NCBI RefSeq assembly: GCF_001646655.1
Contig: NZ_LPZN01000004.1
Coordinates: forward strand, 62,001-126,000
Direction: 5' to 3'
Length of the DNA stretch: 64,000 nucleotides
Source: Rhodococcus gordoniae
GTDB lineage: Bacteria; Actinomycetota; Actinomycetes; Mycobacteriales; Mycobacteriaceae
How positions within the stretch are numbered: position 1 is the first letter of the stretch; every line of letters begins with the position of its first letter. Position numbers and translations under genes: made by a program. The notes under the pieces were generated by a model. It was not told the DNA's origin. It did not search any database and worked only from the letters and a program-made list of their open reading frames with translations. Below are positions 1 to 64,000 of the stretch, piece after piece.

Positions 1-1
1 C

Positions 2-175
2 GAGGCGGGTGACCCGATCGGCAGCCTGTGGTACACCGCGGCGTGCTTCGTCGTCGCAATCGCTTGTGTCGCTGCGACCTTCACCATTCCGCGGAAGGCC
101 GATGCGGGCACGAACGGGACCGCATCGAAGACGCTCGCTGCCGCACCCGGTGGCACCCGCCCGCCCGAGACCTGA
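2..175 (+). CDS. C-terminal end of an MFS-type transporter (partial)
   Basis: The reading frame is open from the window edge to a TGA at 173-175. It encodes one hydrophobic helix (LWYTAACFVVAIACVAATFTI) preceded by GDP and followed by a short polar, Ala/Pro/Thr-rich tail, the usual end of a 12- or 14-helix major facilitator protein. The start lies outside the window, so family and substrate cannot be told. Its 3' end overlaps the 3' end of the MpaB-like gene on the other strand by 95 bases, which is unusually long for convergent genes. Confidence 0.6.
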   Translation, partial: EAGDPIGSLWYTAACFVVAIACVAATFTIPRKADAGTNGTASKTLAAAPGGTRPPET

Positions 176-1082
176 GCCACCCGGCATCCGCACCGTATCG
201 GTCCTCGCGAACTCGATGCGCTGTGGGAGCCTGTCGGATGACCTGTCCGTGCGCCTTCATCCGGCGGCGCATGTCGTGCAGGTAACAGGTGGCCGAGAGC
301 TGACGGATCGGCTCGGGCACCGCACGATAGATGGGCGGGACCACCTTCCAGAACAGATCGAACCGACGCTGGTCGCGCGGACTCCACGGCAGTGCGAACT
401 CGTCACGCATACGTTGCGGGAGCAGCCCGATCGTCATGAAGCGCTGCAGCGGCATGAGCGCGCGGACGGGAAGCGGGGCGTCACCACCGGTGAGCAGATT
501 GCGGGTGAACGAACGCACCTCCGCGTCGACCTCGAAGGTCGCGATCATCTCGTCCCAGTACTTGTCGAACTCCTTCCGCGTCTTCGGCCACATGTCGTCC
601 TCGACCTGCAGGGCAGTGCCGTAGACCGCGGACTGGCGGTAGATGCGTTCGATGTCGGCCTCGGCGAGAGGGCCGAACATCCGCTGGTACATATCGATGC
701 CGTTGCGGTACAGCGTTGCGGCAACCCACAACTGGAGTTCGGGATCGAAGGCGTTGTAGGTCTCCGAACGCACCGGGACGTGCGCCTCGTTGACCATCCG
801 CACGATCTGCTTCTTCTCCTCGGGAGTCCCGAGGGTGACCGCGTAGACGTAGGTCATCGTGGTGCGCAGCCGGTCGAGAGGCCGCTGCAGGGTGCTGCTG
901 TGGTCGGCGACGCCGTGCCCGACTCCGCGCGATGCCAACTGCAGCAGGACCGTCGCGCCGGCCCCGAGCAGGAGCATCGACTCACCGACGAAGTCGGCCA
1001 GATCGACGGTGGCGGCCGGGAGCGGCGCAGGGGCCGTCACGGATTTCCCGGCGGGGACGCGCTCGTCGGCGTGGGTCGTCAT
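81..1082 (-). CDS. MpaB/DUF2236-family oxygenase-like protein 1
   Basis: A 333-residue protein from the ATG at 1082 (MTTHADERVP). Residues about 35-280 have the layout of the DUF2236 family (MpaB and latex-clearing protein Lcp, which use haem b to cleave C=C bonds): an EAHVPV motif, then YNAFDPELQLWVAATL, then a helix with VYGTALQVEDDMWP. No signal peptide is visible, so it is not a secreted rubber oxygenase. The last 50 or so residues are Arg/Ser-rich and overlap the end of the convergent MFS gene. It lies 79 bases downstream of a FadR-type regulator on the same strand and is probably co-transcribed with it. A second DUF2236 protein sits in the divergent arm. The family call is fairly firm; the substrate is unknown. 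Confidence 0.8.
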   Translation of the reverse strand: MTTHADERVPAGKSVTAPAPLPAATVDLADFVGESMLLLGAGATVLLQLASRGVGHGVADHSSTLQRPLDRLRTTMTYVYAVTLGTPEEKKQIVRMVNEAHVPVRSETYNAFDPELQLWVAATLYRNGIDMYQRMFGPLAEADIERIYRQSAVYGTALQVEDDMWPKTRKEFDKYWDEMIATFEVDAEVRSFTRNLLTGGDAPLPVRALMPLQRFMTIGLLPQRMRDEFALPWSPRDQRRFDLFWKVVPPIYRAVPEPIRQLSATCYLHDMRRRMKAHGQVIRQAPTAHRVREDRYGADAGWLRSRAGGCHRVRQRASSMRSRSCPHRPSAEW

Positions 1083-1161
1083 CGGAGGTCTCCTGATGGT
1101 GAAAGTACCAGTGCGGCACCGCCATACGATTGCGCCCATCCGTACCCGGATGGGCGGATGC

Positions 1162-1911
1162 CTATCCGGAAGGCGAATCGACCCCTGCTCGCTCGCGGTG
1201 CGCGACCAGACGCGCGGCCGCATCCTCGAACTGCACGAGCGTCTGCGTGATCACCTCGCTGTGGTCCTGCGCGGTGAGCGCCTCGATCAACGTGATGTGC
1301 GATCGGACGGCGAGCCTCCCCCACTCGGCGTCACGTGCGTAGAGGCGGTACGGAATCGTGCGAGCGGCGGCGTTGAGGAACCACGCGAGCTTCGGGCTGT
1401 CGGCGATGCGGTTGAGTTCCCGATGGAAGTCGAACTCCGCGTCGGCGATCCGTTCGATGTCGGGTGTCACCCCGTCCGGAAGGACGACGAGCATGCGCAG
1501 GCGCTCGTTCAGCTCGGTCAGACGTTCGAGATCGGCCGGCGTGGCGCGGTCGACCGCGCGGAGCGCGAGCTCGACGGCGATCTGCCCCTGCAGCCAGAAG
1601 ATGTCGTCGATGTCGCCGCGGGTGAGCGGCGAGACCCGGTATCCGCGATTCGGGGCGGACTCGACCATCCCCTCACCTCGCAGCGTCAGCAACGCCTCCC
1701 GCACGGGAGTGACGCTGACGCCCAGTTCGACGGCGGTCTCGTCGAGCCGGATGAAGTCGCCCGGGCGCAGGACGCCCGACATGATCGATCCGCGGAGGTG
1801 GCCGGCCACCTCGTCGGAAAGTTGCGGACGGCGCCGCACGCGCCCCTCCGAACGTCGGGATGCCGCAGCGTGATCCGTCTCGATCCCAGGGCTGCGTGTC
1901 GGTGCCGCCAT
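1162..1911 (-). CDS. GntR-family (FadR subfamily) transcriptional regulator
   Basis: A 249-residue regulator. Residues about 30-95 form a GntR winged helix with the hallmark VSVTPVREALLTLRGEGMVE, followed by an all-helical FCD ligand-binding domain containing the metal-binding type motif DAEFDFHRELNRIA. The start is the ATG at 1911 (MAAPTRSPG); longer versions run into the divergent gene. It is transcribed away from the aldehyde dehydrogenase gene, and the shared control region carries an inverted repeat typical of GntR operators, so it probably regulates both arms. FCD regulators usually respond to small organic acids; the ligand here is unknown. Confidence 0.85.
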   Translation of the reverse strand: MAAPTRSPGIETDHAAASRRSEGRVRRRPQLSDEVAGHLRGSIMSGVLRPGDFIRLDETAVELGVSVTPVREALLTLRGEGMVESAPNRGYRVSPLTRGDIDDIFWLQGQIAVELALRAVDRATPADLERLTELNERLRMLVVLPDGVTPDIERIADAEFDFHRELNRIADSPKLAWFLNAAARTIPYRLYARDAEWGRLAVRSHITLIEALTAQDHSEVITQTLVQFEDAAARLVAHRERAGVDSPSG

Positions 1912-1996
1912 CGTGTCTCCTGTAGCAATCCGGACAACTGCGCACGGGGGTTGTCCAATCGGCCCGCGAACGCTTAGTGTGATGTCCACTACAGTT

Positions 1997-2017
1997 ATCA
2001 CATCAAATATATGTGAT
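1997..2017. promoter_or_regulatory. Probable GntR operator: ATCACAT-N7-ATGTGAT
   Basis: A perfect 7-base inverted repeat, ATCACAT at 1997-2003 and ATGTGAT at 2011-2017, separated by an AT-rich heptamer. A related half-site (TGTGATG) occurs at 1978-1984. It lies between the divergent GntR regulator and aldehyde dehydrogenase genes, about 25 bases before the latter's start. The position and symmetry fit a FadR-type operator; binding is inferred. Confidence 0.6.
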
Positions 2018-2041
2018 GTGGTCCACCAGGAAGTGTCGAAT

Positions 2042-3577
2042 ATGACCCAGAACCTCACCGATCCGAAGAGGGCCGTGGCCACCTCGGACTCGGCATCCAC
2101 GACGGCGAGCACCGACACCTTCGCGAGCCTCGATCCCCGGAACGGCGAGGTGATCGCCGAGTACCCGATCGCCGACGAAGCCGCCGTGGGTGCGGCCGTC
2201 GAACGCGCCCGTGTCGCCGCCCGCTGGTGGGAGGCGCAGGACTTCCGCGGCCGTCGCGACTGGCTCCTCGAGTTCAAGAAGGCCGTCGCATCCGATGCAT
2301 CCTCGCTCGCATCGACGGTGTCGAAGGAGACCGGCAAGCCCTTCGGCGATGCCTTCCTCGAAGTGATGCTCGCGGTCGAGCACCTCGACTGGGCGGCCAG
2401 GAACGCGAAGAAGGTTCTGAAGCCGCGCAAGGTGCCCTCGGGGCTCGCCGCCTTCAATCAGGCCGCGACCCTCGAGTACAAGCCGCTCGGTGTCATCGGC
2501 GTGATCGGTCCGTGGAACTACCCGGTGTACACGCCCATGGGTTCGATCGCCTACTCGCTGGCCGCCGGTAACGCCGTCGTGTTCAAGCCGAGCGAGCTCA
2601 CCCCCGGCGTCGCGAAGTGGCTCGAGGACAAGTGGAACTCGATCGCTCCCACTCAGCCCGTCTTCCAGGTGATCACCGGTCTCGGTGAGACGGGTTCGGC
2701 GCTCGTGCGTTCGGGTGTCGACAAGGTCGCGTTCACCGGTTCCGGCCCCACCGCCCGCAAGGTCATGGCGGTGTGCGCCGAATCGCTCACCCCGCTCGTC
2801 GCCGAGTGCGGCGGCAAGGACGCGATGATCGTCGCAGCCGATGCGAACATCGACGAGGCCGTCGAGTTCGCGGCGTTCGGTGCCTTCGGCAATGCCGGCC
2901 AGACCTGTGCGGGTGTCGAGCGCATCTACGTCGAGGAGCCCGTCTACCGCGAGTTCCTCGACAAGCTCACTGCCACCGTCGAACGCGCGAAGCCGGGCGG
3001 CGACGAGAACTCGACCTACGGCCCCATGACGCTTCCCCGCCAGGTCGACATCGTCCGCAGCCACATCCAGGACGCTCTGTCGTCCGGCGGCAAGGCCGTC
3101 CTCGGCGGACTCGAGTCGGTGCAGGAGCGCATCGTCGAACCCGTCATCCTCACCGACGTGCCCGAGACCTCGGCCGCGGTACGCGAGGAAACCTTCGGTC
3201 CGACGGTCGTCGTCAACAGGGTCCGCGATCTCGACGAGGCCGTCGAACGCGCCAACGGCACGAACTACGGTCTCGGAGCGTCGATCTTCACGCGCGACAA
3301 GAAGAAGGGCCGCCGACTCGCCGAGCGCCTGCGCAACGGCATGGTGTCGGTCAACTCGGTTCTCGGTTTCGCCGCCATCGCGTCGCTGCCCTTCGGCGGC
3401 ATCGGCGAGTCCGGCTTCGGCCGCATCCACGGCGCCGACGGCCTGCGTGAGTTCAGCCGTCCCAAGTCCGTCACGGTGGCGAGGTTCGGCTCGCCGCTCG
3501 AGCTCATGAGCCTCGAACGCCCGGAGCGCCACCTGAAGATCGCGAAGATCATGCTCGAGTACATGCACGGAAGGTGA
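2042..3577 (+). CDS. NAD(P)-dependent aldehyde dehydrogenase
   Basis: A 511-residue member of the aldehyde dehydrogenase superfamily, oxidising an aldehyde to its acid in the cytoplasm. Visible hallmarks: [10 protein letters not shown] in the cofactor domain, [11 protein letters not shown] (Rossmann turn), the general base in AECGGKD (Glu255) and the catalytic cysteine in NAGQTCAG (Cys289). The start at 2042 (MTQNLTDPK) has AGGAAG about 8 bases upstream; an earlier in-frame ATG would run through the operator. The next gene, a DUF2236 oxygenase, begins 4 bases after the stop, so the pair is an operon. A plausible job is oxidising aldehydes made by the oxygenases; the natural substrate cannot be read. 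Confidence 0.9.
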
Positions 3578-3581
3578 GCCG

Positions 3582-4547
3582 ATGACGACCACTCCCCCGC
3601 GCACTCGAAGCCGGAAGGCCGCCGTCGTCGCACATCCCGAGGCACGCATCGAGAAGGCCGGTACGTTCCCGCCTCCGAACAGGGATCCGCGCCCCAAACG
3701 TGGACGGAGGGGCTGGGTCGAGGTGATCGACGGACTCGATCCGGTCACCCACCACCAGGACATCGTGCGGATCACCGCCGGCTACGAGTTCCCGTGGGAC
3801 TACCAGCGGTCGCTGGAGTTCGCCCTGTTCCGCACGTACTGCGTGCCGAGCATCTCGGAGCTGCTCGCCCGCACCGGCGAGTTCGAGAAGCGGCCGCAGA
3901 AGCGGTACGACGACACGGCGCTGCTCATGGCCGAGCTGGTCGAGCACGGTTACGACGCCGAGCGGGGACGCGAGTCGCTGCGCAACATCAACCGGATGCA
4001 CGGCAAGTACTCGATCGACAACGACGACATGTTGTACGTGCTGTCGACCTTCGTGTACGACCCGCTCGACTGGATCGACCGTTACGGGTGGCGTCGTCTC
4101 CATCCGAAGGAGCGGCTGGCGTCGTTCTACTTCTACCGCCAGGTGGGCATCCGGATGGGCATCAAGGACATCCCGGAGTCGTTCCAGGAGTTCCATCGGT
4201 TCAAGCTCGAGTACGAACGCGAGAAGTTCACCTACAGCGACGACAATCACGCCATCGGCACGTACACGCTGCGCCTGTTCCAGTCGTGGTACCCGAAGGT
4301 GCTGAACAAGGGCATCGAGAAGGTCGTCTTCGCGCTGATCGACGACCGCATGGCGTCGGCTTTCGGTTTCCCCCAGAGCTCGCCACAGCTGACGGAGATC
4401 GCCGAGGGCGCACTGCGGGCACGGTCGGCATTCGTACGGCGACTGCCGAAGCGACGTGTGTCGCTGTCGGCAGGCAATGCCGCGAACCGGACGTATCCGG
4501 GCTACCCCCTCGGCTACCGCCCGAGCGACCTCGGCGTCGAGCACTGA
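3582..4547 (+). CDS. MpaB/DUF2236-family oxygenase-like protein 2
   Basis: A 321-residue protein of the DUF2236 (ER-bound oxygenase MpaB / rubber oxygenase Lcp) family. The central signature is clear: NINRMHGKYSIDNDDMLYVL, then TFVYDPLDWIDRYGWR, then YFYRQVGIRMGI. In characterised relatives this region forms the haem pocket used for oxidative C=C cleavage. There is no signal peptide or membrane helix. It differs strongly from the DUF2236 protein at 81-1082, so the two are not a recent duplication. It follows the aldehyde dehydrogenase gene by 4 bases. Family is well supported; catalytic activity and substrate are inference. Confidence 0.85.
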   Translation: MTTTPPRTRSRKAAVVAHPEARIEKAGTFPPPNRDPRPKRGRRGWVEVIDGLDPVTHHQDIVRITAGYEFPWDYQRSLEFALFRTYCVPSISELLARTGEFEKRPQKRYDDTALLMAELVEHGYDAERGRESLRNINRMHGKYSIDNDDMLYVLSTFVYDPLDWIDRYGWRRLHPKERLASFYFYRQVGIRMGIKDIPESFQEFHRFKLEYEREKFTYSDDNHAIGTYTLRLFQSWYPKVLNKGIEKVVFALIDDRMASAFGFPQSSPQLTEIAEGALRARSAFVRRLPKRRVSLSAGNAANRTYPGYPLGYRPSDLGVEH

Positions 4548-4600
4548 ATCCGGTCGAACACTCGATCCGGTCGGATACCGAGACCTGGGGACAGGAGGGT

Positions 4601-4640
4601 CGGCCCCGCATTCCGGTTTCGCGACCGGGGTACGGGGCCG
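4601..4640. terminator. Hairpin between convergent genes
   Basis: A nested inverted repeat: CGGCCCCG (4601-4608) pairs with CGGGGCCG (4633-4640), and inside it CCGGT (4613-4617) pairs with ACCGG (4624-4628). It sits between the 3' ends of the DUF2236 gene and the MFS gene. There is no T run, so it is a GC-rich terminator candidate for both directions. Confidence 0.5.
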
Positions 4641-4668
4641 TAACCGTCGCGGAGGAAGCCGGAGCGAC

Positions 4669-6144
4669 TCAAGTCGTGACGGAACGCAGGGACTGCTTCG
4701 AGGGCAGCGCGAAACCCGAGACGAAGACCACCACGGCGCAGCCGGCGCACACGAGATAAGCGATCACGAAGCCCGCGGTGCCGATGCCGAGCCCACCGCC
4801 GACGGTGTGGGCCGCGAGCACCGACGCGACCACCGCGCTGCACACGGTGCTGCCCACGGTGCGGAGCAGGACGTTGACGCCGTTCGCCGCCGCGTTCTGC
4901 GACAGGGGCACCGCACCGAGCAGGAGCACCGGAAGCGTGCAGTACACGAGCGATGTGCCGATGGCCGCGACGAAGATCGCGGCCACCACGACCCACAGCG
5001 GTTTTCCGGGCACCGCGTGGACGCTGTAGCCGGCGAGCAGGAAGACCGCTCCCGTCATGATCGTGATCTTGGGCCCGAAACGCTCGGTGATCCGGGAGGC
5101 CACGATCGCGAAGATCATCATCGCGAAGCTTGCGGCGAGCTGGCATGCCGCCGCCTGGAGGATGGTCAGGTCGTATCCGGCTCCGTGCGCGGACGACGCC
5201 TGCAGCAGCTGGGTGGTGATGAGGGTGTTGCCGTAGAAGGCGAACCCGACGAGCAGCGCCGACAGGTGCGGCGCGAGGACGGAGCGGCGGGCCGAGACGC
5301 GGAGGTCGACGAGCGGGTTGCGGTTGCGTAACTGCTGCGCGCCCCACAGCACGAACAGCAGTACCGCCGCGGCGAACGAGAGCAGCACGGCAGGACTCGT
5401 CCAGCCCCATGTGCTGCCTTGGGTGATGGGCACGAGCAGGCACACGAGGGCGGCGGACAGGCCGGCGGCGCCCACTGCGTCGAAACGGCCTCCGGTGCGG
5501 CTGCTCGACTCCGGGATGACGATCCACGCCGCGAGGGCCACACCGGCCCCGATGGCGGCGGTGATCCAGAAGAGCAGGTGCCAGTCGGCGAACTGGACGA
5601 TGGCGGCCGCGAACGGGATGCCGACCGCGGTGCCGATGCCGAGGGTGGAACTGAGGATCGCGATGGAGCGCTCCACCCGATCGCGGGGCATGACTTCCCG
5701 GAGGATCGCCATGCCGATGGGCAGTACGGCTGCGCCGGCACCCTGCAGGCCGCGGGCGAGGATGAGCAGTCCGATGTCCGAGGTCAGCGCGCAGATCAGC
5801 GAGCCGAGGGTCATGAGCGAGAACGCGACGAGCAGCATGCGCTTCTTGCCGATCATGTCGGCGAGGCGCCCGAAGATGGGCGTCATCACCGCACCGACCA
5901 GCAGTGTGCTCGTCACCAGCCACGACACCGCGGTGGGTCCGGCGCCGGTGAAGCCCGGCATGCTCGGCAGGAGGGGCACCATGACGGTCTGCATGATGGC
6001 CTGGAAGACGGCTCCCACCGCGAGGACCGGGAAGACGAGGTGCCCCAGGTCGCGTCGCTTCTCCGCAGCTCCCGAGGCCGGGCGCCTCGGGGCGGAGGTG
6101 GCCCTGCCCGGTACGTGCAGGCGCAGAGGGAGCGAAATCGACAT
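4669..6144 (-). CDS. MFS drug/solute exporter (DHA2-like)
   Basis: A 491-residue integral membrane protein with about 14 hydrophobic segments. The cytoplasmic loop GRLADMIGKKRML matches MFS motif A, and ARGLQGAGAAVLPIGMAIL with GTAVGIPFAAAI matches the export-type helices 4-5, as in EmrB-like drug exporters. I place the start at 6144 (MSISLPLRLH) because AGGAGGGA lies just upstream; a longer frame would use that ribosome-binding site as codons. It lies downstream of a TetR gene on the same strand, with a 42-base palindrome between them, so it is probably repressed by that TetR. Substrate unknown. Confidence 0.85.
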   Translation of the reverse strand: MSISLPLRLHVPGRATSAPRRPASGAAEKRRDLGHLVFPVLAVGAVFQAIMQTVMVPLLPSMPGFTGAGPTAVSWLVTSTLLVGAVMTPIFGRLADMIGKKRMLLVAFSLMTLGSLICALTSDIGLLILARGLQGAGAAVLPIGMAILREVMPRDRVERSIAILSSTLGIGTAVGIPFAAAIVQFADWHLLFWITAAIGAGVALAAWIVIPESSSRTGGRFDAVGAAGLSAALVCLLVPITQGSTWGWTSPAVLLSFAAAVLLFVLWGAQQLRNRNPLVDLRVSARRSVLAPHLSALLVGFAFYGNTLITTQLLQASSAHGAGYDLTILQAAACQLAASFAMMIFAIVASRITERFGPKITIMTGAVFLLAGYSVHAVPGKPLWVVVAAIFVAAIGTSLVYCTLPVLLLGAVPLSQNAAANGVNVLLRTVGSTVCSAVVASVLAAHTVGGGLGIGTAGFVIAYLVCAGCAVVVFVSGFALPSKQSLRSVTT

Positions 6145-6165
6145 GACGTCCCTCCTCACCGAATA

Positions 6166-6207
6166 GGTAAATAGCCATTCACCACATTAGGTGAACGGCT
6201 ATTTACC
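6166..6207. promoter_or_regulatory. Long palindromic TetR operator upstream of the MFS gene
   Basis: An almost perfect 42-base palindrome. GGTAAATAGCC at 6166-6176 mirrors GGCTATTTACC at 6197-6207, and TTCACC at 6178-6183 mirrors GGTGAA at 6190-6195; only one symmetric pair outside the 6-base centre fails to match. It lies about 22 bases upstream of the MFS start and 33 bases after the TetR stop. It is AT-richer than its surroundings. Best read as the operator and promoter region of the MFS gene. Confidence 0.7.
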
Positions 6208-6239
6208 CTCAAGGGAGGTGACCAAAATCATTTCAGCCG

Positions 6240-6842
6240 CTAAGAACCGTCTCCGTCGAGCAGTCGCTGCACCAGCGGCGCGTACAGCGCCACCACCTCC
6301 TCGACCGTGCCGGTCGCGCGTTCCTGCATCATGCGGCGCCGCATGATCGCCAAACCCATCACCGCCGACATCGCCAGCTCGGCCCGGAGGCGGGCGTCCT
6401 GGCCCGGAAGCCGCGCGGCGAGGGCATCGATCATCTGCGTGGAGTAGTTGTCGCGGAGCATGCGGTTGCTTTCCTCGCTGCTGCCCCCGCTCATGAAGAG
6501 GATGTTCATCGACAACGGCTTGTAGGGCTCGAGCGGGCGGGCGAGCATCGCGACCATCCTCTCCCCCAGGCTCTCGAGCGGGCCGTCGAACAGCACCTGC
6601 GCGCCGTACTGGAAGTCGACGAGTTCCTCGTACAGTTGCTCCTTCGAGCCGAAGTACTTGATGATCAGCGGTGCGCTGACCCCCGCGTCCTCCGCGATGT
6701 CCTTGAGCGTGATGTCGCGATAGGGGCGCGTCGCGAACGCCTTCCCCGCGGCATCGATGATCAACTGCCTGGTCTCGTCGGAAGTCCGGCGGCGCTTCTC
6801 GGGCTCTCCCCGACGCGATGCCTCCGTGCCGCGCACGGTCAC
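6240..6842 (-). CDS. TetR-family transcriptional regulator
   Basis: A 200-residue regulator. Residues about 25-70 hold the TetR helix-turn-helix ([21 protein letters not shown] followed by [10 protein letters not shown]); the rest is an all-alpha ligand domain. The GTG start at 6842 overlaps the TGA of recR in the form GTGA, so the gene is translationally coupled to a DNA repair gene. It lies just before an MFS exporter with a large palindrome in between. The natural reading is a drug-responsive repressor of the exporter, embedded behind the ybaB-recR operon; the ligand is unknown. Confidence 0.85.
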
Positions 6843-7447
6843 ATCGCCCGCCTCCCCGACAGCGCTCGTCCCAGCGTCAGCTCGTCGGCGAACTCGAGGT
6901 CGCCACCCATCGGCAGACCCGACGCGAGGCGTGTGACGCTCAGCCCCGGGAAGTCACGCAGCATCCGCACCAGATAGGTGGCCGTCGCCTCACCCTCCGT
7001 GTTGGGGTCGGTCGCGATGATCACCTCGGAGACGTCGACGCCGTCCTCCTGATTGCCGATCCGGGTGAGCAGTTCGCGGATGTGCAGCTGGTCGGGGCCG
7101 ACGCCGTTGAGCGGGTCGAGTGCACCACCGAGGACGTGATAGCGCCCCCGGAACTCACGGGTGCGTTCGATCGCCTGCACGTCCTTGGGTTCCTCGACCA
7201 CGCAGATCACCGTGCGGTCGCGGCGAGGATCGGAGCAGATGCGGCAACGCTGCTGGTCCGAGACGGTGCCGCAGACCTCGCAGAACTGGACACCGTCGCG
7301 GATCCGCTGGAGCGCCGCCTGCAGGCGGTCGATCTCGGGCGGCTCGACCGAAAGCAGGTGGAACGCGATGCGCTGGGCACTCTTCGGACCGACGCCCGGA
7401 AGTTTGCCCAGCTCGTCGATGAGGTCCTGTACCGGTCCTTCGTACAA
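6839..7447 (-). CDS. recR: Recombination mediator protein RecR
   Basis: A 202-residue protein of normal RecR length, acting in RecFOR loading of RecA onto gapped DNA. In order: an N-terminal helix-hairpin-helix ([14 protein letters not shown]), a four-cysteine zinc finger ([16 protein letters not shown]), and a Toprim domain with [12 protein letters not shown] and [17 protein letters not shown]. The C-terminus [18 protein letters not shown] is typical. The start is TTG at 7447 ([10 protein letters not shown]). It lies 9 bases after ybaB, the usual arrangement, but the neighbouring dnaX is about 36 kb away. Confidence 0.97.
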
Positions 7448-7456
7448 CGCCGACCT

Positions 7457-7798
7457 CTAGAAGCCGGGCAGGCCGGGGATTCCGCCGCCGAGCCCACCCG
7501 CGAGCGGACCGAGCTTCTCGGCCGCGATGTCCTGGGCCTTCGCCGAGGCATCGGCGATCGCACCGACCACGAGATCCTGCAGGGTCTCGACGTCGTCGGG
7601 ATCGACGACCTTCGGATCGATCTTCACGGACACGACCTCGCCCGTGCCCTTCACCGTCGCCGTGACGAGACCACCGCCGGCCTGGCCGGTGACCTCCGCC
7701 TGCGCCATCTCGTTCTGCGCAGCGACGAGCTGCTGCTGCATCTGCTGGGCCTGAGCGAGGAGTTGCTGCATGTCGGGCATTCCACCACCGGGTTGCAC
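7457..7798 (-). CDS. ybaB: YbaB/EbfC-family nucleoid-associated protein
   Basis: A 113-residue small DNA-binding protein of the YbaB/EbfC family, which usually sits between dnaX and recR. It has the N-terminal glutamine-rich helix ([15 protein letters not shown]), the core [18 protein letters not shown] and a glycine-rich tail. The start is GTG at 7798. It is the first gene of the ybaB-recR-tetR run. The role in nucleoid organisation is family knowledge. Confidence 0.93.
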
Positions 7799-7882
7799 GG
7801 CACGTCCTTTCTGAAGTGTGTACGCCAGCCTAGTCCCGGCGCATCGCGGTCGGCACGGACGCCGAGATCGACGAAACCGAGG

Positions 7883-8317
7883 TCAGTCGACTTCCTTCTT
7901 CAGGTTCTCGAGCACCTGCTGCTGGATCTTCCGCAGGCCGAGCGGCGCGAAGGTCTTCTCGAAGAAGCCCTTGACGCCTCCGGCACCCTTCCACTGCGTG
8001 AGCACGACGACCGTCGAACCCGTCCCGTTCGGCACGACGCTGTAGGTCGTCACGAGCGTGGAGTTCGCGTCGGTCTCCGTGACGGTACTGCCCTTGACCG
8101 ACACGGTGGCCTGCACGTCGCGCTGACGCTTCTCCGTGGCCTGGAGGATCCAGTGCACGACCGTGCCGTCGCCGCGACCGCCGGAGATCACGCGGTAGTC
8201 GCGGTAGTGCTCGGTGAGGATGCGCGGACGGACCGTCTCGTAATCGGCGAGTGCGGTGAGTACCGCCTCGGGGGCGGCCGCCACCTGGATCGAACTGCTT
8301 GCGCTGACCTGTGCCAT
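7883..8317 (-). CDS. SRPBCC (START/Bet v1-like) family protein
   Basis: A 144-residue single-domain protein of the polyketide cyclase / SRPBCC fold: N-terminal strand SSSIQVAAAPEAVLTALADYETV, central beta strands, and a long C-terminal helix FAPLGLRKIQQQVLENLKKEV. These proteins bind a hydrophobic ligand in a helix-grip cavity. It corresponds by position to Rv3718c of M. tuberculosis (between ybaB and the divergent FAD oxidoreductase). Ligand and role are unknown. Confidence 0.85.
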   Translation of the reverse strand: MAQVSASSSIQVAAAPEAVLTALADYETVRPRILTEHYRDYRVISGGRGDGTVVHWILQATEKRQRDVQATVSVKGSTVTETDANSTLVTTYSVVPNGTGSTVVVLTQWKGAGGVKGFFEKTFAPLGLRKIQQQVLENLKKEVD

Positions 8318-8454
8318 GAACGACTCCTTCTTCTTCGTGCGTGCTCGAATGTGCCTGTGACGACTGCATCCATCCTGCCTTCCGCCTTTCGGGACGGATG
8401 CGACCGCCGGGTCTATTGTGGACGTGCTACCGATGCGCCGCTCCGAGGAGTCGA

Positions 8455-9915
8455 ATGCAGATGCCGAGATCGTCAGGTGTGAAGGTCCCGTACGGAGAGG
8501 CGGTACACCGGCACGGTGTCGACCGTCTGCTGCGTTCGTACCGCGCGATTCCGGTCGACGCGCCCGTGCGACTCGCCAAGAAGACGTCGAACCTCTTCCG
8601 AGCGCGCGCCGCGGTGAACGCGCCCGGACTCGACGTCTCCGGTCTCGGCGGGGTCGTCTCCGTCGATCCGCAGGCCCGCACCGCCGACGTCGCCGGGATG
8701 TGCACCTACGAGGATCTCGTCGACGCGACCCTGCCCTACGGTCTCGCTCCGCTGGTCGTCCCGCAATTGAAGACCATCACGCTCGGCGGCGCCGTCACCG
8801 GACTCGGCATCGAGTCGACGTCCTTCCGGAACGGTCTCCCCCACGAGTCGGTGCTCGAGATGGACATCCTCACCGGGTCCGGCGAGATCGTCACCGCCCG
8901 CCCCGAGGGTGAGACCGCCGATCTGTTCCACGGCTTCCCCAACTCCTACGGTTCCCTCGGGTACGCGACGCGCCTGCGCATCGAACTCGAACCGGTGAAG
9001 CGGTACGTCGCGCTGCGGCACCTGCGGTTCGACACGATCGCCGACCTACAGTCCGTCCTCGCACGGATCGTCGACGAGCGCACCTGGGACGGCACATCGG
9101 TCGACTATCTCGACGGGGTCGTCTTCTCGGCAGCCGAGAGCTACCTGACGCTCGGCACGCAAACCGACGAGCCGGGACCCGTCAGCGATTACACCGGGCA
9201 GGACATCTACTACCGGTCGATCCAGCACGTCTCCGTCAACCGCCCCAAGGAGGATCGACTCACGATCCGCGACTATCTGTGGCGGTGGGACACCGACTGG
9301 TTCTGGTGCTCACGCGCGTTCGGCGCCCAGAATCCGAAGATCCGCCGACTGTGGCCGAAGCGGTTGCTGCGCAGCAGCTTCTACTGGAAGCTCATCGCCC
9401 TCGATCACAAGTATTCGGTGGCCGACCGGATCGAGGCACGCAAGGGCAATCCGCCCCGCGAGCGTGTCGTGCAGGACATCGAGGTTCCGCTCGAGCGCAC
9501 CCGGGAGTTCGTCGAATGGTTCCTCGACGAGATTCCCATCGAACCGATTTGGTTGTGCCCCTTGAAGTTGCGCGACACCGAGTCGTCCCCGGAAGGCCGG
9601 CGGCCGAGCGCCTCGGACGCCCAGCGGCCGTGGCCGCTGTACCCGCTCGAACCGAAGCGCGCCTATGTGAACGTCGGGTTCTGGTCGTCCGTTCCCATCG
9701 TGCCCGGCGCCGAGGAAGGCGCCGCCAACCGGTTGATCGAGAACAAGGTCGCCGAACTCGACGGGCACAAATCGCTCTACTCGGATTCCTACTACTCGAA
9801 GGACGAGTTCGAGAAACTCTATTACGGCGGTGGCGAATACCCCGCCCTCAAACAGAAATACGACCCTCGGTCCCGTCTACTGGACCTCTTCTCGAAGGCG
9901 GTGCAACGAAAGTGA
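8455..9915 (+). CDS. FAD-binding oxidoreductase, partner of a lipid methyltransferase
   Basis: A 486-residue flavoprotein of the PCMH/FAD_binding_4 fold, related to delta-24 sterol reductase. Seen: SRPBCC-independent N-terminal FAD domain with GLGGVVSVDPQARTADVAG, then VVPQLKTITLGGAVTGLGIESTS and GSLGYATRLRIELEP. I choose the ATG at 8455 (MQMPRSSGVK) because GAGGAG lies 6 bases upstream; the longer frame to 8341 adds a Cys/Arg-rich segment that looks untranslated. The stop overlaps the next start (GTGA). Corresponds to Rv3719. FAD oxidoreductase/methyltransferase pairs of this type make 10-methyl-branched fatty acids in actinobacteria; whether this copy does is inference. Confidence 0.85.
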   Translation: MQMPRSSGVKVPYGEAVHRHGVDRLLRSYRAIPVDAPVRLAKKTSNLFRARAAVNAPGLDVSGLGGVVSVDPQARTADVAGMCTYEDLVDATLPYGLAPLVVPQLKTITLGGAVTGLGIESTSFRNGLPHESVLEMDILTGSGEIVTARPEGETADLFHGFPNSYGSLGYATRLRIELEPVKRYVALRHLRFDTIADLQSVLARIVDERTWDGTSVDYLDGVVFSAAESYLTLGTQTDEPGPVSDYTGQDIYYRSIQHVSVNRPKEDRLTIRDYLWRWDTDWFWCSRAFGAQNPKIRRLWPKRLLRSSFYWKLIALDHKYSVADRIEARKGNPPRERVVQDIEVPLERTREFVEWFLDEIPIEPIWLCPLKLRDTESSPEGRRPSASDAQRPWPLYPLEPKRAYVNVGFWSSVPIVPGAEEGAANRLIENKVAELDGHKSLYSDSYYSKDEFEKLYYGGGEYPALKQKYDPRSRLLDLFSKAVQRK

Positions 9916-11219
9916 CCATTTTCAAGGCCGAGAACGATCGACCCACCGAGGACAAGCTCGCCCTCGCCCAGATCGTCGAGATCGTGACCGGCGGCGACAT
10001 GCCGCTGCGCTTCACGGCCTACGACGGCTCCGCAGCGGGCCCGGCGAACTCCCCCTACGGCCTGCACCTCGCATCGCCCAAGGGCGCGACGTACATCGCC
10101 ACGGCTCCCGGCGATCTGGGCATGGCCCGGGCCTACATCTCGGGTGATCTCGAGGCGCAGGGCGTGCATCCCGGCAACCCCTACGAGTTGCTCGCTTCGC
10201 TCGGCGACCTGCACTTCGAGCGTCCTCCGGCCCGCGTCCTCGCGCAGATCGCCCGGTCGCTCGGCACCGAACTGCTCAAGCCGATCGCGCCGCCGCCGCA
10301 GGAACACCTGCCGCGCTGGCGCCGGATCGCCGAGGGTCTGCGGCACTCGAAGTCGCGCGACGCCGAGGTCATCCACCACCACTACGACGTGTCCAACGAG
10401 TTCTACGAGTACGTGCTCGGACCGTCGATGACGTACACCTGCGCCGTCTTCGAATCCCGGAATCAGAGCCTCGAGGACGCCCAGGAGAACAAGTACCGTC
10501 TGGTCTTCGAGAAGCTGCGATTGAAGCCGGGCGACCGTCTGCTCGACATCGGTTGCGGCTGGGGCGGAATGGTGCGGTATGCAGCTCGGCGCGGCGTGAA
10601 GGCCCTCGGCGTGACGCTCTCCGGGGAGCAGGCCGAGTGGGCGCAGAAGGCCATCGTCGAGGAAGGTCTGAGCGACCTGGCCGAGGTCCGGCACTCCGAC
10701 TACCGCGACGTGACCGAGGGCGGGTTCGACGCCATCTCGTCGATCGGCCTGACCGAGCACATCGGCGTCGCCAACTATCCGGCGTATTTCCGGTTCCTCC
10801 ACGACAAGCTGCGTGCCGGTGGTCTGCTGCTCAACCACTGCATCACCCGGCCGACCAACAACAGCCGGGTCAAGGCGGGCGGTTTCATCGACCGGTACGT
10901 CTTCCCCGACGGGGAACTCACCGGCTCGGGGCGCATCATCACCGAGGCGCAGAACATCGGCTTCGAGGTGATGCACGAGGAGAATCTGCGCGAGCATTAC
11001 GCCCTGACGCTGAAGGGCTGGTGCGAGTACCTCGAGAAGCACTGGGAGGCGTGCGTCGCCGAGGTCGGTGAGGGCACGGCCCGTCTGTGGGGCCTGTACA
11101 TGGCCGGCTCCCGTCTCGGCTTCGAACGCAATGTGGTGCAGCTGCACCAGGTGCTGGCGGTCAAGCTGGGCGACGACAAGAAGCCGCAGACGCCGCTACG
11201 GCCCTGGTGGGTCGCCTGA
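9912..11219 (+). CDS. Cyclopropane-fatty-acid-synthase-like SAM methyltransferase
   Basis: A 435-residue enzyme of the CFA synthase family, methylating the double bond of lipid-bound unsaturated acyl chains with S-adenosylmethionine. Seen: HHHYDVSNEFYEYVLGPSMTYTC, the SAM-binding motif LLDIGCGWGGM near residue 210, LTEHIGVANYPAYF, and the C-terminal HYALTLKGWCEYLEKHW. The GTG start at 9912 overlaps the preceding stop by 4 bases, so the two are coupled. Corresponds to Rv3720. A long alternative frame starting at 9279 is only an upstream extension through the neighbour. Product could be a cyclopropane or, with the FAD partner, a saturated methyl branch. Confidence 0.92.
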   Translation: MTIFKAENDRPTEDKLALAQIVEIVTGGDMPLRFTAYDGSAAGPANSPYGLHLASPKGATYIATAPGDLGMARAYISGDLEAQGVHPGNPYELLASLGDLHFERPPARVLAQIARSLGTELLKPIAPPPQEHLPRWRRIAEGLRHSKSRDAEVIHHHYDVSNEFYEYVLGPSMTYTCAVFESRNQSLEDAQENKYRLVFEKLRLKPGDRLLDIGCGWGGMVRYAARRGVKALGVTLSGEQAEWAQKAIVEEGLSDLAEVRHSDYRDVTEGGFDAISSIGLTEHIGVANYPAYFRFLHDKLRAGGLLLNHCITRPTNNSRVKAGGFIDRYVFPDGELTGSGRIITEAQNIGFEVMHEENLREHYALTLKGWCEYLEKHWEACVAEVGEGTARLWGLYMAGSRLGFERNVVQLHQVLAVKLGDDKKPQTPLRPWWVA

Positions 11220-11251
11220 CCTCACCCGGTTTCATCGCATATCTTGGACGC

Positions 11252-12247
11252 GTGTTGCCGGATCTGGACCCGAGACCGCTCCCGAGCCGCCGTCGGTCGG
11301 CTCGGGAATCGGATTGGGATGCCATTCGTGCCTGGACGGACGACAAGTACATGCGGTTCGATGTACGGCCGACGGACCGCACAGCCGTCCCCGCATCGTC
11401 GATGTTCTCGGTACCGATCCACGACATCACCATGACGCGGTTCCGCTACGGCGTAGAAGTCGATCTTCGGAACTTCGATTCCGACGCAGGAAACATCCTG
11501 GTGTTGACCACGATTCGAGGCAGGACACGTCATGCGACAGGAACATACGACGAGACCGAATTGGGTGCGGGCCAGACGTTCGTCGCCGACTGCAGTCGGG
11601 TGGACTATCGGCTCGACGCAGATCCCGACCATCTCCAGCTCAACCTGACGATTCCGCACCGCTTCCTGTCCGATCTCGCCCTGCAGTGGTGGGGCTACGT
11701 TCCCGACGAACGACTGTGGAGTCACCAGTGTGCGGTCGGAGGGCCGGACAGTGCGTGGCTCGCCCTGCTCGACTACGCCACAAGGACGGCTTCGACCGCC
11801 CCGGACGCTGTTGCCGCCGGAAGAATAGGCCACAATCTCCAGGAGATGCTCGCCGCTCACCTGCTCGACGAGTGGGCTCGCTCGGCGGGCATCGACCTCA
11901 CCGGGCCCGCGCCGGTTGCCGCTCCTGGATATGTGCGGCTTGCTGTGCAGTACATCGACGAGCATGCGAAGGATCTGCCCACCGTCACCGAGACGGCATC
12001 AGCAGTGGGCGTCAGTGTCCGTGCCCTCAACGGTGCGTTCAAGAAATATGTGGGGACCTCCCCGCGGGCGTATCTGGTCGAGCAGCGACTGCGCGGCGTT
12101 CGTCGCTCTTTGAGCGCGGGGTCTCCTTCGGTGTCGTCCGCGGCCCACGAATGGGGGTACGTCAACATGGGTGTCTTCGCCGCGGCCTATCGGCGCCGGT
12201 TCGGAGAGAACCCGTCGGAGACCTTGCGTCGAGCGCGCACAGGCTAG
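11252..12247 (+). CDS. AraC-family transcriptional regulator
   Basis: About 331 residues from the GTG at 11252; no strong ribosome-binding site, so the start is uncertain (an ATG at 11351 is an alternative). The N-terminal two thirds is the cupin-like AraC_binding_2 type domain; the C-terminal 100 residues hold two helix-turn-helices (LPTVTETASAVGVSVRALNG and the following KKYVGTSPRAYL, then SAAHEWGYVNMGVFAAAYRRRFGENPSETL split over the second one). It lies 32 bases after the methyltransferase stop, the left edge of the accessory segment, and 109 bases before a co-directional esterase gene it probably controls. Confidence 0.85.
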   Translation: MLPDLDPRPLPSRRRSARESDWDAIRAWTDDKYMRFDVRPTDRTAVPASSMFSVPIHDITMTRFRYGVEVDLRNFDSDAGNILVLTTIRGRTRHATGTYDETELGAGQTFVADCSRVDYRLDADPDHLQLNLTIPHRFLSDLALQWWGYVPDERLWSHQCAVGGPDSAWLALLDYATRTASTAPDAVAAGRIGHNLQEMLAAHLLDEWARSAGIDLTGPAPVAAPGYVRLAVQYIDEHAKDLPTVTETASAVGVSVRALNGAFKKYVGTSPRAYLVEQRLRGVRRSLSAGSPSVSSAAHEWGYVNMGVFAAAYRRRFGENPSETLRRARTG

Positions 12248-12356
12248 ACGCGTCATTCTTGCCGATTGCAGATATCCCCTACCGATCACAGACGTACAGA
12301 GCCGATCACATGTCCTACCTTCCATGCGTGTCACGCATCACACCGGAAGGACGGAT

Positions 12357-13556
12357 ATGCACACACTGGATCTCTCTGCTTTGACAACGAGTCTCGACGA
12401 CGCTCTGGACCACGTCACCGCTTTTCCCGACGGACCGGCTCTGGTTCCCGGCGTTGCAGCCGCGGTCACGCGCTCGACCGGGTCCGTGTACGAGGGGGCG
12501 TCCGGCGTCCGCTCGTTGAGCGATGCCACTCCGATGACCACGGATTCGGTACTCGCACTGTTCTCCACCACCAAGGCGATCACCGGAACAGTCGTGCTCC
12601 AGTGCGTCGAAGAAGGACTGATCGACCTCGATGCTCCGGCATCGGAATACGTGCCGGACATCGCGGATCTCTCCGTCGCAGAGGGTTTCGACGAGTCCGG
12701 GGTCCTGACGCTGCGCGCTCCCCGCACGCCGATCACCACCCGAATGCTGTTGCTGCATACTGCCGGACTCGGGTACTCGTTCTTCGACGACACCTATCAC
12801 CGTCTCTCGGTCGCGGGCGTCCACCCGAGCGTGATCACAGCAACTCGTGCGGCGCTGCAGACGCCTCTGCTGTTCGAGCCCGGTACCCGGTGGAACTACG
12901 GATCCAACATCGATTGGGCGGGGCTCGTGGTCGAAGCCGTTCGCGGGAAGCGACTCGGCGACGTCATGACGGAACGTGTCTTCCGTCCACTGGGGATGAG
13001 TGACACCGCATTCACCATGACCCCCTCGATGCAGGAACGACGAGCAGAGATCCACCAACGCAGGGAGGACGGGACGCTCGTGCCGACCGGTCTGGTGCTG
13101 CCGCAGGAGCCCGAAGTGGATATGGGCGGTCACGGCCTGTACTCGACCATCGGTGATTACACCCGATTCCTACAGATGTGGTTGAACGACGGTGAGGGTG
13201 AGTACGGTCGAGTGTTGCAGCCGGAGACTGTGGCGAAAGCTGCGATCAGCGGTCTCGGCGACCTTCAGGTGACGATGCTCCCAGGAGTCGAGCCCGAGCT
13301 CTCGAATGACGCGGAGTTCTTTCCGGGCCAGCGGAAGACGTGGTCGTACTCCTTCATGGTCAACGAGGAACAAGCGCCCACCGGCCGCAGCGCAGGGTCC
13401 CTGAGCTGGGCGGGACTGGCAAATCTGTACTACTGGATCGACCGTCGTGCCGATGTTGCCGGAATCTGGGCGGCACAGGTGCTCCCGTTCGCCGACCGCG
13501 CCTCCGTCGGTGGATTCCTGGAGTTCGAATCGCGCGTCTACCGCGCACTGCGCTGA
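12357..13556 (+). CDS. Serine beta-lactamase-fold esterase (family VIII / class C-like)
   Basis: A 399-residue hydrolase of the beta-lactamase-related penicillin-binding fold. The catalytic tetrad region is STTK (Ser70-Lys73) within LALFSTTKAITG, and the Tyr motif is WNYGSNIDW (Tyr181). No signal peptide, so it is probably a cytoplasmic esterase such as EstB rather than a secreted beta-lactamase. The start at 12357 (MHTLDLSALT) has GGAAGGA upstream. It follows an AraC regulator and ends at a strong bidirectional hairpin. Substrate unknown. Confidence 0.87.
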   Translation: MHTLDLSALTTSLDDALDHVTAFPDGPALVPGVAAAVTRSTGSVYEGASGVRSLSDATPMTTDSVLALFSTTKAITGTVVLQCVEEGLIDLDAPASEYVPDIADLSVAEGFDESGVLTLRAPRTPITTRMLLLHTAGLGYSFFDDTYHRLSVAGVHPSVITATRAALQTPLLFEPGTRWNYGSNIDWAGLVVEAVRGKRLGDVMTERVFRPLGMSDTAFTMTPSMQERRAEIHQRREDGTLVPTGLVLPQEPEVDMGGHGLYSTIGDYTRFLQMWLNDGEGEYGRVLQPETVAKAAISGLGDLQVTMLPGVEPELSNDAEFFPGQRKTWSYSFMVNEEQAPTGRSAGSLSWAGLANLYYWIDRRADVAGIWAAQVLPFADRASVGGFLEFESRVYRALR

Positions 13557-13558
13557 GA

Positions 13559-13592
13559 AAGGGCTCCCGACACCGTGGCGTCGGGAGCCCTT
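13559..13592. terminator. Bidirectional terminator hairpin
   Basis: A 13-base perfect stem: AAGGGCTCCCGAC (13559-13571) and GTCGGGAGCCCTT (13580-13592) with an 8-base loop. It sits between the convergent esterase and fadB genes and ends in TT on both strands, so it probably serves both. Confidence 0.75.
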
Positions 13593-13612
13593 CCGTGTAA
13601 CCGTCGTGTGCG

Positions 13613-15760
13613 TCAGCTGCGCAGCGACGCCGGCGGGGTGAAGCGTTCGCCGTACTTGGCGGCGAGCTCCTCGGCCCGCGCGACGAAGCCTTCCTTGCCA
13701 CCCGGGTAACCGACGATGTACTGAGCGACACCACCGGTCCAGGCCGGGAAACCGATGCCGAAGATCGAGCCGATGTTGGCGTCGGCGGTGGTCTCGAGAA
13801 CACCCTCGTCGAAGCACTTCTGGGTCTCGATCGCCTCGGCGAAGAGCATGCGGTCGATCAGATCCTGCAGCGGCACATCGAGGGTCGCCTCGGTCTTGAA
13901 GTGATCGCGCACACCCTGCCAGATGCCCTGACGCTTGCCGTTCTCGTCGTACTCGTAGAAGCCGGCCTTCTCGAGACGACCCGGACGGCCCTGCTCGACC
14001 ATCCAGTCGACCACGTCGAGTGCGGGATGACGCGTGGTGCCGAGCTTGGTGTCGCCCTGCTTGGCGGCCTCCTCGGTTTCCTTCGCGATCTTCTGCATGA
14101 GCTTCATGTTCAGCTCGTCGGTCAGCTGCAGCGGCGGAGCCGGGTAACCCGCCTGCGAACCGGCCTGCTCGATGGTCGCGGGCTCGATGCCCTCGCCGAG
14201 CATGGCGATGGCCTCGTTGACGAAGGTGCCGATCACACGCGAGGTGAAGAAGCCGCGACTGTCGTTGACGACGATCGGGGTCTTGCGGATCGCGAGCGTG
14301 TAGTCGAACACGCGGGCCAGGGCCTCGTCGGAGGTCTTCTCACCCTTGATGATCTCGACCAGCGGCATCTTGTCGACCGGCGAGAAGAAGTGGATACCGA
14401 TGAAGTCCTCGGGACGCTTGACGCCGGTCGCGAGACCGGTGATGGGCAGCGTCGAGGTGTTCGAACCGAGCAGCGCGTCGGGATCGACGATGTCTTCGAT
14501 CTCCTGGAACACCTTGTGCTTGAGCTCGGTGTTCTCGAACACCGCCTCGATGACGAAGTCGACGCCCGCGAAGTCGGCGGGGTCGGCCGTCGGCGTGATG
14601 CGGTCGAGCAGAGCCTTCGACTTCTCCTCGGTGGTCTTGCCACGCGAGAGAGCCTTGGTCTCGATCTTCTCCGAGTAGTTCTTGCCACGCTCGGCGGCCT
14701 CGAGGGTGACGTCCTTGAGGACGACCTCGTAACCGGCCTTGGCGGAGACGTAGGCGATGCCGGCGCCCATCATGCCCGCACCGAGAACGCCGATCTTCTT
14801 GATCTCGCGCTTCGGCACGTCCTTCGGACGCGAAGCGCCCGAGTTGATGGACTGCATGTCGAAGAAGAACGCCTGGATCATGTTCTTCGCGACCTGGCCG
14901 GTGGCGAGTTCGACGAAGTACCGCGACTCGATGGTCGACGCGTTGTCGAAGTCCACCTGCGAGCCCTCGACGGCGGCGGCCATGATGGCGCGCGGAGCCG
15001 GCATCGGAGCGCCCTTGATCTGCTTGCGCAGGTTCGCGGGGAAGGCCGGGAGGTTCGCGGCGAAGGCCGGGCTGGAGGGGGTGCCGCCGGGGATCTTGTA
15101 GCCCTTGACATCCCACGGCTGGACGCCGCCCTCGGGGTTGGCCTTGATCCATTCCTTGGCGGCCGGAACGAGCTCCTCGACGCTGCCCACGACGTCGTGG
15201 ACGAGGCCGATCTCCTTGGCCTTGACCGCGTTGTACTTGTTGCCCTGCAGCAGAACCGAGAGCAGCGCCGTCTGGATGCCGAGCAGGCGCACGGTGCGGG
15301 TGATGCCACCGCCACCGGGGAGCAGGCCCAGGCTGGCCTCGGGCAGACCGATCTGCACGCCCTTGACATCGGCAGCGATGCGGTGATGCGTCGCGAGGGC
15401 GATTTCGAGGCCGCCACCGAGAGCCGCGCCGTTGATGGCGGCGACGACGGGCTTACCGAGGGTCTCGAGACGACGCAGGTCGGCCTTGATGCCCTGGACC
15501 TCGTCGAACGCGGCCTGCGCGTCGTCGGGGCCGATCGCGATGATGTTGCGCAGGTCGCCGCCGGCGAAGAAGGTCTTCTTCGCGGAGGTGATCACCACAC
15601 CGGTGATGGAGTCCTGCTCCTCGTACAGACGGTCGACGGTGGCCTTCATCGACGCCTTGTACAGCTCGTTCATCGTGTTGGCGCCCTGGTTGGGATCGTC
15701 GAGTGTCAGCACGACGATGCCGTCGGCGTCCTTGTCCCAGGAAATCATGTTGTCGCTCAC
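13613..15760 (-). CDS. fadB: Fatty-acid oxidation trifunctional enzyme alpha subunit (enoyl-CoA hydratase / 3-hydroxyacyl-CoA dehydrogenase)
   Basis: A 715-residue two-domain protein. The N-terminal crotonase half has FAGGDLRNI (oxyanion loop) and GGGLEIALATHHRIA; the dehydrogenase half begins near residue 330 with the NAD motif GVLGAGMMGAGIAYVSAKAG and contains IHFFSPVDKMPLVEII. It hydrates enoyl-CoA and oxidises 3-hydroxyacyl-CoA. It starts with GTG at 15760 (VSDNMISWDKDADGIV, close to the N-terminus of mycobacterial FadB Rv0860) with GGAAGGA 13 or so bases upstream; an ATG at 15748 is possible. It lies 23 bases downstream of fadA, forming the alpha2-beta2 complex genes. Confidence 0.96.
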   Translation of the reverse strand: MSDNMISWDKDADGIVVLTLDDPNQGANTMNELYKASMKATVDRLYEEQDSITGVVITSAKKTFFAGGDLRNIIAIGPDDAQAAFDEVQGIKADLRRLETLGKPVVAAINGAALGGGLEIALATHHRIAADVKGVQIGLPEASLGLLPGGGGITRTVRLLGIQTALLSVLLQGNKYNAVKAKEIGLVHDVVGSVEELVPAAKEWIKANPEGGVQPWDVKGYKIPGGTPSSPAFAANLPAFPANLRKQIKGAPMPAPRAIMAAAVEGSQVDFDNASTIESRYFVELATGQVAKNMIQAFFFDMQSINSGASRPKDVPKREIKKIGVLGAGMMGAGIAYVSAKAGYEVVLKDVTLEAAERGKNYSEKIETKALSRGKTTEEKSKALLDRITPTADPADFAGVDFVIEAVFENTELKHKVFQEIEDIVDPDALLGSNTSTLPITGLATGVKRPEDFIGIHFFSPVDKMPLVEIIKGEKTSDEALARVFDYTLAIRKTPIVVNDSRGFFTSRVIGTFVNEAIAMLGEGIEPATIEQAGSQAGYPAPPLQLTDELNMKLMQKIAKETEEAAKQGDTKLGTTRHPALDVVDWMVEQGRPGRLEKAGFYEYDENGKRQGIWQGVRDHFKTEATLDVPLQDLIDRMLFAEAIETQKCFDEGVLETTADANIGSIFGIGFPAWTGGVAQYIVGYPGGKEGFVARAEELAAKYGERFTPPASLRS

Positions 15761-15783
15761 TGTTTTTCGAATTCCTTCCGGTG

Positions 15784-16998
15784 TCAGACGCGCTCGATGA
15801 TGGTGGCCACACCCATGCCGCCACCGATGCACAGGGTGACGAGGGCGCGCTTGGCTCCGCGGCGCTCGAGCTCGTCGATCATGGTGCCGGTGATCATGGC
15901 GCCGGTGGCGCCGAGCGGGTGGCCCATCGCGATGGCGCCGCCGTTGACGTTGAGCTTCTCGTCCGGGATGTTCAGGTCCTTCTGGAACTTCAGGACGACG
16001 GAGGCGAACGCCTCGTTGATCTCGAACAGGTCGATGTCGTCGACCGTCAGGCCCGCCGAGGCGAGAACCTTGTGCGCGGCCGGCGTGGGGCCGGTGAGCA
16101 TGATCGTCGAGTCGGCACCGGAGGTGGCCGTGGCGACGACGCGGGCACGCGGGGTCAGACCGAGGTCCTTGCCGGCCTGCTCGGAACCGACGAGCACGAG
16201 TGCCGCGCCGTCGACGATGCCCGAGCTGTTGCCGCCGTGGTGGACGTGATCGATCTTCTCGACGAAGTGGAACTTCTGCTGCGCCACGGCGTCGAAGCCG
16301 CCCATCTCACCGATGGTCGCGAACGACGGCTGCAGCTTGGCGAGGCCTTCGAGGGTGGTGTCGGGACGCATGTGCTCGTCGTGATCGAGGATCGTCAGAC
16401 CGTTCTGGTCCTTGACCGGCACGACCGACTTGGAGAAGTAGCCGCCCGACCAGGCTGCCGCGGCGAGTTGCTGCGAGCGCAGTGCGTAGGCGTCGACGTC
16501 CTCGCGGGTGAAGCCCTCGATGGTCGCGATGAGATCGGCGGAGATGCCCTGGGGAACCAGGTAGCTGTCGTAGTTGGTGGCGGGATCGAGCATCCACGCG
16601 CCACCGTCGGAGCCCATGGAGACACGCGACATGGACTCGACGCCGCCGGCGAGAACGAGCTCGTCCCAGCCGGAGCGGACCTTCTGCGCAGCCATGTTGA
16701 CGGCCTCGAGGCCCGACGCGCAGAACCGGTTGATCTGCACGCCGCCCGTGGTGGCCGGCAGGTTCGCGATGGTGACAGCGGTGCGGGCGATGTCGGCACC
16801 CTGATCGCCGACGGGGCTGACGACACCGAGGATCAGGTCGGAGATGCGGTTCTCGTCGAGATCGGGGAATCGAACACGCAGCTCGTCGATCAGGCCCGTA
16901 ACCAGGGAGATCGGCTTGACGGAGTGCAGCGAGCCCGTCTTCTTGCCTCGGCCGCGTGGTGTTCGGATGGCTTCATAGATGAATGCCTCGGTGGTCAC
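15784..16998 (-). CDS. fadA: Acetyl-CoA acyltransferase (thiolase), beta subunit of the trifunctional enzyme
   Basis: A 404-residue thiolase, releasing acetyl-CoA in the last step of beta-oxidation. Seen: nucleophile in [12 protein letters not shown] (Cys93), the EINEAFA motif, [10 protein letters not shown] (base His) and TLCIGGGMG (C-terminal catalytic Cys). The start is GTG at 16998. It is the first gene of the fadA-fadB operon, matching the Rv0859-Rv0860 pair. No regulator lies next to it. Confidence 0.96.
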
Positions 16999-17033
16999 AG
17001 TGCGCAGGTTCCTTCCCGTGCTTGCGGAGCGAC

Positions 17034-17066
17034 GGCACCCACGGCCCTGCAGAGGGCCGCCGTGCC
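17034..17066. terminator. Imperfect hairpin after the phosphonate operon
   Basis: GGCAC plus CGGCCCT (17034-17048) pairs with AGGGCCG plus GTGCC (17053-17066) around a small internal loop and a 4-base hairpin loop. It lies about 90 bases downstream of the zinc dehydrogenase stop on the minus strand and before fadA. No T run, so it is a weak terminator call. Confidence 0.4.
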
Positions 17067-17156
17067 CAACCTCCCCCACGGTAGAAGCGGGTACCCCTCG
17101 GCCGTAAGGACCGAAGCGATCGGTGTCCGTGACCGAACCGAACGTCCGCAAACCCC

Positions 17157-18143
17157 TTACGGGACCACCGCCGCCCGCAGGCGCGGCCCCGCGTGCAGGA
17201 CTTCTCGCAGCGCATCGAGGGGGACGGGGGTGCCGACGAGCTCGTCCCACGGGTAGACGGCGACCGTGCGGGACAGGAACGCCACGGCCTCGCGCAGGTG
17301 CGCGGGTTCGTAGTTGTGCACCCCGCCGATGGTGAGCCACCGGCGCACGATCGCCTCCGGATCCACGGGAACGGCGGGACCGGGCGCCACCGAGCCCGCG
17401 AGCACGAGGCGCCCGCCCACATCGAGGCGCGACACGAGCGACGCGATCGCATCCGCCGAACCCGAGAAGTCGAGAGCGATATCGGCAGGACCACCGTCGT
17501 CGAGAACCGCGCCGAACCGTTCGGCGCGTGCCGCGCGCTGCGGGTCGATGTCCACGATCGTGACGTCGGCGCCGGCTTCGGCACACATGGCGACCGCCGT
17601 GACACCGAGCATCCCGGCACCGCACACCACGACCCTGCGGCCGTCGAGATCGCCGGCCGCCTCGACCACCGCGACAGCCGTCGCGGTCGCACACGAGGCC
17701 GGAGCTGCGACGACGTCGGGCACCGCGGCCGGGACGGGCACGGTCGTCGCGCCCGCGGGCAGCACGATGTACTCGGAGTAGGTGCCCGACAGTGGCCACG
17801 GCCCGGTGAACGGTTCGTGGCCGACCTTCGTCACCGACCTGCACTTGGCCGTGCGCCCGGATCGGCACCGGTCGCAGTCGTGGCACGCGCACGTCACGCT
17901 CCACACGATCCGCTCCCCCACCGCCGCGGAGGCGTGCGGACCGGCAGCGACGATCTCCCCTACCCCTTCGTGTCCGAGCACCGAGGGCGCCGGTCCGGGG
18001 CGGCGCCCGGACACGGTGTGCAGGTCGCTCCCGCACACCGTGGCGAGGCGGACACGCACGAGCAGTTCGCGGTAACCGAGGGCCGGTATCGGTACCTGCC
18101 GCAGCTCGATGCCCGTCCCGGTCCACACCGCCGTACGGCTCAC
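17157..18143 (-). CDS. Zinc-binding alcohol dehydrogenase, phosphonate-cluster type
   Basis: A 328-residue medium-chain dehydrogenase. Seen: catalytic-zinc region TVCGSDLHT and GHEGVGE, the four structural-zinc cysteines in [17 protein letters not shown], and the cofactor turn [15 protein letters not shown] take the GTG at 18143 as start because it overlaps the phnE stop (GTGA); an ATG at 18164 is also in frame. It is the last gene of the phn operon and fits the dehydrogenase subfamily repeatedly found in phosphonate catabolism clusters (TIGR03366 type). A likely task is reducing the aldehyde freed by C-P cleavage; this is inference from context. Confidence 0.85.
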
Positions 18144-19729
18144 ACGACCTTCGAGCGGATCCATCCCGACATCCTTTCGATGACGTACACGACGGCGAAC
18201 ACGATGACGACGATCGCGCCGGCGAACTCGAAGTTCAGCGTCCGGACCGCTTCGAAGAGAAGGAATCCCACGCCGCCCGCACCGACGACACCGAGAACGG
18301 TCGAGGTGCGGATGTTGATGTCGAGCAGGTACAGCGTCGACCCGACGACCGACGGAACCACCTGGGGGATCACCGCGGCGAAGAGGGTCTTCCACCATCC
18401 GCCGCCGACGGCGCGGACCGCGTCGAGCGGCCCGGGGTCGATCTCCTCGACCGCGTCGGCGACGAGTTTGCCGAGGAATCCGACGGAACCGACGGCGAGC
18501 GCACACGCACCGGCGACCGGACCGAGTCCGATGGCGGCCACGAAGATCACCGCGAGTACGAGTTCGGGGATCGCCCGCACCACGAGGATCACGGCGCGAG
18601 CGGTGGCATAGACGGTGGGATGCGGAGACACGTTGTTCGCCGCCAGGATTCCGAACGGAAGCGACAGCACGGCACCGACGGCGGTGGCGACCGCGCCGAT
18701 CGCGAGGGTCTGCAGCACCGCGTCGACGAGATCCGAACCCACCGCGGTGAAGTCCGGTGGAACGAGCCGTGTGAAGACCTCGAGGGACGGTCCGATCCAG
18801 GTGAACAGATCACGCGGATCGATACGGAGAGCGAACAGAGCGGCCGCCGTGGCCGCGATGACGGTGGACGAGAAGATGATACGCGAGAGACGTTCTCGTC
18901 CAGGACCGTTCGCGGACGGAGTGAGCAGAGCGCGCCGGACGACGATGGCGACGACCTCCATCGCCGCGATGATCACCAGGATCACGCAGACGATTCCGAG
19001 TGCACGTGGATAGACCAGTCCACGCAGTGCGTCCTGCAACGCGAATCCGATTCCGCCGGCTCCGACGAAACCGAGGACGACGGAGGTTCGGAGGTTGATG
19101 TCGATCCGGTAGACGAAGTTGGCGGTCCAGGACGGGACGACCTGCGGCAGAACCGCGTTGATCATCTCCCGGACGTATCCGACGCCGGTGCTGCGCACCG
19201 CCTCCCGTGGACCTGCGTCGGTCTGTTCGATCGCGTCGGCGAACAACTTGCCGAGCATGCCTATCGAGTGGAGAGCCAATGCCAGAACACCGGGCAGGAC
19301 GCCGATTCCGAGTGCGCGGACGAACAGGACCGCAAACAGCAGGTCGGGCATGGCGCGGCAGAACGTGATGACGGCGCGGGCGATGCGGTGCAGCGCCGGG
19401 TGCGGTGTCGTGTTGCGCGCAGCCAGGAACGCGAGCGGTACCGATGCGACCGCCGCGAGGACGGTGCCGAGCACCGCCATGAGCAGCGTCTCGATCGCGA
19501 GCACACCGATGCGGCCGGGGTCGTCGAGCCGCGGCGGCAGCATGCGTTCGATCAGGCCGGCCGTCGAGTCGAGCCCGTCCAGCAAGGTTGTGGGAGCGAA
19601 ATCGATGTACGCGGCCGACGCGACGACCACGACCGCGACGACGGCCCAACCGGCGGTGATCGTCCGCCGACGGTCACGACCGGCGCCGTGGGGCCTCGTC
19701 TCCGTGCGGGTCGGGGTGAGGATGCTCAT
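18140..19729 (-). CDS. phnE: Phosphonate ABC transporter permease, two permease domains fused in one chain
   Basis: A 529-residue membrane protein, about twice the usual PhnE length. Two homologous PhnE halves are visible: each has the coupling loop followed by a conserved block, [20 protein letters not shown] with [12 protein letters not shown] in the first half and [20 protein letters not shown] with [12 protein letters not shown] in the second. Each half also has a [12 protein letters not shown] / [12 protein letters not shown] loop and about six helices. The ATG at 19729 overlaps the phnC stop (ATGA). One chain can thus supply both permease subunits of the importer. Confidence 0.93.
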
Positions 19730-20538
19730 GCCGACCGTGCTCCGAGAGAGCCGGAGGCGGGTTCGACGCGCTGGTAGATCTCCATGGCCTCGTCGCGGGA
19801 GAGCCCGACCGCCGGGCGATCGAGCACCTTGCGACCGTCTCGCAGGCCGACGATGCGGTGTGCCCAGCCGAGTGCGAGGTCCACCTGGTGCAGCGTGCAC
19901 ACGACGGTGAGCTTGTCTTCCATGCACACCCGGAACAGCAGATCCATGACCACGCCGGCGTTCTCCGGATCGAGGGAGGCGACGGGTTCGTCGGCGAGCA
20001 GCACCGTGGGCCGCTGCATGAGGGTCCGTGCGATCGCGACGCGCTGCTGCTGGCCTCCCGACAGGGTGTCGGCACGCCGGTCCGCGAGGTCGGCGAGACC
20101 GACCCGGTCGAGATGCTCCCGCGCCTCGACGCGCATGGTCTTCGGGTAGGTGAGCGCCCCGTAGCGGGGCAGCGACAATCTGCCGAGCCCGCCGATGAGC
20201 ACGTTCTCGAGGCAACTGAGCCGTCCGACGAGATTGAACTGCTGGAAGACGAATCCGACGTCCTTGCGCAGCGACCGCAGCTCGCGGCGGGACGCGAGAT
20301 CGACCCGTGTACCGGAGACGTCGATCCTGCCCTCGGTGACGGGGTGCAGACCGTTCAAGCACCGGAGGAAGGTCGACTTCCCCGAGCCCGACAGACCCAG
20401 CAGGACGACCAGCTCGCTGCGGTGCACGTCGAGATCGACGCCGGACAGCGCGGTGGTGGTGCCGAATTCCTTGGTGACGCCGCGGGCCGAGACGACGAGA
20501 TCGTCGCCGGCGACCTGGTGGGTGGGATCGATGCTCAT
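19726..20538 (-). CDS. phnC: Phosphonate ABC transporter ATP-binding protein
   Basis: A 270-residue ABC ATPase with Walker A GLSGSGKST, Q loop FVFQQFNLVGRLS, signature LSGGQQQRVAIA, Walker B VLLADEPVASLDP and the switch His in CTLHQVDLA. The best subfamily match by motif and neighbours is PhnC. The start at 20538 follows the phnD stop by 2 bases. It energises import through the fused PhnE permease. Confidence 0.95.
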   Translation of the reverse strand: MSIDPTHQVAGDDLVVSARGVTKEFGTTTALSGVDLDVHRSELVVLLGLSGSGKSTFLRCLNGLHPVTEGRIDVSGTRVDLASRRELRSLRKDVGFVFQQFNLVGRLSCLENVLIGGLGRLSLPRYGALTYPKTMRVEAREHLDRVGLADLADRRADTLSGGQQQRVAIARTLMQRPTVLLADEPVASLDPENAGVVMDLLFRVCMEDKLTVVCTLHQVDLALGWAHRIVGLRDGRKVLDRPAVGLSRDEAMEIYQRVEPASGSLGARSA

Positions 20539-20540
20539 CG

Positions 20541-21509
20541 TCAGCCCTTGCACTTCTCGGATTCGGTGATCTCGCAGACGTGGCGGACCCCGTCGTAGTC
20601 GGCGTCGGTCGCAGGCACGACACCCCAGGCACGTTCGTCGGTGATGCGGCATTCGCCGTCGCAGTATCCCTGGGCGAGCAGGTAGTCGGCGTTGCCCTTC
20701 TCGGTGAGGATGGCGGCGAGTCGTTCGGTGACCTCGGTGCCGAGGGAGTTGTCGGCGACGAACAGGGATCCGGCGATCGTCTCGGATTCCCAGACCTTCT
20801 TCAGTTCGCCTTCCCGGAGGTCGCCGCTCTCGATCATCGTCCGGTCGACCATGGTGTCGAACGCGAAACCGGCGTCGCAGTCGCCCGCTGCGATCGCCAG
20901 AGCGGAAGCGTCGTGCCCACCGGCGTAGACGGGGGTCAGACCGGCGACGAGATCCTGCTCGGTTCCCGACTCGACGACTCCCGCTTCGATGAGTCCTGCC
21001 GAGGGGTACAGGAATCCGGACGTCGAACCGGGATCGACGAAGCACACGTCCTTGCCGGCGAAGTCCTCGATGCTGTCGATCCCGGAGTTGCCGGACTGCG
21101 TCAGACCGTAGGAGCGGTAGCCGGGTTCGGCGTCCGGGTCCTGGACGACGGCACCGAGCGGAGTGGTGTCGGCGCCGTTGAGTTGCGCCACGACGTACGC
21201 GAAGGGACCGAAGAAGGCGAGGTCGACGTTGTCGGCGATCATGCCCTCGACCACGCCCGCGTAATCGGAGGCCTGGACGAACTCGACGGTGGATCCGGTC
21301 TCGTCCTCGAGCATCGTCAGCAGCGGCTCGTAACTCGACTTCAGATCGGACGAGTTCTCGGCGGGAATCGCACCGAGCGTGATGGTTTCGGGAAAGCCTT
21401 GTTCGTTGAGCGTGTCGGGATCCGAACCGCCGCAGGCGGTCAGAGCGAGGGTGAGACCGGCGGCGAGACCGGCGGAGACGGCGGCTCGGCGAGACGACAG
21501 GGAACGCAT
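20541..21509 (-). CDS. phnD: Phosphonate ABC transporter substrate-binding lipoprotein
   Basis: A 322-residue PhnD/SsuA/TauA-type periplasmic binding protein. Residues 1-26 are a lipoprotein signal with lipobox LTAC (cysteine acylation), so it is anchored on the outer face of the membrane. Core motifs: DLAFFGPFAYVVA, CFVDPGSTSGFLYPS, and GGHDASALAIAAGDCDAGF, typical for PhnD. The order phnD-phnC-phnE is standard. It binds a phosphonate or a similar oxyanion; the exact ligand is not readable. Confidence 0.93.
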   Translation of the reverse strand: MRSLSSRRAAVSAGLAAGLTLALTACGGSDPDTLNEQGFPETITLGAIPAENSSDLKSSYEPLLTMLEDETGSTVEFVQASDYAGVVEGMIADNVDLAFFGPFAYVVAQLNGADTTPLGAVVQDPDAEPGYRSYGLTQSGNSGIDSIEDFAGKDVCFVDPGSTSGFLYPSAGLIEAGVVESGTEQDLVAGLTPVYAGGHDASALAIAAGDCDAGFAFDTMVDRTMIESGDLREGELKKVWESETIAGSLFVADNSLGTEVTERLAAILTEKGNADYLLAQGYCDGECRITDERAWGVVPATDADYDGVRHVCEITESEKCKG

Positions 21510-21534
21510 GGGAAGGGTCCTTCGAGTCGGCAGG

Positions 21535-22209
21535 TCAGGAGAGGATCAGGGCGGGCAGAGCAGCGATCGAGTCGAGAACGTGGGTGGCACCGGCTTCGCG
21601 GAGTGTCGCCTCGTCGTGGGCTCCTGTGCGCGTGCCGGCGACGACGGACGCTCCGGACCGCAGACCCGAGAGCATGTCGCCGGCGGTGTCACCGACCACG
21701 GCGATCTCGCGGACGTCGTCGGTGCCGGTGCGCAGCAGCGCGGTGAGGATCATGTCGGGGTAGGGACGACCGCGACCGGCGTCGGCGGGCGTGAGGGCGA
21801 TGTCGGCGAGGTCGCGCCAGCCGAGTGCGTCGAGCAGCCGGTCCTGGGTGGAGCGGCTGAAACCGGTGGTGAGTGCGACTTTCACGCCTGCCTCGCGCAG
21901 TTGCGTGATCGTCTTCTCCGCCCCCGGAATCGCGGTGACGTCCCCGGCGTCGACGAACCGTTCGTAGGCGCGTTCGAAGGCGTCGTTGGCGATCCGGGCG
22001 CGCTCGTCGCTGCCGAACAGGGCGCGGAAGACGACGATCTTCGACTGTCCCATCGTGTCGAGGACGTATCGGCGCGCGTCGTCCCGCTCGGGGCCGTTCT
22101 CGGGAAGGCCGACGGCGGTGGCCGCTTCGTCGAAGGCGCGGACGACGAGTCCGTCGTCGGCGACGGTGGTTCCGGCCATGTCGAGCACGGCCAGTCGGAT
22201 GGTGGTCAT
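21535..22209 (-). CDS. Phosphonatase-like HAD hydrolase
   Basis: A 224-residue HAD enzyme. The first motif is DMAGTT (Asp10), with Ala in place of the second Asp, which marks the phosphonatase branch (DxAGT) rather than phosphatases (DxDGT). The segment MGQSKI carries Lys57 at the position of the Schiff-base lysine of phosphonoacetaldehyde hydrolase. Also TTGFS (motif II), GRPYPDM and VVGDTAGDM (motif IV). I choose ATG 22209, with GGAG upstream, over a TTG at 22224. It should split a C-P bond next to a carbonyl; the family corresponds to TIGR03351. The substrate is inferred. Confidence 0.88.
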   Translation of the reverse strand: MTTIRLAVLDMAGTTVADDGLVVRAFDEAATAVGLPENGPERDDARRYVLDTMGQSKIVVFRALFGSDERARIANDAFERAYERFVDAGDVTAIPGAEKTITQLREAGVKVALTTGFSRSTQDRLLDALGWRDLADIALTPADAGRGRPYPDMILTALLRTGTDDVREIAVVGDTAGDMLSGLRSGASVVAGTRTGAHDEATLREAGATHVLDSIAALPALILS

Positions 22210-22240
22210 GATCTTCTGCTCCAAGGGTTTCGGGAGTCGG

Positions 22241-23371
22241 TCAGAGTCCGAGCAGGTCGGCGGTCTCTTCGCCGAGATAGGGGCCGAGTGTCATACCGCG
22301 GCCACCCGGACCGGCGACGACCCACACGTCCTCGTCGGCCTTCGCGCGGTGGACGAGCGCGGTGGGATCGGTGCACTGGCTGTAGACCCCTGCCCAGCGC
22401 CGGACGACGGGCGGCAGACGGCGACCGAGGAGTTCTTCCGTGACGGCGGTGAGATGGTCGTAGGGTTCCTCGTCGACGTCGAAGTCGAACGGTTCGTCGT
22501 AGGCGTGGGTGTCTCCGATGGTCAGGCCGCCGTGCAACCGTTGGACGCACAGCAGCTGCATGCGGTGTTGCTCTGCGACGGGGCGTTGCTGTTCGGCGGC
22601 GGTGAGATCGTCGAGGGCGGTACCGGCGAATCCCGGGTAGTAGCGGAGGCTGTCGCCGTCGGCGATCGAGGTGGTGAGCGCTTCGTCCAGTGGTGCGGTC
22701 TGCATCATCTGCAACCGGACCCGGCGCAACGGCAGGTCGCCGGCGAGATCGCGGGCCAGGCCACCGAGTGTCGCGCCGGGGCAGGCGAGAACGAGATCGA
22801 CCTCGTGCACGACACCGTGATCGTCGCGTACCCGGACCGTCCCGTGCGGTGTGCGGGAGACGTCCCGGGCCTCGGTGGACGGCAGGAACCGGTAGCGGCC
22901 CGACGTGGCGAGATGTTGCCGGATCGCCGGAAGCGCGATGCGGGACTCGACGGCGGCGTCGGTACCGCAGTGCAGTGCGGCGACGAATTTCCCACGGAGC
23001 GCAGGGTTGACACCGCGCGCTTCGTCGGCGTCGAGAAGTGTGAATCCTCGCCGGCCCGCGTCGTCACGCGCGACGGCCTCCTCGGCGACGGCGACCTCGG
23101 CGGCGGTGCGCAACAGCGTCAGTGAGCCGTTCGCACGGAAGCCGACATCGGGCACGCGCGCGCCGAGGTCCTCCCACAATTCCCGGGACCGGAGGGTCGC
23201 GTCGAGTTCGCCGCGCGTGCGGCCGGAGACCCAGACGAGACCGAAATTGCGCACGGTGGCACCGCGTGCTTCCGGTTCGCGTTCGAGATGCAGGACGTCG
23301 TGTCCGCGACGGACGGCGGCGTCGGCGTGTGCGGTGCCGAGGATGCCACCACCGATGATCAGGATTCGCAT
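22241..23371 (-). CDS. FAD-dependent amine oxidase-like enzyme of phosphonate clusters
   Basis: A 376-residue DAO-fold flavoenzyme. The dinucleotide motif LIIGGGILGTAHADAAVRRG opens the protein, and the C-terminal FAD motif VVAGPGGRGMTLGPYLGEE closes it. This is the type (TIGR03364) found next to phosphonatase-like HAD proteins; relatives deaminate 2-aminoethylphosphonate or its N-methyl form oxidatively to phosphonoacetaldehyde. With no transaminase (PhnW) in the cluster, it is the best candidate to make the HAD enzyme's substrate. First gene of the operon, reading away from the PhnF-like regulator; start ATG at 23371. Confidence 0.87.
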   Translation of the reverse strand: MRILIIGGGILGTAHADAAVRRGHDVLHLEREPEARGATVRNFGLVWVSGRTRGELDATLRSRELWEDLGARVPDVGFRANGSLTLLRTAAEVAVAEEAVARDDAGRRGFTLLDADEARGVNPALRGKFVAALHCGTDAAVESRIALPAIRQHLATSGRYRFLPSTEARDVSRTPHGTVRVRDDHGVVHEVDLVLACPGATLGGLARDLAGDLPLRRVRLQMMQTAPLDEALTTSIADGDSLRYYPGFAGTALDDLTAAEQQRPVAEQHRMQLLCVQRLHGGLTIGDTHAYDEPFDFDVDEEPYDHLTAVTEELLGRRLPPVVRRWAGVYSQCTDPTALVHRAKADEDVWVVAGPGGRGMTLGPYLGEETADLLGL

Positions 23372-23389
23372 GTCTGCAACAGTGGAGCA

Positions 23390-23401
23390 TGGTCTAGACC
23401 A
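23390..23401. promoter_or_regulatory. PhnF-type operator 1 (TGGTCTAGACCA)
   Basis: A perfect 12-base palindrome, 18 bases upstream of the FAD enzyme start and in the divergent control region of the PhnF-like regulator. It matches the known form of mycobacterial PhnF sites (TGGTATAGACCA) at 11 of 12 bases. Position suggests repression of the phosphonate operon. Confidence 0.8.
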
Positions 23402-23436
23402 GATGGGGGCGATTCGGCGAACGCACGGTGAACAGT

Positions 23437-23448
23437 TGGTATAGACCG
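23437..23448. promoter_or_regulatory. PhnF-type operator 2 (TGGTATAGACCG)
   Basis: A second site, differing from TGGTATAGACCA only in the last base, 47 bases from the first (start to start) and 21 bases before the regulator start. Two sites in one divergent region is the arrangement known for phnF-phnDCE in M. smegmatis. Confidence 0.78.
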
Positions 23449-23469
23449 GAATTCGGTTACGCTGGATGT

Positions 23470-24186
23470 GTGGCCACCGTCGTTCGCGAAGCGCGCACCC
23501 TCAAGCACCAGGTCGTGCGCCGCCAGGTCGAGTGTCTTCTCGACCAGCTCACCGTGGGAGACCAGGTGCCCTCCGAGCGCGATCTCGCCACCCGATTCGA
23601 CGTCGCCCGCGAAACCGTCCGCCAGGCACTGCGCGAACTGCTCGTCGACGGCCGCATCGAACGACGGGGTCGCAGCACCGTCGTCGCCGGACCGAAGATC
23701 GTCCAACCCCTCGTCATCGGTTCCTACACCGAAGCCGCCCTCCTCGAAGGACGGAGCGCGGGGCGTGTGCTGGTCGCGTGGACCGATCTCGTCGCCGACG
23801 ACGAAACGGCCTGCCGCCTCGGCATCGAGGCCGGAGACCCCGTCCTCGAACTCGAACGTGTCCTGCTCACCGACGGGGTGCACGTCGGACTCGAACGCAC
23901 CCGGCTTCCCGCACACCGCTTTCCGGAGCTGCGCCGGACGCTGGATCCGTCGTCGTCACTGTACGCCGCGATCCGCGCCTGCGGGATCACGTTCGCGCGG
24001 GCGGTCGAGAAGATCGAGACCACACTGCCCGACGCGCGCGAAGCGGCCCTGCTCGACGCCGACACCCGCACACCCATGTTGTTGCTCGAACGGATCTCCT
24101 ACGACGAGAACGACGTCCCCATCGAACATCGGCGCTCGCTCTATCGCGGCGACCGGATGTCGTTCGTCACGACCGTCACTCCCTGA
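23470..24186 (+). CDS. PhnF-like GntR/HutC-family regulator
   Basis: A 238-residue regulator with an N-terminal GntR helix-turn-helix (VPSERDLATRFDVARETVRQ) and a C-terminal UTRA ligand domain ending in ERISYDENDVPIEHRRSLYRG, the typical HutC/PhnF signature. The start is GTG at 23470. It is divergent from the phn operon and the intergenic region has two PhnF-type operators, so it very likely controls the operon and itself. In PhnF relatives the effector is linked to phosphate or phosphonate status; here it is unknown. It converges on the response regulator gene with an 8-base gap. Confidence 0.88.
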   Translation: MATVVREARTLKHQVVRRQVECLLDQLTVGDQVPSERDLATRFDVARETVRQALRELLVDGRIERRGRSTVVAGPKIVQPLVIGSYTEAALLEGRSAGRVLVAWTDLVADDETACRLGIEAGDPVLELERVLLTDGVHVGLERTRLPAHRFPELRRTLDPSSSLYAAIRACGITFARAVEKIETTLPDAREAALLDADTRTPMLLLERISYDENDVPIEHRRSLYRGDRMSFVTTVTP

Positions 24187-24194
24187 GCAGCAGG

Positions 24195-24830
24195 TCAGTC
24201 GACGCCCAGGCCTGCTTCCCGCGCACGGACGATCGCGCTCGCCCGGTCGGCCGCACCGATCTTGCCCAGGATGTTCGACACGTGGTTGCGCACCGTCTTC
24301 TGGCTGAGTATCAGTCGCCGGGAGATCGCCGCATTGTCGAGTCCGCGCGCCACGAGATCGAGGATCTCCCGTTCACGTTCGGTCAGATCCGGGAAGGCGG
24401 CCGCAGTGTTGCGGGATGTCGACACCGCCGCAAGGGCTTTCGCGGCGACCGCCGCGCCGACGATCATCTCCCCGGCGGCCACCGCCCTGATCGCCCGTTC
24501 GACCCCCGACGGATCGGCCCCCTTGACGAGATAGCCGGAGGCACCGGCGCGGATGGATGCGACCAGGATGTCCTCGTCCTCGTGCATGGTGACCATCAGG
24601 ATGCGGGTGCCCGGGACCTTCCGGAGAATGCTGCGGGTCGCGTCGATCCCCGAGCCGTCGCCGAGTTCGATGTCCATGAGCACGACGTCGATGTCGGCGT
24701 TCACGCCTTCGAGCGCCTCCCCCACCGAACTTGCCTGGCACACCACGTCGATCCCGTCGAGGGTGCCGAGGAGCGCGGCCATACCGAGGCGGAAGACGGG
24801 ATGGTCGTCGACGATCGCGACGCGTATCAC
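24195..24830 (-). CDS. NarL/LuxR-family response regulator
   Basis: A 211-residue two-domain regulator. The receiver domain has the acidic pair DD at residues 8-9, phosphoacceptor Asp53 in VVLMDIELGDGSG, and Lys in GYLVKGAD. The C-terminal LuxR helix-turn-helix is LTEREREILDLVARG with SQKTVRNHVSNILGKIG. It overlaps the stop of the histidine kinase by 4 bases (ATGA), so the two are a coupled pair. Target genes are unknown. Confidence 0.95.
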   Translation of the reverse strand: MIRVAIVDDHPVFRLGMAALLGTLDGIDVVCQASSVGEALEGVNADIDVVLMDIELGDGSGIDATRSILRKVPGTRILMVTMHEDEDILVASIRAGASGYLVKGADPSGVERAIRAVAAGEMIVGAAVAAKALAAVSTSRNTAAAFPDLTEREREILDLVARGLDNAAISRRLILSQKTVRNHVSNILGKIGAADRASAIVRAREAGLGVD

Positions 24831-26773
24831 CGGGTTGTCGCTCTCGATTCGGACCAGGGTAGCCGCGCGCGCACCACGACACCGCGCGGGTCGCCGGATT
24901 CGATGCCCACCGTCCCACCGACCTCCCGGGCCCGTTCACGCATGCTCGGCGTGCCCACGCCGACGCGTGCGTCGGCTGCGAGTCCGCTCCCGTCGTCGAC
25001 GATGTCGAGTGCCAGAACGTCGCCCTCCGCCGCGACCCGCACCGTGCACTCGTCGGTTCCGGAATGCCGCCGGGCGTTGATGATCGCCTCGGAGGCGATG
25101 CCGTATGCGGCCCACGCGACAGGGCCGGACATCCCGGCCGGGAGGTCGGCCTGCAGGTGGACGCGGAATCCCGCGCGGGCGTGCGTGATCACGAGCTCGT
25201 CGAGGGCTGCGGTGAGACCGAGTTCGTCGAGGACCGGGGGCAGCAGGCTGCGCGAGAGTTCGCGGACACCGTCGACCTGGCGGTCGAGTTCGCGGAGCAG
25301 CTCGTCGACGAGCACGGCCGCGGCCTCCGGATCGGTGGTGACGAGATTGCGTGCCCCCTGCAGACCGAGCCGCACTCCGGCGAGCGACGGCCCGAGTCCG
25401 TCGTGCAGTTCGCGGCGGATGGTGCGGCGTTCCTCGAGCCGGACCTCCGTGAGGCGCCGGCGGGCGTCGTCGAGGTCCTCGGCCGACCGCAGTACCACCA
25501 GTCCGGCATCGACGACGGTCGCGAGTTCGGTCAGCGCCCGCCGGCTGCGGGCCCCGAGCGATTCACCCGGCGGTGCGGTGACGGCGAGGATCGCGTCGCC
25601 CGAGCCGACCGGCACCTCCTCGACAGGTCCCGAGGCGGTCCCCCAGCGCGCGATGACGTCATCCCCACGGCGCACCTCGACCGATTCGAGGCGCAGCGCG
25701 GTGCCGATGCCGGCGGCGAGTTCACCCAACAGCAGGTCGGGAGAATCGGCGCCGGCGAAATGCCGCCCGAGAATCCGTACGGCGCGCGCCGGGTCGACAC
25801 CGTCGCCGTAGACGAGCCGGTGCACCCTCCGGCCGAGCCACATCCGCACCGGTTGCACAGCGAGGGCGACGGTGGTGGCCCCGACCGCCTGGGCGAACAC
25901 CGATTCGTTCGGGAGCACCAGCGAGACCGCGACCGTCACCGCGAGATAGCAGGTGACGAGCACGGCGGTGAGACTGCCGGCGAGAGCGGCGCGTCCGACC
26001 GCGAGGTCGATGCCCCAGAGTCGTTGGCGCAACACGACCGCGAGGATCGCGACCGGATAGAAGGCCTGCGTCGCGAGGTGGAGCAGAGGGGTGAGCATCC
26101 ACGGCACATCCGGCACCGCCAGCGGGATGTACGAGGCCGTCATGAGCGCACTGCCGAGAGCGAGCCATCCCATCCCGGATCGTTCGGCCGCCGGGGCGTG
26201 ACGGCGGCGCCACTCGACGTGTCCGGCGGTGAGGAAACCTACGGCCACAACGGGTCCGACGAACCAGATGTCGGCGATGCCGGTGAACGTGCGCGCCCAG
26301 AAGAACCAGGCGATCGTCACGACGCCGGCGAGAACCCCCGCTCGCGCCATCGGGCCGGCGGGACGATCGCGGACGAGCCACGGCACCACCAGGAACAACG
26401 CGAGCGTCCCGGGGATCCAGGTGGTGTTCTGCAGCGGCCCGAGGAATCCCACCGGAAGTTCGGGACGGACGAAGGCGAGCTGGGTCCAGCTGTAGGACAC
26501 CGCTGCCAGGCCCACCCCGATCGACGCGACGGCCAGCAGGATCGGAACGGCATGGACGCGACGGGCGAGGATCACACCGGCGACCGTCCCGTAGACGGCG
26601 GCACCGACCACGTCCACGAGGAAGAACAGCTGGTCGGAGTCGAGTACGGGACGGGCCGCGACGAACACGACCACGGCCGCGACGGCGAGCAACCAGGAGG
26701 CGACGGCCACGACGGCGGCGGGTACCGGAGCCCCGGTACCCGCCGATCCGTTCGCTGTGGCTGTGTCCTTCAT
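24827..26773 (-). CDS. Membrane-bound sensor histidine kinase (HPK7/NarX-like)
   Basis: A 648-residue kinase with about 9-10 hydrophobic helices in the first 300 residues, then a GAF-like linker, then a HisKA_3 dimerisation helix with phosphorylated His457 in ERRTIRRELHDGLGPSLAG, and an HATPase with YGIASEAIINARRHS and VVDDGSGL-type motif IVDDGSGLAADARVGVGTPSM. The start at 26773 (MKDTATANGS) is chosen over longer frames that run into the next promoter. The large multi-helix sensor suggests detection of a membrane-associated signal. Partner: the response regulator just downstream. Confidence 0.92.
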   Translation of the reverse strand: MKDTATANGSAGTGAPVPAAVVAVASWLLAVAAVVVFVAARPVLDSDQLFFLVDVVGAAVYGTVAGVILARRVHAVPILLAVASIGVGLAAVSYSWTQLAFVRPELPVGFLGPLQNTTWIPGTLALFLVVPWLVRDRPAGPMARAGVLAGVVTIAWFFWARTFTGIADIWFVGPVVAVGFLTAGHVEWRRRHAPAAERSGMGWLALGSALMTASYIPLAVPDVPWMLTPLLHLATQAFYPVAILAVVLRQRLWGIDLAVGRAALAGSLTAVLVTCYLAVTVAVSLVLPNESVFAQAVGATTVALAVQPVRMWLGRRVHRLVYGDGVDPARAVRILGRHFAGADSPDLLLGELAAGIGTALRLESVEVRRGDDVIARWGTASGPVEEVPVGSGDAILAVTAPPGESLGARSRRALTELATVVDAGLVVLRSAEDLDDARRRLTEVRLEERRTIRRELHDGLGPSLAGVRLGLQGARNLVTTDPEAAAVLVDELLRELDRQVDGVRELSRSLLPPVLDELGLTAALDELVITHARAGFRVHLQADLPAGMSGPVAWAAYGIASEAIINARRHSGTDECTVRVAAEGDVLALDIVDDGSGLAADARVGVGTPSMRERAREVGGTVGIESGDPRGVVVRARLPWSESRATTR

Positions 26774-26843
26774 GGTGCGGTGAGTATGCACCACTGTGTC
26801 CTTGATGCGGCAGGTATACGCCGCTGGGCCGCTCGCAGTGGTA

Positions 26844-27539
26844 CTAACGTGCACGCCGGTCCGTGAGAGCGAATCCGACACCGGCCACCAGCACCCACAC
26901 CGGGCCGGTGAAACCGGCCATGTACTGCAGCGGCGAGATGCCGAGGAGCAACGTCAGGCCACCGAGAACGATGCTCGCCCAACCGATCCACCGAGGTGCC
27001 GCACGGTGACGCAGGGCTGCCACCGCGACCGCGACGCCGCTCACTCCGGCCCCGACCCACAGCCACGGGATGGTGCCCATCCAGTGCGAGGCGAAGACCG
27101 CGACTTCGGGCACCATCCGATCGGTGTTCCCGAGCCCGAACAGCAGCTCGGTGTCGAGCCCCGTGCCCATGAGTGTCGCGACCGAGGTGAGCACGAGCCC
27201 GAAGGCCGCGACCGTGGGCACGAGGCCGAACTCCGGAGTGCCCGCGCGCAGTCGGCGCTGCAGGCCCGCCGCGAAGACGAGCAGCAAGGCCGTCGACACC
27301 ATCAACGTCAGGTGCATGACGAGCATGGCCGTGCGCTGCCCGGCGAACTCGGTCATGATCGCCGCCGCGTTGCCGGCGGTGCGCTCGTCGTACGCCGCGC
27401 CCATGGCCATGCTCGCCTGGATGCCCACGACGCCGGCGAGTCCGGCGGCGGCACCCGTCCACGCCCAGATCGAGCCGGGGCCACGAGGGTCGGGGGTGAT
27501 CGGCGTGAGAGGTTCGGTCTCGGTGCCGAGAGTGTTCAT
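26844..27539 (-). CDS. Membrane protein with about six helices, unknown function
   Basis: A 231-residue protein with hydrophobic stretches near residues 26-46, 71-92, 107-128, 148-173, 186-202 and 206-226. The cytoplasmic N-terminus is Pro/Thr-rich. No recognisable motif. It is the first gene before the histidine kinase (70-base gap), same strand, so it may be an accessory part of that two-component system. I recognise no family with confidence. Confidence 0.7.
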   Translation of the reverse strand: MNTLGTETEPLTPITPDPRGPGSIWAWTGAAAGLAGVVGIQASMAMGAAYDERTAGNAAAIMTEFAGQRTAMLVMHLTLMVSTALLLVFAAGLQRRLRAGTPEFGLVPTVAAFGLVLTSVATLMGTGLDTELLFGLGNTDRMVPEVAVFASHWMGTIPWLWVGAGVSGVAVAVAALRHRAAPRWIGWASIVLGGLTLLLGISPLQYMAGFTGPVWVLVAGVGFALTDRRAR

Positions 27540-27690
27540 GAGGGTCCCTTCGGATCGGTGCGACGCCCTGCGCGTCGTGGAAGGAACGATCCGGTGCCCG
27601 GTGTCCCGGGTGGAAGGGACGGCTGTCCCGACCTTCCGGGACCACAGTTCGCGCTCTCCCGGGCAGGCGCCGTGTGCCTACCACAACCGA

Positions 27691-27738
27691 GGGGAGGTTG
27701 TGTGCGATTCTCCCGACGAAAACGCGCACAACCTCCCC
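27691..27738. repeat. 12-base inverted repeat in an intergenic region
   Basis: GGGGAGGTTGTG at 27691-27702 is mirrored by CACAACCTCCCC at 27727-27738, with 24 bases between. A further ACAACC lies just upstream at 27682-27688. It lies about 150 bases upstream of the six-helix membrane gene start and 65 bases after the small-peptide stop. It could be an operator or an RNA hairpin; the rest of 27540-27802 shows no convincing gene. Confidence 0.45.
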
Positions 27739-27802
27739 TACGACCGGAGGATGTCGACGCGGACATTTCCGGGCTGCCGGATCCGCGTCGCCCCGAATTC
27801 AC

Positions 27803-27904
27803 TCAGGGATTTCGGGTGCGGCGCTCGTCCGCCGAATGAAGAGCGGCGACGGATGCGAAGGCCGCAGCCAGTACCAGTAACAACAGCACAACATTGAGTG
27901 TCAT
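27803..27904 (-). CDS. 33-residue single-helix membrane peptide
   Basis: The ATG at 27904 is preceded by AAAGGA at a 7-base spacing. The product is 33 residues: a short polar start (MTLN), one hydrophobic helix (VVLLLLVLAAAFASVAAL) and a charged tail (HSADERRTRNP). This is the make-up of small regulatory or subunit membrane peptides. It is divergent from the FUSC transporter gene. No family is recognised; a longer frame to 28009 adds residues that look non-coding. Confidence 0.5.
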   Translation of the reverse strand: MTLNVVLLLLVLAAAFASVAALHSADERRTRNP

Positions 27905-28023
27905 GGAATGTCCTTTCACGGGGCCGGGCGAATTTCCCCCGACTTCGAAACAGGCGCTCCCCTCTTCTATCCCATTTACGAGAAATATGCGAGTCAACGC
28001 ATTTTCCACCGGCGAATTCGATA

Positions 28024-28040
28024 CGTTCGCAATTCGAACG
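28024..28040. promoter_or_regulatory. Inverted repeat CGTTCG-N5-CGAACG before the FUSC gene
   Basis: CGTTCG at 28024-28029 and CGAACG at 28035-28040 flank an AT-rich spacer. It lies in a 256-base stretch (27905-28160) between divergent genes that is visibly AT-richer than the rest of the window and probably holds both promoters. No gene is supported in that stretch. Confidence 0.4.
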
Positions 28041-28160
28041 CCGCAGAATTCCGGGTCGAATATTCCGTCGGAGAATGCGGCGGATCAGCCCAGTGACCTG
28101 CGCCTCATGCGCGCCTGCCGACGGTGAGCAGTGCCCCGTCGGTTCCTAAGGTGATACGAC

Positions 28161-29759
28161 GTGGCGGAAGCGAGCGGAGATCATCGGGTCGTCGACCTGC
28201 CGTTGCCCACACCCGCCCCGCTGCGGACGGCGATGCTGACGGTTCCCCGTCAGGGACGCCGGTGGCCCGGGGCCGCGCGTGCAGTCGCCACAGTCGCGGG
28301 GCCCGGTCTCGTGGGCGTCACTCTGGGATTCGGTGCCGTCTCCGCCGTCGCCACACTCGGCGCCTTCGCCGTCGTCTACGGCGAACAACGTCCCTATCGG
28401 GTACGTGCCCGGGTGGTCGCCGTCGTCGGCACGGTGCTCGTCGCGCTGGCGACGATCGGCGCCGCGGCCGGGTCGGTGGTCCACGACGCGGTGGCAGCCG
28501 GTGGGTCGGCGTGGTGGTATCTGCTGGTCGTCGCGGCGATGACCGCGACCGTCTCGGTGTGCGCGTTCGTCGTGGACGCATTGCGTATGGGTGCGCCCGG
28601 CGCCTTCCTGATGTTGTTGTCCCTCGAGATCGCCTCGGCTCTGCCTGCGTTGGGAGTGTCCGTCCCGGCGGTCGCGGTGTGGACGGCGATCGGGGCGGCG
28701 GCGGCCGTCGTGGTGTCCGTGTCCGGCGCCCCCTTCCGGCCACGGACCCCGGAACGCACCGCCGTGGCCGCGGCGGTTGCCGCCGTCGACGCGGTCTTCG
28801 AGGAGAACTCACCGGCTCATCGCCGCGCCGCCGTCCACGATCTGCACGTGGCCTGGCAGTGCCTGCACGACGCCGGCCTCGTCGGCTCGGGGCACCCCCT
28901 CGAACGAGCATTGCACGCCGCCCACGTTCGATGTGCGAAGACACTGCACGAACGTCCGCGCGACGAAGCGGTCCCCGAGGACGACCTGCAATTGCAGCCG
29001 CCGCTGCGGCGACCCTCGGTGCGGTACCGCCTCGCGCGGGCCGCGCACCCGCGCAGTCGTTCGGCGACGATCGCCGTGCGTCTGCTCGTCGCGGGGCCGG
29101 TCGCCGGCACGACCGCGATCGCGCTGGGTGTCGGGCGCCCCGATTGGGCGGTCATCACGGCGGCGATGATCCTGCATCAGGGACCGGACCGGATCCTCGG
29201 CTCGTACCGGGCCGCGCACCGCTTCGTCGGCACCGTGCTCGGGCTCGGCCTGCTGGCCTGCCTGACGCCCTTCCATCCGAGCGGTGTCGCGCTCGTGGTG
29301 GTGCTGGCCGCGGCGATGGCCGGCACCGAGATGTTCCTGGTGCGGAACTACGGCCTCGCGATGGTCTTCATCACCCCGCTCGTCGTCGTTCTCGGCGGGC
29401 TGGGTACCCCCGGCGATCTGGTGACGGTCTCGCGCGACCGGTTCCTCGAGACCGTCGTCGGCGTCTGTGTCGCGCTGGCGGTGATGTGGGGCGTGCTGCC
29501 CCGGGCCCACCGCCGCGTCCTCGACTTCGCCGACGGTCGCGTCCGCGACGCCGTCGCCGGGATCGCCGCGTCGACGGACGTGGAAGAACTGCCCGAACTG
29601 CGCCGCGATCTGGAGTTCGATCTGCACGCCTCCACCACCGCGGCCGTCATCGCCGCGCACACCGAGCCGGCGTGGACCCGGCAGCGCTGGACCGAGCATC
29701 GCCGGCTCCACGAGTTCGGCTACCGGATCCTGACCCTGCCGGAACGACCGGGTCCCTGA
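28161..29759 (+). CDS. FUSC-family (aromatic acid exporter-like) membrane protein
   Basis: A 532-residue protein with two blocks of membrane helices (about residues 40-190 and 320-430) separated and followed by soluble helical parts, the FUSC/AaeB layout. The second block has DWAVITAAMILHQGPDRILGSYRAAHRFVGTVLG, matching the FUSC_2 signature. Start GTG at 28161 with AAGGTG upstream. Relatives export aromatic acids or similar compounds; no regulator is adjacent. The 3' end lies inside a terminator hairpin. Confidence 0.85.
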   Translation: MAEASGDHRVVDLPLPTPAPLRTAMLTVPRQGRRWPGAARAVATVAGPGLVGVTLGFGAVSAVATLGAFAVVYGEQRPYRVRARVVAVVGTVLVALATIGAAAGSVVHDAVAAGGSAWWYLLVVAAMTATVSVCAFVVDALRMGAPGAFLMLLSLEIASALPALGVSVPAVAVWTAIGAAAAVVVSVSGAPFRPRTPERTAVAAAVAAVDAVFEENSPAHRRAAVHDLHVAWQCLHDAGLVGSGHPLERALHAAHVRCAKTLHERPRDEAVPEDDLQLQPPLRRPSVRYRLARAAHPRSRSATIAVRLLVAGPVAGTTAIALGVGRPDWAVITAAMILHQGPDRILGSYRAAHRFVGTVLGLGLLACLTPFHPSGVALVVVLAAAMAGTEMFLVRNYGLAMVFITPLVVVLGGLGTPGDLVTVSRDRFLETVVGVCVALAVMWGVLPRAHRRVLDFADGRVRDAVAGIAASTDVEELPELRRDLEFDLHASTTAAVIAAHTEPAWTRQRWTEHRRLHEFGYRILTLPERPGP

Positions 29760-29775
29760 AGCAGGGACCCGGTCG
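29745..29775. terminator. Strong hairpin terminator overlapping the FUSC stop codon
   Basis: A perfect 14-base stem: CGACCGGGTCCCTG (29745-29758) and CAGGGACCCGGTCG (29762-29775), loop AAG. The TGA stop (29757-29759) is part of the stem. It lies between convergent FUSC and permease genes and probably stops transcription from both. Confidence 0.75.
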
Positions 29776-29799
29776 CTTCCGCACGAAGATGCGCCTTCG

Positions 29800-31386
29800 T
29801 CAGAGCACCAACACTGCGAAGACGGTCGAGAGGATCAGCCCCGCCATCACCGGCAGGAAGCACTTGCGGGCGAGATCCAGCACCGGCACCCGGGCGAAAC
29901 CGGCCACGGCGACCAGCGAGGACCAGGCGATGATGACGCCGCCGCCCGACCAGATGTTCCCCATCTGACCGATCGCCGCGAGCGTCGACGGGTCGACGTC
30001 GACGGCCGGGCCGAGAGCACCCGACAGCGCGCCGGTGAGGGGCAGTCCGCTGAATCCGGAACCGTCGAGTCCCGCGACCACTCCGATGAGCAGAATTCCG
30101 AACGAGGTGACGAAGGCGTTCTGCGGCAGATGTGCCTGCACCGAGGTCACGAGGTCGAACAGGATTGCCGGGCCCGCGGCGTCGGCGGACAGGCCGAGGA
30201 TCGGGCCTGCGAACTCCGGGTTGCCGATGAAGAAGAATCCGGCGATCGGAAGGACGCAGCCCATGGCCTTGAATGCGAAGACCAGACCGTCGACGAGGTG
30301 ATCCGAGGTGGTCTCGAGGAAGCTTCCCCGGTCGGTCGACGCTGCGGCGGCGAACAGGATCAGGGCTGCGATCCCGCCCACGATCGCGGCGGCCTCACCA
30401 CCCTGCAGGGGCGGCACGACCTCGGTGAACTTGCCCAGCATCAGATAGACGATGAACGCGAGGTAGGCCAGCGGCACGAGCATCGCGAACGCCTTGGCGG
30501 TACCGCGACGCTCCTTCTCCGCCTCGGCGGGGTCGGCGACCGGCTCGGACGGAGCCACCAGCACCGCCGTGGCCGCCGTTGCCTGCTCGCCGCCACCACC
30601 GGGCCCGCCGGGACCGCCGGCCGGTTCGGGCCGGCGCGGAAGACGGGAGCCGCCTGCTCCACCCGAGGAGTCGTCGCCGCCACGGGTGTCACCGATGCCG
30701 CTGTCGGCTTCGGATTCCCATTCGACGAGCAGGTCGGCGGACGGTGCACGCCAGTGCCGCTTCTGGACGAAGTAGGTGATGAGCAGTGCCGTGACGCCCA
30801 CGATCAGGGAGAGGACCAGCGCCTTGTCCGCGACGGAGTCGGCGTCGACGCCGGCGGCTGCCGCGGAGATACCGGGTGCGACCTTGATGATGTAGTCCGA
30901 CGACAACGCCATGCCCTGACCGCAGATCGCGATGACCATGCCCACCGACAGCGGGGACATGCCGGCGCGGATCGCGACGGGGATGAGCACTGCGCCGACG
31001 AGGGGCACGGCCGGGGTGGGCCAGAAGAACAGGGAGATCACGTAGGTGACGGCGGCGAGGACGAGGAAGCTGCTGGTGCCCGCGCGCATGACGCGCCGGA
31101 ACGGCGCGACCATCATCCGGTCCGCGCCGAGCTGGCGCAGCGCGCCGAGCATGGCCGTGACCATCGCGATGATGAGGAAGATGTTGAACAGTTCCTTCGC
31201 CGCGACGAGGCTCGCGTTGAAGATGGCCGACAGTCCCGTGACGATGCTGCCCGAGAACGTCAGTGCGGTCAGGAAGGTTGCGACGACTGCAGGAACGACG
31301 ATGTTCTTCCGCAGGGCCATGGTGGCCAGGATGACGAGGATGCCGGCCAGGTAGACCCAGTGCGCGGCGGTGAGGTGTACGTCCAA
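29800..31386 (-). CDS. Ion-transporter (IT) superfamily-like permease
   Basis: A 528-residue membrane protein with about 12 helices in two halves. The first half has FWPTPAVPLVGAVLIPVAIRAGMSPL and a GQGMALSSDYI loop; the second has FIGNPEFAGPILGLSADA and MGNIWSGGGVIIAW. Between them is a hydrophilic Gly/Pro-rich loop of about 75 residues. Layout resembles gluconate/citrate-type permeases, but I cannot name the family firmly. The start is TTG at 31386 (LDVHLTAAHW) with GAAGGA 8 bases upstream. It is divergent from the MFS gene and its control region carries TGTGCAC sites shared with the PucR region, so it is probably part of that regulon. Confidence 0.75.
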   Translation of the reverse strand: MDVHLTAAHWVYLAGILVILATMALRKNIVVPAVVATFLTALTFSGSIVTGLSAIFNASLVAAKELFNIFLIIAMVTAMLGALRQLGADRMMVAPFRRVMRAGTSSFLVLAAVTYVISLFFWPTPAVPLVGAVLIPVAIRAGMSPLSVGMVIAICGQGMALSSDYIIKVAPGISAAAAGVDADSVADKALVLSLIVGVTALLITYFVQKRHWRAPSADLLVEWESEADSGIGDTRGGDDSSGGAGGSRLPRRPEPAGGPGGPGGGGEQATAATAVLVAPSEPVADPAEAEKERRGTAKAFAMLVPLAYLAFIVYLMLGKFTEVVPPLQGGEAAAIVGGIAALILFAAAASTDRGSFLETTSDHLVDGLVFAFKAMGCVLPIAGFFFIGNPEFAGPILGLSADAAGPAILFDLVTSVQAHLPQNAFVTSFGILLIGVVAGLDGSGFSGLPLTGALSGALGPAVDVDPSTLAAIGQMGNIWSGGGVIIAWSSLVAVAGFARVPVLDLARKCFLPVMAGLILSTVFAVLVL

Positions 31387-31501
31387 GGCGTTTCCTTCGA
31401 CAGGAGGGTGGAACGAGTCGGGCTGTGTTCGTGGACGGTGAATGGGCACTCGATGTATTGGGGGAACTTTCCGCTACGGCCCGTGCTCGGTCAACGAGAA
31501 C

Positions 31502-31543
31502 GGTGCACAGTGACCGACACGCTAACTGTGCACTGTGTTCCAC
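31502..31543. promoter_or_regulatory. TGTGCAC-type operator pair between the permease and MFS genes
   Basis: GTGCACAGT (31503-31511) is mirrored by ACTGTGCAC (31525-31533), and the right half continues as TGTGCACTGTGTTCCAC (31527-31543), which matches 14 of 17 bases of a site at 34935-34951 before pucR. The intergenic stretch 31387-31776 (390 bases) holds this and nothing else I can support as a gene. Confidence 0.6.
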
Positions 31544-31776
31544 TTTTGCGATTTCGTGACGCCGAGTCGCTCGCATGTGAAAAATTGCTACGAACATGTG
31601 TCGCGAGCCCGGCGCCGGTCTCGCGATCTCGCCGAATGTGCACTCTGCCCCGGCTCGTCCGGATCCGATGTGCATCTCGACTCCGCGATGGCGATGCATC
31701 CGACGGTAGCGCAGTGCGACAGTGGTCCGACGGTACGAACCGTGCCGCGCACGTTCCCGAGGTTCCGGAGAGTTCG

Positions 31777-33183
31777 ATGACCACTCGCACCGATACACCG
31801 GCAGCGCCGGCAACCGAAACGGATGCAGGCACCCCTACGGCCCTGTCCGCCCTGCTCGCCGGGACCCTCGTCGGGACACTGAGCAACAACATCATCAATG
31901 TCCCACTGCCACAGATTCTTTCCGACTTCGACGCAAGCCTCGACGACGGCGCACTCCTGGCCGTCGGTTTCCTTCTCACTTTCGCTGCGGCGATGCCCCT
32001 CGCGGGGTACATCGGCGACCGATACGGCCGTCGGCGCGTCTACTGCGGCGCCCTGCTCGGCACCGCGATCTGCGCGGCCGGAGCGGCGACGGCGCCGACC
32101 CTCGAGATCCTCGTGGTCTGGCGCGCCCTCGGTGGACTCGCGGCCGCCGCCTTCGCACCGGCCGTCATGGGACTGATCGCGTGGCTGTTCGGCGCACACC
32201 GACGCGCACGCGCGGTGAGCGCGTGGGCCACCGTGAACGGACTCGGCCAGGCCGTCGGCCCCACCCTCGGCGGTTTCGTTGCGGGACAGTGGGGTTGGCG
32301 ATGGGTTTTCGTCCCGATGATTCCGATTGCACTGATCGGACTCGCCGGAACGCTGCGCTGGATCCCGATCTTCCCCGGCCGCCGGATGACCCTCGACGTA
32401 CCCGGCGCGATCGCACTGACACTCGGTTCCGCCGGAGTCGTGCTGGGGCTGAGCATGTTCGGACAGGCGGGGATCCCCACGTCCGTCGCGGGAATCGTGC
32501 TGGCGGTCTCGATCGTCGTACTCGTCGGTTTCGTCGGGCACTGCCTGCGCGCGACCGTACCGTTCGTCGACGTCCGACTGCTGGTCGAGAGCCGGTTCGC
32601 GCGGAGCGCGGCCGCCGCCTTCGCGCAGATGTTCTGCCTGGGTGCGGCCCTGCTGGCCGTGCCGCTGCGGTTGCACGCGACGGGCGCGTCGACGGCCACG
32701 GCCGGGGTGATCCTGTTCGCGCTGCCCGCAGTGATGGCGGCCCTCGCCCCGGTGGTCGGCCGCACCGTCGATCGTGTCGGCGGACGACGGATGTTGCGGG
32801 CGGGACTGGTGGTGCTGCTCGTCGGTCAGGTCGCGCTCGCCGTCGTCCTCTCGGCGGACGAACCGCGCCTGTGGCTCGTCGCGACGGTCCTGGCGATCAC
32901 CGGTGCCGGCATCGCCGCCGTGCAGACCCCTGCAGCGGCAGGATCGACGCGGTCACCGGCGGGTGAGCGCGGGACAGGGCTGGGGGTGTTCAACCTGATC
33001 CGTTTCGGCGGATCGGCCGTGGGGGCGGCGTGGGTGACCGTCGCGCTCGGCTCGTGGACGGTGGGCCCGCTCTTCGCGGTGTGCGCCGTGGTCGTGTGCG
33101 CGGGGTTGGCCGCCTCGTTCCTGGGGACGGATCCGGAGGACACCGAACCCGTCTCCGATTCGACAGCCGTCAGCGGTAGTTGA
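31777..33183 (+). CDS. MFS transporter (EmrB/DHA2-like)
   Basis: A 468-residue protein with 13-14 hydrophobic helices. MFS motif A is GYIGDRYGRRRVY; the export-type helix 5 motif is NGLGQAVGPTLGGFVAGQWGWRWVF. Start at 31777 (MTTRTDTPAA) with GGAG upstream; a much longer frame from 30130 runs antisense through the permease gene and is not real. Its 3' end overlaps the pucR 3' end by 14 bases. Shared operator-like sites link it to the PucR regulon; it may import the substrate or export an intermediate. Confidence 0.87.
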   Translation: MTTRTDTPAAPATETDAGTPTALSALLAGTLVGTLSNNIINVPLPQILSDFDASLDDGALLAVGFLLTFAAAMPLAGYIGDRYGRRRVYCGALLGTAICAAGAATAPTLEILVVWRALGGLAAAAFAPAVMGLIAWLFGAHRRARAVSAWATVNGLGQAVGPTLGGFVAGQWGWRWVFVPMIPIALIGLAGTLRWIPIFPGRRMTLDVPGAIALTLGSAGVVLGLSMFGQAGIPTSVAGIVLAVSIVVLVGFVGHCLRATVPFVDVRLLVESRFARSAAAAFAQMFCLGAALLAVPLRLHATGASTATAGVILFALPAVMAALAPVVGRTVDRVGGRRMLRAGLVVLLVGQVALAVVLSADEPRLWLVATVLAITGAGIAAVQTPAAAGSTRSPAGERGTGLGVFNLIRFGGSAVGAAWVTVALGSWTVGPLFAVCAVVVCAGLAASFLGTDPEDTEPVSDSTAVSGS

Positions 33184-34822
33184 TCTCGTTCTCGACGGAG
33201 GTGCGCAGCCGGTCGAGGAGCTCGAGCCTGACGGCGAGCCAGGCCGTGAACTGGTTCTCCGGTATCCGGACGTCCATCGCCATCGCGCGGGAGATCCGGT
33301 CGAGCTTCGACAGCATCGTGTTGCGATGAACCGACAACTCCCGCGCCGCCGCATTGACGTTCCCGCCGGCCGCGAGATAGGCCGACAGCGTGTCGTAGAG
33401 GTCGGTGCCGGGCTCGAGCGCGCCGAGCACGTCGCCGACGAATCTGCGGCTCCGGTCGGTCTCGGCGACCAACTCGAGCACGCCGTAGCCCCGCAGATCG
33501 CGATACGCCACCGAACCCGACATCCCGAGCCGCTGCCCGATGCCGAGCGCCACGCGGGCCTGCCGGTAGCTCTCGCGGATCTGGTCCGCCCCGACGGCCG
33601 GAGCGCCGTGGGCGACGGGCACCGGGCGCACGCGCCGGCGGGACAGATCCTGTGAGACCGCGTCGGCGTACTCGGCGATCTCGAGTTCGACATCGCGCGG
33701 GTCGCGGTAGCGCAGCGACCGCACCACGACCAGGACGTCGCCGATCACCGTGACGTACGAGCGCACCGACGGATGGGGCAGGACGCTGGCCGCGTACCGG
33801 GCCAACCGCAGCAGTCCGCCGGATTCGTCGCCGCCCGGACCGGCCGGGTTCTCCCCGTAGCCGGGCGCGACGAAGACCGCGAACGTCGAGGTGAGGTCGA
33901 TGTCGTGGTACTCGGCGCGGGCCTGCATGTCGTGCTGGCTGGTGAAGCTGCCGTGCACCAGAGCCTGCACGAAATCGCCGCGGGCCCGTTCCTCGGCCTC
34001 GTCGACACTGCGTTGCCGCAGCATCTCCGACCCGATGATCGCCGTCGCCTGTTCGGTGACGACCGCGTGCTGGGCCAGCTCGTGCGGTCCCGGCGACGGC
34101 CCCGAGGCGAGAACCACCACCCAGCCCTCGAACCGTTTGCCGAGCCGGATGGTGCTCGCCGTGCACGTCCAGTGCGTGCCTCCGACGACCTCCTCCAGCA
34201 CGCGGGTGTCGTGGTGCGCGTGACGATCCGCGGCCGTCACCGCCGACAACTTCTCGAGCAGGATCTCCGAGATGTCGTCCGCCCGGCCGGCATCCACGCC
34301 ATGGAAGGCGACGGCCTGGCCACGCGCGTCGAGCGCGATCGCCGGATGCTGCGCGAGGGCGGAGACCTCCTTGACCAGCAACGTCAGTCCCGCGCCACGG
34401 TGCAGCAGACCGGCGAGCGTCGAGTGCACATGCGCGGAATAGCGCATGACGTGCATTTCCTGCATCAGCGACCGCTCGGCGAGCAACCTGTTGAGCGCCG
34501 CGAACCCCACGGGCAGGTCGAGTTCGATCACCACCGACCCCGGCGGCCAGGACACTCCGGCGGGCGCCGCGCCGTCGACGACCAGCGCCGCGGCGCCGCG
34601 GGCCGCAAGCGCGGACAGAGCGTGCGCGCTGTCGGCGAGCGACTCCGGCCGCATGTACACGGCGACACCGTCGAGATCGTCGAATCGGCCGATGATCTCG
34701 CCGAACGGCAGCACCCAGGTGAGCGCCCGGTCGAGATCGGCCTCCCGATCCACGACCCGGGCGCCCGCCATGAGCGGTTCGTCGAGCAGCCCTCGGACTG
34801 TCAGACGCGGGCTCGATTCCAT
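33170..34822 (-). CDS. PucR-family transcriptional regulator
   Basis: A 550-residue regulator. The N-terminal PucR domain opens with PRLTVRGLLDEPLMAGARVV and runs to about residue 130; a middle GAF-like (GGDEF-related) region follows; the C-terminal helix-turn-helix of the CdaR/PucR type is YLAAGGNVNAAARELSVHRN. The start at 34822 (MESSPRL) has AGCAGG before it. It is divergent from the GlcG-HDO-Rieske operon. PucR proteins control purine, amino-acid or aromatic catabolism; the inducer here is unknown. TGTGCAC-type sites in its promoter and upstream of the MFS/permease pair suggest one regulon. Confidence 0.9.
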   Translation of the reverse strand: MESSPRLTVRGLLDEPLMAGARVVDREADLDRALTWVLPFGEIIGRFDDLDGVAVYMRPESLADSAHALSALAARGAAALVVDGAAPAGVSWPPGSVVIELDLPVGFAALNRLLAERSLMQEMHVMRYSAHVHSTLAGLLHRGAGLTLLVKEVSALAQHPAIALDARGQAVAFHGVDAGRADDISEILLEKLSAVTAADRHAHHDTRVLEEVVGGTHWTCTASTIRLGKRFEGWVVVLASGPSPGPHELAQHAVVTEQATAIIGSEMLRQRSVDEAEERARGDFVQALVHGSFTSQHDMQARAEYHDIDLTSTFAVFVAPGYGENPAGPGGDESGGLLRLARYAASVLPHPSVRSYVTVIGDVLVVVRSLRYRDPRDVELEIAEYADAVSQDLSRRRVRPVPVAHGAPAVGADQIRESYRQARVALGIGQRLGMSGSVAYRDLRGYGVLELVAETDRSRRFVGDVLGALEPGTDLYDTLSAYLAAGGNVNAAARELSVHRNTMLSKLDRISRAMAMDVRIPENQFTAWLAVRLELLDRLRTSVENEINYR

Positions 34823-34886
34823 GGGGACCTGCTTCCCTCGGGAGCATCTGCGGGCCGCGAGGGGGTGGGCCCGCCGACACCGTGGC

Positions 34887-34951
34887 GGTGTGCACTTTCT
34901 ACACCAGTTACCAGAGTCATGGGTCACAGACACATGTGCACTGTGTACACC
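34887..34951. promoter_or_regulatory. Two operator-like sites upstream of pucR and the redox operon
   Basis: Site A is GGTGTGCACTTTCTACACC (34887-34905), with GGTGT/ACACC ends in inverted order. Site B is TGTGCACTGTGTACACC (34935-34951), containing the palindromes GTGCAC and GTGTACAC. Both share the pattern TGTGCACT-N4-ACACC, taken as spacing between half-sites. They lie in the 328-base divergent region 34823-35150, which shows no gene. Autoregulation and operon control by PucR is inferred. Confidence 0.6.
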
Positions 34952-35150
34952 GAATTACGAAAACGACGGTGATCTTGACCGTCCCCATCGGCGCGCAGCC
35001 CTGTTAGAAATGAGCCACGCCGGACACACCGCTTCACCACTCCGGCACCCGCCGACACTTCAGCGACGCGGCATCGGCGGGACGCATCCGGATCCCGACG
35101 CGGACCAGGAATCGTCCGACTCTCCGACCCGACCTCGAAAGTGGACACCC

Positions 35151-35600
35151 ATGCATCGAATCCACCGCATCACCCTCGACGACGCACTCCCCCTGCTGGC
35201 CGCCGGCCGCGCGAAGGCCGAGGAGATCGGCGTGAAGCAGACCCTGTGTGTCTGCGACGAGAGCGCGAACGTCATTGCTCTGCACCGGCTTCCCGGCGCC
35301 CGCTTGACCGGTGTCGAGATCGCCATGGCGAAGGCGTTCACCGCCGCCGGGCACGAGCGCGCCACCCACCTGTTCAACGAGGGCCCCAACGGACCCGCCC
35401 TCCCCGGCAACGAGGCGTTCGGCATCAGCCACATGCTCCCCGGGAAGTTCGCGATCTTCGTCGGCGGCTTCCCCCTCGTCTACGACGGGCAGATCGTCGG
35501 CGCCGTCGGCATCAGCGGCGGCAACGGCGAGCAGGACAAAGCGGTCGGCGCCGCCATGATCGCCGAATTCGAAGCTCTGACCTCCGCGATCAACGCCTGA
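35151..35600 (+). CDS. GlcG/HbpS-family protein
   Basis: A 149-residue single-domain protein: LDDALPLLAAGRAKAEEIGV, CVCDESANVIALHRLPGARLTGVEIAMAKA split by a short turn, and the C-terminal GGFPLVYDGQIVGAVGISGG, which is the GlcG/HbpS signature. Family members bind haem or small ligands, or act as accessory proteins in catabolic operons. The start is the ATG at 35151 without a clear ribosome-binding site. It is the first gene of the redox operon, 40 bases before the diiron enzyme gene. Role unknown. Confidence 0.87.
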   Translation: MHRIHRITLDDALPLLAAGRAKAEEIGVKQTLCVCDESANVIALHRLPGARLTGVEIAMAKAFTAAGHERATHLFNEGPNGPALPGNEAFGISHMLPGKFAIFVGGFPLVYDGQIVGAVGISGGNGEQDKAVGAAMIAEFEALTSAINA

Positions 35601-35640
35601 TCGCATCCCCCGCACGACCTCCTCACCGAAAGGCATCATC

Positions 35641-36360
35641 ATGACCGAACTGCTCGGACGCGACGAATTCCGCGCCGCACTCGAAGACGCCATCAAGGGA
35701 CGCGAGGCCAAGAACGCCTCGTTCAGCAAGGCGTGGGCCGAGGGCAAGCTCGAAAAGCACCACTTCGCCCGGTGGGCCGAGAACCACTACCACTACGTCG
35801 GCCCCTTCGCCGACTACCTGGCGAACATCTACTCCAACACCCCCGATCACTTCACCGACGCCAAGGACTTCACCCTCCAGAACATGTACGAGGAGGAACT
35901 GGCCGACATCCGGCACACCGACCTGCTCATCAAGTTCGCCGAGGCGTGCGGCACCACCAAGGAGCGCGTCGAGGATCCGAACAACATGAACGCCGTGACG
36001 CGCGGCCTGCAGGCGTGGTGCTACGCGGTGTCCCAGCGCGAACACTTCGTCGTCGCCACCGCGGCGCTGGTCGTCGGCCTCGAATCGCAGGTGCCGAGCA
36101 TCTACAAGAAGCAGATCGTCCCGCTGCGCGAGGTGTACGGATTCACCGAGGACGAGATCGAGTTCTTCGACCTGCACATCACCTCCGATGTGGTGCACGG
36201 TGAGCGCGGCTACCAGATCGTCCTGGACTGCGCCGACACCCCGCAGCTGCAGCAGCGCTGCCTGCAGCTCGTCCGCTGGGGAGCGGAGATGCGCTTCTCG
36301 TACACGAAGGGCCTGTACGACACGTACGTCGCTCCCGATCTGGAGCTGGCGTCCGCCTGA
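35641..36360 (+). CDS. Haem-oxygenase-like diiron enzyme (HDO superfamily; TenA/PqqC-like fold)
   Basis: A 239-residue all-helical protein. Homology at first sight is to TenA/PqqC, but a full set of diiron ligands of the HDO superfamily (CADD, UndA, SznF, BesC) is present: Glu85-x6-His92 in EELADIRH, Glu148 in GLESQVPSIY, and His179-x3-Asp183-x2-His186 in HITSDVVH. HDO enzymes activate O2 for N-oxygenation, C-C cleavage or oxidative amine chemistry. AAAGG lies before the ATG. It is followed by Rieske ferredoxin and ferredoxin-reductase genes that could deliver electrons. The reaction is unknown; a cofactor-less PqqC-like role is the main alternative. Confidence 0.82.
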   Translation: MTELLGRDEFRAALEDAIKGREAKNASFSKAWAEGKLEKHHFARWAENHYHYVGPFADYLANIYSNTPDHFTDAKDFTLQNMYEEELADIRHTDLLIKFAEACGTTKERVEDPNNMNAVTRGLQAWCYAVSQREHFVVATAALVVGLESQVPSIYKKQIVPLREVYGFTEDEIEFFDLHITSDVVHGERGYQIVLDCADTPQLQQRCLQLVRWGAEMRFSYTKGLYDTYVAPDLELASA

Positions 36361-36429
36361 TCCGATGTGCGGGAGCGGAAGTCGCTCGCGGCTTCCGCTC
36401 CCGATGTCGCACACGAGCGAAGGAGAAGC

Positions 36430-36831
36430 ATGTCCACCGAAATCATGGGCAGCGGGACCACCGGCACCGATGCCGCAACGGAGTCCCCGGCCTGGGTCGC
36501 CGTCGCCACGGTGAAAGAGGTGACCCGCCGCCGCAAACTCCGCGTGGAGGTCGCCGGCCTCGCGATCGCACTGTTCCATGCGAACGACCGCATCTACGCC
36601 TTCGCCGACCTGTGCATCCACCAGGACCGCTCGCTCGTGAAGGGCACGCTCCTGCACGGCCGGGTCATCTGCCCGGGCCACCAGTGGCGCTTCGATCTCG
36701 AGACCGGATACGAAGAGGACCAGGACCTCTGCCAGCCGGTCTATCCCGTCCTCGTGCGCGACGAGACCGTCCTCGTCGACCCCACCCCGCGTCCGGCACC
36801 GGCCGCATCCGGAAAGGAGTGCACGGCATGA
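36430..36831 (+). CDS. Rieske [2Fe-2S] ferredoxin, low-potential type
   Basis: A 133-residue soluble Rieske protein. Cluster ligands are Cys62-x-His64 (LCIHQD) and Cys81-x2-His84 (CPGHQW), 16 residues apart, the C-x-H-x15-17-C-x2-H pattern of dioxygenase-type Rieske ferredoxins. It lacks the two extra disulfide cysteines of bc1-type proteins. About 35 N-terminal residues look disordered. AGGAGA lies at 36421-36426, just before the ATG at 36430. Its stop overlaps the reductase start (ATGA). It probably passes electrons from the reductase to the diiron enzyme. Confidence 0.9.
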   Translation: MSTEIMGSGTTGTDAATESPAWVAVATVKEVTRRRKLRVEVAGLAIALFHANDRIYAFADLCIHQDRSLVKGTLLHGRVICPGHQWRFDLETGYEEDQDLCQPVYPVLVRDETVLVDPTPRPAPAASGKECTA

Positions 36832-38054
36832 CCGTTCGCACCGTAGTCACCGTGGGCGCCGGCCAGGTCGCCGCCGTCGCCGCACGCACCCTGCGTCGCC
36901 GCGGCTTCGACGGACGGATCGTGCTGCTCGGCGACGAGCAGCACGCCCCCTACCAGCGTCCGCCCCTGTCGAAGGAATTCCTCGCGGGCTGTGAAGGAGT
37001 CGACTCCCTCGCGCTGCTGACCCGGAAATGGCTCGACGCCAACGACATCGACATCCGCACGGGCGTGTCGGTGCAGCGCATCGACACCGCGACCCGCACC
37101 GTCGAGTTCGACGGCGGCGAGATCGCCGCCGACGCGATCGTCCTCGCGACGGGCGGACGCCCCCGCACCCTCACCACCACCGGATCCCGTCCCGATCTCG
37201 TCCACTACCTGCGCACTGTCGACGACGCGACCGCCCTCGCGGCACGCCTGACCCCGGGGTCGAGTCTCGCAATCGTCGGTGGCGGCTTCATCGGACTCGA
37301 GATCGCCGCGACGGCACGATCTCTCGGCGTGACGGTGACGGTCCTCGAACAGGCCGAACACCTGCTCGGAGGCATTCTCGGCGAGCGGGTCGGCGGCCAC
37401 TGCGCCGATCTGCACCGCCGCAACGGCGTCGACCTGCGCACCGGCACGGGTGTCGCCTCGGTGACCACCTCCGACAGCGGCGTACGGATCGAGACCACCA
37501 CCGGCGGGATCGTCGAGGCCGACGCCGTGGTGGTCGGTATCGGCATCGTGCCCAACACCGACATCGCGGCGGCGAGCGGACTGACCGTCGACGGTGGGGT
37601 CGTGGTCGACGCCACCGGACGTACCTCGGTCGAGAACATCTACGCGGCAGGCGACGTCGCGAAGCGCTTCTCACCGAGGGAAGGCCGGCACATCCGCGTC
37701 GAGCACTTCGACAACGCGAACCGGCAGGCCGCGGTGGTCGCCGACACGATCGCCGGACGGCAGTCGCTCTCCGACGACCCGCACTGGTTCTGGTCGGATC
37801 AATACGACACCAACATCCAGTTCGCCGGATCGGCTTCCGGAACAACCGAACTCGTCGTCCGAGGTGATGCCGGCAGCGGAGAGTTCTCCGTCTTCTATCT
37901 CGCGGGAGACGTATTGACCGCCGCCTTCGCGATGGACCGCGGCGAGGACATCATGGCGGCCCGCGAACTCGTCGGACGCCGAGTGGACGCGGCGCTGCTC
38001 GCCGACGAGGACACCGATCTGTGGGAGATGTACGAGGAGGTCGAGCCCGCATGA
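36828..38054 (+). CDS. FAD-dependent ferredoxin reductase
   Basis: A 408-residue reductase of the oxygenase-coupled glutathione-reductase fold (BphA4/rubredoxin-reductase type). Seen: FAD motif VTVGAGQVAAVAARTLRRRG, QRPPLSKEFLAG, NAD(P)H motif LAIVGGGFIGLEIAATA, and IYAAGDVA with the C-terminal VEHFDNANRQ. The second glycine pattern in the first motif (GAGQVA) is normal for the type. ATG at 36828 overlaps the Rieske stop, and its own stop overlaps the aldehyde dehydrogenase start, so the three are tightly coupled. It should reduce one or both Rieske ferredoxins with NAD(P)H. Confidence 0.93.
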   Translation: MTVRTVVTVGAGQVAAVAARTLRRRGFDGRIVLLGDEQHAPYQRPPLSKEFLAGCEGVDSLALLTRKWLDANDIDIRTGVSVQRIDTATRTVEFDGGEIAADAIVLATGGRPRTLTTTGSRPDLVHYLRTVDDATALAARLTPGSSLAIVGGGFIGLEIAATARSLGVTVTVLEQAEHLLGGILGERVGGHCADLHRRNGVDLRTGTGVASVTTSDSGVRIETTTGGIVEADAVVVGIGIVPNTDIAAASGLTVDGGVVVDATGRTSVENIYAAGDVAKRFSPREGRHIRVEHFDNANRQAAVVADTIAGRQSLSDDPHWFWSDQYDTNIQFAGSASGTTELVVRGDAGSGEFSVFYLAGDVLTAAFAMDRGEDIMAARELVGRRVDAALLADEDTDLWEMYEEVEPA

Positions 38055-39505
38055 CGATCACCGGCCTGAACCACATCGACGGCAACTGGGTACCGGCGGC
38101 CTCCGGAGCGGTCTTCGAACGCCGCAACCCGGCCGACGAGACCGATCTGATCGGCACCTTCCCGGATTCCGACAGCGTCGACGTCCGCAACGCCGTCGGC
38201 GCACTCGACAAGGCCGCGCCCGAATGGGCCGCCACCCCGCCGGAACGCCGCGCCGCGATCCTCGAAGCGGCCGCCGACCACCTCGCCGCGCGCTCGGCCG
38301 AACTCGTCGACGAACTGATCCGCGAGGAGGGCAAGACCCGCACCGAAGCGTCGATGGAGGTGAGCCGCACCCCCATGAACCTGCGCTTCTACGCGGGTGA
38401 AGCGCTGCGCGCCACCGGTGCGACCTTCCCGGCCCCCGGATCCACGACGATCTACACCGTGCGCGAACCGATCGGGATCGTCGGTGCCATCACACCGTGG
38501 AACTTCCCGCTCAACATCCCCTCCCGCAAGCTCGGGCCGGCGCTCGCCGCCGGCAACACGGTGCTGTTCAAGCCGTCCGAGATCACCCCGCTGATGGGGC
38601 AGCGACTCGTCGAGGCCCTGCTCGCCGGTGGTCTGCCGCCCGGCGCGATCGCACTCGTCCAGGGCGACGGCAAGGCAGGCGCGGCCGTGTCCGGCGACGA
38701 ACGGGTCGCGGCCGTGACCTTCACCGGCTCCACCGAGGTCGGACGCGCCATCCACCGCAGCGTCGGCCCCGACCGGCGCGTGCAGCTGGAGATGGGCGGC
38801 AAGAACCCCGTCGTCGTGCTGGCCGACGCCGACCTCGACGCCGCAGCCGCACTGATCGTCAAGGGCGCCTTCGGATTGTCGGGCCAGGCGTGCACCGGCA
38901 CCAGCCGTGTCGTCGCCGTCGACGCAATCCACGACGAGTTGCTCGAGAAGGTCGCCGAACGCACCCGCGCCCTGCGGGTGGGACCGGGTTCGGGTGCCGC
39001 CGTCGACCTCGGCCCGCTCGCGAGTCGCGGTCAGCTCGACAAGTTCCTCGAGTACGTCACCATCGGCACGGACGAAGGCGCACGGCTCGTGTGCGGTGGC
39101 GCGCGATGCGACGACGATGCGCTGCGAGACGGATTCTTCGTGCGGCCCACAGTGTTCGCGGACACCGCACCGGGGATGCGCCTGCTCACCGACGAGATCT
39201 TCGGACCCGTGCTGGCCTTCCAGCGCGCCGGTTCCTTCGACGAAGCCCTCGCCCTGGCGAACGACACCGCCTTCGGGCTCAGCGCCTCCGTCGTCACCCG
39301 GAGCCTCTCGGACGCCCAGCGATTCGTCGCCGGATCGAGGACCGGACTCGTGAAGGTCAACCAGCCCACCACGGGAATGGCCATGAACGCACCGTTCGGC
39401 GGTTACAAGCAGTCGAGCACGCAGACCTTCAAGGAACAGGCCGGCCCCACGCTCATGCAGTTCTACCAATCCGAGAAGACCGTCTACCTCGCCCCCGACG
39501 CCTGA
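38051..39505 (+). CDS. Aldehyde dehydrogenase of the redox operon
   Basis: A 484-residue NAD(P)-dependent aldehyde dehydrogenase. Catalytic base Glu247 (QLEMGGKNP) and nucleophile Cys281 (LSGQACTGTS) are present, along with PWNFPLNIPSRKLGPALAAG and FTGSTEVGRAIH. It is closest in look to oxoglutarate/succinate-semialdehyde and 2,5-dioxovalerate dehydrogenases, but this cannot be fixed by eye. It starts 4 bases inside the reductase gene (ATGA). It probably oxidises an aldehyde released by the diiron oxygenase step. Confidence 0.93.
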   Translation: MTITGLNHIDGNWVPAASGAVFERRNPADETDLIGTFPDSDSVDVRNAVGALDKAAPEWAATPPERRAAILEAAADHLAARSAELVDELIREEGKTRTEASMEVSRTPMNLRFYAGEALRATGATFPAPGSTTIYTVREPIGIVGAITPWNFPLNIPSRKLGPALAAGNTVLFKPSEITPLMGQRLVEALLAGGLPPGAIALVQGDGKAGAAVSGDERVAAVTFTGSTEVGRAIHRSVGPDRRVQLEMGGKNPVVVLADADLDAAAALIVKGAFGLSGQACTGTSRVVAVDAIHDELLEKVAERTRALRVGPGSGAAVDLGPLASRGQLDKFLEYVTIGTDEGARLVCGGARCDDDALRDGFFVRPTVFADTAPGMRLLTDEIFGPVLAFQRAGSFDEALALANDTAFGLSASVVTRSLSDAQRFVAGSRTGLVKVNQPTTGMAMNAPFGGYKQSSTQTFKEQAGPTLMQFYQSEKTVYLAPDA

Positions 39506-39542
39506 CCGGCGAACACCCCTACACATGCCTGGAGGAAAGACC

Positions 39543-39899
39543 ATGGAGTTCAAACGAGTGGCCCGATCCGGGCAGGTGCCCGAAGGCATCGTCCGCCGGT
39601 TCTACGCCGACGACTACGAGTTCGCCGTCTCCCGGCTCGACGGCAAGGCGTACGCGACATCCAACTACTGCTCGCATCTCGACTGCCTGCTCTCGTCCGG
39701 CAAGCTCGTCCAGGACGGCATCGGATGCTCCTGCCACGGAAGCGCGTTCGACCTCGAGACCGGTGAGCCGATCTGCCCTCCGGCCACCGAGCCGATCAAG
39801 ACCTATCCGTGCGAGGAGCGCGACGGGGAGATCTTCGTCGGGATCGACCCCGCCGAGCCGCCGGAAGGACCGCGCCGACGCAGGATGCGGTCGGCATGA
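39543..39899 (+). CDS. Rieske [2Fe-2S] protein, high-potential (bc1-like) type
   Basis: A 118-residue Rieske protein. Box I is CSHLDC (ligands Cys43, His45; extra Cys48) and box II is CSCHGS (ligands Cys62, His65; extra Cys64). The extra pair Cys48/Cys64 and the Ser after Gly are the features that raise the potential in cytochrome bc1 and b6f Rieske proteins, here in a soluble ferredoxin with no membrane anchor. Start at 39543 (MEFKRV) with GGAGGAAAG just upstream; a start at 39525 would use that site as codons. Its stop overlaps the next gene (ATGA). Confidence 0.9.
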   Translation: MEFKRVARSGQVPEGIVRRFYADDYEFAVSRLDGKAYATSNYCSHLDCLLSSGKLVQDGIGCSCHGSAFDLETGEPICPPATEPIKTYPCEERDGEIFVGIDPAEPPEGPRRRRMRSA

Positions 39900-41494
39900 C
39901 CCGGCGCGCTGTACGACCGGCGACGCTCGCTACCGGGGGCATGGTCGCGTCGAGTCATCCGCTCGCGAGTCGGGCCGGGGTCCGCGTGCTCGAAGACGGT
40001 GGTAACGCCGTCGACGCGGCCCTGGCGATGGCGGCGGTCACGTGGCTGACCCTGCCCGGGCAATGCGGCATCGGTGGCGACGCCTTCGCCGTGGTGCGCG
40101 AACCGGACGGATCGGTGTGGACGGTCAACGGCAGTGGTTACGGACCCGACGGCGGCACACCGGATTTCTACCGGGAACACGGACTCGGCGCGATCCCGCT
40201 CGACGGGGCGCTCGCCGTCGCCGTGCCCGGTGCGCCCGCCGCGCTGGCCGCACTGCACCGGCGGGGAGCGAGCAGGTCGCTGCCCGAACTGTGGGCACCG
40301 GCCGCCCGTCTCGCCGGAAGCGGCCTGCCCTGCTCGGCGAAGACTCGGACCGATGTGCAGACCGCCCTCCATGCGATCCGCGGCGACGCCGGACTCGCCT
40401 CGGTGTACACCCCGGGCGACCGTTTCCCGCGCGTCGGCGACATACTGCCGCAACCGGATCTGGCCCGCACCATCCGTGCTCTCGCCGACGATCCGGGATC
40501 GTTCTACACCGGCGCGCTCGCCGAACGCTGTGTGGCTACGCTGCAGGGGTGCGGAGCACCGTTCACCGGCGACGAATGGCAGGCCGGGGCGACAGTGGAC
40601 GCGGAAGCACCGCTCACCGCCACCTATGCGGGGCACGTCGTGCACCAGACCCCGCTCCCGACGCCGGGATGGATGGTGCTGCACCAGGCCGCCCTGTGCG
40701 ACGGCGCACTCGGCACGCATCCCGTACTCGGGGCGGCATCGATCGACCGGATGGCCCGCGCGGCCACCCTCGCCTTCGAGGACAGACTCCGCTGGTGTTC
40801 GTCGGACAACGACGGGGTCGCGCGGGTGCTCGACCCCGCGAATATCGCAGCGGGTCGCGCACGGATCGACGAGCGTGCACCGGCCGGGGCGTTCGCGGTC
40901 GCCGCCGGGGACACCACGTCGTTCGTCGCCGTGGACGCCGACGGGCGGGCGGTGTCGTTCATCCATTCGCTGGCGTTCACCTTCGGCGCGAAACTCACCG
41001 TGCCCGGCACCGGCATCGTGCTCAACAACCGGCTCGGTCGCGGTGCCTACCTGATCGACGGTCACCCCAACGAGGTTGCACCGCGCCGCAAGCCCCTGCA
41101 CACACTCAACGCGTGGATCGTCACCGACTCGGCGGGCGAGCTGCGGCACGTCGGCAACACCCCCGGCGGCGACGGTCAGGTGCAGTGGAACATGCAGTTG
41201 CTGTCGCACCTGCTCGATCACGGTCTCGATCCCCAGGAGGCGGTCTCGGCGCCGCGCTTCACCGTCTTCCCCGGATCGGACGCCGACGTGCTCGGCGAAC
41301 CGACCGCGTTGCGGATCGAAGGCGACGTCGCCGACGGTGTGTGCGACGAACTGCGCCGGCTCGGTCACCGGGTGGAGATGCTCGAACCACTGGGCGCCGA
41401 CGGAAGCGCACAGGTGATCTCGATCGACGACCGCGGAGTGCTGTCCGGCGGCAGCGATCCACGACAGGAGGGGGTGGCGCTCGGTGTCCTCTGA
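39896..41494 (+). CDS. Gamma-glutamyltransferase-family Ntn hydrolase
   Basis: A 532-residue enzyme of the gamma-glutamyltranspeptidase family. The N-terminal GMVASSHPLASRAGVRVLEDGGNAVDAALAMA is typical (shown here as a single family block), and the autocleavage/nucleophile site is GDTTSFVAVDADG, with Thr340 the expected new N-terminus of the small subunit. There is no signal peptide, so it is cytoplasmic, unlike classical exported Ggt. It should hydrolyse a gamma-glutamyl or other N-acyl bond. No gamma-glutamyl ligase is in the operon, so the natural substrate is open. Confidence 0.88.
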   Translation: MTRRAVRPATLATGGMVASSHPLASRAGVRVLEDGGNAVDAALAMAAVTWLTLPGQCGIGGDAFAVVREPDGSVWTVNGSGYGPDGGTPDFYREHGLGAIPLDGALAVAVPGAPAALAALHRRGASRSLPELWAPAARLAGSGLPCSAKTRTDVQTALHAIRGDAGLASVYTPGDRFPRVGDILPQPDLARTIRALADDPGSFYTGALAERCVATLQGCGAPFTGDEWQAGATVDAEAPLTATYAGHVVHQTPLPTPGWMVLHQAALCDGALGTHPVLGAASIDRMARAATLAFEDRLRWCSSDNDGVARVLDPANIAAGRARIDERAPAGAFAVAAGDTTSFVAVDADGRAVSFIHSLAFTFGAKLTVPGTGIVLNNRLGRGAYLIDGHPNEVAPRRKPLHTLNAWIVTDSAGELRHVGNTPGGDGQVQWNMQLLSHLLDHGLDPQEAVSAPRFTVFPGSDADVLGEPTALRIEGDVADGVCDELRRLGHRVEMLEPLGADGSAQVISIDDRGVLSGGSDPRQEGVALGVL

Positions 41495-41528
41495 CATTGC
41501 TCCGCAACGGGTGTCCTCTGACATTGCT
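41483..41528. repeat. 19-base direct repeat covering the RidA start codon
   Basis: GGTGTCCTCTGACATTGCT occurs at 41483-41501 and again at 41510-41528, a 27-base period, in frame. It gives the RidA protein a doubled N-terminal VSSDIA segment and two equivalent GTG starts. Looks like a small tandem duplication or slippage event. Confidence 0.85.
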
Positions 41529-41942
41529 GCTGTCGCACCGCGTCCGCAGGGCCGGTACGTCCCCGCCGTACTGGCCGGCGACACCGTCCGCACGGCGGGC
41601 ATGACGCCCCGGCGCGACGGCGAACTGATACTCACCGGGCGGGTCGGCGCGGAGGTCACCGTCGACGAGGCACGTGCCGCCGCGATCGTCGCGGTGGGCA
41701 ACGCGCTGGCGGCGATCCGTGCGGCGCTGCCGGAGGGCACACCGTTCCGGCCGGTCGAGATGGTCGTCTACGTCGCGACCGCGCCCGGGTTCACCGACCT
41801 GTCGGTGGTCGCGGACGGCGCGTCGAACGTGATCGAACGCCAACTCGGTGTCGCCGCACTACCGGCACGCACCGCCGTCGGCGTCCACACCCTGCCCGGT
41901 GGAGCGCCGCTCGAGATCGCACTGACCGCCGTGTGCGGATAA
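41484..41942 (+). CDS. RidA/YjgF/Rid-family protein
   Basis: About 152 residues from the GTG at 41484 (143 if the second GTG at 41511 is used). The Rid core is clear: VRTAGMTPRRDGEL, AAAIVAVGNALAAIRAAL, MVVYVATAPGFTDL, and the C-terminal LPARTAVGVHTLPGGAPLEIALTAV, carrying the Arg and Glu of the deaminase-type active site. Rid proteins hydrolyse reactive enamines/imines. The gene overlaps the gamma-glutamyltransferase stop and ends the redox operon, suggesting an imine or enamine intermediate in the pathway. Confidence 0.88.
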   Translation: MSSDIAPQRVSSDIAAVAPRPQGRYVPAVLAGDTVRTAGMTPRRDGELILTGRVGAEVTVDEARAAAIVAVGNALAAIRAALPEGTPFRPVEMVVYVATAPGFTDLSVVADGASNVIERQLGVAALPARTAVGVHTLPGGAPLEIALTAVCG

Positions 41943-41963
41943 ACGGAGGCCACAACCGGGAAA

Positions 41964-42009
41964 CGAGGCTCACAACCCCGGTGGTCGGCCATCAGGGTTG
42001 TGAGCCTCG
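41964..42009. terminator. 15-base-stem hairpin between convergent ridA and DUF2231 genes
   Basis: CGAGGCTCACAACCC (41964-41978) pairs perfectly with GGGTTGTGAGCCTCG (41995-42009) around a 16-base loop. On the minus strand it is followed by TTTCCC. It probably terminates both convergent genes. Its stem sequence resembles the terminator at 52633-52675. Confidence 0.7.
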
Positions 42010-42040
42010 ACTGTGGGTGGTCCACCTCGGCGACGAGCGC

Positions 42041-42616
42041 TCACCTCTTCGCGCCGATGTCCTCGAGTTCGGCTGCGAGATCGACACTCTCGGACGGTCG
42101 CTGCCACCGATACACTCCCCCGCCCTGGGCGTAGGAGAGGTGACCGCCGAGCGCGCCGCCGACACTTACGGCGCCGAGACCGACCAGGGTCCACACCGTC
42201 CCCGTCCGGTCGTGCCGTGCGCGACGCGCGCGATAGGACGTCGCCATGCAGATCGCCCCGATCGCGTTGGATACAGCATGCACCGCGCCGACCCTGCGCT
42301 GAGGAACATCGAGGGTGGAGAAGTCGGCGTATCCGGTGATCACGGTCGGAACGGCCGCGGCCAGTCCGAGGGCGACGAGTTTCCGGGACGCGTCCCGCTG
42401 GCCGGGCAGCGCATCCAATACGGCAGCGGAGATCCACGATCCGATCGGGACGGTGACGAGGAGGGGATGGACGGGGTGTCCGAGCCAGGAACCTCGGAGC
42501 AGGTCGTCGACGACGGAACCGTCGAGGACTCGCCGTATGCGCTGCGCGACGCGCTCGGCGGGCCGATCCACAGCGTCGAAGAATTCGACGGCGCGCAGGA
42601 GTTCGTGCAGGTTCAT
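42041..42616 (-). CDS. DUF2231-family membrane protein
   Basis: A 191-residue protein with four hydrophobic helices. It has the DUF2231 signature: LRGSWLGHPVHPLLVTVPIG, then ITGYADFSTLDVPQRRVGAVHA, then SVGGALGGHLSYAQGGGV. The conserved histidines in GHPVHP and VGAVHAV are at the helix ends and look like haem ligands, which is only inference. I choose the ATG at 42616 (MNLHELLRAV); longer frames to 42709 or beyond have no supporting ribosome-binding site. Confidence 0.82.
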   Translation of the reverse strand: MNLHELLRAVEFFDAVDRPAERVAQRIRRVLDGSVVDDLLRGSWLGHPVHPLLVTVPIGSWISAAVLDALPGQRDASRKLVALGLAAAVPTVITGYADFSTLDVPQRRVGAVHAVSNAIGAICMATSYRARRARHDRTGTVWTLVGLGAVSVGGALGGHLSYAQGGGVYRWQRPSESVDLAAELEDIGAKR

Positions 42617-42746
42617 GATGGGGCGATACCCGTCGGCAGCAGATACGAATCGCCGGGTGACCGCGATGCGACGGCACCCTTCGATCGCTGACCATGACGA
42701 GGGCGGCATTCGTATTTCTGTCGTATCCCGAGGGCACCATGTGGCC

Positions 42747-43744
42747 GTGACCGAAAAGACCGTCGGGCTTCCCGAGGACTATCCGCAATTCCTGGACGAA
42801 CTCGAAGCACAGGTTCGTCGAGCGCGTCTACGGGCTACACGCGCCGCGAATACCGAACTGCTGATCCTGTATTGGACGCTCGGGCACTCCCTTCTCGAGC
42901 GTCAACATGTACACGGCTGGGGATCGAAGGTCGTCGACCAACTGGCCAGGGACCTGCGCTCCGAGTTTCCACACATGCGCGGTCTCTCGCGCCGCAATCT
43001 CTTCTACATGCGGTCCTTCTCGACAAGCTCGACAATCGAGAGCTTCGCGACTGGTACGCAGCTCGCGCAGCAGAACACGGGTGGTCGCGTCACGTTCTGA
43101 CCATCAGATCGCCGGGCAGTTACATCGCCGTGTAGGTGCCGCACCGTCGAATTTTCCGGACCATCTTCCTCCACAGGACTCCGACCTCGCACAGCAACTC
43201 GTTCCGCGACCCGTACATCTTCGATTTCCTCGATCTCGACGAGCGGGCCGCGGAACGAGAACTCGAAGCGGCACTGATGACACGCCTCGAACAGGTACTC
43301 CTCGAACTGGGGCACGGGTTCGCGTTCGTCGGCCGCCAGTACCACTTCACCGTCGACCACGACGACTTCTACATCGACCTGCTCTTCTTCAACTGGATTC
43401 AGTCGCGCTTCGTGGTGGTCGAGCTGAAGATCGGCCGGTTCGAGCCCGAATACGCCGGCAAACTCGGTTTCTACGTCTCCTGGGTGGACGAGAACCTGCG
43501 AGTCGCGGACCGGCACGCACCGACCATCGGGATCCTGCTGTGCGCGGGGCGCAACGACAACGTCGTGCGCTATTCGCTCGCGGGCACGACCGCTCCCTTG
43601 GCGGTTGCGAACTACACCTACGACACCCTGCCCGAACCCATCCGCGAACTCGTGCCTACCGACAGCGAACTCGCCGACGCGGTCGATGCGACCTGGGACG
43701 AGCTCACGCCGGACCGCACCGACGGAGACGATCCGCAGAGCTGA
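42747..43744 (+). pseudogene. Broken YhcG-type (DUF1016) PDDEXK nuclease gene
   Basis: Pieces of one protein occur in three frames in order. 42747-about 43010: VTEKTVGLPEDYPQFLDELEAQ to LSRRNLFYMRSF (N-terminal DUF1016 domain). Then in another frame LLDKLDNRELRDWYAARAAEHGWSRHVL, with roughly 20 residues missing before it. Then a third frame gives SNFPDHLPPQDSDLAQQL, and finally RDPYIFDFLDLDERAAEREL to the end, with the catalytic core DFYIDLLFFNWIQ and VVVELKIGRFEPEYAGK. At least three frameshifts and one deletion. The C-terminal 200 residues remain open. A decayed mobile-type nuclease, perhaps a relic of transfer. Confidence 0.85.
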
Positions 43745-43777
43745 CACCGTTCGTCGGCAGCTCCGGACGCGGTACGA

Positions 43778-46030
43778 CTATTTCTCGTCGAGCGGTTTCG
43801 CTCCCAGTACGTCCTTGAGCAGTTCGATGGCGACTTCCTCCGGATCGCGACGCGTCGACGGATCGCCGGGTGTGGCGGCCTCGGCGAACATCTCCTCGAC
43901 GTCCGCCTCCGTCATCTGCGACGGGTCGGGCGGCGGCGCGTCGTAGCCCGGCCCCGGATCGTCGGGGAGATCGGGGGCTTCGGGCGGCGGGATGTCGTCG
44001 ACGTTCTCGACGGACGGACGTGTGAAGGTCGGGGCTGCGGAAGCGGAAGCGGTGGCCACCGGCCGCTGCGGTGCGGCGGAGGCTTCGGCGGGCACAGCCG
44101 GCGCGGCGTTCTTCGCCTGACTCGGCCGGGAGAAACGGGGCTGACCTGCGGGGCGCGAATTCTTCTCGGGCGCCTGGGTTCTGACGGGCGCCTCCGCAGC
44201 CGAACCGTGTACGCAGGTGACCTCGAACTCCCCACCGAAGACCTCGTGCAGCGCATCGGCGATGACTGCAGCGTTGCGCGGGTCGGCGAGTCGCTTCGCG
44301 AGCGGAGCGGAGTCGTGCACGAGCACGACGCGCGTGCCGTCGACCGAGCGCACGGTGGCGCCCGAGAGCATCACCTCGACGGTGCGGCTCCGTTCGCGGA
44401 CCTTCGCGCGCACCTCCGACCACACGCCCCGCATCTGGGCTGCATCGGGACCGCTGGTCGCGCGGACAGGTTCGGGCTCGGGTTCGGGAGCAACCGGCTC
44501 CTCGATCTCGGGTGCAGGCGCGGGCGCGGGCGACGGAATCTCCTGCCCGACACCCTCGTCGGGCACACTCTGCGGCTGCGACACCTCCGGAACGACGGGA
44601 GGCGGCACCGCAGCGGGAGGCGGCGTCGGGGCAGATACCGACTGGGCCGGTTCAGGCTGCATCGGTGCCTGCGGGGCGGGGGCCTGCTGGACAGGGGTCT
44701 GCTGGGCAGAGGCTTCCGGTTGCGGCCGAGTGGCCTCGCGAGGCGGCGCGGCAGGCGGCACCTCGCTCACCCGGCGCTGGGAGGGTCGCTGGAAACGCGC
44801 TGCGGGCTCGTCGGGCGAGAGGGGCGGTGTGGCAGGGGCGGACACGGGCCTCGGTGCAGCATCTCCGGCCGGAGGCGCGACGATACCCTGTTCGAGACGT
44901 TCGAGCCGTTGCAGCACAGCGGTTTCCGCATCGGATGCCGCGGGGAGCAGCATGCGCGCACACATCACCTCGAGCAGCAGTCGCGGCGACGTCGCCCCAC
45001 GCATCTCGCCGAGCCCGGCGTGCACGATCTCGGCGTAGCGCGTGAGGGTGGCCGGACCCAGACGGGTCGCTTCGTCGCGCATCCGCTCGAGGACGTCGCC
45101 GGGTGCGTCGACGAGCCCACGCTCGGCGGCATCGGGCACCGACTTCATGAGAATGAGGTCGCGGAGGCGTTCGAGCAGGTCGACGGCGAAGCGACGCGGG
45201 TCGTGTCCGGCGTCCATGACCTTCTCGACGGTGCCGAACAGCCCCGCGCCGTCACCGGCCGCGAGCGAATCGACGGCCTCGTCGATGAGCGCCACGTCGG
45301 TGACGCCGAGCAGCGACAGGGCGCGGTCGTAGGTGACGCCTTCGGGTCCGGCGCCGGCGAGGAGCTGGTCCATCACCGACAGCGAGTCGCGGGGGGATCC
45401 GCCACCGGCGCGGATGACCAGCGGGTAGACCGCATCCTCGACCGGAATGTTCTCCTGGCCGCAGATCTGTTCGAGCAGCCCCCGCATCGCGGTGGGGGCG
45501 AGCAGCCGGAACGGGTAGTGGTGCGTGCGCGACCGGATGGTCGGCAGCACCTTCTCGGGCTCGGTGGTCGCGAAGACGAAGATCAGGTGCTCCGGCGGCT
45601 CTTCCACGATCTTGAGCAGGGCATTGAAGCCCTGCGTGGTGACCATGTGCGCCTCGTCGATGATGAAGATGCGGTAGCGCGACTCGGCGGGAGCGTAGAA
45701 GGCGCGGTCGCGGAGTTCGCGGGTGTCGTCGACACCGCCGTGGCTCGCGGCATCGAGTTCGGTGACGTCGAGATTGCCGCCGCCACCCGGCCCGAGCGAC
45801 ACGCACGACCGGCACGTACCGCAGGGCGTCGAGGTGGGGCCCGTCTCGCAGTTGAGCGAGCGGGCGAGGATACGGGCCGAGGACGTCTTGCCGCATCCAC
45901 GAGGACCCGAGAACAGGTAGGCGTGGTTGATGCGGCCTGTGTCGAGCGCCGTGCTGATGGGCACGGTGACGTGCTCCTGCCCCACCACCTCCGCGAAGGT
46001 CGCAGGTCGATACTTCCGGTACAGAGCCAC
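43778..46030 (-). CDS. dnaX: DNA polymerase III subunit gamma/tau
   Basis: A 750-residue clamp-loader ATPase. Seen: start VALYRKYRPATFAEVVGQEHV (GTG at 46030), Walker A SGPRGCGKTSSA, zinc-binding cysteines in NCETGPTSTPCGTCRSC, Walker B/DEAH IIDEAHM, sensor 1 IFVFATTEPEKV. After residue about 400 a long Pro/Ala/Gln-rich linker leads to a tau-type C-terminal domain. No slippery heptamer for a programmed frameshift was seen. In M. tuberculosis dnaX (Rv3721c) directly follows the methyltransferase Rv3720; here 32.5 kb separates them. Confidence 0.96.
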   Translation of the reverse strand: MALYRKYRPATFAEVVGQEHVTVPISTALDTGRINHAYLFSGPRGCGKTSSARILARSLNCETGPTSTPCGTCRSCVSLGPGGGGNLDVTELDAASHGGVDDTRELRDRAFYAPAESRYRIFIIDEAHMVTTQGFNALLKIVEEPPEHLIFVFATTEPEKVLPTIRSRTHHYPFRLLAPTAMRGLLEQICGQENIPVEDAVYPLVIRAGGGSPRDSLSVMDQLLAGAGPEGVTYDRALSLLGVTDVALIDEAVDSLAAGDGAGLFGTVEKVMDAGHDPRRFAVDLLERLRDLILMKSVPDAAERGLVDAPGDVLERMRDEATRLGPATLTRYAEIVHAGLGEMRGATSPRLLLEVMCARMLLPAASDAETAVLQRLERLEQGIVAPPAGDAAPRPVSAPATPPLSPDEPAARFQRPSQRRVSEVPPAAPPREATRPQPEASAQQTPVQQAPAPQAPMQPEPAQSVSAPTPPPAAVPPPVVPEVSQPQSVPDEGVGQEIPSPAPAPAPEIEEPVAPEPEPEPVRATSGPDAAQMRGVWSEVRAKVRERSRTVEVMLSGATVRSVDGTRVVLVHDSAPLAKRLADPRNAAVIADALHEVFGGEFEVTCVHGSAAEAPVRTQAPEKNSRPAGQPRFSRPSQAKNAAPAVPAEASAAPQRPVATASASAAPTFTRPSVENVDDIPPPEAPDLPDDPGPGYDAPPPDPSQMTEADVEEMFAEAATPGDPSTRRDPEEVAIELLKDVLGAKPLDEK

Positions 46031-46220
46031 GCGCCGAGCGTACCGGCGGCGGCCGACACGCACGGAGGTCGGTCCGCCGCCCTCTGTGGCCGAGACCACT
46101 CCCGCGTCGGGCGTATACCGAGATCCATCGCGCCTGACGCCCCGGCCCGGGCACGATCCACCCTGACGATCCCCGAGCTCGAGGACGAAGGAGTCGTCAC
46201 GGTCGAGAAGGAGGGCGGGC

Positions 46221-46910
46221 TCAGCCGCGAGCGAAGAGGCGGATGCGCTGTTCGCGGCTGCGCTCGAGATGAGCACGCATGTGCTCACGGGCCGCGGACT
46301 CGTTCCGCGCCCGCAACGCGCCGAGGATCTGCGCGTGCTCCCGGTTGAGCAGATCGGGTTCGCCGTAGTTGGACGGCGGCCCGGAGTCGTAGATCCGCAG
46401 CTGGGTGGTCAGTCGCACGAGCAACGTCGTGATCGTCGTGTTGTGCGCGGCCTGCCACAGCGCCTCGTGGAACCGGAAGTTCCCGATGCGCACCGCGGCA
46501 TCGTCGGTGGCGGAGCAGCACGAATCGTGCAGCCGCTCGAGCCGGGCCATGTCGAGATCGGTGTGCCGGACCGCCGCGGCGCCGGCCGCCTCGGATTCGA
46601 GCGCGACGCGCGCCGCATAGATCTCGATGACGTCCTCGGGAGTACCGGAACGCACCCGGAAGCCGCGGCTCGCCCGTTCGAGCAGACCGTCGTGCGCGAG
46701 CCAGTTGAGCGCCTCGCGGATGGGGGTGCGGGAGGCCCCGTAGGTCTCGCTGAGCTGGGTCTCGTGCAGAGCGGCGCCGCGCGGGAACTTCCCGGCGAGG
46801 ATGTCCGAGCGCAGGCGCAGGTACTGCCTGGAGGTCTGGTCGTCGCGCCCGGTGGGCGGTTCGACGAGAAGCGAGCTCTCCAGCTCGGCCGTCGCGTCCT
46901 GCTCGGTCAT
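46221..46910 (-). CDS. GntR-family (FadR subfamily) regulator of the rhodanese-thiM operon
   Basis: A 229-residue regulator with winged helix YGASRTPIREALNWLAHDGLLE and an FCD domain (FRFHEALWQAAHN, REHAQILGALRARNESAAREHM). Start ATG at 46910. It is divergent from the sulfurtransferase operon; the shared region has the palindrome GCGTATACGC. It likely controls the operon in answer to a small acid or sulfur compound; effector unknown. Confidence 0.85.
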   Translation of the reverse strand: MTEQDATAELESSLLVEPPTGRDDQTSRQYLRLRSDILAGKFPRGAALHETQLSETYGASRTPIREALNWLAHDGLLERASRGFRVRSGTPEDVIEIYAARVALESEAAGAAAVRHTDLDMARLERLHDSCCSATDDAAVRIGNFRFHEALWQAAHNTTITTLLVRLTTQLRIYDSGPPSNYGEPDLLNREHAQILGALRARNESAAREHMRAHLERSREQRIRLFARG

Positions 46911-46975
46911 CTACACCCTCCGTAGGCATGCCGGTTACGTGCGCCGATTATGCCACTGTCAACGTGCGAATACTT

Positions 46976-46985
46976 GCGTATACGC
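46976..46985. promoter_or_regulatory. Palindrome GCGTATACGC, probable GntR operator
   Basis: A perfect 10-base palindrome in the 125-base region between the divergent GntR and sulfurtransferase genes, 51 bases before the latter. GTATAC-centred palindromes are common for FadR/VanR-type regulators. No TPP riboswitch-like sequence was found in this leader despite the thiM gene downstream. Confidence 0.55.
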
Positions 46986-47035
46986 TATCCGTCGTTTAGC
47001 GTCGGTCGGGCGAACACGACGAGAGGACCGAACGC

Positions 47036-47932
47036 GTGACCGAGGCAAGTTTTCGAGACGAGCAGGTGCTGATCAGCGCCGACGAGCTCTCGAACGATCC
47101 CGGTGCATACACCGTCCTGCACGCCACGGTCACCTTTCCGAAGCCCCGATTCGACGGCGACTACCGGCCGGAATCCGGCTACGCGACCTGGCGCGCCGCA
47201 CACATCCCCGGGTCCCTGCACGCCGACCTGCTCGGTGGATTCAGCGCCCCGGACCCCGACCTGCACTTCACCCGTCCCACTCCGGACGCCCTCGCGGCAG
47301 CCCTGGCCGAACTCGGCGTGGCCCCCGAGGCCGACCTCGTCGTCTACGACGACGGTGGCATGACCTGGGCGTCCCGGCTGTGGTGGATGCTGCGCAACAT
47401 CGGCGTCTCCGCCCGCGTCCTCGACGGCGGCTTCGCCCGCTGGACCGCACTCGACCTGCCCGTGGAGGCCGGCGACGCCGCCGAACGCCACCCCGCCACG
47501 CCTCGGACCGCGCGGACCGACCGCGGCCTGTGGCGCGACCGCGACGACGTGCTCGCCGTGGTGTCAGGCGACGCACCGGGCACCCTCGTCTGCGCGCTCG
47601 ACGCCGCGCAGTTCGCGGGCACCGTCACCACCCGTTACGCACGCCGCGGGCACATCGACGGGAGCCGGAACCTGCCGGCCAAGAGCCTGCTCACCGACGG
47701 GATCCTGCGGAGCACCGATCGGATCGGCGAGCTGACCGAGCAGGTGCTCACCGACACGTCCCGGCCGCTGATCCTGTACTGCGGTGGCGGCGTCTCGGCC
47801 TGCCTGCTGGCGCTCGCCCTGGTACGGACGGGACACGACGACGTCGCCGTCTACGACGGCTCGCTCGAGGAGTGGACGGCCGACCCCGCCCTTCCCATGC
47901 GGACCCTCGGAGAAGAGAAGGGCGGCGCATGA
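47036..47932 (+). CDS. Sulfurtransferase (tandem rhodanese, thiosulfate/3-mercaptopyruvate type)
   Basis: A 298-residue protein with two rhodanese domains. The first, inactive one contains HIPGSLHADLLGGFS and VVYDDGGMTWASRLWWMLR; the second carries the active Cys249 in LYCGGGVSACLLALAL (a CGGGVSA loop, close to the CGSGVTA loop of mercaptopyruvate sulfurtransferases). HIDGSRNLPAK precedes it. Start GTG at 47036. First gene of a three-gene operon with thiM and an SsuD-like enzyme, which suggests sulfur handling for thiazole or organosulfur use. Confidence 0.92.
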   Translation: MTEASFRDEQVLISADELSNDPGAYTVLHATVTFPKPRFDGDYRPESGYATWRAAHIPGSLHADLLGGFSAPDPDLHFTRPTPDALAAALAELGVAPEADLVVYDDGGMTWASRLWWMLRNIGVSARVLDGGFARWTALDLPVEAGDAAERHPATPRTARTDRGLWRDRDDVLAVVSGDAPGTLVCALDAAQFAGTVTTRYARRGHIDGSRNLPAKSLLTDGILRSTDRIGELTEQVLTDTSRPLILYCGGGVSACLLALALVRTGHDDVAVYDGSLEEWTADPALPMRTLGEEKGGA

Positions 47933-47989
47933 TGCGATGTCCGCGATCCTGACCGCTTCGTCCTCTCCCCTCCCCCGACAGGATCTTCC

Positions 47990-48835
47990 GTGACCACGAT
48001 CCCCACCATCGACGATCTCGCCGCCACCCTCGACGCTCTGCGCGCGCGGACTCCGCTCGTACACTCGCTGACCAACATCGTCTCGGCCAACTTCCTCACC
48101 AACGTGCTGCTCGCCGCGGGCGCCAGCAACGCGCACATCGACAATGCCCATGAGGCAGGCGATTTTGCACGCATCGCCGGTGGAGTGCTCGTCAACCTCG
48201 GCACGCCCTTCGACGAGACCTCGGTGGCCTTCACCCGCGCGGCCGAGGCGGCGCACGAGGCCGGCACCCCCTGGGTCCTCGACCCCGTCGGTGTGGGCGG
48301 ACTCGCGTGGCGCACCTCGCTCGCCGCCGACCTGCTGAAGTTCCGTCCCACCGCGATCCGCGGCAACGCCTCCGAGATCATCGCGCTGGCCGGTCTGGGT
48401 GGCGACACGCGCGGCGTCGACAGCGCCGACGAGGCCGCTGCCGCCGTGCCCGCCGCCCTGACCCTGCTCGATCACGCCGACGCCGTGTCGGCCTCCGGTC
48501 CCGTCGACCATCTCGTCGGCCGCGACCGCGAAGGCTCGATCGTCGGGCTACGCATCGCCGGCGGCAGCGCGATGCTGCCGCGCGTGACCTCCACGGGATG
48601 CTCTCTCGGTGGTCTCGTCGCCGCCTACCTCGCGGTCGCGGAGACCCCGCTCGCCGGCCTCGCGGCAGCACACACGCACGTCGCGGTGGCTTCCGAGATC
48701 GCCGAGGAGAACTCCACCGGCCCGGGCTCGTTCGCCGTCGCCTACCTCGACGCCCTGTTCACCGTGGACGCCGACACGGTGCGCGCCCGCGCCCGCGTCG
48801 AGCCGTTCGAACTCCCCTCGAAGGACACGAAGTAA
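47990..48835 (+). CDS. thiM: Hydroxyethylthiazole kinase
   Basis: A 281-residue ribokinase-like enzyme phosphorylating 4-methyl-5-(2-hydroxyethyl)thiazole for thiamine salvage. Seen: LVHSLTNIVSANFLTNVLLA, HEAGDFARIAGGVLVNLGT, WVLDPVGVGG, IRGNASEIIAL and the active-site Cys204 in TSTGCSLGGLV. Start GTG at 47990. It overlaps the next gene by one base (TAATG). No other thiamine genes are near, and it is set between sulfur-metabolism type enzymes. Confidence 0.94.
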   Translation: MTTIPTIDDLAATLDALRARTPLVHSLTNIVSANFLTNVLLAAGASNAHIDNAHEAGDFARIAGGVLVNLGTPFDETSVAFTRAAEAAHEAGTPWVLDPVGVGGLAWRTSLAADLLKFRPTAIRGNASEIIALAGLGGDTRGVDSADEAAAAVPAALTLLDHADAVSASGPVDHLVGRDREGSIVGLRIAGGSAMLPRVTSTGCSLGGLVAAYLAVAETPLAGLAAAHTHVAVASEIAEENSTGPGSFAVAYLDALFTVDADTVRARARVEPFELPSKDTK

Positions 48836-49584
48836 TGCCTGTCAAGACCTTCTGGTATCTCACCCAGGCCGACGGCGACTACCCCTGGAGCCCCGGCGGG
48901 TTGTACCCGGTGGACGGGCAGCGGCAGATCGAACTCGCGAAGACCATCGACGACGGCGGCTTCGAGGGCGCGCTCGTCGCCACCTGGCCGAACGATCCGT
49001 TCATCTCGGCGACGTGGGCGGCCGCGCACACCAGCCGGATGAAGTTCCTCGTCGCGATCTACGCGAACATGATGCCCGCGCGACTGCTCGCCGAGAAGGC
49101 CCTGACCTTCGACGCGTTCAGCGGCGCACTGTCCGGTGTGATTGTGCGCCCGAGCCGGGACGAAGCGATCGAGCGGTTCCGGTCGCTGTTCGAGAAGGCC
49201 GGCATCGAGCAGATCCAGGACGTGCTCGACAAGGCGGTCCGCCGCCGCACCCACGGCAAGCAGGACCTGAAGACCTTCACCGCGCGCGACGCGCAGCGGC
49301 AGGGCTGGGTCGACTCCATCAACGCCGGCACGCTGCCCGAACCCGAGGACCTGTATCTCGGCGACGGCCTCTACGCGGGCATCACCGCGTGGTCACCGCT
49401 GGACATCTTTGCCACGGGTTCGTCGGCGGTCTACTACGTCGGCGACCCGGACGAGATCACCGGCCACGTGCGCACCCTGCGCGACGCGACCGGACCGACC
49501 TCCCTGATCCTCGCCGGATGGCCGCTCATCGACGAAGCGAAGAACGTTGCGGAGCACCTGATTCCGCGTTTCGAGAAGCTCTGA
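48835..49584 (+). CDS. SsuD-like LLM flavin-dependent enzyme, internally shortened
   Basis: A 249-residue protein. The N-terminal part (MPVKTFWYLTQADGDYPWSP, ISATWAAAHTSRMKFLVAIY, LLAEKALTFDAFSG) and the C-terminal part (SAVYYVGDPDEITGHVRTL, PTSLILAGWPLIDEAKNVAEHLIPRFEKL as the last 29) match alkanesulfonate monooxygenase SsuD, but the family is about 380 residues. The central 100 or so residues, which include several barrel strands, are absent: DAFSG runs almost directly into VIVRPSRDEAIERF. The frame is intact. It may be a distinct compact subfamily or an in-frame deletion; activity is doubtful. TAATG overlap with thiM. Confidence 0.75.
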   Translation: MPVKTFWYLTQADGDYPWSPGGLYPVDGQRQIELAKTIDDGGFEGALVATWPNDPFISATWAAAHTSRMKFLVAIYANMMPARLLAEKALTFDAFSGALSGVIVRPSRDEAIERFRSLFEKAGIEQIQDVLDKAVRRRTHGKQDLKTFTARDAQRQGWVDSINAGTLPEPEDLYLGDGLYAGITAWSPLDIFATGSSAVYYVGDPDEITGHVRTLRDATGPTSLILAGWPLIDEAKNVAEHLIPRFEKL

Positions 49585-49605
49585 CGGTAACGCCGGCGGG
49601 ATCGG

Positions 49606-50382
49606 TCAGGGGGTGTCGACGAGACGGAACCCCGACCCGATCCCGTCGCGCGCGTCGATCTCGGCGAGGATCCGGTCGGCCCGCTGGTAGGCGGCGAATC
49701 TCGTATCGGGAACCTGCCGGTCGCCGGAGACCCGGGTCGGCGGGAACCGGTATCCCACGGACAGTCCCAGCCACTCACCCGTCTCGGCACGTACGAGCGG
49801 ACCCCCGGAGTCGCCCGGTCGCATGAGCAACGGCGACGACATCAGGTTCTCGTCCACCCGCACCTCGCCGGTCGCGCAGGCCACCGACGTGCTTCGCCCT
49901 GCCGCGCAGTGTGTCCCGACCGGCAGCTCGCCCTCGTCGAACGCCGCCACCGACTCGAGCACCACACGTTCTCCGCGGTCGTTCGGCGCCGACGTGTTCG
50001 ACCCCCGTACGCGGGTCTCGTCGAGGACGACCACCGCGTAATCGGCGATCTCGTCGGTGGGGAATCCGAGCGGATCGATCGAACCCGTACTCGCGACATC
50101 CGTTTCGGCACCGATGGCACCTCGATGCTGTTCGTCGACCTTCCAGACCGGCGACGATCCCGTTCGATAGCAGTGCCCCGCCGTGATGGCGACCAGACGA
50201 CCCGCGTCGTCGTGCCCGACCGCCGCGACCGAACACCAGCCCGGTGTCGGCTCCGGCGAGAACGAGATCCCGTCGCCGGGCCGGAGGACGACCCGGTCGT
50301 CTCCCCCGCCCGCCGAAGCCACGCCCGACGCTCCGGAAGCGAATGCGGCAGCGGCACAACACACTGCGAATGCGCGTCTCAC
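49606..50382 (-). CDS. Secreted trypsin-like serine protease
   Basis: A 258-residue chymotrypsin-fold protein. Residues 1-24 are a signal peptide (cut after VASA). Catalytic triad: His70 (ITAGHC), Asp114 (IADYAVVVL) and Ser192 (RPGDSGGPLV). Cysteine pairs Cys50/Cys71 and Cys159/Cys169 could form the disulfides. Short, like streptogrisin-type or Peptidase S1 proteins of actinobacteria. ATG at 50382 overlaps the HhH-GPD gene stop by 4 bases. Substrate unknown. Confidence 0.88.
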   Translation of the reverse strand: MRRAFAVCCAAAAFASGASGVASAGGGDDRVVLRPGDGISFSPEPTPGWCSVAAVGHDDAGRLVAITAGHCYRTGSSPVWKVDEQHRGAIGAETDVASTGSIDPLGFPTDEIADYAVVVLDETRVRGSNTSAPNDRGERVVLESVAAFDEGELPVGTHCAAGRSTSVACATGEVRVDENLMSSPLLMRPGDSGGPLVRAETGEWLGLSVGYRFPPTRVSGDRQVPDTRFAAYQRADRILAEIDARDGIGSGFRLVDTP

Positions 50383-50951
50383 GACTTCTTCGCAGTCTTC
50401 ATCGACTTCTTGAACTCGCGCACCTCACGCAACGACTGCTCGTCGACGACGTCGGCGATCGACCGGCGCGCGCCCTCGTGCCCGTAGTCGCCGGCAGCTT
50501 CCCGCCACCCTTCGGGCCGCACGCCGATCTGCTTGCCGAGCAGTGCCAGGAAGATGCGTGCCTTCTGGTCGCCGTAACCCGGCAGCTTCTTCAGCCTCCG
50601 CAGAACTTCCTTGCCGTCCGGGTGGCCGGACGTCCACAATGCTGCGGCGTCGCCGTCGTAGTCCTCGACGATCGCCGCGCACAGCGCCTGGATCCGCTGA
50701 CCCATCGACGTGGGGAACCGGTGTACGGCCGGTTGCTGCGCACACACCGCGACGAACTCGTCGGGATCCGCCGACGCGATGCGGTGCACGTCGAGACCAC
50801 CGAGACGGTCGGCGAGCTTCTTCGGTCCCGCGAACGCGACCTCCATCGGCACCTGCTGGTCGAGCAGCATGCCGATGAGAAGGGCCAGCGGATCCTCGGC
50901 CAGCAGTGCGTCGGCGTCGGGATCTCCGACCAGGTTCAGCGTCGATGACAT
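50379..50951 (-). CDS. HhH-GPD-type base-excision repair-like protein
   Basis: A 190-residue protein of the small actinobacterial HhH-GPD family (TIGR03252 type). Seen: LLIGMLLDQQVPMEVAFAGP at the start, then LKKLPGYGDQKARIFLALLG, a hairpin followed by glycine-rich turn as in the HhH-GPD fold. The usual catalytic Lys/Asp positions of glycosylases cannot be assigned by eye. Start ATG 50951 (MSSTLN); an upstream frame to 50963 adds four residues. Coupled by ATGA to the protease gene. Confidence 0.82.
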   Translation of the reverse strand: MSSTLNLVGDPDADALLAEDPLALLIGMLLDQQVPMEVAFAGPKKLADRLGGLDVHRIASADPDEFVAVCAQQPAVHRFPTSMGQRIQALCAAIVEDYDGDAAALWTSGHPDGKEVLRRLKKLPGYGDQKARIFLALLGKQIGVRPEGWREAAGDYGHEGARRSIADVVDEQSLREVREFKKSMKTAKKS

Positions 50952-50973
50952 GACGACGATCATGCCCTGCGCG

Positions 50974-52404
50974 TCAGGGCCGGCGCCACACGACCACCGC
51001 GATCACGATGCCCAGGGTGAGGGCGATCGATGTGGTCAGCGCATGCAACCAGTGCGGGAAGAGAGTCGGTTGCGACGTTGCCGGAACGGCGGCCAGCGCA
51101 GCGAACAACGCCACGACGGCGATGACCGACGCGGCCGCGGACCACCCCTGGGCGAGGCGGGTGTGCCTCGCCCCGCGCAGCTCCGCACTGTGCAGCAACG
51201 CGTGCTCGACGACTTCCACGATCTCGGACAGTTCCGCGTCGAGTTCCGCCATCTCGGCGGCGACCCGGCCGGCCATGAGGGCGCGCAGCTGGGTGGGGTG
51301 CGTCCACGAGTGGAACCGGTCGTCGTGGAGCGATTCCTTGCGCAGGAGAAGGCGGTCCATCCGGCGGGCCTGCATGATCGCGATGTCGTCGAGAACGGTG
51401 GCCAGCCGATCCCCGCGGAGCCCGTCGGGGTGGCGCAGACGGTCCATGATCGTCCAGTAATCGGCCGAGGCCCGCGCTCGCACCGCCACCCACGGGATGA
51501 GCCCGTAGATCATCTCGCGAGTGCCGTGCCCGACATAGTCGCTGCCGAGAGAGGTGGCCTCGAGGTCGAACAGCACCGCACCGGAATCCTCCCGCACCGC
51601 GAGGGCGGCGCCCGGCTGAACGGGCCGGTCCACCAGCGGCACGCGGTCCCATCCCCACAGCACACCCCAGGACCGTGCCGCGGCGCGGGCCTCCGGACCG
51701 ATACGCGGTCCGTCGACGAGAGAACGGACGCGCTCGCCACCGCTGGAGAGCACTTCCACGACCATCCCCTCGACGACCTCCCGATCACCTACTCCCCGGT
51801 GGCGGTGGACGACGAGTTCGTGGAGGGGACGGAACGTCGTCGGCGCGCACAACCGCCTGTTCAGACCCGGGAACACATCGTTCAGGCAATCGTCGGCCGT
51901 CAGCTCGAAGGGTGCGAGGAACTCGCCGAGCACGGGACGCAGACCGGCTCCGTCGCGGTCCTGCAGCGGGTCGCTCCGCCAGTCGATCAGCGGGGAGCCG
52001 TTGTCCGTCAGCGATTCCAGCGCCAGCACGAGGCCGTGACCCGGAACGTCCCACAGCGACACGCACGTCGCGGGGTGACCCACATACGGCCGGGTCGCAT
52101 CCGGGGCCTCCCGCAGCGAACCCGTCGACGCGCCGAACGAGACGGCCGGCCGTGCCGGGTCGACGATGTGCCGGAAGGCGAGCAGGCACGGCGGACGCAC
52201 ACCGTGGTCGGTATCGGGGTGATCGGCGATGCGTGCGGGAAGGAAGGGCTCCATCTTCTCGACGGGCGGAACTCGCGGCGGCGTCTCGGGCGCCGCCTCG
52301 ATGTCGAGCGCCAGGAGGAACACCTTCAGTACGCCGACACACCCCGTGACAGATCCGACGGCCGATACGCCGACTCCGGAATCCACGAGCGCGCGGTTTT
52401 CCAT
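50974..52404 (-). CDS. Unknown protein with two C-terminal membrane helices
   Basis: A 476-residue protein with no motif I recognise. Residues 1-400 are soluble, with scattered Trp/Asp/Arg; the region about 320-420 is strongly alpha-helical with a charged pattern (LATVLDDIAIMQARRMDRLLL, MAGRVAAEMAELDAELSEIVE) and may form a coiled coil. The last 60 residues contain two hydrophobic helices (WSAAASVIAVVALFAALAAV; ALTTSIALTLGIVIAVVVW), giving a C-terminal membrane hairpin, as in CorA-like or tail-anchored proteins. Start at 52404 (MENRALV) is uncertain. A cluster of DnaA boxes lies about 130-175 bases upstream of it. Confidence 0.65.
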   Translation of the reverse strand: MENRALVDSGVGVSAVGSVTGCVGVLKVFLLALDIEAAPETPPRVPPVEKMEPFLPARIADHPDTDHGVRPPCLLAFRHIVDPARPAVSFGASTGSLREAPDATRPYVGHPATCVSLWDVPGHGLVLALESLTDNGSPLIDWRSDPLQDRDGAGLRPVLGEFLAPFELTADDCLNDVFPGLNRRLCAPTTFRPLHELVVHRHRGVGDREVVEGMVVEVLSSGGERVRSLVDGPRIGPEARAAARSWGVLWGWDRVPLVDRPVQPGAALAVREDSGAVLFDLEATSLGSDYVGHGTREMIYGLIPWVAVRARASADYWTIMDRLRHPDGLRGDRLATVLDDIAIMQARRMDRLLLRKESLHDDRFHSWTHPTQLRALMAGRVAAEMAELDAELSEIVEVVEHALLHSAELRGARHTRLAQGWSAAASVIAVVALFAALAAVPATSQPTLFPHWLHALTTSIALTLGIVIAVVVWRRP

Positions 52405-52535
52405 CACACTCACCACTTCCGAACCCGCCGCACGGTATGCGGCGACCCTGACCCGCGAGTATGTCAGGTCGGGAGGGGAAAGCAAGTCGGTGTGACGCCG
52501 GGTCCCGAAAACGCTCCGAACAGGGCGGTTCGGGG

Positions 52536-52578
52536 TTGTCCACCGCCCATCCACGTGTTGTCCACAACTTTATCCACA
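52536..52578. promoter_or_regulatory. Cluster of three DnaA boxes
   Basis: TTGTCCACC (52536-52544), TTGTCCACA (52558-52566) and TTATCCACA (52570-52578), all in one orientation. The second is the actinobacterial consensus and the third the classical consensus, with 13 and 3 bases between. They lie in the 299-base intergenic stretch 52405-52703. No dnaA or dnaN gene is here, so this is not the main origin; a DnaA-titrating or DnaA-regulated site fits. Confidence 0.7.
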
Positions 52579-52632
52579 GGCTGGGAACAAACTCACAGAC
52601 TCTGCAGCCGGGGAGGTACGCAACACAGAAAA

Positions 52633-52675
52633 GAGGCTCGCAACACCGGCAGTCACTGCTGGTGTTGCGAGCCTC
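52633..52675 (-). terminator. Rho-independent terminator of aspC
   Basis: GAGGCTCGCAACACC (52633-52647) and GGTGTTGCGAGCCTC (52661-52675) form a perfect 15-base stem; the 13-base loop can extend it (CAGT/ACTG). On the minus strand the hairpin is followed by TTTTC. It lies about 30 bases after the aspC stop. Confidence 0.8.
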
Positions 52676-52703
52676 GTCCTCGCGTTGCGGGCCTGTCGGC
52701 GCA

Positions 52704-54343
<1,640 letters not shown>

Positions 54344-54346
54344 CGG

Positions 54347-54379
54347 AACCCCGTGGGACGCACAGCGTCCCACGGGGTT
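54347..54379 (+). terminator. Terminator of tRNA-Ser
   Basis: A perfect 15-base stem AACCCCGTGGGACGC (54347-54361) / GCGTCCCACGGGGTT (54365-54379), loop ACA, followed by T and a T-rich stretch (CTGCTTTTTC). Classical rho-independent terminator right after the tRNA. Confidence 0.9.
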
Positions 54380-54428
54380 TCTGCTTTTTCACCCCCTGTG
54401 TTCGCGTGCCCGGCCGATCTCGGGCACG

Positions 54429-54692
54429 ATGCGTCTCGTGACCGCGGACGACAATTTCCCGCTCTCCGGCGACGCCGACCACGAGCAGGCTTCGGTCTGG
54501 GTGGAGATGTTGGACCGCGAGATCGACGAGCTGTCCACGACCATCGAGAGGACCGGGCAGAAGGCCCGTGCCGAGCATCGGGTGGGCGCCGTGGACCGGG
54601 CGCGCCGGTTCGACGCGGAGGTCGAGCGGCTGGCCGCCCAACTCCGCGATCTCCACCGCATGCGCCGCAATCTCACCGACCGCTTCAGCTGA
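54429..54692 (+). CDS. Small coiled-coil protein, unknown
   Basis: An 87-residue protein. Residues about 22-85 are strongly helical and charged with heptad-like spacing (VWVEMLDREIDELSTTIERT, FDAEVERLAAQLRDLHRMRR), so it probably dimerises as a coiled coil. No Cys or motif is informative. Start ATG at 54429. It follows the tRNA terminator, and its stop precedes a tandem repeat array. Function unknown; coding nature supported by clear codon bias and structure. Confidence 0.65.
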   Translation: MRLVTADDNFPLSGDADHEQASVWVEMLDREIDELSTTIERTGQKARAEHRVGAVDRARRFDAEVERLAAQLRDLHRMRRNLTDRFS

Positions 54693-54705
54693 TCGGGAGA
54701 TCGCG

Positions 54706-54771
54706 GCGGTGCGCTACTCGCAGGCGCTGCGGTGCGCTACTCGCAGGCGCTGCGGTGCGCTACTCGCAGGC
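54706..54771. repeat. Tandem repeat of the excalibur gene 3' end (23-base unit, about 2.9 copies)
   Basis: The unit GCGGTGCGCTACTCGCAGGC plus GCT occurs at 54706-54728, 54729-54751 and, as 20 bases, 54752-54771. The last copy contains the final Cys-Glu codons and stop of the HNH/excalibur gene on the minus strand, so the array repeats the end of that gene downstream of its stop. Confidence 0.9.
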
Positions 54772-55857
54772 CACGCCGTCGCCGTCGCGGTCCATCTTCG
54801 GGCGGTAGCCGGGCTGCCCCGCGTACAGCGGCGCCGCTCCCGCGGCCCGGGCAGCCGAACAGTTCTCGAAGTACACACTCGCCGGAGCGGCGGGCTGCGC
54901 AGGCGCCACCGGTGCGGGCTCTGCGGGAGCGGGTGCCGGTGCCGGAGCAGGGGCGGGTGCCGGAGCAGGGGCGGGTGCCGGAGCAGGGGCCGGGGCCGTC
55001 GTGGTCGTGGGCACGACGGCGGGCTCTGCGCCGGCAGGAATTCCTCCTCCGCATTCGGTGAGGACCCGTGCCATCGCATCGTGCTCGGCCTGCGTCACCC
55101 ACAACCCGTAGATCGCCTTGACCTCGATCTGCCGCGCGACGTACGTGCAGCGGTAGGCGCGGTTCGGCGGCAGCCAGGTGGCGGCGTCACCGTCGCTCTT
55201 CTGCTGGTTGGTCGGCCCGTCCACCGCCTGGAGATTGCGCGGATCGTTGGCGAAATCGGCCCGGGTGCCTGCGTCGAGTTGCTGCGCGCCCTTCTGCCAC
55301 GCGTCGGACAGCGCGACGACGTGGTCGATCTGCACCGCGGTGGAGGTGTCCTGTCCGCGCGTGAATGCGATCGTCGTCCCGGTGTACACGTCGTTCAGGG
55401 TTCCCGACGCCACGACGCAGTCGCGGGTGCCGGACTTGTAGACGATGTCGACGAGGTCGCGTCGCAGGATGTCGTTGCGGGTGTCGCAGCCGTTGCGCCC
55501 GAACTCCACCGACACGTCGTCGCTCCACGCCTGACCGAACAGGTCGCGGCTGTAGCCGGTCTTGGGTGCGCGGCCCTTGATCGGCAGGGTCGCCAGCCGG
55601 GCCAGGGCATCCGACGAGGCCGCCGGGACGGCCGGGCTCCGGTCAGCGGGGCTCGGGGCGCTCGCGGACGTGGGGCGTGTCGTGCCGGACGGCGTCGTCG
55701 TGGAGGTCTCCGAACTCGGTGCCGGGGATTGTTCGGAGGTCGCCGCCGGCGCGACGGCGGTGTCTTCGACGGTCGAGTCGCAACCGGAGAGGGTCAGACC
55801 CACGACCGTCGCGACGACGAGAAGGGACAGCCGGGACGACAAGCGGGGCAAGGACAT
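54760..55857 (-). CDS. Lipoprotein with HNH (DUF1524-like) nuclease and excalibur domains
   Basis: A 365-residue exported protein. Residues 1-26 form a lipoprotein signal with lipobox LSGC. A Ser/Thr/Pro linker follows, then an HNH/DUF1524 nuclease domain (residues about 85-265: IDHVVALSDAWQKG, NLQAVDGPTNQQKSDGD, IYGLWVTQAEHDAM). Next comes an Ala-Pro dipeptide repeat of about 35 residues and a C-terminal excalibur domain (VYFENCSAARAAGAAPLYAG, then DRDGDGVACE) that binds calcium. Surface-anchored DNase is the likely activity; a role in DNA scavenging or competition is inference. Confidence 0.87.
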   Translation of the reverse strand: MSLPRLSSRLSLLVVATVVGLTLSGCDSTVEDTAVAPAATSEQSPAPSSETSTTTPSGTTRPTSASAPSPADRSPAVPAASSDALARLATLPIKGRAPKTGYSRDLFGQAWSDDVSVEFGRNGCDTRNDILRRDLVDIVYKSGTRDCVVASGTLNDVYTGTTIAFTRGQDTSTAVQIDHVVALSDAWQKGAQQLDAGTRADFANDPRNLQAVDGPTNQQKSDGDAATWLPPNRAYRCTYVARQIEVKAIYGLWVTQAEHDAMARVLTECGGGIPAGAEPAVVPTTTTAPAPAPAPAPAPAPAPAPAPAPAPAEPAPVAPAQPAAPASVYFENCSAARAAGAAPLYAGQPGYRPKMDRDGDGVACE

Positions 55858-55998
55858 CGGGAGAACTCCTGAGAACGACGGTGCCGGACGGCTCCGCCTT
55901 GTCCATCGCGTTCACGGCGCCCGGTCGTTACAGCACGTAAGTGTCTCGGTAACTGCTGCCGACGTCGTCCCGGTCGACACGGTTCCTACTATCGTCCT

Positions 55999-56664
55999 GT
56001 GGTCGGTTACGGCAGGCAGTTGCAGGGACTCGCGATCGCATTGTCCTCTCTCGCAGGGTTCATCGACGCCCTCGGTTTCATCACCCTCGGCGGTGTCTTC
56101 GTGTCGTTCATGAGCGGGAACTCCACCCGTCTCGCGGTCGGCACGGCAGACGGCACGTGGAAGACGGTGGCCCTCATCGGCGGTGTGCTCGCGCTCTTCG
56201 TGCTCGGGGTGATCCTCGGCAGCGTCGTGGCGGAATCGACCGACCGCGACCGGCGGACGCGCAAGACCGCGGTCCTCGCGACGGTGACGGTGTTGCTGAC
56301 GATCGGAGCCGCCGCCGTGTTCGCAGGCTGGACACCGGTCGCCGTGATCGCGATGACGCTGGCCATGGGAACGGAGAACTCGGTGTTCCGCCGTCACGGG
56401 GAGACGACCGTCGCGCTCACCTACATGACGGGCGCGCTGGTCAAGATCGGGCAGCGGATCGCGGCGGCGTTCTTCGGTGGTCCGCGCTGGAGCTGGCTGC
56501 CCTATCTGGGTCTGTGGGGCGGCCTGGTGACGGGCGCGGTTCTCGGCGCGCTCGCCCACAGGGTGCTGGGGCTGCACGCCCTGTGGATCGCAGCGGCGTT
56601 CGCGGCCGCGTTGACGCTCTCGGTCCGTTTCCTCTCCGACCACGAGCTCACCGGCGGGGTGTGA
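55999..56664 (+). CDS. DUF1275 (YoaK-like) membrane protein
   Basis: A 221-residue protein with six hydrophobic helices and the DUF1275 signature: SSLAGFIDALGFITLGGVFVSFMSGNSTRLA (the first helix pair) and ENSVFRRHGETTVALTYMTGAL. Start GTG at 55999. It is followed 52 bases later by a TetR gene with a palindrome in the gap. Transport function is suspected for the family, with no defined substrate. Confidence 0.88.
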   Translation: MVGYGRQLQGLAIALSSLAGFIDALGFITLGGVFVSFMSGNSTRLAVGTADGTWKTVALIGGVLALFVLGVILGSVVAESTDRDRRTRKTAVLATVTVLLTIGAAAVFAGWTPVAVIAMTLAMGTENSVFRRHGETTVALTYMTGALVKIGQRIAAAFFGGPRWSWLPYLGLWGGLVTGAVLGALAHRVLGLHALWIAAAFAAALTLSVRFLSDHELTGGV

Positions 56665-56674
56665 TTCCCGCCCC

Positions 56675-56690
56675 CCGTACGTTCGTACGG
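56675..56690. promoter_or_regulatory. Palindrome CCGTACG-TT-CGTACGG before tetR
   Basis: Two perfect 7-base arms around TT, 27 bases upstream of the TetR start at 56717. It lies just after the DUF1275 gene. It fits an autoregulatory TetR operator. Confidence 0.6.
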
Positions 56691-56716
56691 TGGAGAGCTC
56701 GGTTACGGTGCTCCCC

Positions 56717-57301
56717 ATGCGCACGCGCCCCTACGTCACCACCAGCCCCACAAGGCTCGCCGCGGCCCTGCTCGACGTGGCCGCGCGCAACGGTCTCGAC
56801 GCGGCGAGCGTGCGGGAGGTGGCCAACGAGGCAGGGGTCTCGATCGGGGCGGTGCAGCACCATTTCCCGACCAAGGACGAGATGCTCGCGTACTCGTTCC
56901 GCACCCTCTCGGACCGGGTGCTGAACCGGTTGACGAACGTCGATCCCGACATCGATCCGGCGCGCACCCTGTTCTCCGCGCTGAGCCAGCTGCTCCCGCT
57001 CGACGAGGAACGCGGCAGCGAGGTCCACGTGATGTCGGCGTTCGCCGTGCGGGCGGTCACCTCCCCCACGCTGAGCGCCATCCGCACCGCCACCCTGTTC
57101 ACGATCCGGACGGGCATAGCGCGCGTATTGATCCGCGCGGGAACACCCGACCCGGAGACCCGGGCCGCCCTGTTGCTCTCGGCCGCGAACGGGCTCGCGC
57201 TCGACGCGGCGGCCGGCCCCGATCTCTACCCGCGGGAGTATCTGACCCACGCTCTGCACGCCCAGGTCCAGCTCGTCCTCGACGGCGCCGACGCGCACTG
57301 A
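56717..57301 (+). CDS. TetR-family transcriptional regulator
   Basis: A 194-residue regulator from the ATG at 56717 (MRTRPYVTTS); a GTG at 56690 would begin inside the palindrome. Helix-turn-helix: AASVREVANEAGVSIGAVQH followed by HFPTKDEMLAY. The C-terminal domain resembles TetR_C_6 (BetI-like). It lies downstream of the DUF1275 gene; the target may be that gene or itself. Confidence 0.85.
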   Translation: MRTRPYVTTSPTRLAAALLDVAARNGLDAASVREVANEAGVSIGAVQHHFPTKDEMLAYSFRTLSDRVLNRLTNVDPDIDPARTLFSALSQLLPLDEERGSEVHVMSAFAVRAVTSPTLSAIRTATLFTIRTGIARVLIRAGTPDPETRAALLLSAANGLALDAAAGPDLYPREYLTHALHAQVQLVLDGADAH

Positions 57302-57358
57302 CCCGCGCCCCGGATTCCGGGACGCGGGTCGGGAATACGGTCGCGCAGCGGGTCGGGA

Positions 57359-57436
57359 ATCGACCGACCGCCCCGCGGTCAGTGATCGACCGACCGCCCC
57401 GCGGTCAGTGATCGACCGACCGCCCCGCGGTCAGTG
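57359..57436. repeat. 26-base tandem repeat, three copies, at the end of the hydroxybutyrate dehydrogenase gene
   Basis: Three identical units at 57359-57384, 57385-57410 and 57411-57436. Each holds a small hairpin (GACCGC/GCGGTC) and, on the minus strand, the bases CACTGA that are the last codon and stop of the dehydrogenase gene. The repeat therefore gives three tandem hairpins after the gene, which may act as a terminator. Confidence 0.92.
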
Positions 57437-58168
57437 GGCCGACCAGCCGCCGTCCATCGTGTACGACGCGCCGGTGACCATCCCGGCCTCGTCGGAGACC
57501 AGCCACGACACGAGCGAGGCCACCTCCTCCGGCTCGACCAGCCGGGGCACCGCCTGATCGGTGAGCAGCACCTCGGAGAGCACGCGATCCTCCGGAATGT
57601 CGTGTGCACGGGCCTGTTCCGAGATCTGCTTCTCCACCAGCGGGGTACGGACGTAACCCGGATTGACGCAGTTGCTCGTCACACCGCGGGGACCACCCTC
57701 GAGCGCGACGACCTTGGAGAACCCTTCGAGGCCGTGTTTGGCGGTGACGTACCCGGCCTTGAAGGCCGAGGCACGCAGCCCGTGGACCGATGAGATGTTC
57801 ACGATCCGGCCGAAGCCCCGCTCGTACATGCCGGGCAGCGCGGCCTTCACGAGCAGGAAGGGCGCCTCGACCATGAGCGTCTGGATGCGGCGGAAGTCGG
57901 TGAGGGCGAAGTCCTCCACCGGCCGAACGACCTGGATGCCGGCGTTGTTGACGAGGATGTCGACGTCGAGGCGGAGACCGTCGAGGCCGTCGGTGTCGAG
58001 CAGGTCGACGCCCCACGCCTCTCCCCCGATCTCGTGGGCGAGCGTCTTCGCGGCGACCTCGTCGACGTCGGCGACGGTCACTCGGACTCCCCGACCGGCG
58101 AGGGCTCGGGCGCAGGCCGCCCCGATCCCGCCGGCACCGCCGGTCACGAGTGCGGTGCGGGCCCTCAT
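57431..58168 (-). CDS. bdhA: 3-hydroxybutyrate dehydrogenase-like SDR
   Basis: A 245-residue short-chain dehydrogenase. NAD motif TGGAGGIGAACARAL, NNAGIQ, catalytic Ser in NISSVHGL, Tyr-x3-Lys in GYVTAKHG, and PGYVRTPLVEKQI typical for D-3-hydroxybutyrate dehydrogenases. It oxidises 3-hydroxybutyrate to acetoacetate. Its ATG overlaps the MHS transporter stop (ATGA), so transport and oxidation are coupled. The exact substrate is inferred from the family. Confidence 0.87.
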   Translation of the reverse strand: MRARTALVTGGAGGIGAACARALAGRGVRVTVADVDEVAAKTLAHEIGGEAWGVDLLDTDGLDGLRLDVDILVNNAGIQVVRPVEDFALTDFRRIQTLMVEAPFLLVKAALPGMYERGFGRIVNISSVHGLRASAFKAGYVTAKHGLEGFSKVVALEGGPRGVTSNCVNPGYVRTPLVEKQISEQARAHDIPEDRVLSEVLLTDQAVPRLVEPEEVASLVSWLVSDEAGMVTGASYTMDGGWSAH

Positions 58169-59553
58169 GCGGAGACCCCGGCGTTCTCGGCGGCCTTCTC
58201 CTGGGCCACCGTTTCCGCGTCCGCGGCGTCGATGTCGCGCAGCGAGATGCCCTTCGTCTCACGTGCCACGATCACCGCGACGATCGTGATCAGCGACGAG
58301 CCGAGCAGGTAGAAGGAGATCGGGACCGACGAGTCGAAGCGGCTGAGGAGGCTCGCGGCGATGATCGGGGCGAGCGACCCGGCGACGATCGAGGTGACCT
58401 GGTAGCCGAGCGAGACACCCGAGTAGCGCATGCGGGTCGGGAACATCTCCGCCATGATCGCGGGCTGCCCCGCATACATGAACGAGTGGAAGACGAGTCC
58501 GATGACGATCGCCGAGACGATCCACGCGCTGTTGCCGGTGTCCATCATCGGGAAGGCGAGGAAGCCCCAGGCACCGGCGGTGACGGCACCGATCATGTAG
58601 ACGGGGCGTCGCCCCAGCGTGTCCGACAGGCGTCCGACCACCGGGATGACCACGAAGTGCACGGCGTGGGCGGCGAGCATCCACCACAGGATGTGGCTGG
58701 TGTCGGCACCGACGACGACCTTCAGGTAGGTGATCGAGAAGGTGACGACGAGGTAGTACATGACGTTCTCGGCGAACCGCAGGCCCATGGCCGTGAAGAC
58801 GCCACGCGGGTAACGCTGGAGCACCTCGAAGACGTTGAACGAGGTTTCCTTCAGCTGCTCGGCCTCCTGCTGCGCCTCGAGAAAGATCGGGGCGTCGGTG
58901 ACCTTGGTGCGGATGTAGTAACCGATCAGGACGATGACGGCGGAGAGCCAGAACGCGACGCGCCAGCCCCACGACAGGAAGGCCGACTCGGGCAGCGTCG
59001 TGGTGAGGACGAGCAGGACGATCGTCGCGAGGAGGTTGCCCATCGGCACGCCGGCCTGCGGCCAGGAGGCCCAGAACCCGCGCGACCGGTCGGGGCTGTG
59101 TTCGGCGACCAGCAGCACTGCGCCGCCCCACTCACCGCCGACTGCGAAGCCCTGGATGAACCGGAGCGTCACGAGCAGCGCCGGGGCCCAGTAGCCGATG
59201 GCACCGAAGGTCGGCAGGCAACCCATGAGGAAGGTCGCGACGCCGACCATGATGATGCTGGTCTGCAGCAGTTGCTTGCGCCCGAACCGGTCGCCGAAAT
59301 GACCGAAGACGATTCCGCCGAGCGGCCGCGCGACGAAACCCACCGCATAGGTGACGAACGCCGCGATGATCGCGTCGAGTTCGTTGCCGCCGTCGGGGAA
59401 GAAGACCTTGGCGAAGACGAGGGTGGCGGCGGTTCCGTAGAGGAAGAACTCGTACCACTCGACGACGGTGCCCGCCATGGACGCACCGACGACCCTCCGC
59501 AATGCCGACGGTGAACTCTCCGGCCCATCCGTTCGTGCCTGTTCGACGCTCAT
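58165..59553 (-). CDS. MFS transporter of the metabolite:H+ symporter (MHS) family
   Basis: A 462-residue 12-helix transporter. Hallmarks: VVEWYEFFLYGTAATLVFAK, GHFGDRFGRKQLLQTSIIMVG (motif A), GFAVGGEWGGAVLLVAEH, and GWRVAFWLSAVIVLIGYYIR. These match ShiA/ProP/KgtP-type symporters. Start ATG at 59553. It is the first gene of a two-gene operon with the 3-hydroxybutyrate dehydrogenase and divergent from a LysR gene. It likely imports a carboxylate such as 3-hydroxybutyrate. Confidence 0.92.
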   Translation of the reverse strand: MSVEQARTDGPESSPSALRRVVGASMAGTVVEWYEFFLYGTAATLVFAKVFFPDGGNELDAIIAAFVTYAVGFVARPLGGIVFGHFGDRFGRKQLLQTSIIMVGVATFLMGCLPTFGAIGYWAPALLVTLRFIQGFAVGGEWGGAVLLVAEHSPDRSRGFWASWPQAGVPMGNLLATIVLLVLTTTLPESAFLSWGWRVAFWLSAVIVLIGYYIRTKVTDAPIFLEAQQEAEQLKETSFNVFEVLQRYPRGVFTAMGLRFAENVMYYLVVTFSITYLKVVVGADTSHILWWMLAAHAVHFVVIPVVGRLSDTLGRRPVYMIGAVTAGAWGFLAFPMMDTGNSAWIVSAIVIGLVFHSFMYAGQPAIMAEMFPTRMRYSGVSLGYQVTSIVAGSLAPIIAASLLSRFDSSVPISFYLLGSSLITIVAVIVARETKGISLRDIDAADAETVAQEKAAENAGVSA

Positions 59554-59599
59554 TGCTGCACCCTCCCGGGACGATCTGTGACGGGGAACACTTCCACAC

Positions 59600-59664
59600 G
59601 CATATGCCGAGTATCGATACACACATATGCATTCACAATGACGCGATTCGCAGACACAATCTGC
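59600..59664. promoter_or_regulatory. LysR-type control region with several inverted repeats
   Basis: Between the divergent MHS and LysR genes: GTATCGATAC palindrome (59611-59620) flanked by GCATATG (59600-59606) and CATATGC (59624-59630), and GCAGA-N5-TCTGC (59650-59664) 13 bases before the LysR start. This is the AT-richest stretch in the neighbourhood. The sites fit the recognition and activation sites of a LysR regulator. Confidence 0.55.
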
Positions 59665-59676
59665 AAAACTGCACGT

Positions 59677-60576
59677 ATGAGCGTGCCCTCGGCCGATGAC
59701 CTCCTCGTCCTGCTCGCCGTCGGGCGCAGCGGAAGGTTCACCAGCGCGGCCGACGACCTGGGCGTCAATCACACGACGATCTCCCGCCGGATCGCTGCAC
59801 TGGAGCGAAGCCTCGGCGGTCGCGTGCTCACCCGCTCGGCGGCGGGCTGGGAACTGACCGATCTCGGCCGCGAGGCCCTCGACGCCGCCGAACGCATCGA
59901 AGCCGCGGTCGGGCGACTGCGGAACCCGAGCGGCGAGCGCCGACTCGAAGGCGTCGTGCGCATCTCCGCCACCGACGGTTTCAGCGCGTACATCGCAGCC
60001 CCGGCCGGCGCGCTCGTCCGGCAACGCCACCCGGGTATCTCCGTCGAGATCGTCGCCACCACCCGTCGCGCCTCGCAGCAACGATCCGGGATGGACGTCG
60101 AGGTGGTCGTGGGACGGCCACAGGTGCACCGCGCCGAAGCGCACCGTCTCGCCGACTACACCCTGGGTCTGTACGCCTCGCGCGACTATCTCGCCGCGCA
60201 CGGCTCCCCGTCGTCGGTCCGCGACCTGCGCGAACACACCCTCGTGTACTTCATCGACTCGATGCTGCAGGTCGACGACCTCGACGTGGCGCGACGTATC
60301 GCCCCCGACATGCAGGATTCGATCAGCTCGACGAACGTGTTCGTGCACGTCGAGGCGACCCGTGCTGCCGGAGGCCTCGGTCTGCTGCCGTGCTTCATGG
60401 CCGACCGGCACCCCGACCTCGTCCGGATCCTGCCCGGCGAGGTCGAGGCACGTCTGGCCTACTGGCTCGTCGCACGCTCGGAGACGTTGCGCCGGCCGGA
60501 GGTCGCGGCGGCGGTTGCGGCGATCCGGGAGGTCGCCCATGCCGAGCGAGCGGTGCTCCTGGGTGTCGCTCGCTAG
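59677..60576 (+). CDS. LysR-family transcriptional regulator
   Basis: A 299-residue regulator: N-terminal winged helix (FTSAADDLGVNHTTISRRIAALERSLGG, here in two parts) and a periplasmic-binding-like effector domain. I use the ATG at 59677 (MSVPSADDLL); the longer frame covers the operator region. It is divergent from the MHS-bdhA operon and probably activates it with 3-hydroxybutyrate or acetoacetate as effector (inference). Confidence 0.87.
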   Translation: MSVPSADDLLVLLAVGRSGRFTSAADDLGVNHTTISRRIAALERSLGGRVLTRSAAGWELTDLGREALDAAERIEAAVGRLRNPSGERRLEGVVRISATDGFSAYIAAPAGALVRQRHPGISVEIVATTRRASQQRSGMDVEVVVGRPQVHRAEAHRLADYTLGLYASRDYLAAHGSPSSVRDLREHTLVYFIDSMLQVDDLDVARRIAPDMQDSISSTNVFVHVEATRAAGGLGLLPCFMADRHPDLVRILPGEVEARLAYWLVARSETLRRPEVAAAVAAIREVAHAERAVLLGVAR

Positions 60577-60585
60577 AGTGCACGG

Positions 60586-61536
60586 GTGTCACTTTCGGGC
60601 GAGGACGAGGCAGGAGCGGGCCGCTTCGCCCCGAGCCCCTCGGGCGACCTGCATCTCGGCAACCTGCGTACCGCCGTCCTGGCGTGGTTGTTCGCGCGGT
60701 CGACGAACCGCCGGTTCCTGGTACGCGTCGAGGATCTCGACCGGGTGCGTCCCGGTGCGGAGCAACGTCAACTCGCGGACCTCGCGGCGATCGGCCTCGA
60801 CTGGGACGGCCGGGTAATCCACCAATCCCGTCGCCTGCGTCTGTACGACGAGGCGATCGCGCGGCTCGAGCAGGCCGGCCTGACCTACGAGTGCTACTGC
60901 ACCCGACGCGAGATCCTCGAGGCCACCTCCGCGCCCCACGCTCCTGCCGGCGCCTATCCGGGCACCTGCCGCGGCCTCACCGACGAGCAGCGCGCCGAAC
61001 GCCGGGCCTCCGGCCGTGCCCCCGCGATCCGGTTGCGGGCGTCCGAGGAGGGGTTCACGGTCCACGACCTGCTGCACGGGGATTTCACGGGCATCGTCGA
61101 CGATCTCGTCCTGCGCCGCAACGACGGAACCCCCGCCTACAACCTCGCCGTGGTGGTGGACGACGCCGACCAGGGCATCGACCAGGTGGTGCGCGGTGAC
61201 GACCTGCTCACCTCCGCCCCCCGACAGGCCTGTCTCGCACACCTGCTCGGATTGCCGGAGCCCGTCTACGCGCACGTGCCGCTCGCGCTCAACGAGGAGG
61301 GCAAGCGACTGGCCAAGAGGGACGGTGCGGTGACGCTGGGCGATCAGCTCGCGCTCGGCCACACGGCCGCCGACGTACTGGGCACGATCGCCGTGTCGCT
61401 GCGTCTTGCGGACCCCGGCGAGCCCGTGTCGCCGGAACTGTTGCTGGACCGCTGGAATCCCGCGCGACTTCCCCGTGATCCGTGGGTCTTCACGCCGGCG
61501 GGGGAAGGCATCCGACAGGACACGACGCGGACATAG
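60586..61536 (+). CDS. gluQ: Glutamyl-Q tRNA(Asp) synthetase
   Basis: A 316-residue truncated glutamyl-tRNA synthetase with only the catalytic half. Seen: HIGH-type motif RFAPSPSGDLHLGNLRTAVL, ARSTNRRFLVRVEDLDRVRP, zinc-region residues CYCTRREI with PGTCRGL, and the KMSKS-like KRLAKRDGAV. It lacks the anticodon-binding domain, as GluQRS proteins do; they attach glutamate to queuosine in tRNA-Asp. GTG start at 60586. A queuosine-precursor transporter starts 2 kb further on. Confidence 0.92.
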   Translation: MSLSGEDEAGAGRFAPSPSGDLHLGNLRTAVLAWLFARSTNRRFLVRVEDLDRVRPGAEQRQLADLAAIGLDWDGRVIHQSRRLRLYDEAIARLEQAGLTYECYCTRREILEATSAPHAPAGAYPGTCRGLTDEQRAERRASGRAPAIRLRASEEGFTVHDLLHGDFTGIVDDLVLRRNDGTPAYNLAVVVDDADQGIDQVVRGDDLLTSAPRQACLAHLLGLPEPVYAHVPLALNEEGKRLAKRDGAVTLGDQLALGHTAADVLGTIAVSLRLADPGEPVSPELLLDRWNPARLPRDPWVFTPAGEGIRQDTTRT

Positions 61537-61604
61537 CGGATGCAGATCCCGTGTGATGTACGTACTCTCTCGGAAGTGTCCGAACCCGGAGACGAGAGGC
61601 AGCG

Positions 61605-62549
61605 ATGACCACCGGTGGTTACGACCCGAATCAGGATCCGCAGAAGCCGGGTGGTTATCCGCCGCCCGGCGGCTATCCGCCGCCGTCGGGCGGTGGCACT
61701 CCCCCGCCGGGTGGGAACTATCCGCCGCCCGGAAATTACCCGCCGCCCGGTGACTACCCGCCGCCGGGTAACTATCCCCCACCCTCGGGTGGCAACTACC
61801 CACCGCCGGGTGGGTCCTACCCGCCGCCGGGGAATTATCCGCCCCCACCGTCAGGGGGCAATTATCCGCCTCCGCCGGGCGCGTACGGCGCCGGGAACTT
61901 CGGTGGGCCGCCCACGAACCAGTTGAGTGTCGGCGACGCGATCTCCTACGGCTGGTCCAAGTTCAGCGGCAACGCGGGCGTGTGGATCATTTTCATGCTC
62001 GTCGCGTTCGTCATCCAGGGCCTGATCAGCGGCATCTTCAACGGATTCGACTTCACCGGCGACACGACCGAGTTCTCCGCCCTGAGCATCGTCGGCAGCA
62101 TCGTCTCCGCGATCGTCGGTTACCTGATCCAGGCCGCTTTCGTGCGCGGGGCACTGGCCGAAACGGACGGGCAACGGCCCGCATTCGGCACGTTCCTGCA
62201 GATCGGCCCGATCGCCGCGGTCATCGTCGCGGGCCTGCTCGTGGGCATCGGCACGACGATCGGTCTCGTGCTGTGCATCATTCCGGGCCTGGTGTTCGCG
62301 TTCTTCGCGTGGTGGACGATGCAGTTCGTCATCGATCGCAACCAGGACGCGGTCACCGCGATCAAGTCGAGTGTCAACGCCGTGAAATCGAATGCGGGGA
62401 CGTTGTTCCTGCTCGCACTCGCACTGTTCGGCCTCAACCTTCTCGGTGCTCTGCTGTGCCTGATCGGCCTGCTGGTCACGGTGCCGGTGTCGATCATCGC
62501 CGTCACGTACGCCTACCGGGTCACCACGGGTGGTCCCGTAGCGGCCTGA
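61605..62549 (+). CDS. Membrane protein with a Pro/Gly/Tyr-rich N-terminal repeat
   Basis: A 314-residue protein. Residues 1-105 are a low-complexity PPPG/GNYPPP repeat (about ten copies), followed by five or so membrane helices (about residues 122-310) with IIFMLVAFVIQGLISGIF, GLLVGIGTTIGLVLCIIPGL and LFGLNLLGALLCLIGLLV. The C-terminal part resembles DUF4013/glycerophosphodiester-phosphodiesterase-type membrane domains of actinobacteria, but I am not certain. Such repeats are common on mycobacterial and rhodococcal cell-envelope proteins. Followed by a hairpin and a similarly built RDD protein. Confidence 0.8.
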   Translation: MTTGGYDPNQDPQKPGGYPPPGGYPPPSGGGTPPPGGNYPPPGNYPPPGDYPPPGNYPPPSGGNYPPPGGSYPPPGNYPPPPSGGNYPPPPGAYGAGNFGGPPTNQLSVGDAISYGWSKFSGNAGVWIIFMLVAFVIQGLISGIFNGFDFTGDTTEFSALSIVGSIVSAIVGYLIQAAFVRGALAETDGQRPAFGTFLQIGPIAAVIVAGLLVGIGTTIGLVLCIIPGLVFAFFAWWTMQFVIDRNQDAVTAIKSSVNAVKSNAGTLFLLALALFGLNLLGALLCLIGLLVTVPVSIIAVTYAYRVTTGGPVAA

Positions 62550-62599
62550 CCCGGCTCGACGGCGCCCTCCCGTCGCACACCCCCCGAGGCATCTACCGA

Positions 62600-62630
62600 C
62601 GCGCCACGGCACGCTGTACCGTGGCGCGTT
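62600..62630. terminator. Hairpin between the two repeat-rich membrane genes
   Basis: ACGCGCCACGG (62600-62610) and CCGTGGCGCGT (62620-62630) form an 11-base stem with a 9-base loop, 50 bases after the first gene. TT follows. Terminator or attenuator before the RDD gene. Confidence 0.6.
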
Positions 62631-62659
62631 GCCATGCCGATCGCGACAAGGGAGACATT

Positions 62660-63415
62660 TTGACGACAGGCGGATACCCACCACCTCCGCAGGACCCCCA
62701 CGTTCCGGGTGGATACCCCGGTGGCGGTTCCCCCTCGTACGGTGGCACACCGTCCGACTACACCCAGCAGTTCCCGCAGTACGGTGCGCCCCAGAACGGG
62801 GCCCCGCAATACGGCGCACCTCAGTACGGCGCACCCCAGTACGGAACACCGCAGAACGGAGCTCCTCGGTACGACGCACCCCAGTACGGCGCACCTCAGT
62901 ACGGGGCGCCGGCGGGCGACCAGTTCGGTGGAGGCCCGGGATTCCCCGGCCCGAACTTCGGCACCGGCACCCCGGGGCAGCTGTTGCCGCGTTTCGGCGC
63001 CCGCATCATCGACGGCCTCATCGTCGGCATCCCCATGGGGATCCTGAGCGTGGTCATGCTCCTCGCGAGCGGCGGAAGCGGCTTCGTGAACTTCTTCATG
63101 ACGGTCGTCAGCGGTGTCGTCGCCTTCGGCTACTGGACCTACATGGAGTCCACCCAGGGCGCGACCCTCGGCAAGAAGCTCCTCGGACTGTCGGTCGCCG
63201 GTCCCGCGGGCGGCAACCCCACCCTCGAGCAGGCCGCCAAGCGCAACGCCTTCGTCGCGCTGCAGATCCTCACCGGCATCCCGTTGCTCGGCTTCCTCGT
63301 CGGTCTGCTGTCGTTCGCCGCATACATCGGTATCGCGGTCACCATCGAGCAGGACGGCAACAAGCAGGGCTTCCACGACAAGTTCGCCGGCGGCACCCAG
63401 GTCCGCAAGTCCTGA
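62660..63415 (+). CDS. RDD-family membrane protein with QYGAPQ repeat
   Basis: A 251-residue protein. Residues 1-110 are a low-complexity tail with repeats of the type QYGAP/QNGAP; then an RDD domain: PGQLLPRFGARIIDGLIVGI, two or three helices, YWTYMESTQGATLGKKLLGL, and the C-terminal KQGFHDKFAGGTQV, the usual RDD ending. The start is TTG at 62660 with GGGAG just before. It resembles the previous gene in design (disordered repeat + membrane domain). Function of RDD proteins is mostly unknown. Confidence 0.87.
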   Translation: MTTGGYPPPPQDPHVPGGYPGGGSPSYGGTPSDYTQQFPQYGAPQNGAPQYGAPQYGAPQYGTPQNGAPRYDAPQYGAPQYGAPAGDQFGGGPGFPGPNFGTGTPGQLLPRFGARIIDGLIVGIPMGILSVVMLLASGGSGFVNFFMTVVSGVVAFGYWTYMESTQGATLGKKLLGLSVAGPAGGNPTLEQAAKRNAFVALQILTGIPLLGFLVGLLSFAAYIGIAVTIEQDGNKQGFHDKFAGGTQVRKS

Positions 63416-63428
63416 TCTCACGCGTGTC

Positions 63429-63460
63429 ACGGGCCCCGTCCTCGAGCGGACGGGGCCCGT
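63429..63460 (+). terminator. Terminator after the RDD gene
   Basis: A perfect 13-base stem ACGGGCCCCGTCC (63429-63441) / GGACGGGGCCCGT (63448-63460) with a 6-base loop, then TCGTCACATTT. Good intrinsic terminator. Confidence 0.8.
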
Positions 63461-63540
63461 TCGTCACATTTGGGGTGTTCGCGCACGTACAGACGGTCCG
63501 CAACTTCGTGATCGGCACGTCGTGATGCTTGGATGTGCGG

Positions 63541-64000
63541 GTGACCGAGCACGGACCGAACACCTCCCCCGCCCTCTTCGACCACGCCGCCTTCGCACGC
63601 GTGAGCCGCAGCCCGTACACGGGAATCGTCGTGCTGTTCACCGCGGTGCTGATGATCTCCAACATCTCCGCGACGAAGGGCATCGCTTTCTTCACCGACT
63701 CCGAACTCGGGTTCGGTCCGCTGCAGATCCTGCCGATCATCACCGACGGCGGATTCTTCCTGTTCCCCCTCGCCTACATCCTCGGCGACGTACTCAGCGA
63801 GGTGTACGGCTTCGCAGCCACCCGCCGCGCGGTGTTCTACGGATTCGGGGCGGTCGCGCTGTCCGCGCTGTGCTTCTGGCTCACGCAGCAGCTTCCGCCC
63901 GCCGACTTCTATGCCGGGCAGGAATCCTTCGAGAACGTGCTCGGGGTGGTGCCCCGGATGTTGATCGCCGGACTCGCCGGATACGCGGTCGGGCAGCTGC
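63541..64000 (+). CDS. Queuosine-precursor transporter-like (VUT/YhhQ family), partial
   Basis: The frame runs from GTG at 63541 to the window edge (153 codons seen). It encodes TGIVVLFTAVLMISNISATKG, LPIITDGGFFLFPLAYILGD, VLSEVYGFAATRRAVFYGFG, the VUT-1/YhhQ signature with the conserved D-E loop. These proteins take up queuosine precursors. The gene lies 2 kb after gluQ, which acts on queuosine-modified tRNA; so this arm of the window may serve queuosine salvage. The C-terminal part is missing. Confidence 0.88.
   Translation, partial: MTEHGPNTSPALFDHAAFARVSRSPYTGIVVLFTAVLMISNISATKGIAFFTDSELGFGPLQILPIITDGGFFLFPLAYILGDVLSEVYGFAATRRAVFYGFGAVALSALCFWLTQQLPPADFYAGQESFENVLGVVPRMLIAGLAGYAVGQL

Follow-up and report, generated by a model that had tools for sequence, protein, structure and literature searches.

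A conserved actinobacterial gene set probably forming a catabolic regulon around an HDO-type oxygenase with Rieske partners

The locus described here lies on contig NZ_LPZN01000004.1 of Rhodococcus gordoniae, and all coordinates are positions in the window, that is, the whole stretch of 64,000 nt that was analysed. Between positions 35151 and 41942, eight genes run in one direction in the order HbpS/GlcG, HDO, Rie1, reductase, ALDH, Rie2, Ggt and Rid, and a PucR gene on the minus strand is divergent from this row. Together with the flanking transporter genes and promoter regions, the features are as follows:

29800 to 31386, minus strand: T6, a membrane protein of ~530 residues and probable importer, with orthologues in related loci
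31387 to 31776, unstranded: T6/MFS divergent promoter region with copies of TGTGCA, one of which is TGTGCACTGTGT at 31527
31777 to 33183, plus strand: MFS transporter (PF07690)
33170 to 34822, minus strand: PucR-family regulator (PF13556, PF17853)
34823 to 35150, unstranded: PucR/HbpS divergent promoter region with TGTGCACTGTGT at 34935
35151 to 35600, plus strand: HbpS/GlcG-family protein (PF03928)
35641 to 36360, plus strand: HDO-type protein, presumed dimetal oxygenase (PF14518)
36430 to 36831, plus strand: Rie1, Rieske ferredoxin of the dioxygenase type (CxH...CxxH)
36828 to 38054, plus strand: FAD/NAD ferredoxin reductase, HcaD/AndAa-like with scores below cut-off
38051 to 39505, plus strand: aldehyde dehydrogenase (ALDH)
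39543 to 39899, plus strand: Rie2, a small Rieske protein in which two additional cysteines are invariant
39896 to 41494, plus strand: Ggt-fold Ntn hydrolase that lacks the gamma-glutamyl-binding residues
41484 to 41942, plus strand: Rid-family protein, presumed imine/enamine deaminase, with 3d01 and PA0814 as best solved relatives

The families and coordinates of the genes named in the original prediction were confirmed, with open reading frames throughout, and PucR (minus) is indeed divergent from the enzyme genes, all of which lie on the plus strand. The seven enzyme genes are likewise co-directional, but the description of their junctions as mostly 4-base overlaps is valid for only three of six, because ATGA overlaps occur at Rie1/reductase, reductase/ALDH and Rie2/Ggt; one further junction is an 11-base overlap (provided that Rid starts at GTG 41484), and at the remaining two the genes are separated by 69 and 37 bases. 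The predicted gene set is real but incomplete, as it omitted HbpS/GlcG and the two divergent transporter genes (29800–33183), which are part of the conserved set. The start codon of T6 is uncertain (TTG at 31386), and Rie2 has an alternative start at the in-frame ATG at 39525.

Conservation was assessed in 80 related loci, the best of 493 relatives. Partner genes (matches at E 1e-6 or better) were counted in the 60 loci whose sequence extends at least 9 kb to either side of the HDO gene, the 20 loci with short flanks being excluded. Rie1, the reductase, Rie2 and Rid were found in all 60 loci, PucR and ALDH in 59, and HbpS, Ggt, T6 and MFS in 58, so that the proposed gene set does recur elsewhere, with each partner in 58 to 60 of 60 loci. 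By stricter counts, T6 matched over at least half its length in one piece in 47/60 loci, and PucR at 40% identity or more in 42/60. Ggt is missing from L066 and L068, and ALDH, PucR and HbpS from L075, while in ten loci the identity of ALDH is only 40–45%. Rieske matches below 42% identity (cross-hits between Rie1 and Rie2) were kept in the 60-locus counts but dropped from the residue, arrangement and stricter counts; genes in the other loci were called by a simple script that cut short some starts in the window.

The gene set occurs in 13 arrangements, a number in which missing genes also count as differences. HDO, Rie1 and the reductase nevertheless adjoin in 75 of 76 loci (4 of the 80 being left out of this count) and abut without a gap in the 76th (L023), and in 73 of 74 Rie2 comes after the reductase, either directly or with ALDH alone in between. 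Other genes of the window are much less conserved than the set: 40 such control genes were found in a median of 0 of 49 non-Rhodococcus loci versus 47–49 for the cluster genes, with c2018_3577 (48/49) and c4669_6159 (29/49) among the controls. The set is spread over many actinobacterial genera and occurs in many soil bacteria, and its occurrence is patchy (12 of 18 congeneric genomes; at E 1e-40, 2 of 296 genomes of a phylum sample, own genome included).

The HDO protein scored 124 bits against its family model (cut-off 28.9), and E85, H92, E148, H179, D183 and H186, its presumed diiron ligands, are invariant in 82/82 sequences. These positions were placed by alignment with CADD, whose ligand numbering we take to apply here, and on this basis the fold and active site are presumed to be those of a dimetal oxygenase. 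Among solved proteins, HDO is closest to CADD-type pABA synthases and PqqC. An identity as pABA synthase was rejected, since the sacrificial Tyr27 and Lys152 of CADD are replaced by Ser29 and Gln158 in 82/82 HDO sequences and NCBIfam model TIGR04305 (CADD/NePabS pABA synthase) gave 95.1 bits against a cut-off of 200; PqqC was rejected on its residues and on TIGR02111 (45.8 bits, cut-off 240).

The top models for Rie1 and the reductase are the ferredoxin and reductase of Rieske dioxygenases (anthranilate AndA, phenylpropionate Hca), with scores below cut-off; the cluster contains a Rieske ferredoxin and an FAD reductase. The Rieske ligand residues are kept in all rows with a letter, 79/79 for Rie1 and 74/74 for Rie2. 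Beside its two ligand motifs, Rie2 has C48 and C64 in 74/74 sequences, and equivalents of these are absent from five dioxygenase ferredoxins aligned with it; despite the extra cysteines, its best PDB scores are dioxygenase ferredoxins. Extra disulfide cysteines beside the ligand motifs are what we take to be the signature of high-potential bc1/b6f-like Rieske proteins, and Rie2 appears from these residues to carry this bc1-like signature. The two Rieske proteins that had been predicted are present, but they appear to differ in type.

That the cluster holds neither a Rieske oxygenase alpha subunit nor a P450 was also borne out. Profile searches of the whole genome gave one match to Ring_hydroxyl_A (PF00848) and ten to P450 (PF00067), none of them on the window's contig (C63), and inspection by eye of the 45 largest gene clusters among the loci showed no oxygenase alpha subunit; HDO is the only oxygen-activating candidate within the gene set. 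Two betaproteobacterial variants of the cluster, L093 from Cupriavidus and L094 from Caballeronia, retain HDO, ALDH, HbpS and T6, and have a BenC-like reductase in place of the Rieske chain, plus an OCD-family protein; Ggt and Rid had no match in these two clusters. Because Rie1 and the reductase adjoin HDO so consistently (75/76) and a BenC-like reductase accompanies it in both betaproteobacterial clusters, HDO is likely to be the terminal oxygenase of the set. In Caballeronia, an annotated ring-hydroxylating dioxygenase alpha/beta pair lies ~10 kb from the HDO gene, and this alternative electron user there counts against an electron path to HDO. An Arthrobacter plasmid locus (L095) has a T6-family gene, a luciferase-like oxygenase, an amidase, an ALDH and a TetR-Rid fusion in one region, along with acyl-CoA ligase and enoyl-CoA hydratase genes.

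For ALDH, no NCBIfam model was above cut-off among the matches listed (the top models, 2,5-dioxovalerate and alpha-ketoglutarate semialdehyde dehydrogenases, both fell below), and no PDB sequence matched at the strict E 1e-100. Its catalytic Cys and Glu are kept in 75/75 and 75/76 rows with a letter, respectively. In the Ggt-like protein, the nucleophile T340 is Thr in 67/67 rows with a letter (70 loci matched). Positions 89, 382, 402 and 403, however, which we take to correspond to the gamma-glutamyl-binding R114, D433, S462 and S463 of E. coli, never hold the expected Arg (0/67), Asp (0/67), Ser (0/66) and Ser (0/66), and position 382 is Arg in 67 rows; the score against TIGR00066 is 240 bits (cut-off 358). 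As the binding residues are not kept, the gamma-glutamyl part of the predicted N-acyl/gamma-glutamyl hydrolase activity is unlikely. Gamma-glutamylation pathways operate in isopropylamine and aniline breakdown; such a pathway was rejected here, given that no glutamine-synthetase-like gene was seen by eye among the 45 largest clusters and that the Ggt site is not of the gamma-glutamyl kind. Rid keeps R129 (69/69) and E144 (66/66) in all rows with a letter, R129 being presumably the catalytic Arg by comparison with RidA, and its solved relative PA0814 is Rid1. The PDB sequence relatives of HbpS include NahX and EfgA, the latter presumably a formaldehyde sensor. ALDH, the amidohydrolase-fold protein and Rid all keep their catalytic residues, and they fit a pathway that would degrade a nitrogen compound by way of an aldehyde and an imine or enamine, as originally suggested.

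No Pfam or NCBIfam model matched T6 at E 0.001, and its best match among PDB sequences was only E 0.56; with it, the gene set defines a transporter family that matches neither model collection. Paralogues of T6 are frequently near amidases, and one (L112) lies beside an SDR and an ALDH gene with no amidase. The best NCBIfam model of the MFS protein is DHA2 efflux EmrB (below cut-off), which could mean export. In upstream regions of at least 300 bases, TGTGCA was found before T6 in 66/69 regions versus 28% of shuffles, and before PucR in 55/69 versus 17%, and PucR probably controls both divergent promoters. The exact 7-mer TGTGCAC (58/71 T6 regions, 27/72 PucR regions) was rejected as a general element, only the core TGTGCA being general.

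Gene content, conservation, catalytic residues, co-location and the shared upstream element can be read directly from these data, and on balance they favour a catabolic regulon around a multicomponent HDO oxygenase, for a small nitrogen-containing acid or amide. In the pathway that we infer from sequence, from its substrate class and electron path to each reaction and the order of steps, T6 would import the acid or amide, and NADH would supply electrons that reach the diiron HDO by way of the FAD reductase and Rie1. With O2, HDO would then oxidise the substrate, most likely by C-C or C-N cleavage, to give an aldehyde adjacent to an acylated nitrogen. ALDH would convert the aldehyde to the acid, the Ggt-fold amidohydrolase would release an enamine or imine, which Rid would then hydrolyse, with a 2-oxo acid and ammonium as products. 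In the betaproteobacterial clusters, the ornithine-cyclodeaminase-family enzyme may handle the imine. For Rie2, the likely role within this oxygenase block is that of a high-potential electron carrier or a redox switch, and HbpS is probably an aldehyde- or cofactor-binding helper. Counting against a multicomponent HDO, the HDOs studied to date require no protein effector, according to a review. A bolder version, offered only tentatively, would have this as the first catabolic HDO, a four-component system (HDO, dioxygenase-type Rieske ferredoxin, FAD reductase and high-potential Rieske protein) for opening a nitrogen heterocycle, served by a new transporter family for such compounds and with its electron chain exchanged for a BenC-like reductase in betaproteobacteria.

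ALDH, an amidohydrolase fold, Rid and PucR together make a catabolic pattern, which argues against a biosynthetic cluster in which HDO would make an unusual amino acid or small natural product for the MFS protein to export. Although the HDO functions named in the review sections consulted are biosynthetic and MFS scores best with efflux models, we consider this unlikely, as inspection by eye of the 45 largest gene clusters (which carry no profile annotation) showed no assembly enzyme and T6 paralogues often keep company with amidases. Less likely again is a detoxification or stress module for aldehyde, imine and redox protection, in which HDO, the Rieske proteins and HbpS would act on a toxic metabolite: Rid and ALDH are often detoxifying and HbpS is related to EfgA, but the patchy distribution and the two transporters suit an optional nutrient better. 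It is quite improbable that Rie1, Rie2 and the reductase supply a different oxygenase in trans, with HDO being cofactor-free like PqqC or self-consuming like CADD. The nearest solved relatives of HDO and the dioxygenase pair of Caballeronia would agree with this, whereas the six invariant presumed ligands, the replaced sacrificial residues, an electron chain that stays beside HDO throughout the 13 arrangements and a single Ring_hydroxyl_A match on a different contig speak against it.

About a dozen of more than 10,000 HDOs have a validated function, according to the same review. In line with the original prediction, a term search of the open-licence PMC literature (listed titles and abstract starts, which differently worded papers could escape) found no described pathway with this gene content. 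If the catabolic reading holds, the conserved actinobacterial regulon provides a naturally occurring, self-contained electron chain with which to reconstitute an HDO, and the gene set points to soil bacteria having a nitrogen-compound pathway that is absent from the literature found.

Several known systems share parts of this arrangement. As here, toluene 4-monooxygenase-type systems place a reductase, a Rieske ferredoxin and a diiron oxygenase in one chain, but their oxygenase has an unrelated ferritin-like fold and works with an effector protein. Pyridine and trigonelline ring opening likewise proceeds from an oxygenase to ALDH, amidase and deamination, with a flavin oxygenase instead of HDO, and the Arthrobacter plasmid locus resembles the present set in its T6-family gene, oxygenase, amidase, ALDH and Rid fusion. 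Three-component Rieske dioxygenases (AndA, Hca) are the best-scoring counterparts of Rie1 and the reductase, whereas the present cluster has HDO instead of an oxygenase alpha/beta subunit. The CADD/NePabS pABA synthases are the nearest solved sequences and have the same presumed six-ligand dimetal site; they consume Tyr and Lys (PMC11965152), and with Ser29 and Gln158 in their place a free substrate would be expected for the present HDO. MboA, the HDO of mangotoxin biosynthesis, is driven by MboB, an NAD(P)H, flavin and Fe2S2 reductase of the same kind as in the Cupriavidus and Caballeronia clusters, and the paper presents MboAB as what may be the first HDO to have a dedicated redox partner (PMC13185094). 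The present set is alike in having such a partner; MboA/MboB differ in serving a peptide natural product, and the word Rieske is absent from the main text of that paper. In the actinobacterial set, by comparison, the HDO is joined by a reductase, two Rieske proteins and catabolic-looking genes.

The original prediction had placed an operon of seven enzyme genes, divergent from a PucR regulator, at 33170–41942. All seven enzymes were present at the locus, but an HbpS gene had been overlooked, and a divergent transporter pair (T6 and MFS) lying just ahead of the predicted start (33170) comprises further members of the set. The resulting features are as follows:

29800–31386, minus strand: T6 transporter; at E 0.001, neither Pfam nor NCBIfam gave a match
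31777–33183, plus strand: MFS protein, divergent from T6
within 33170–41942, minus strand: PucR-family regulator gene, divergent from eight plus-strand genes
within 33170–41942, plus strand: eight genes, encoding HbpS/GlcG, an HDO-type dimetal oxygenase (HDO), a Rieske ferredoxin (Rie1), an FAD reductase, an aldehyde dehydrogenase (ALDH), a small Rieske protein (Rie2), a Ggt-fold hydrolase and Rid

ATGA overlaps were found at three junctions among the plus-strand genes. At 41484–41528, an 18-base direct repeat (GTGTCCTCTGACATTGCT) leads to two alternative GTG starts for the Rid gene. Two open frames at 42315–43100 and 43136–43744 appeared by eye to be pieces of one apparently broken DUF1016/YhcG-type nuclease gene.

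When GTDB genomes were searched with the HDO protein, 493 relatives were reported, of which the best 80 were kept; partner genes were counted, at E 1e-6 or better, over the 60 of these 80 loci whose sequence extends 9 kb or more to both sides of the HDO gene. Within this sample from the best 80 of 493 relatives, Rie1, the reductase, Rie2 and Rid were matched in 60/60 loci, PucR and ALDH in 59/60, and HbpS, Ggt, T6 and MFS in 58/60, so that the co-occurrence of HDO, Rieske, Ggt and Rid genes proposed as a check was indeed conserved (58–60 of the 60 loci for every partner). Unmatched at this threshold in the 60 loci were HbpS in L059, Ggt in L066 and L068, MFS in L071 and L087, T6 in L088 and L090, and PucR, HbpS and ALDH in L075. 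A stricter filter (identity of 40% or more across half of the query) gave 42/60 for PucR, 58/60 for ALDH and 47/60 for T6, some T6 matches being truncated at the end of the locus or fragmented, and left the other counts unchanged. In a control with 40 other window genes searched in the 49 non-Rhodococcus loci among these 60, the median was 0/49 (with two exceptions, at 48/49 and 29/49) versus 47–49/49 for the cluster genes. Gene order varies: 13 arrangements were counted among the 60 loci, missing genes also being scored as a difference, and that of the window occurred in 36. Shared function therefore probably keeps the set together. The original finding is real, and stronger than could have been known at the time.

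The HDO protein was 95–99% identical to those of named Rhodococcus loci (L013–L023). Distribution of the cluster was patchy, with 12/18 genomes of the genus and, at E 1e-40 and counting the genome under study, 2/296 genomes of the phylum. By eye, the flanks contained dnaX in the window and three Rhodococcus loci, and ribosomal protein genes in 16–17 loci, mostly of Mycolicibacterium; the set therefore occupies different chromosomal places. In many Mycolicibacterium loci (L037, L039 and others; from ca. 16.3 kb), the cluster end adjoins genes that by eye resemble those of ribosomal proteins L14, L24 and L5. DUF1275 membrane proteins recurred beside the cluster, with matches in 38 of 82 loci searched, two of which were confirmed by Pfam (L024 16314–17018, and L056 9147–9956 on the minus strand).

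The HDO, Rie1 and reductase genes were adjacent and co-directional in 75 of the 76 loci with sufficient reach, the exception under the script's rule being L023, where the HDO match ends on the base at which the Rie1 match begins. The reductase was followed by Rie2, with nothing or ALDH alone in between, in 73/74 loci. This block was constant, and ALDH, Ggt, Rid, HbpS and the transporters shifted around it. Two betaproteobacterial loci, L093 of Cupriavidus metallidurans and L094 of a Caballeronia plasmid, have HDOs of 69% and 67% identity, respectively, accompanied by ALDH, HbpS and T6. Queries with Rie1 and Rie2 found no match in these two loci, and both HDO clusters contained a reductase resembling BenC and bearing a plant-type 2Fe-2S domain (below the BenC cut-off by profile in L093; assigned by clustering in L094). 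Since two different electron donors thus stand beside one HDO, the HDO itself would be the consumer of the electrons, and this is the best sequence evidence for that role. Against it, L094 has, ca. 10 kb from the HDO, a gene pair annotated as a ring-hydroxylating dioxygenase, and another two small 2Fe-2S proteins are encoded immediately upstream of the HDO gene; the coordinates given for these L094 features are 204–1995 and 10783–11730 (minus strand). Across the whole 4.8 Mb Rhodococcus genome, Ring_hydroxyl_A was matched once and P450 ten times, in no case on the window's contig (C63), in agreement with the earlier claim that the operon lacks a Rieske oxygenase alpha subunit and a P450.

In Rie1, the ligand motifs are of the plain form, CxH and CxxH, in 79/79 sequences. 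Besides its ligand motifs, Rie2 had C48 and C64 invariant in 74/74 sequences; these were absent from five aligned dioxygenase ferredoxins, yet such ferredoxins gave its best PDB scores. High-potential Rieske proteins are marked by such a disulfide-forming cysteine pair beside the ligand motifs. On account of C48 and C64, Rie2 would more likely be a carrier of high potential or a redox switch than a duplicate of the same donor.

The HDO scored 124 bits against PF14518, and its presumed ligands (E85, H92, E148, H179, D183 and H186) were unchanged in 82/82 HDOs, including both betaproteobacterial ones. Another contig of the same genome encodes a second PF14518 protein (G000:C51:204362-204880), which scores higher against the profile (187 bits). 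The closest solved sequences to the HDO were CADD-type pABA synthases and PqqC, and CADD is described as consuming its own Tyr27 and Lys152 (PMC11965152, PMC13108848). A self-consuming pABA synthase is nevertheless unlikely here, as the equivalent positions are Ser29 and Gln158, invariant in 82/82, and the HDO should accordingly be expected to act on a free substrate.

Among the accompanying enzymes, ALDH retained its catalytic Cys in 75/75 and Glu in 75/76 sequences; its best models were 2,5-dioxovalerate and alpha-ketoglutarate semialdehyde dehydrogenases, both below cut-off, and ten loci carried a distant ALDH (40–45% identity). The Ggt-fold protein had its nucleophile T340 in 67/67 sequences, but the E. 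coli residue in 0/67, 0/67, 0/66 and 0/66 at the four positions corresponding to the gamma-glutamyl binders of E. coli Ggt. The solved proteins closest to it bear the names Ggt-related protein and cephalosporin acylase, and we take it to be an amidohydrolase with another specificity. Rid contained Arg129 in 69/69 and Glu144 in 66/66 sequences, and its best solved relatives included PA0814, described as a member of Rid1 that deaminates a broad range of imines (PMC5619798). Ggt and Rid had no match in the betaproteobacterial clusters (L093 and L094), which encode an ornithine-cyclodeaminase-family enzyme whose best models, below cut-off, include cyclic-imine and iminosuccinate reductases; this would fit an imine intermediate, without proving it. 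EfgA and NahX were among the PDB relatives of HbpS.

T6 family members have ca. 530 residues, with membrane spans visible by eye and a best PDB sequence match no better than E 0.56. A paralogue in the same genome (L110 4896–6455), 46% identical to T6, is separated by one gene from an amidase and is accompanied by an isochorismatase-family hydrolase with RutB and biuret hydrolase as best models, below cut-off. In L114 the paralogue directly adjoins an amidase, and on an Arthrobacter plasmid (L095) its neighbourhood includes a luciferase-like oxygenase, an amidase, an ALDH and a TetR-Rid fusion. A second T6 gene lay near the cluster in 13 of the best 80 loci, beside an amidase at least 72% identical to that of L111 (the same gene as in L030) in 11; of the remaining two, L034 gave a weak partial amidase match and L018 no amidase match beside the second T6 gene. 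As a counter-example, the paralogue in L112 is accompanied not by an amidase but by an SDR and an ALDH. Seven plasmid records had T6 matches, six of which also carry an HDO. T6 paralogues are thus often near amidases, and the substrate class suggested is that of small amides, acids or nitrogen heterocycles; the HDO would then take the position of a ring-opening oxygenase.

The 12-mer TGTGCACTGTGT was located in both divergent promoter regions, at 31527 and 34935, which are also the sole occurrences in the 64 kb of the looser TGTGCACNGTG. Across the loci, the TGTGCA core was present in 66/69 regions upstream of T6 (mean of 3.6 copies versus 0.35 in shuffles) and in 55/69 upstream of PucR (1.1 versus 0.19); the longer TGTGCAC was less general (58/71 T6 and 27/72 PucR regions). 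The transporters thus likely share one regulon with the cluster, and we infer PucR to be the binder of the TGTGCA element.

Taken as a whole, the locus is best read as encoding a putative multicomponent HDO oxygenase system for the catabolism of a nitrogen compound. We rate it as belonging to the known HDO kind, with a real chance of its being the first catabolic HDO pathway. The HDO functions named as known in passages of a review are biosynthetic, and the HDOs studied are stated there to need no protein effector (PMC13108848). MboAB, with a flavin and Fe2S2 reductase, is presented as possibly the first characterised dedicated HDO–redox partner pair (PMC13185094), to which the present locus would add a case of dedicated HDO–redox partners of another kind.
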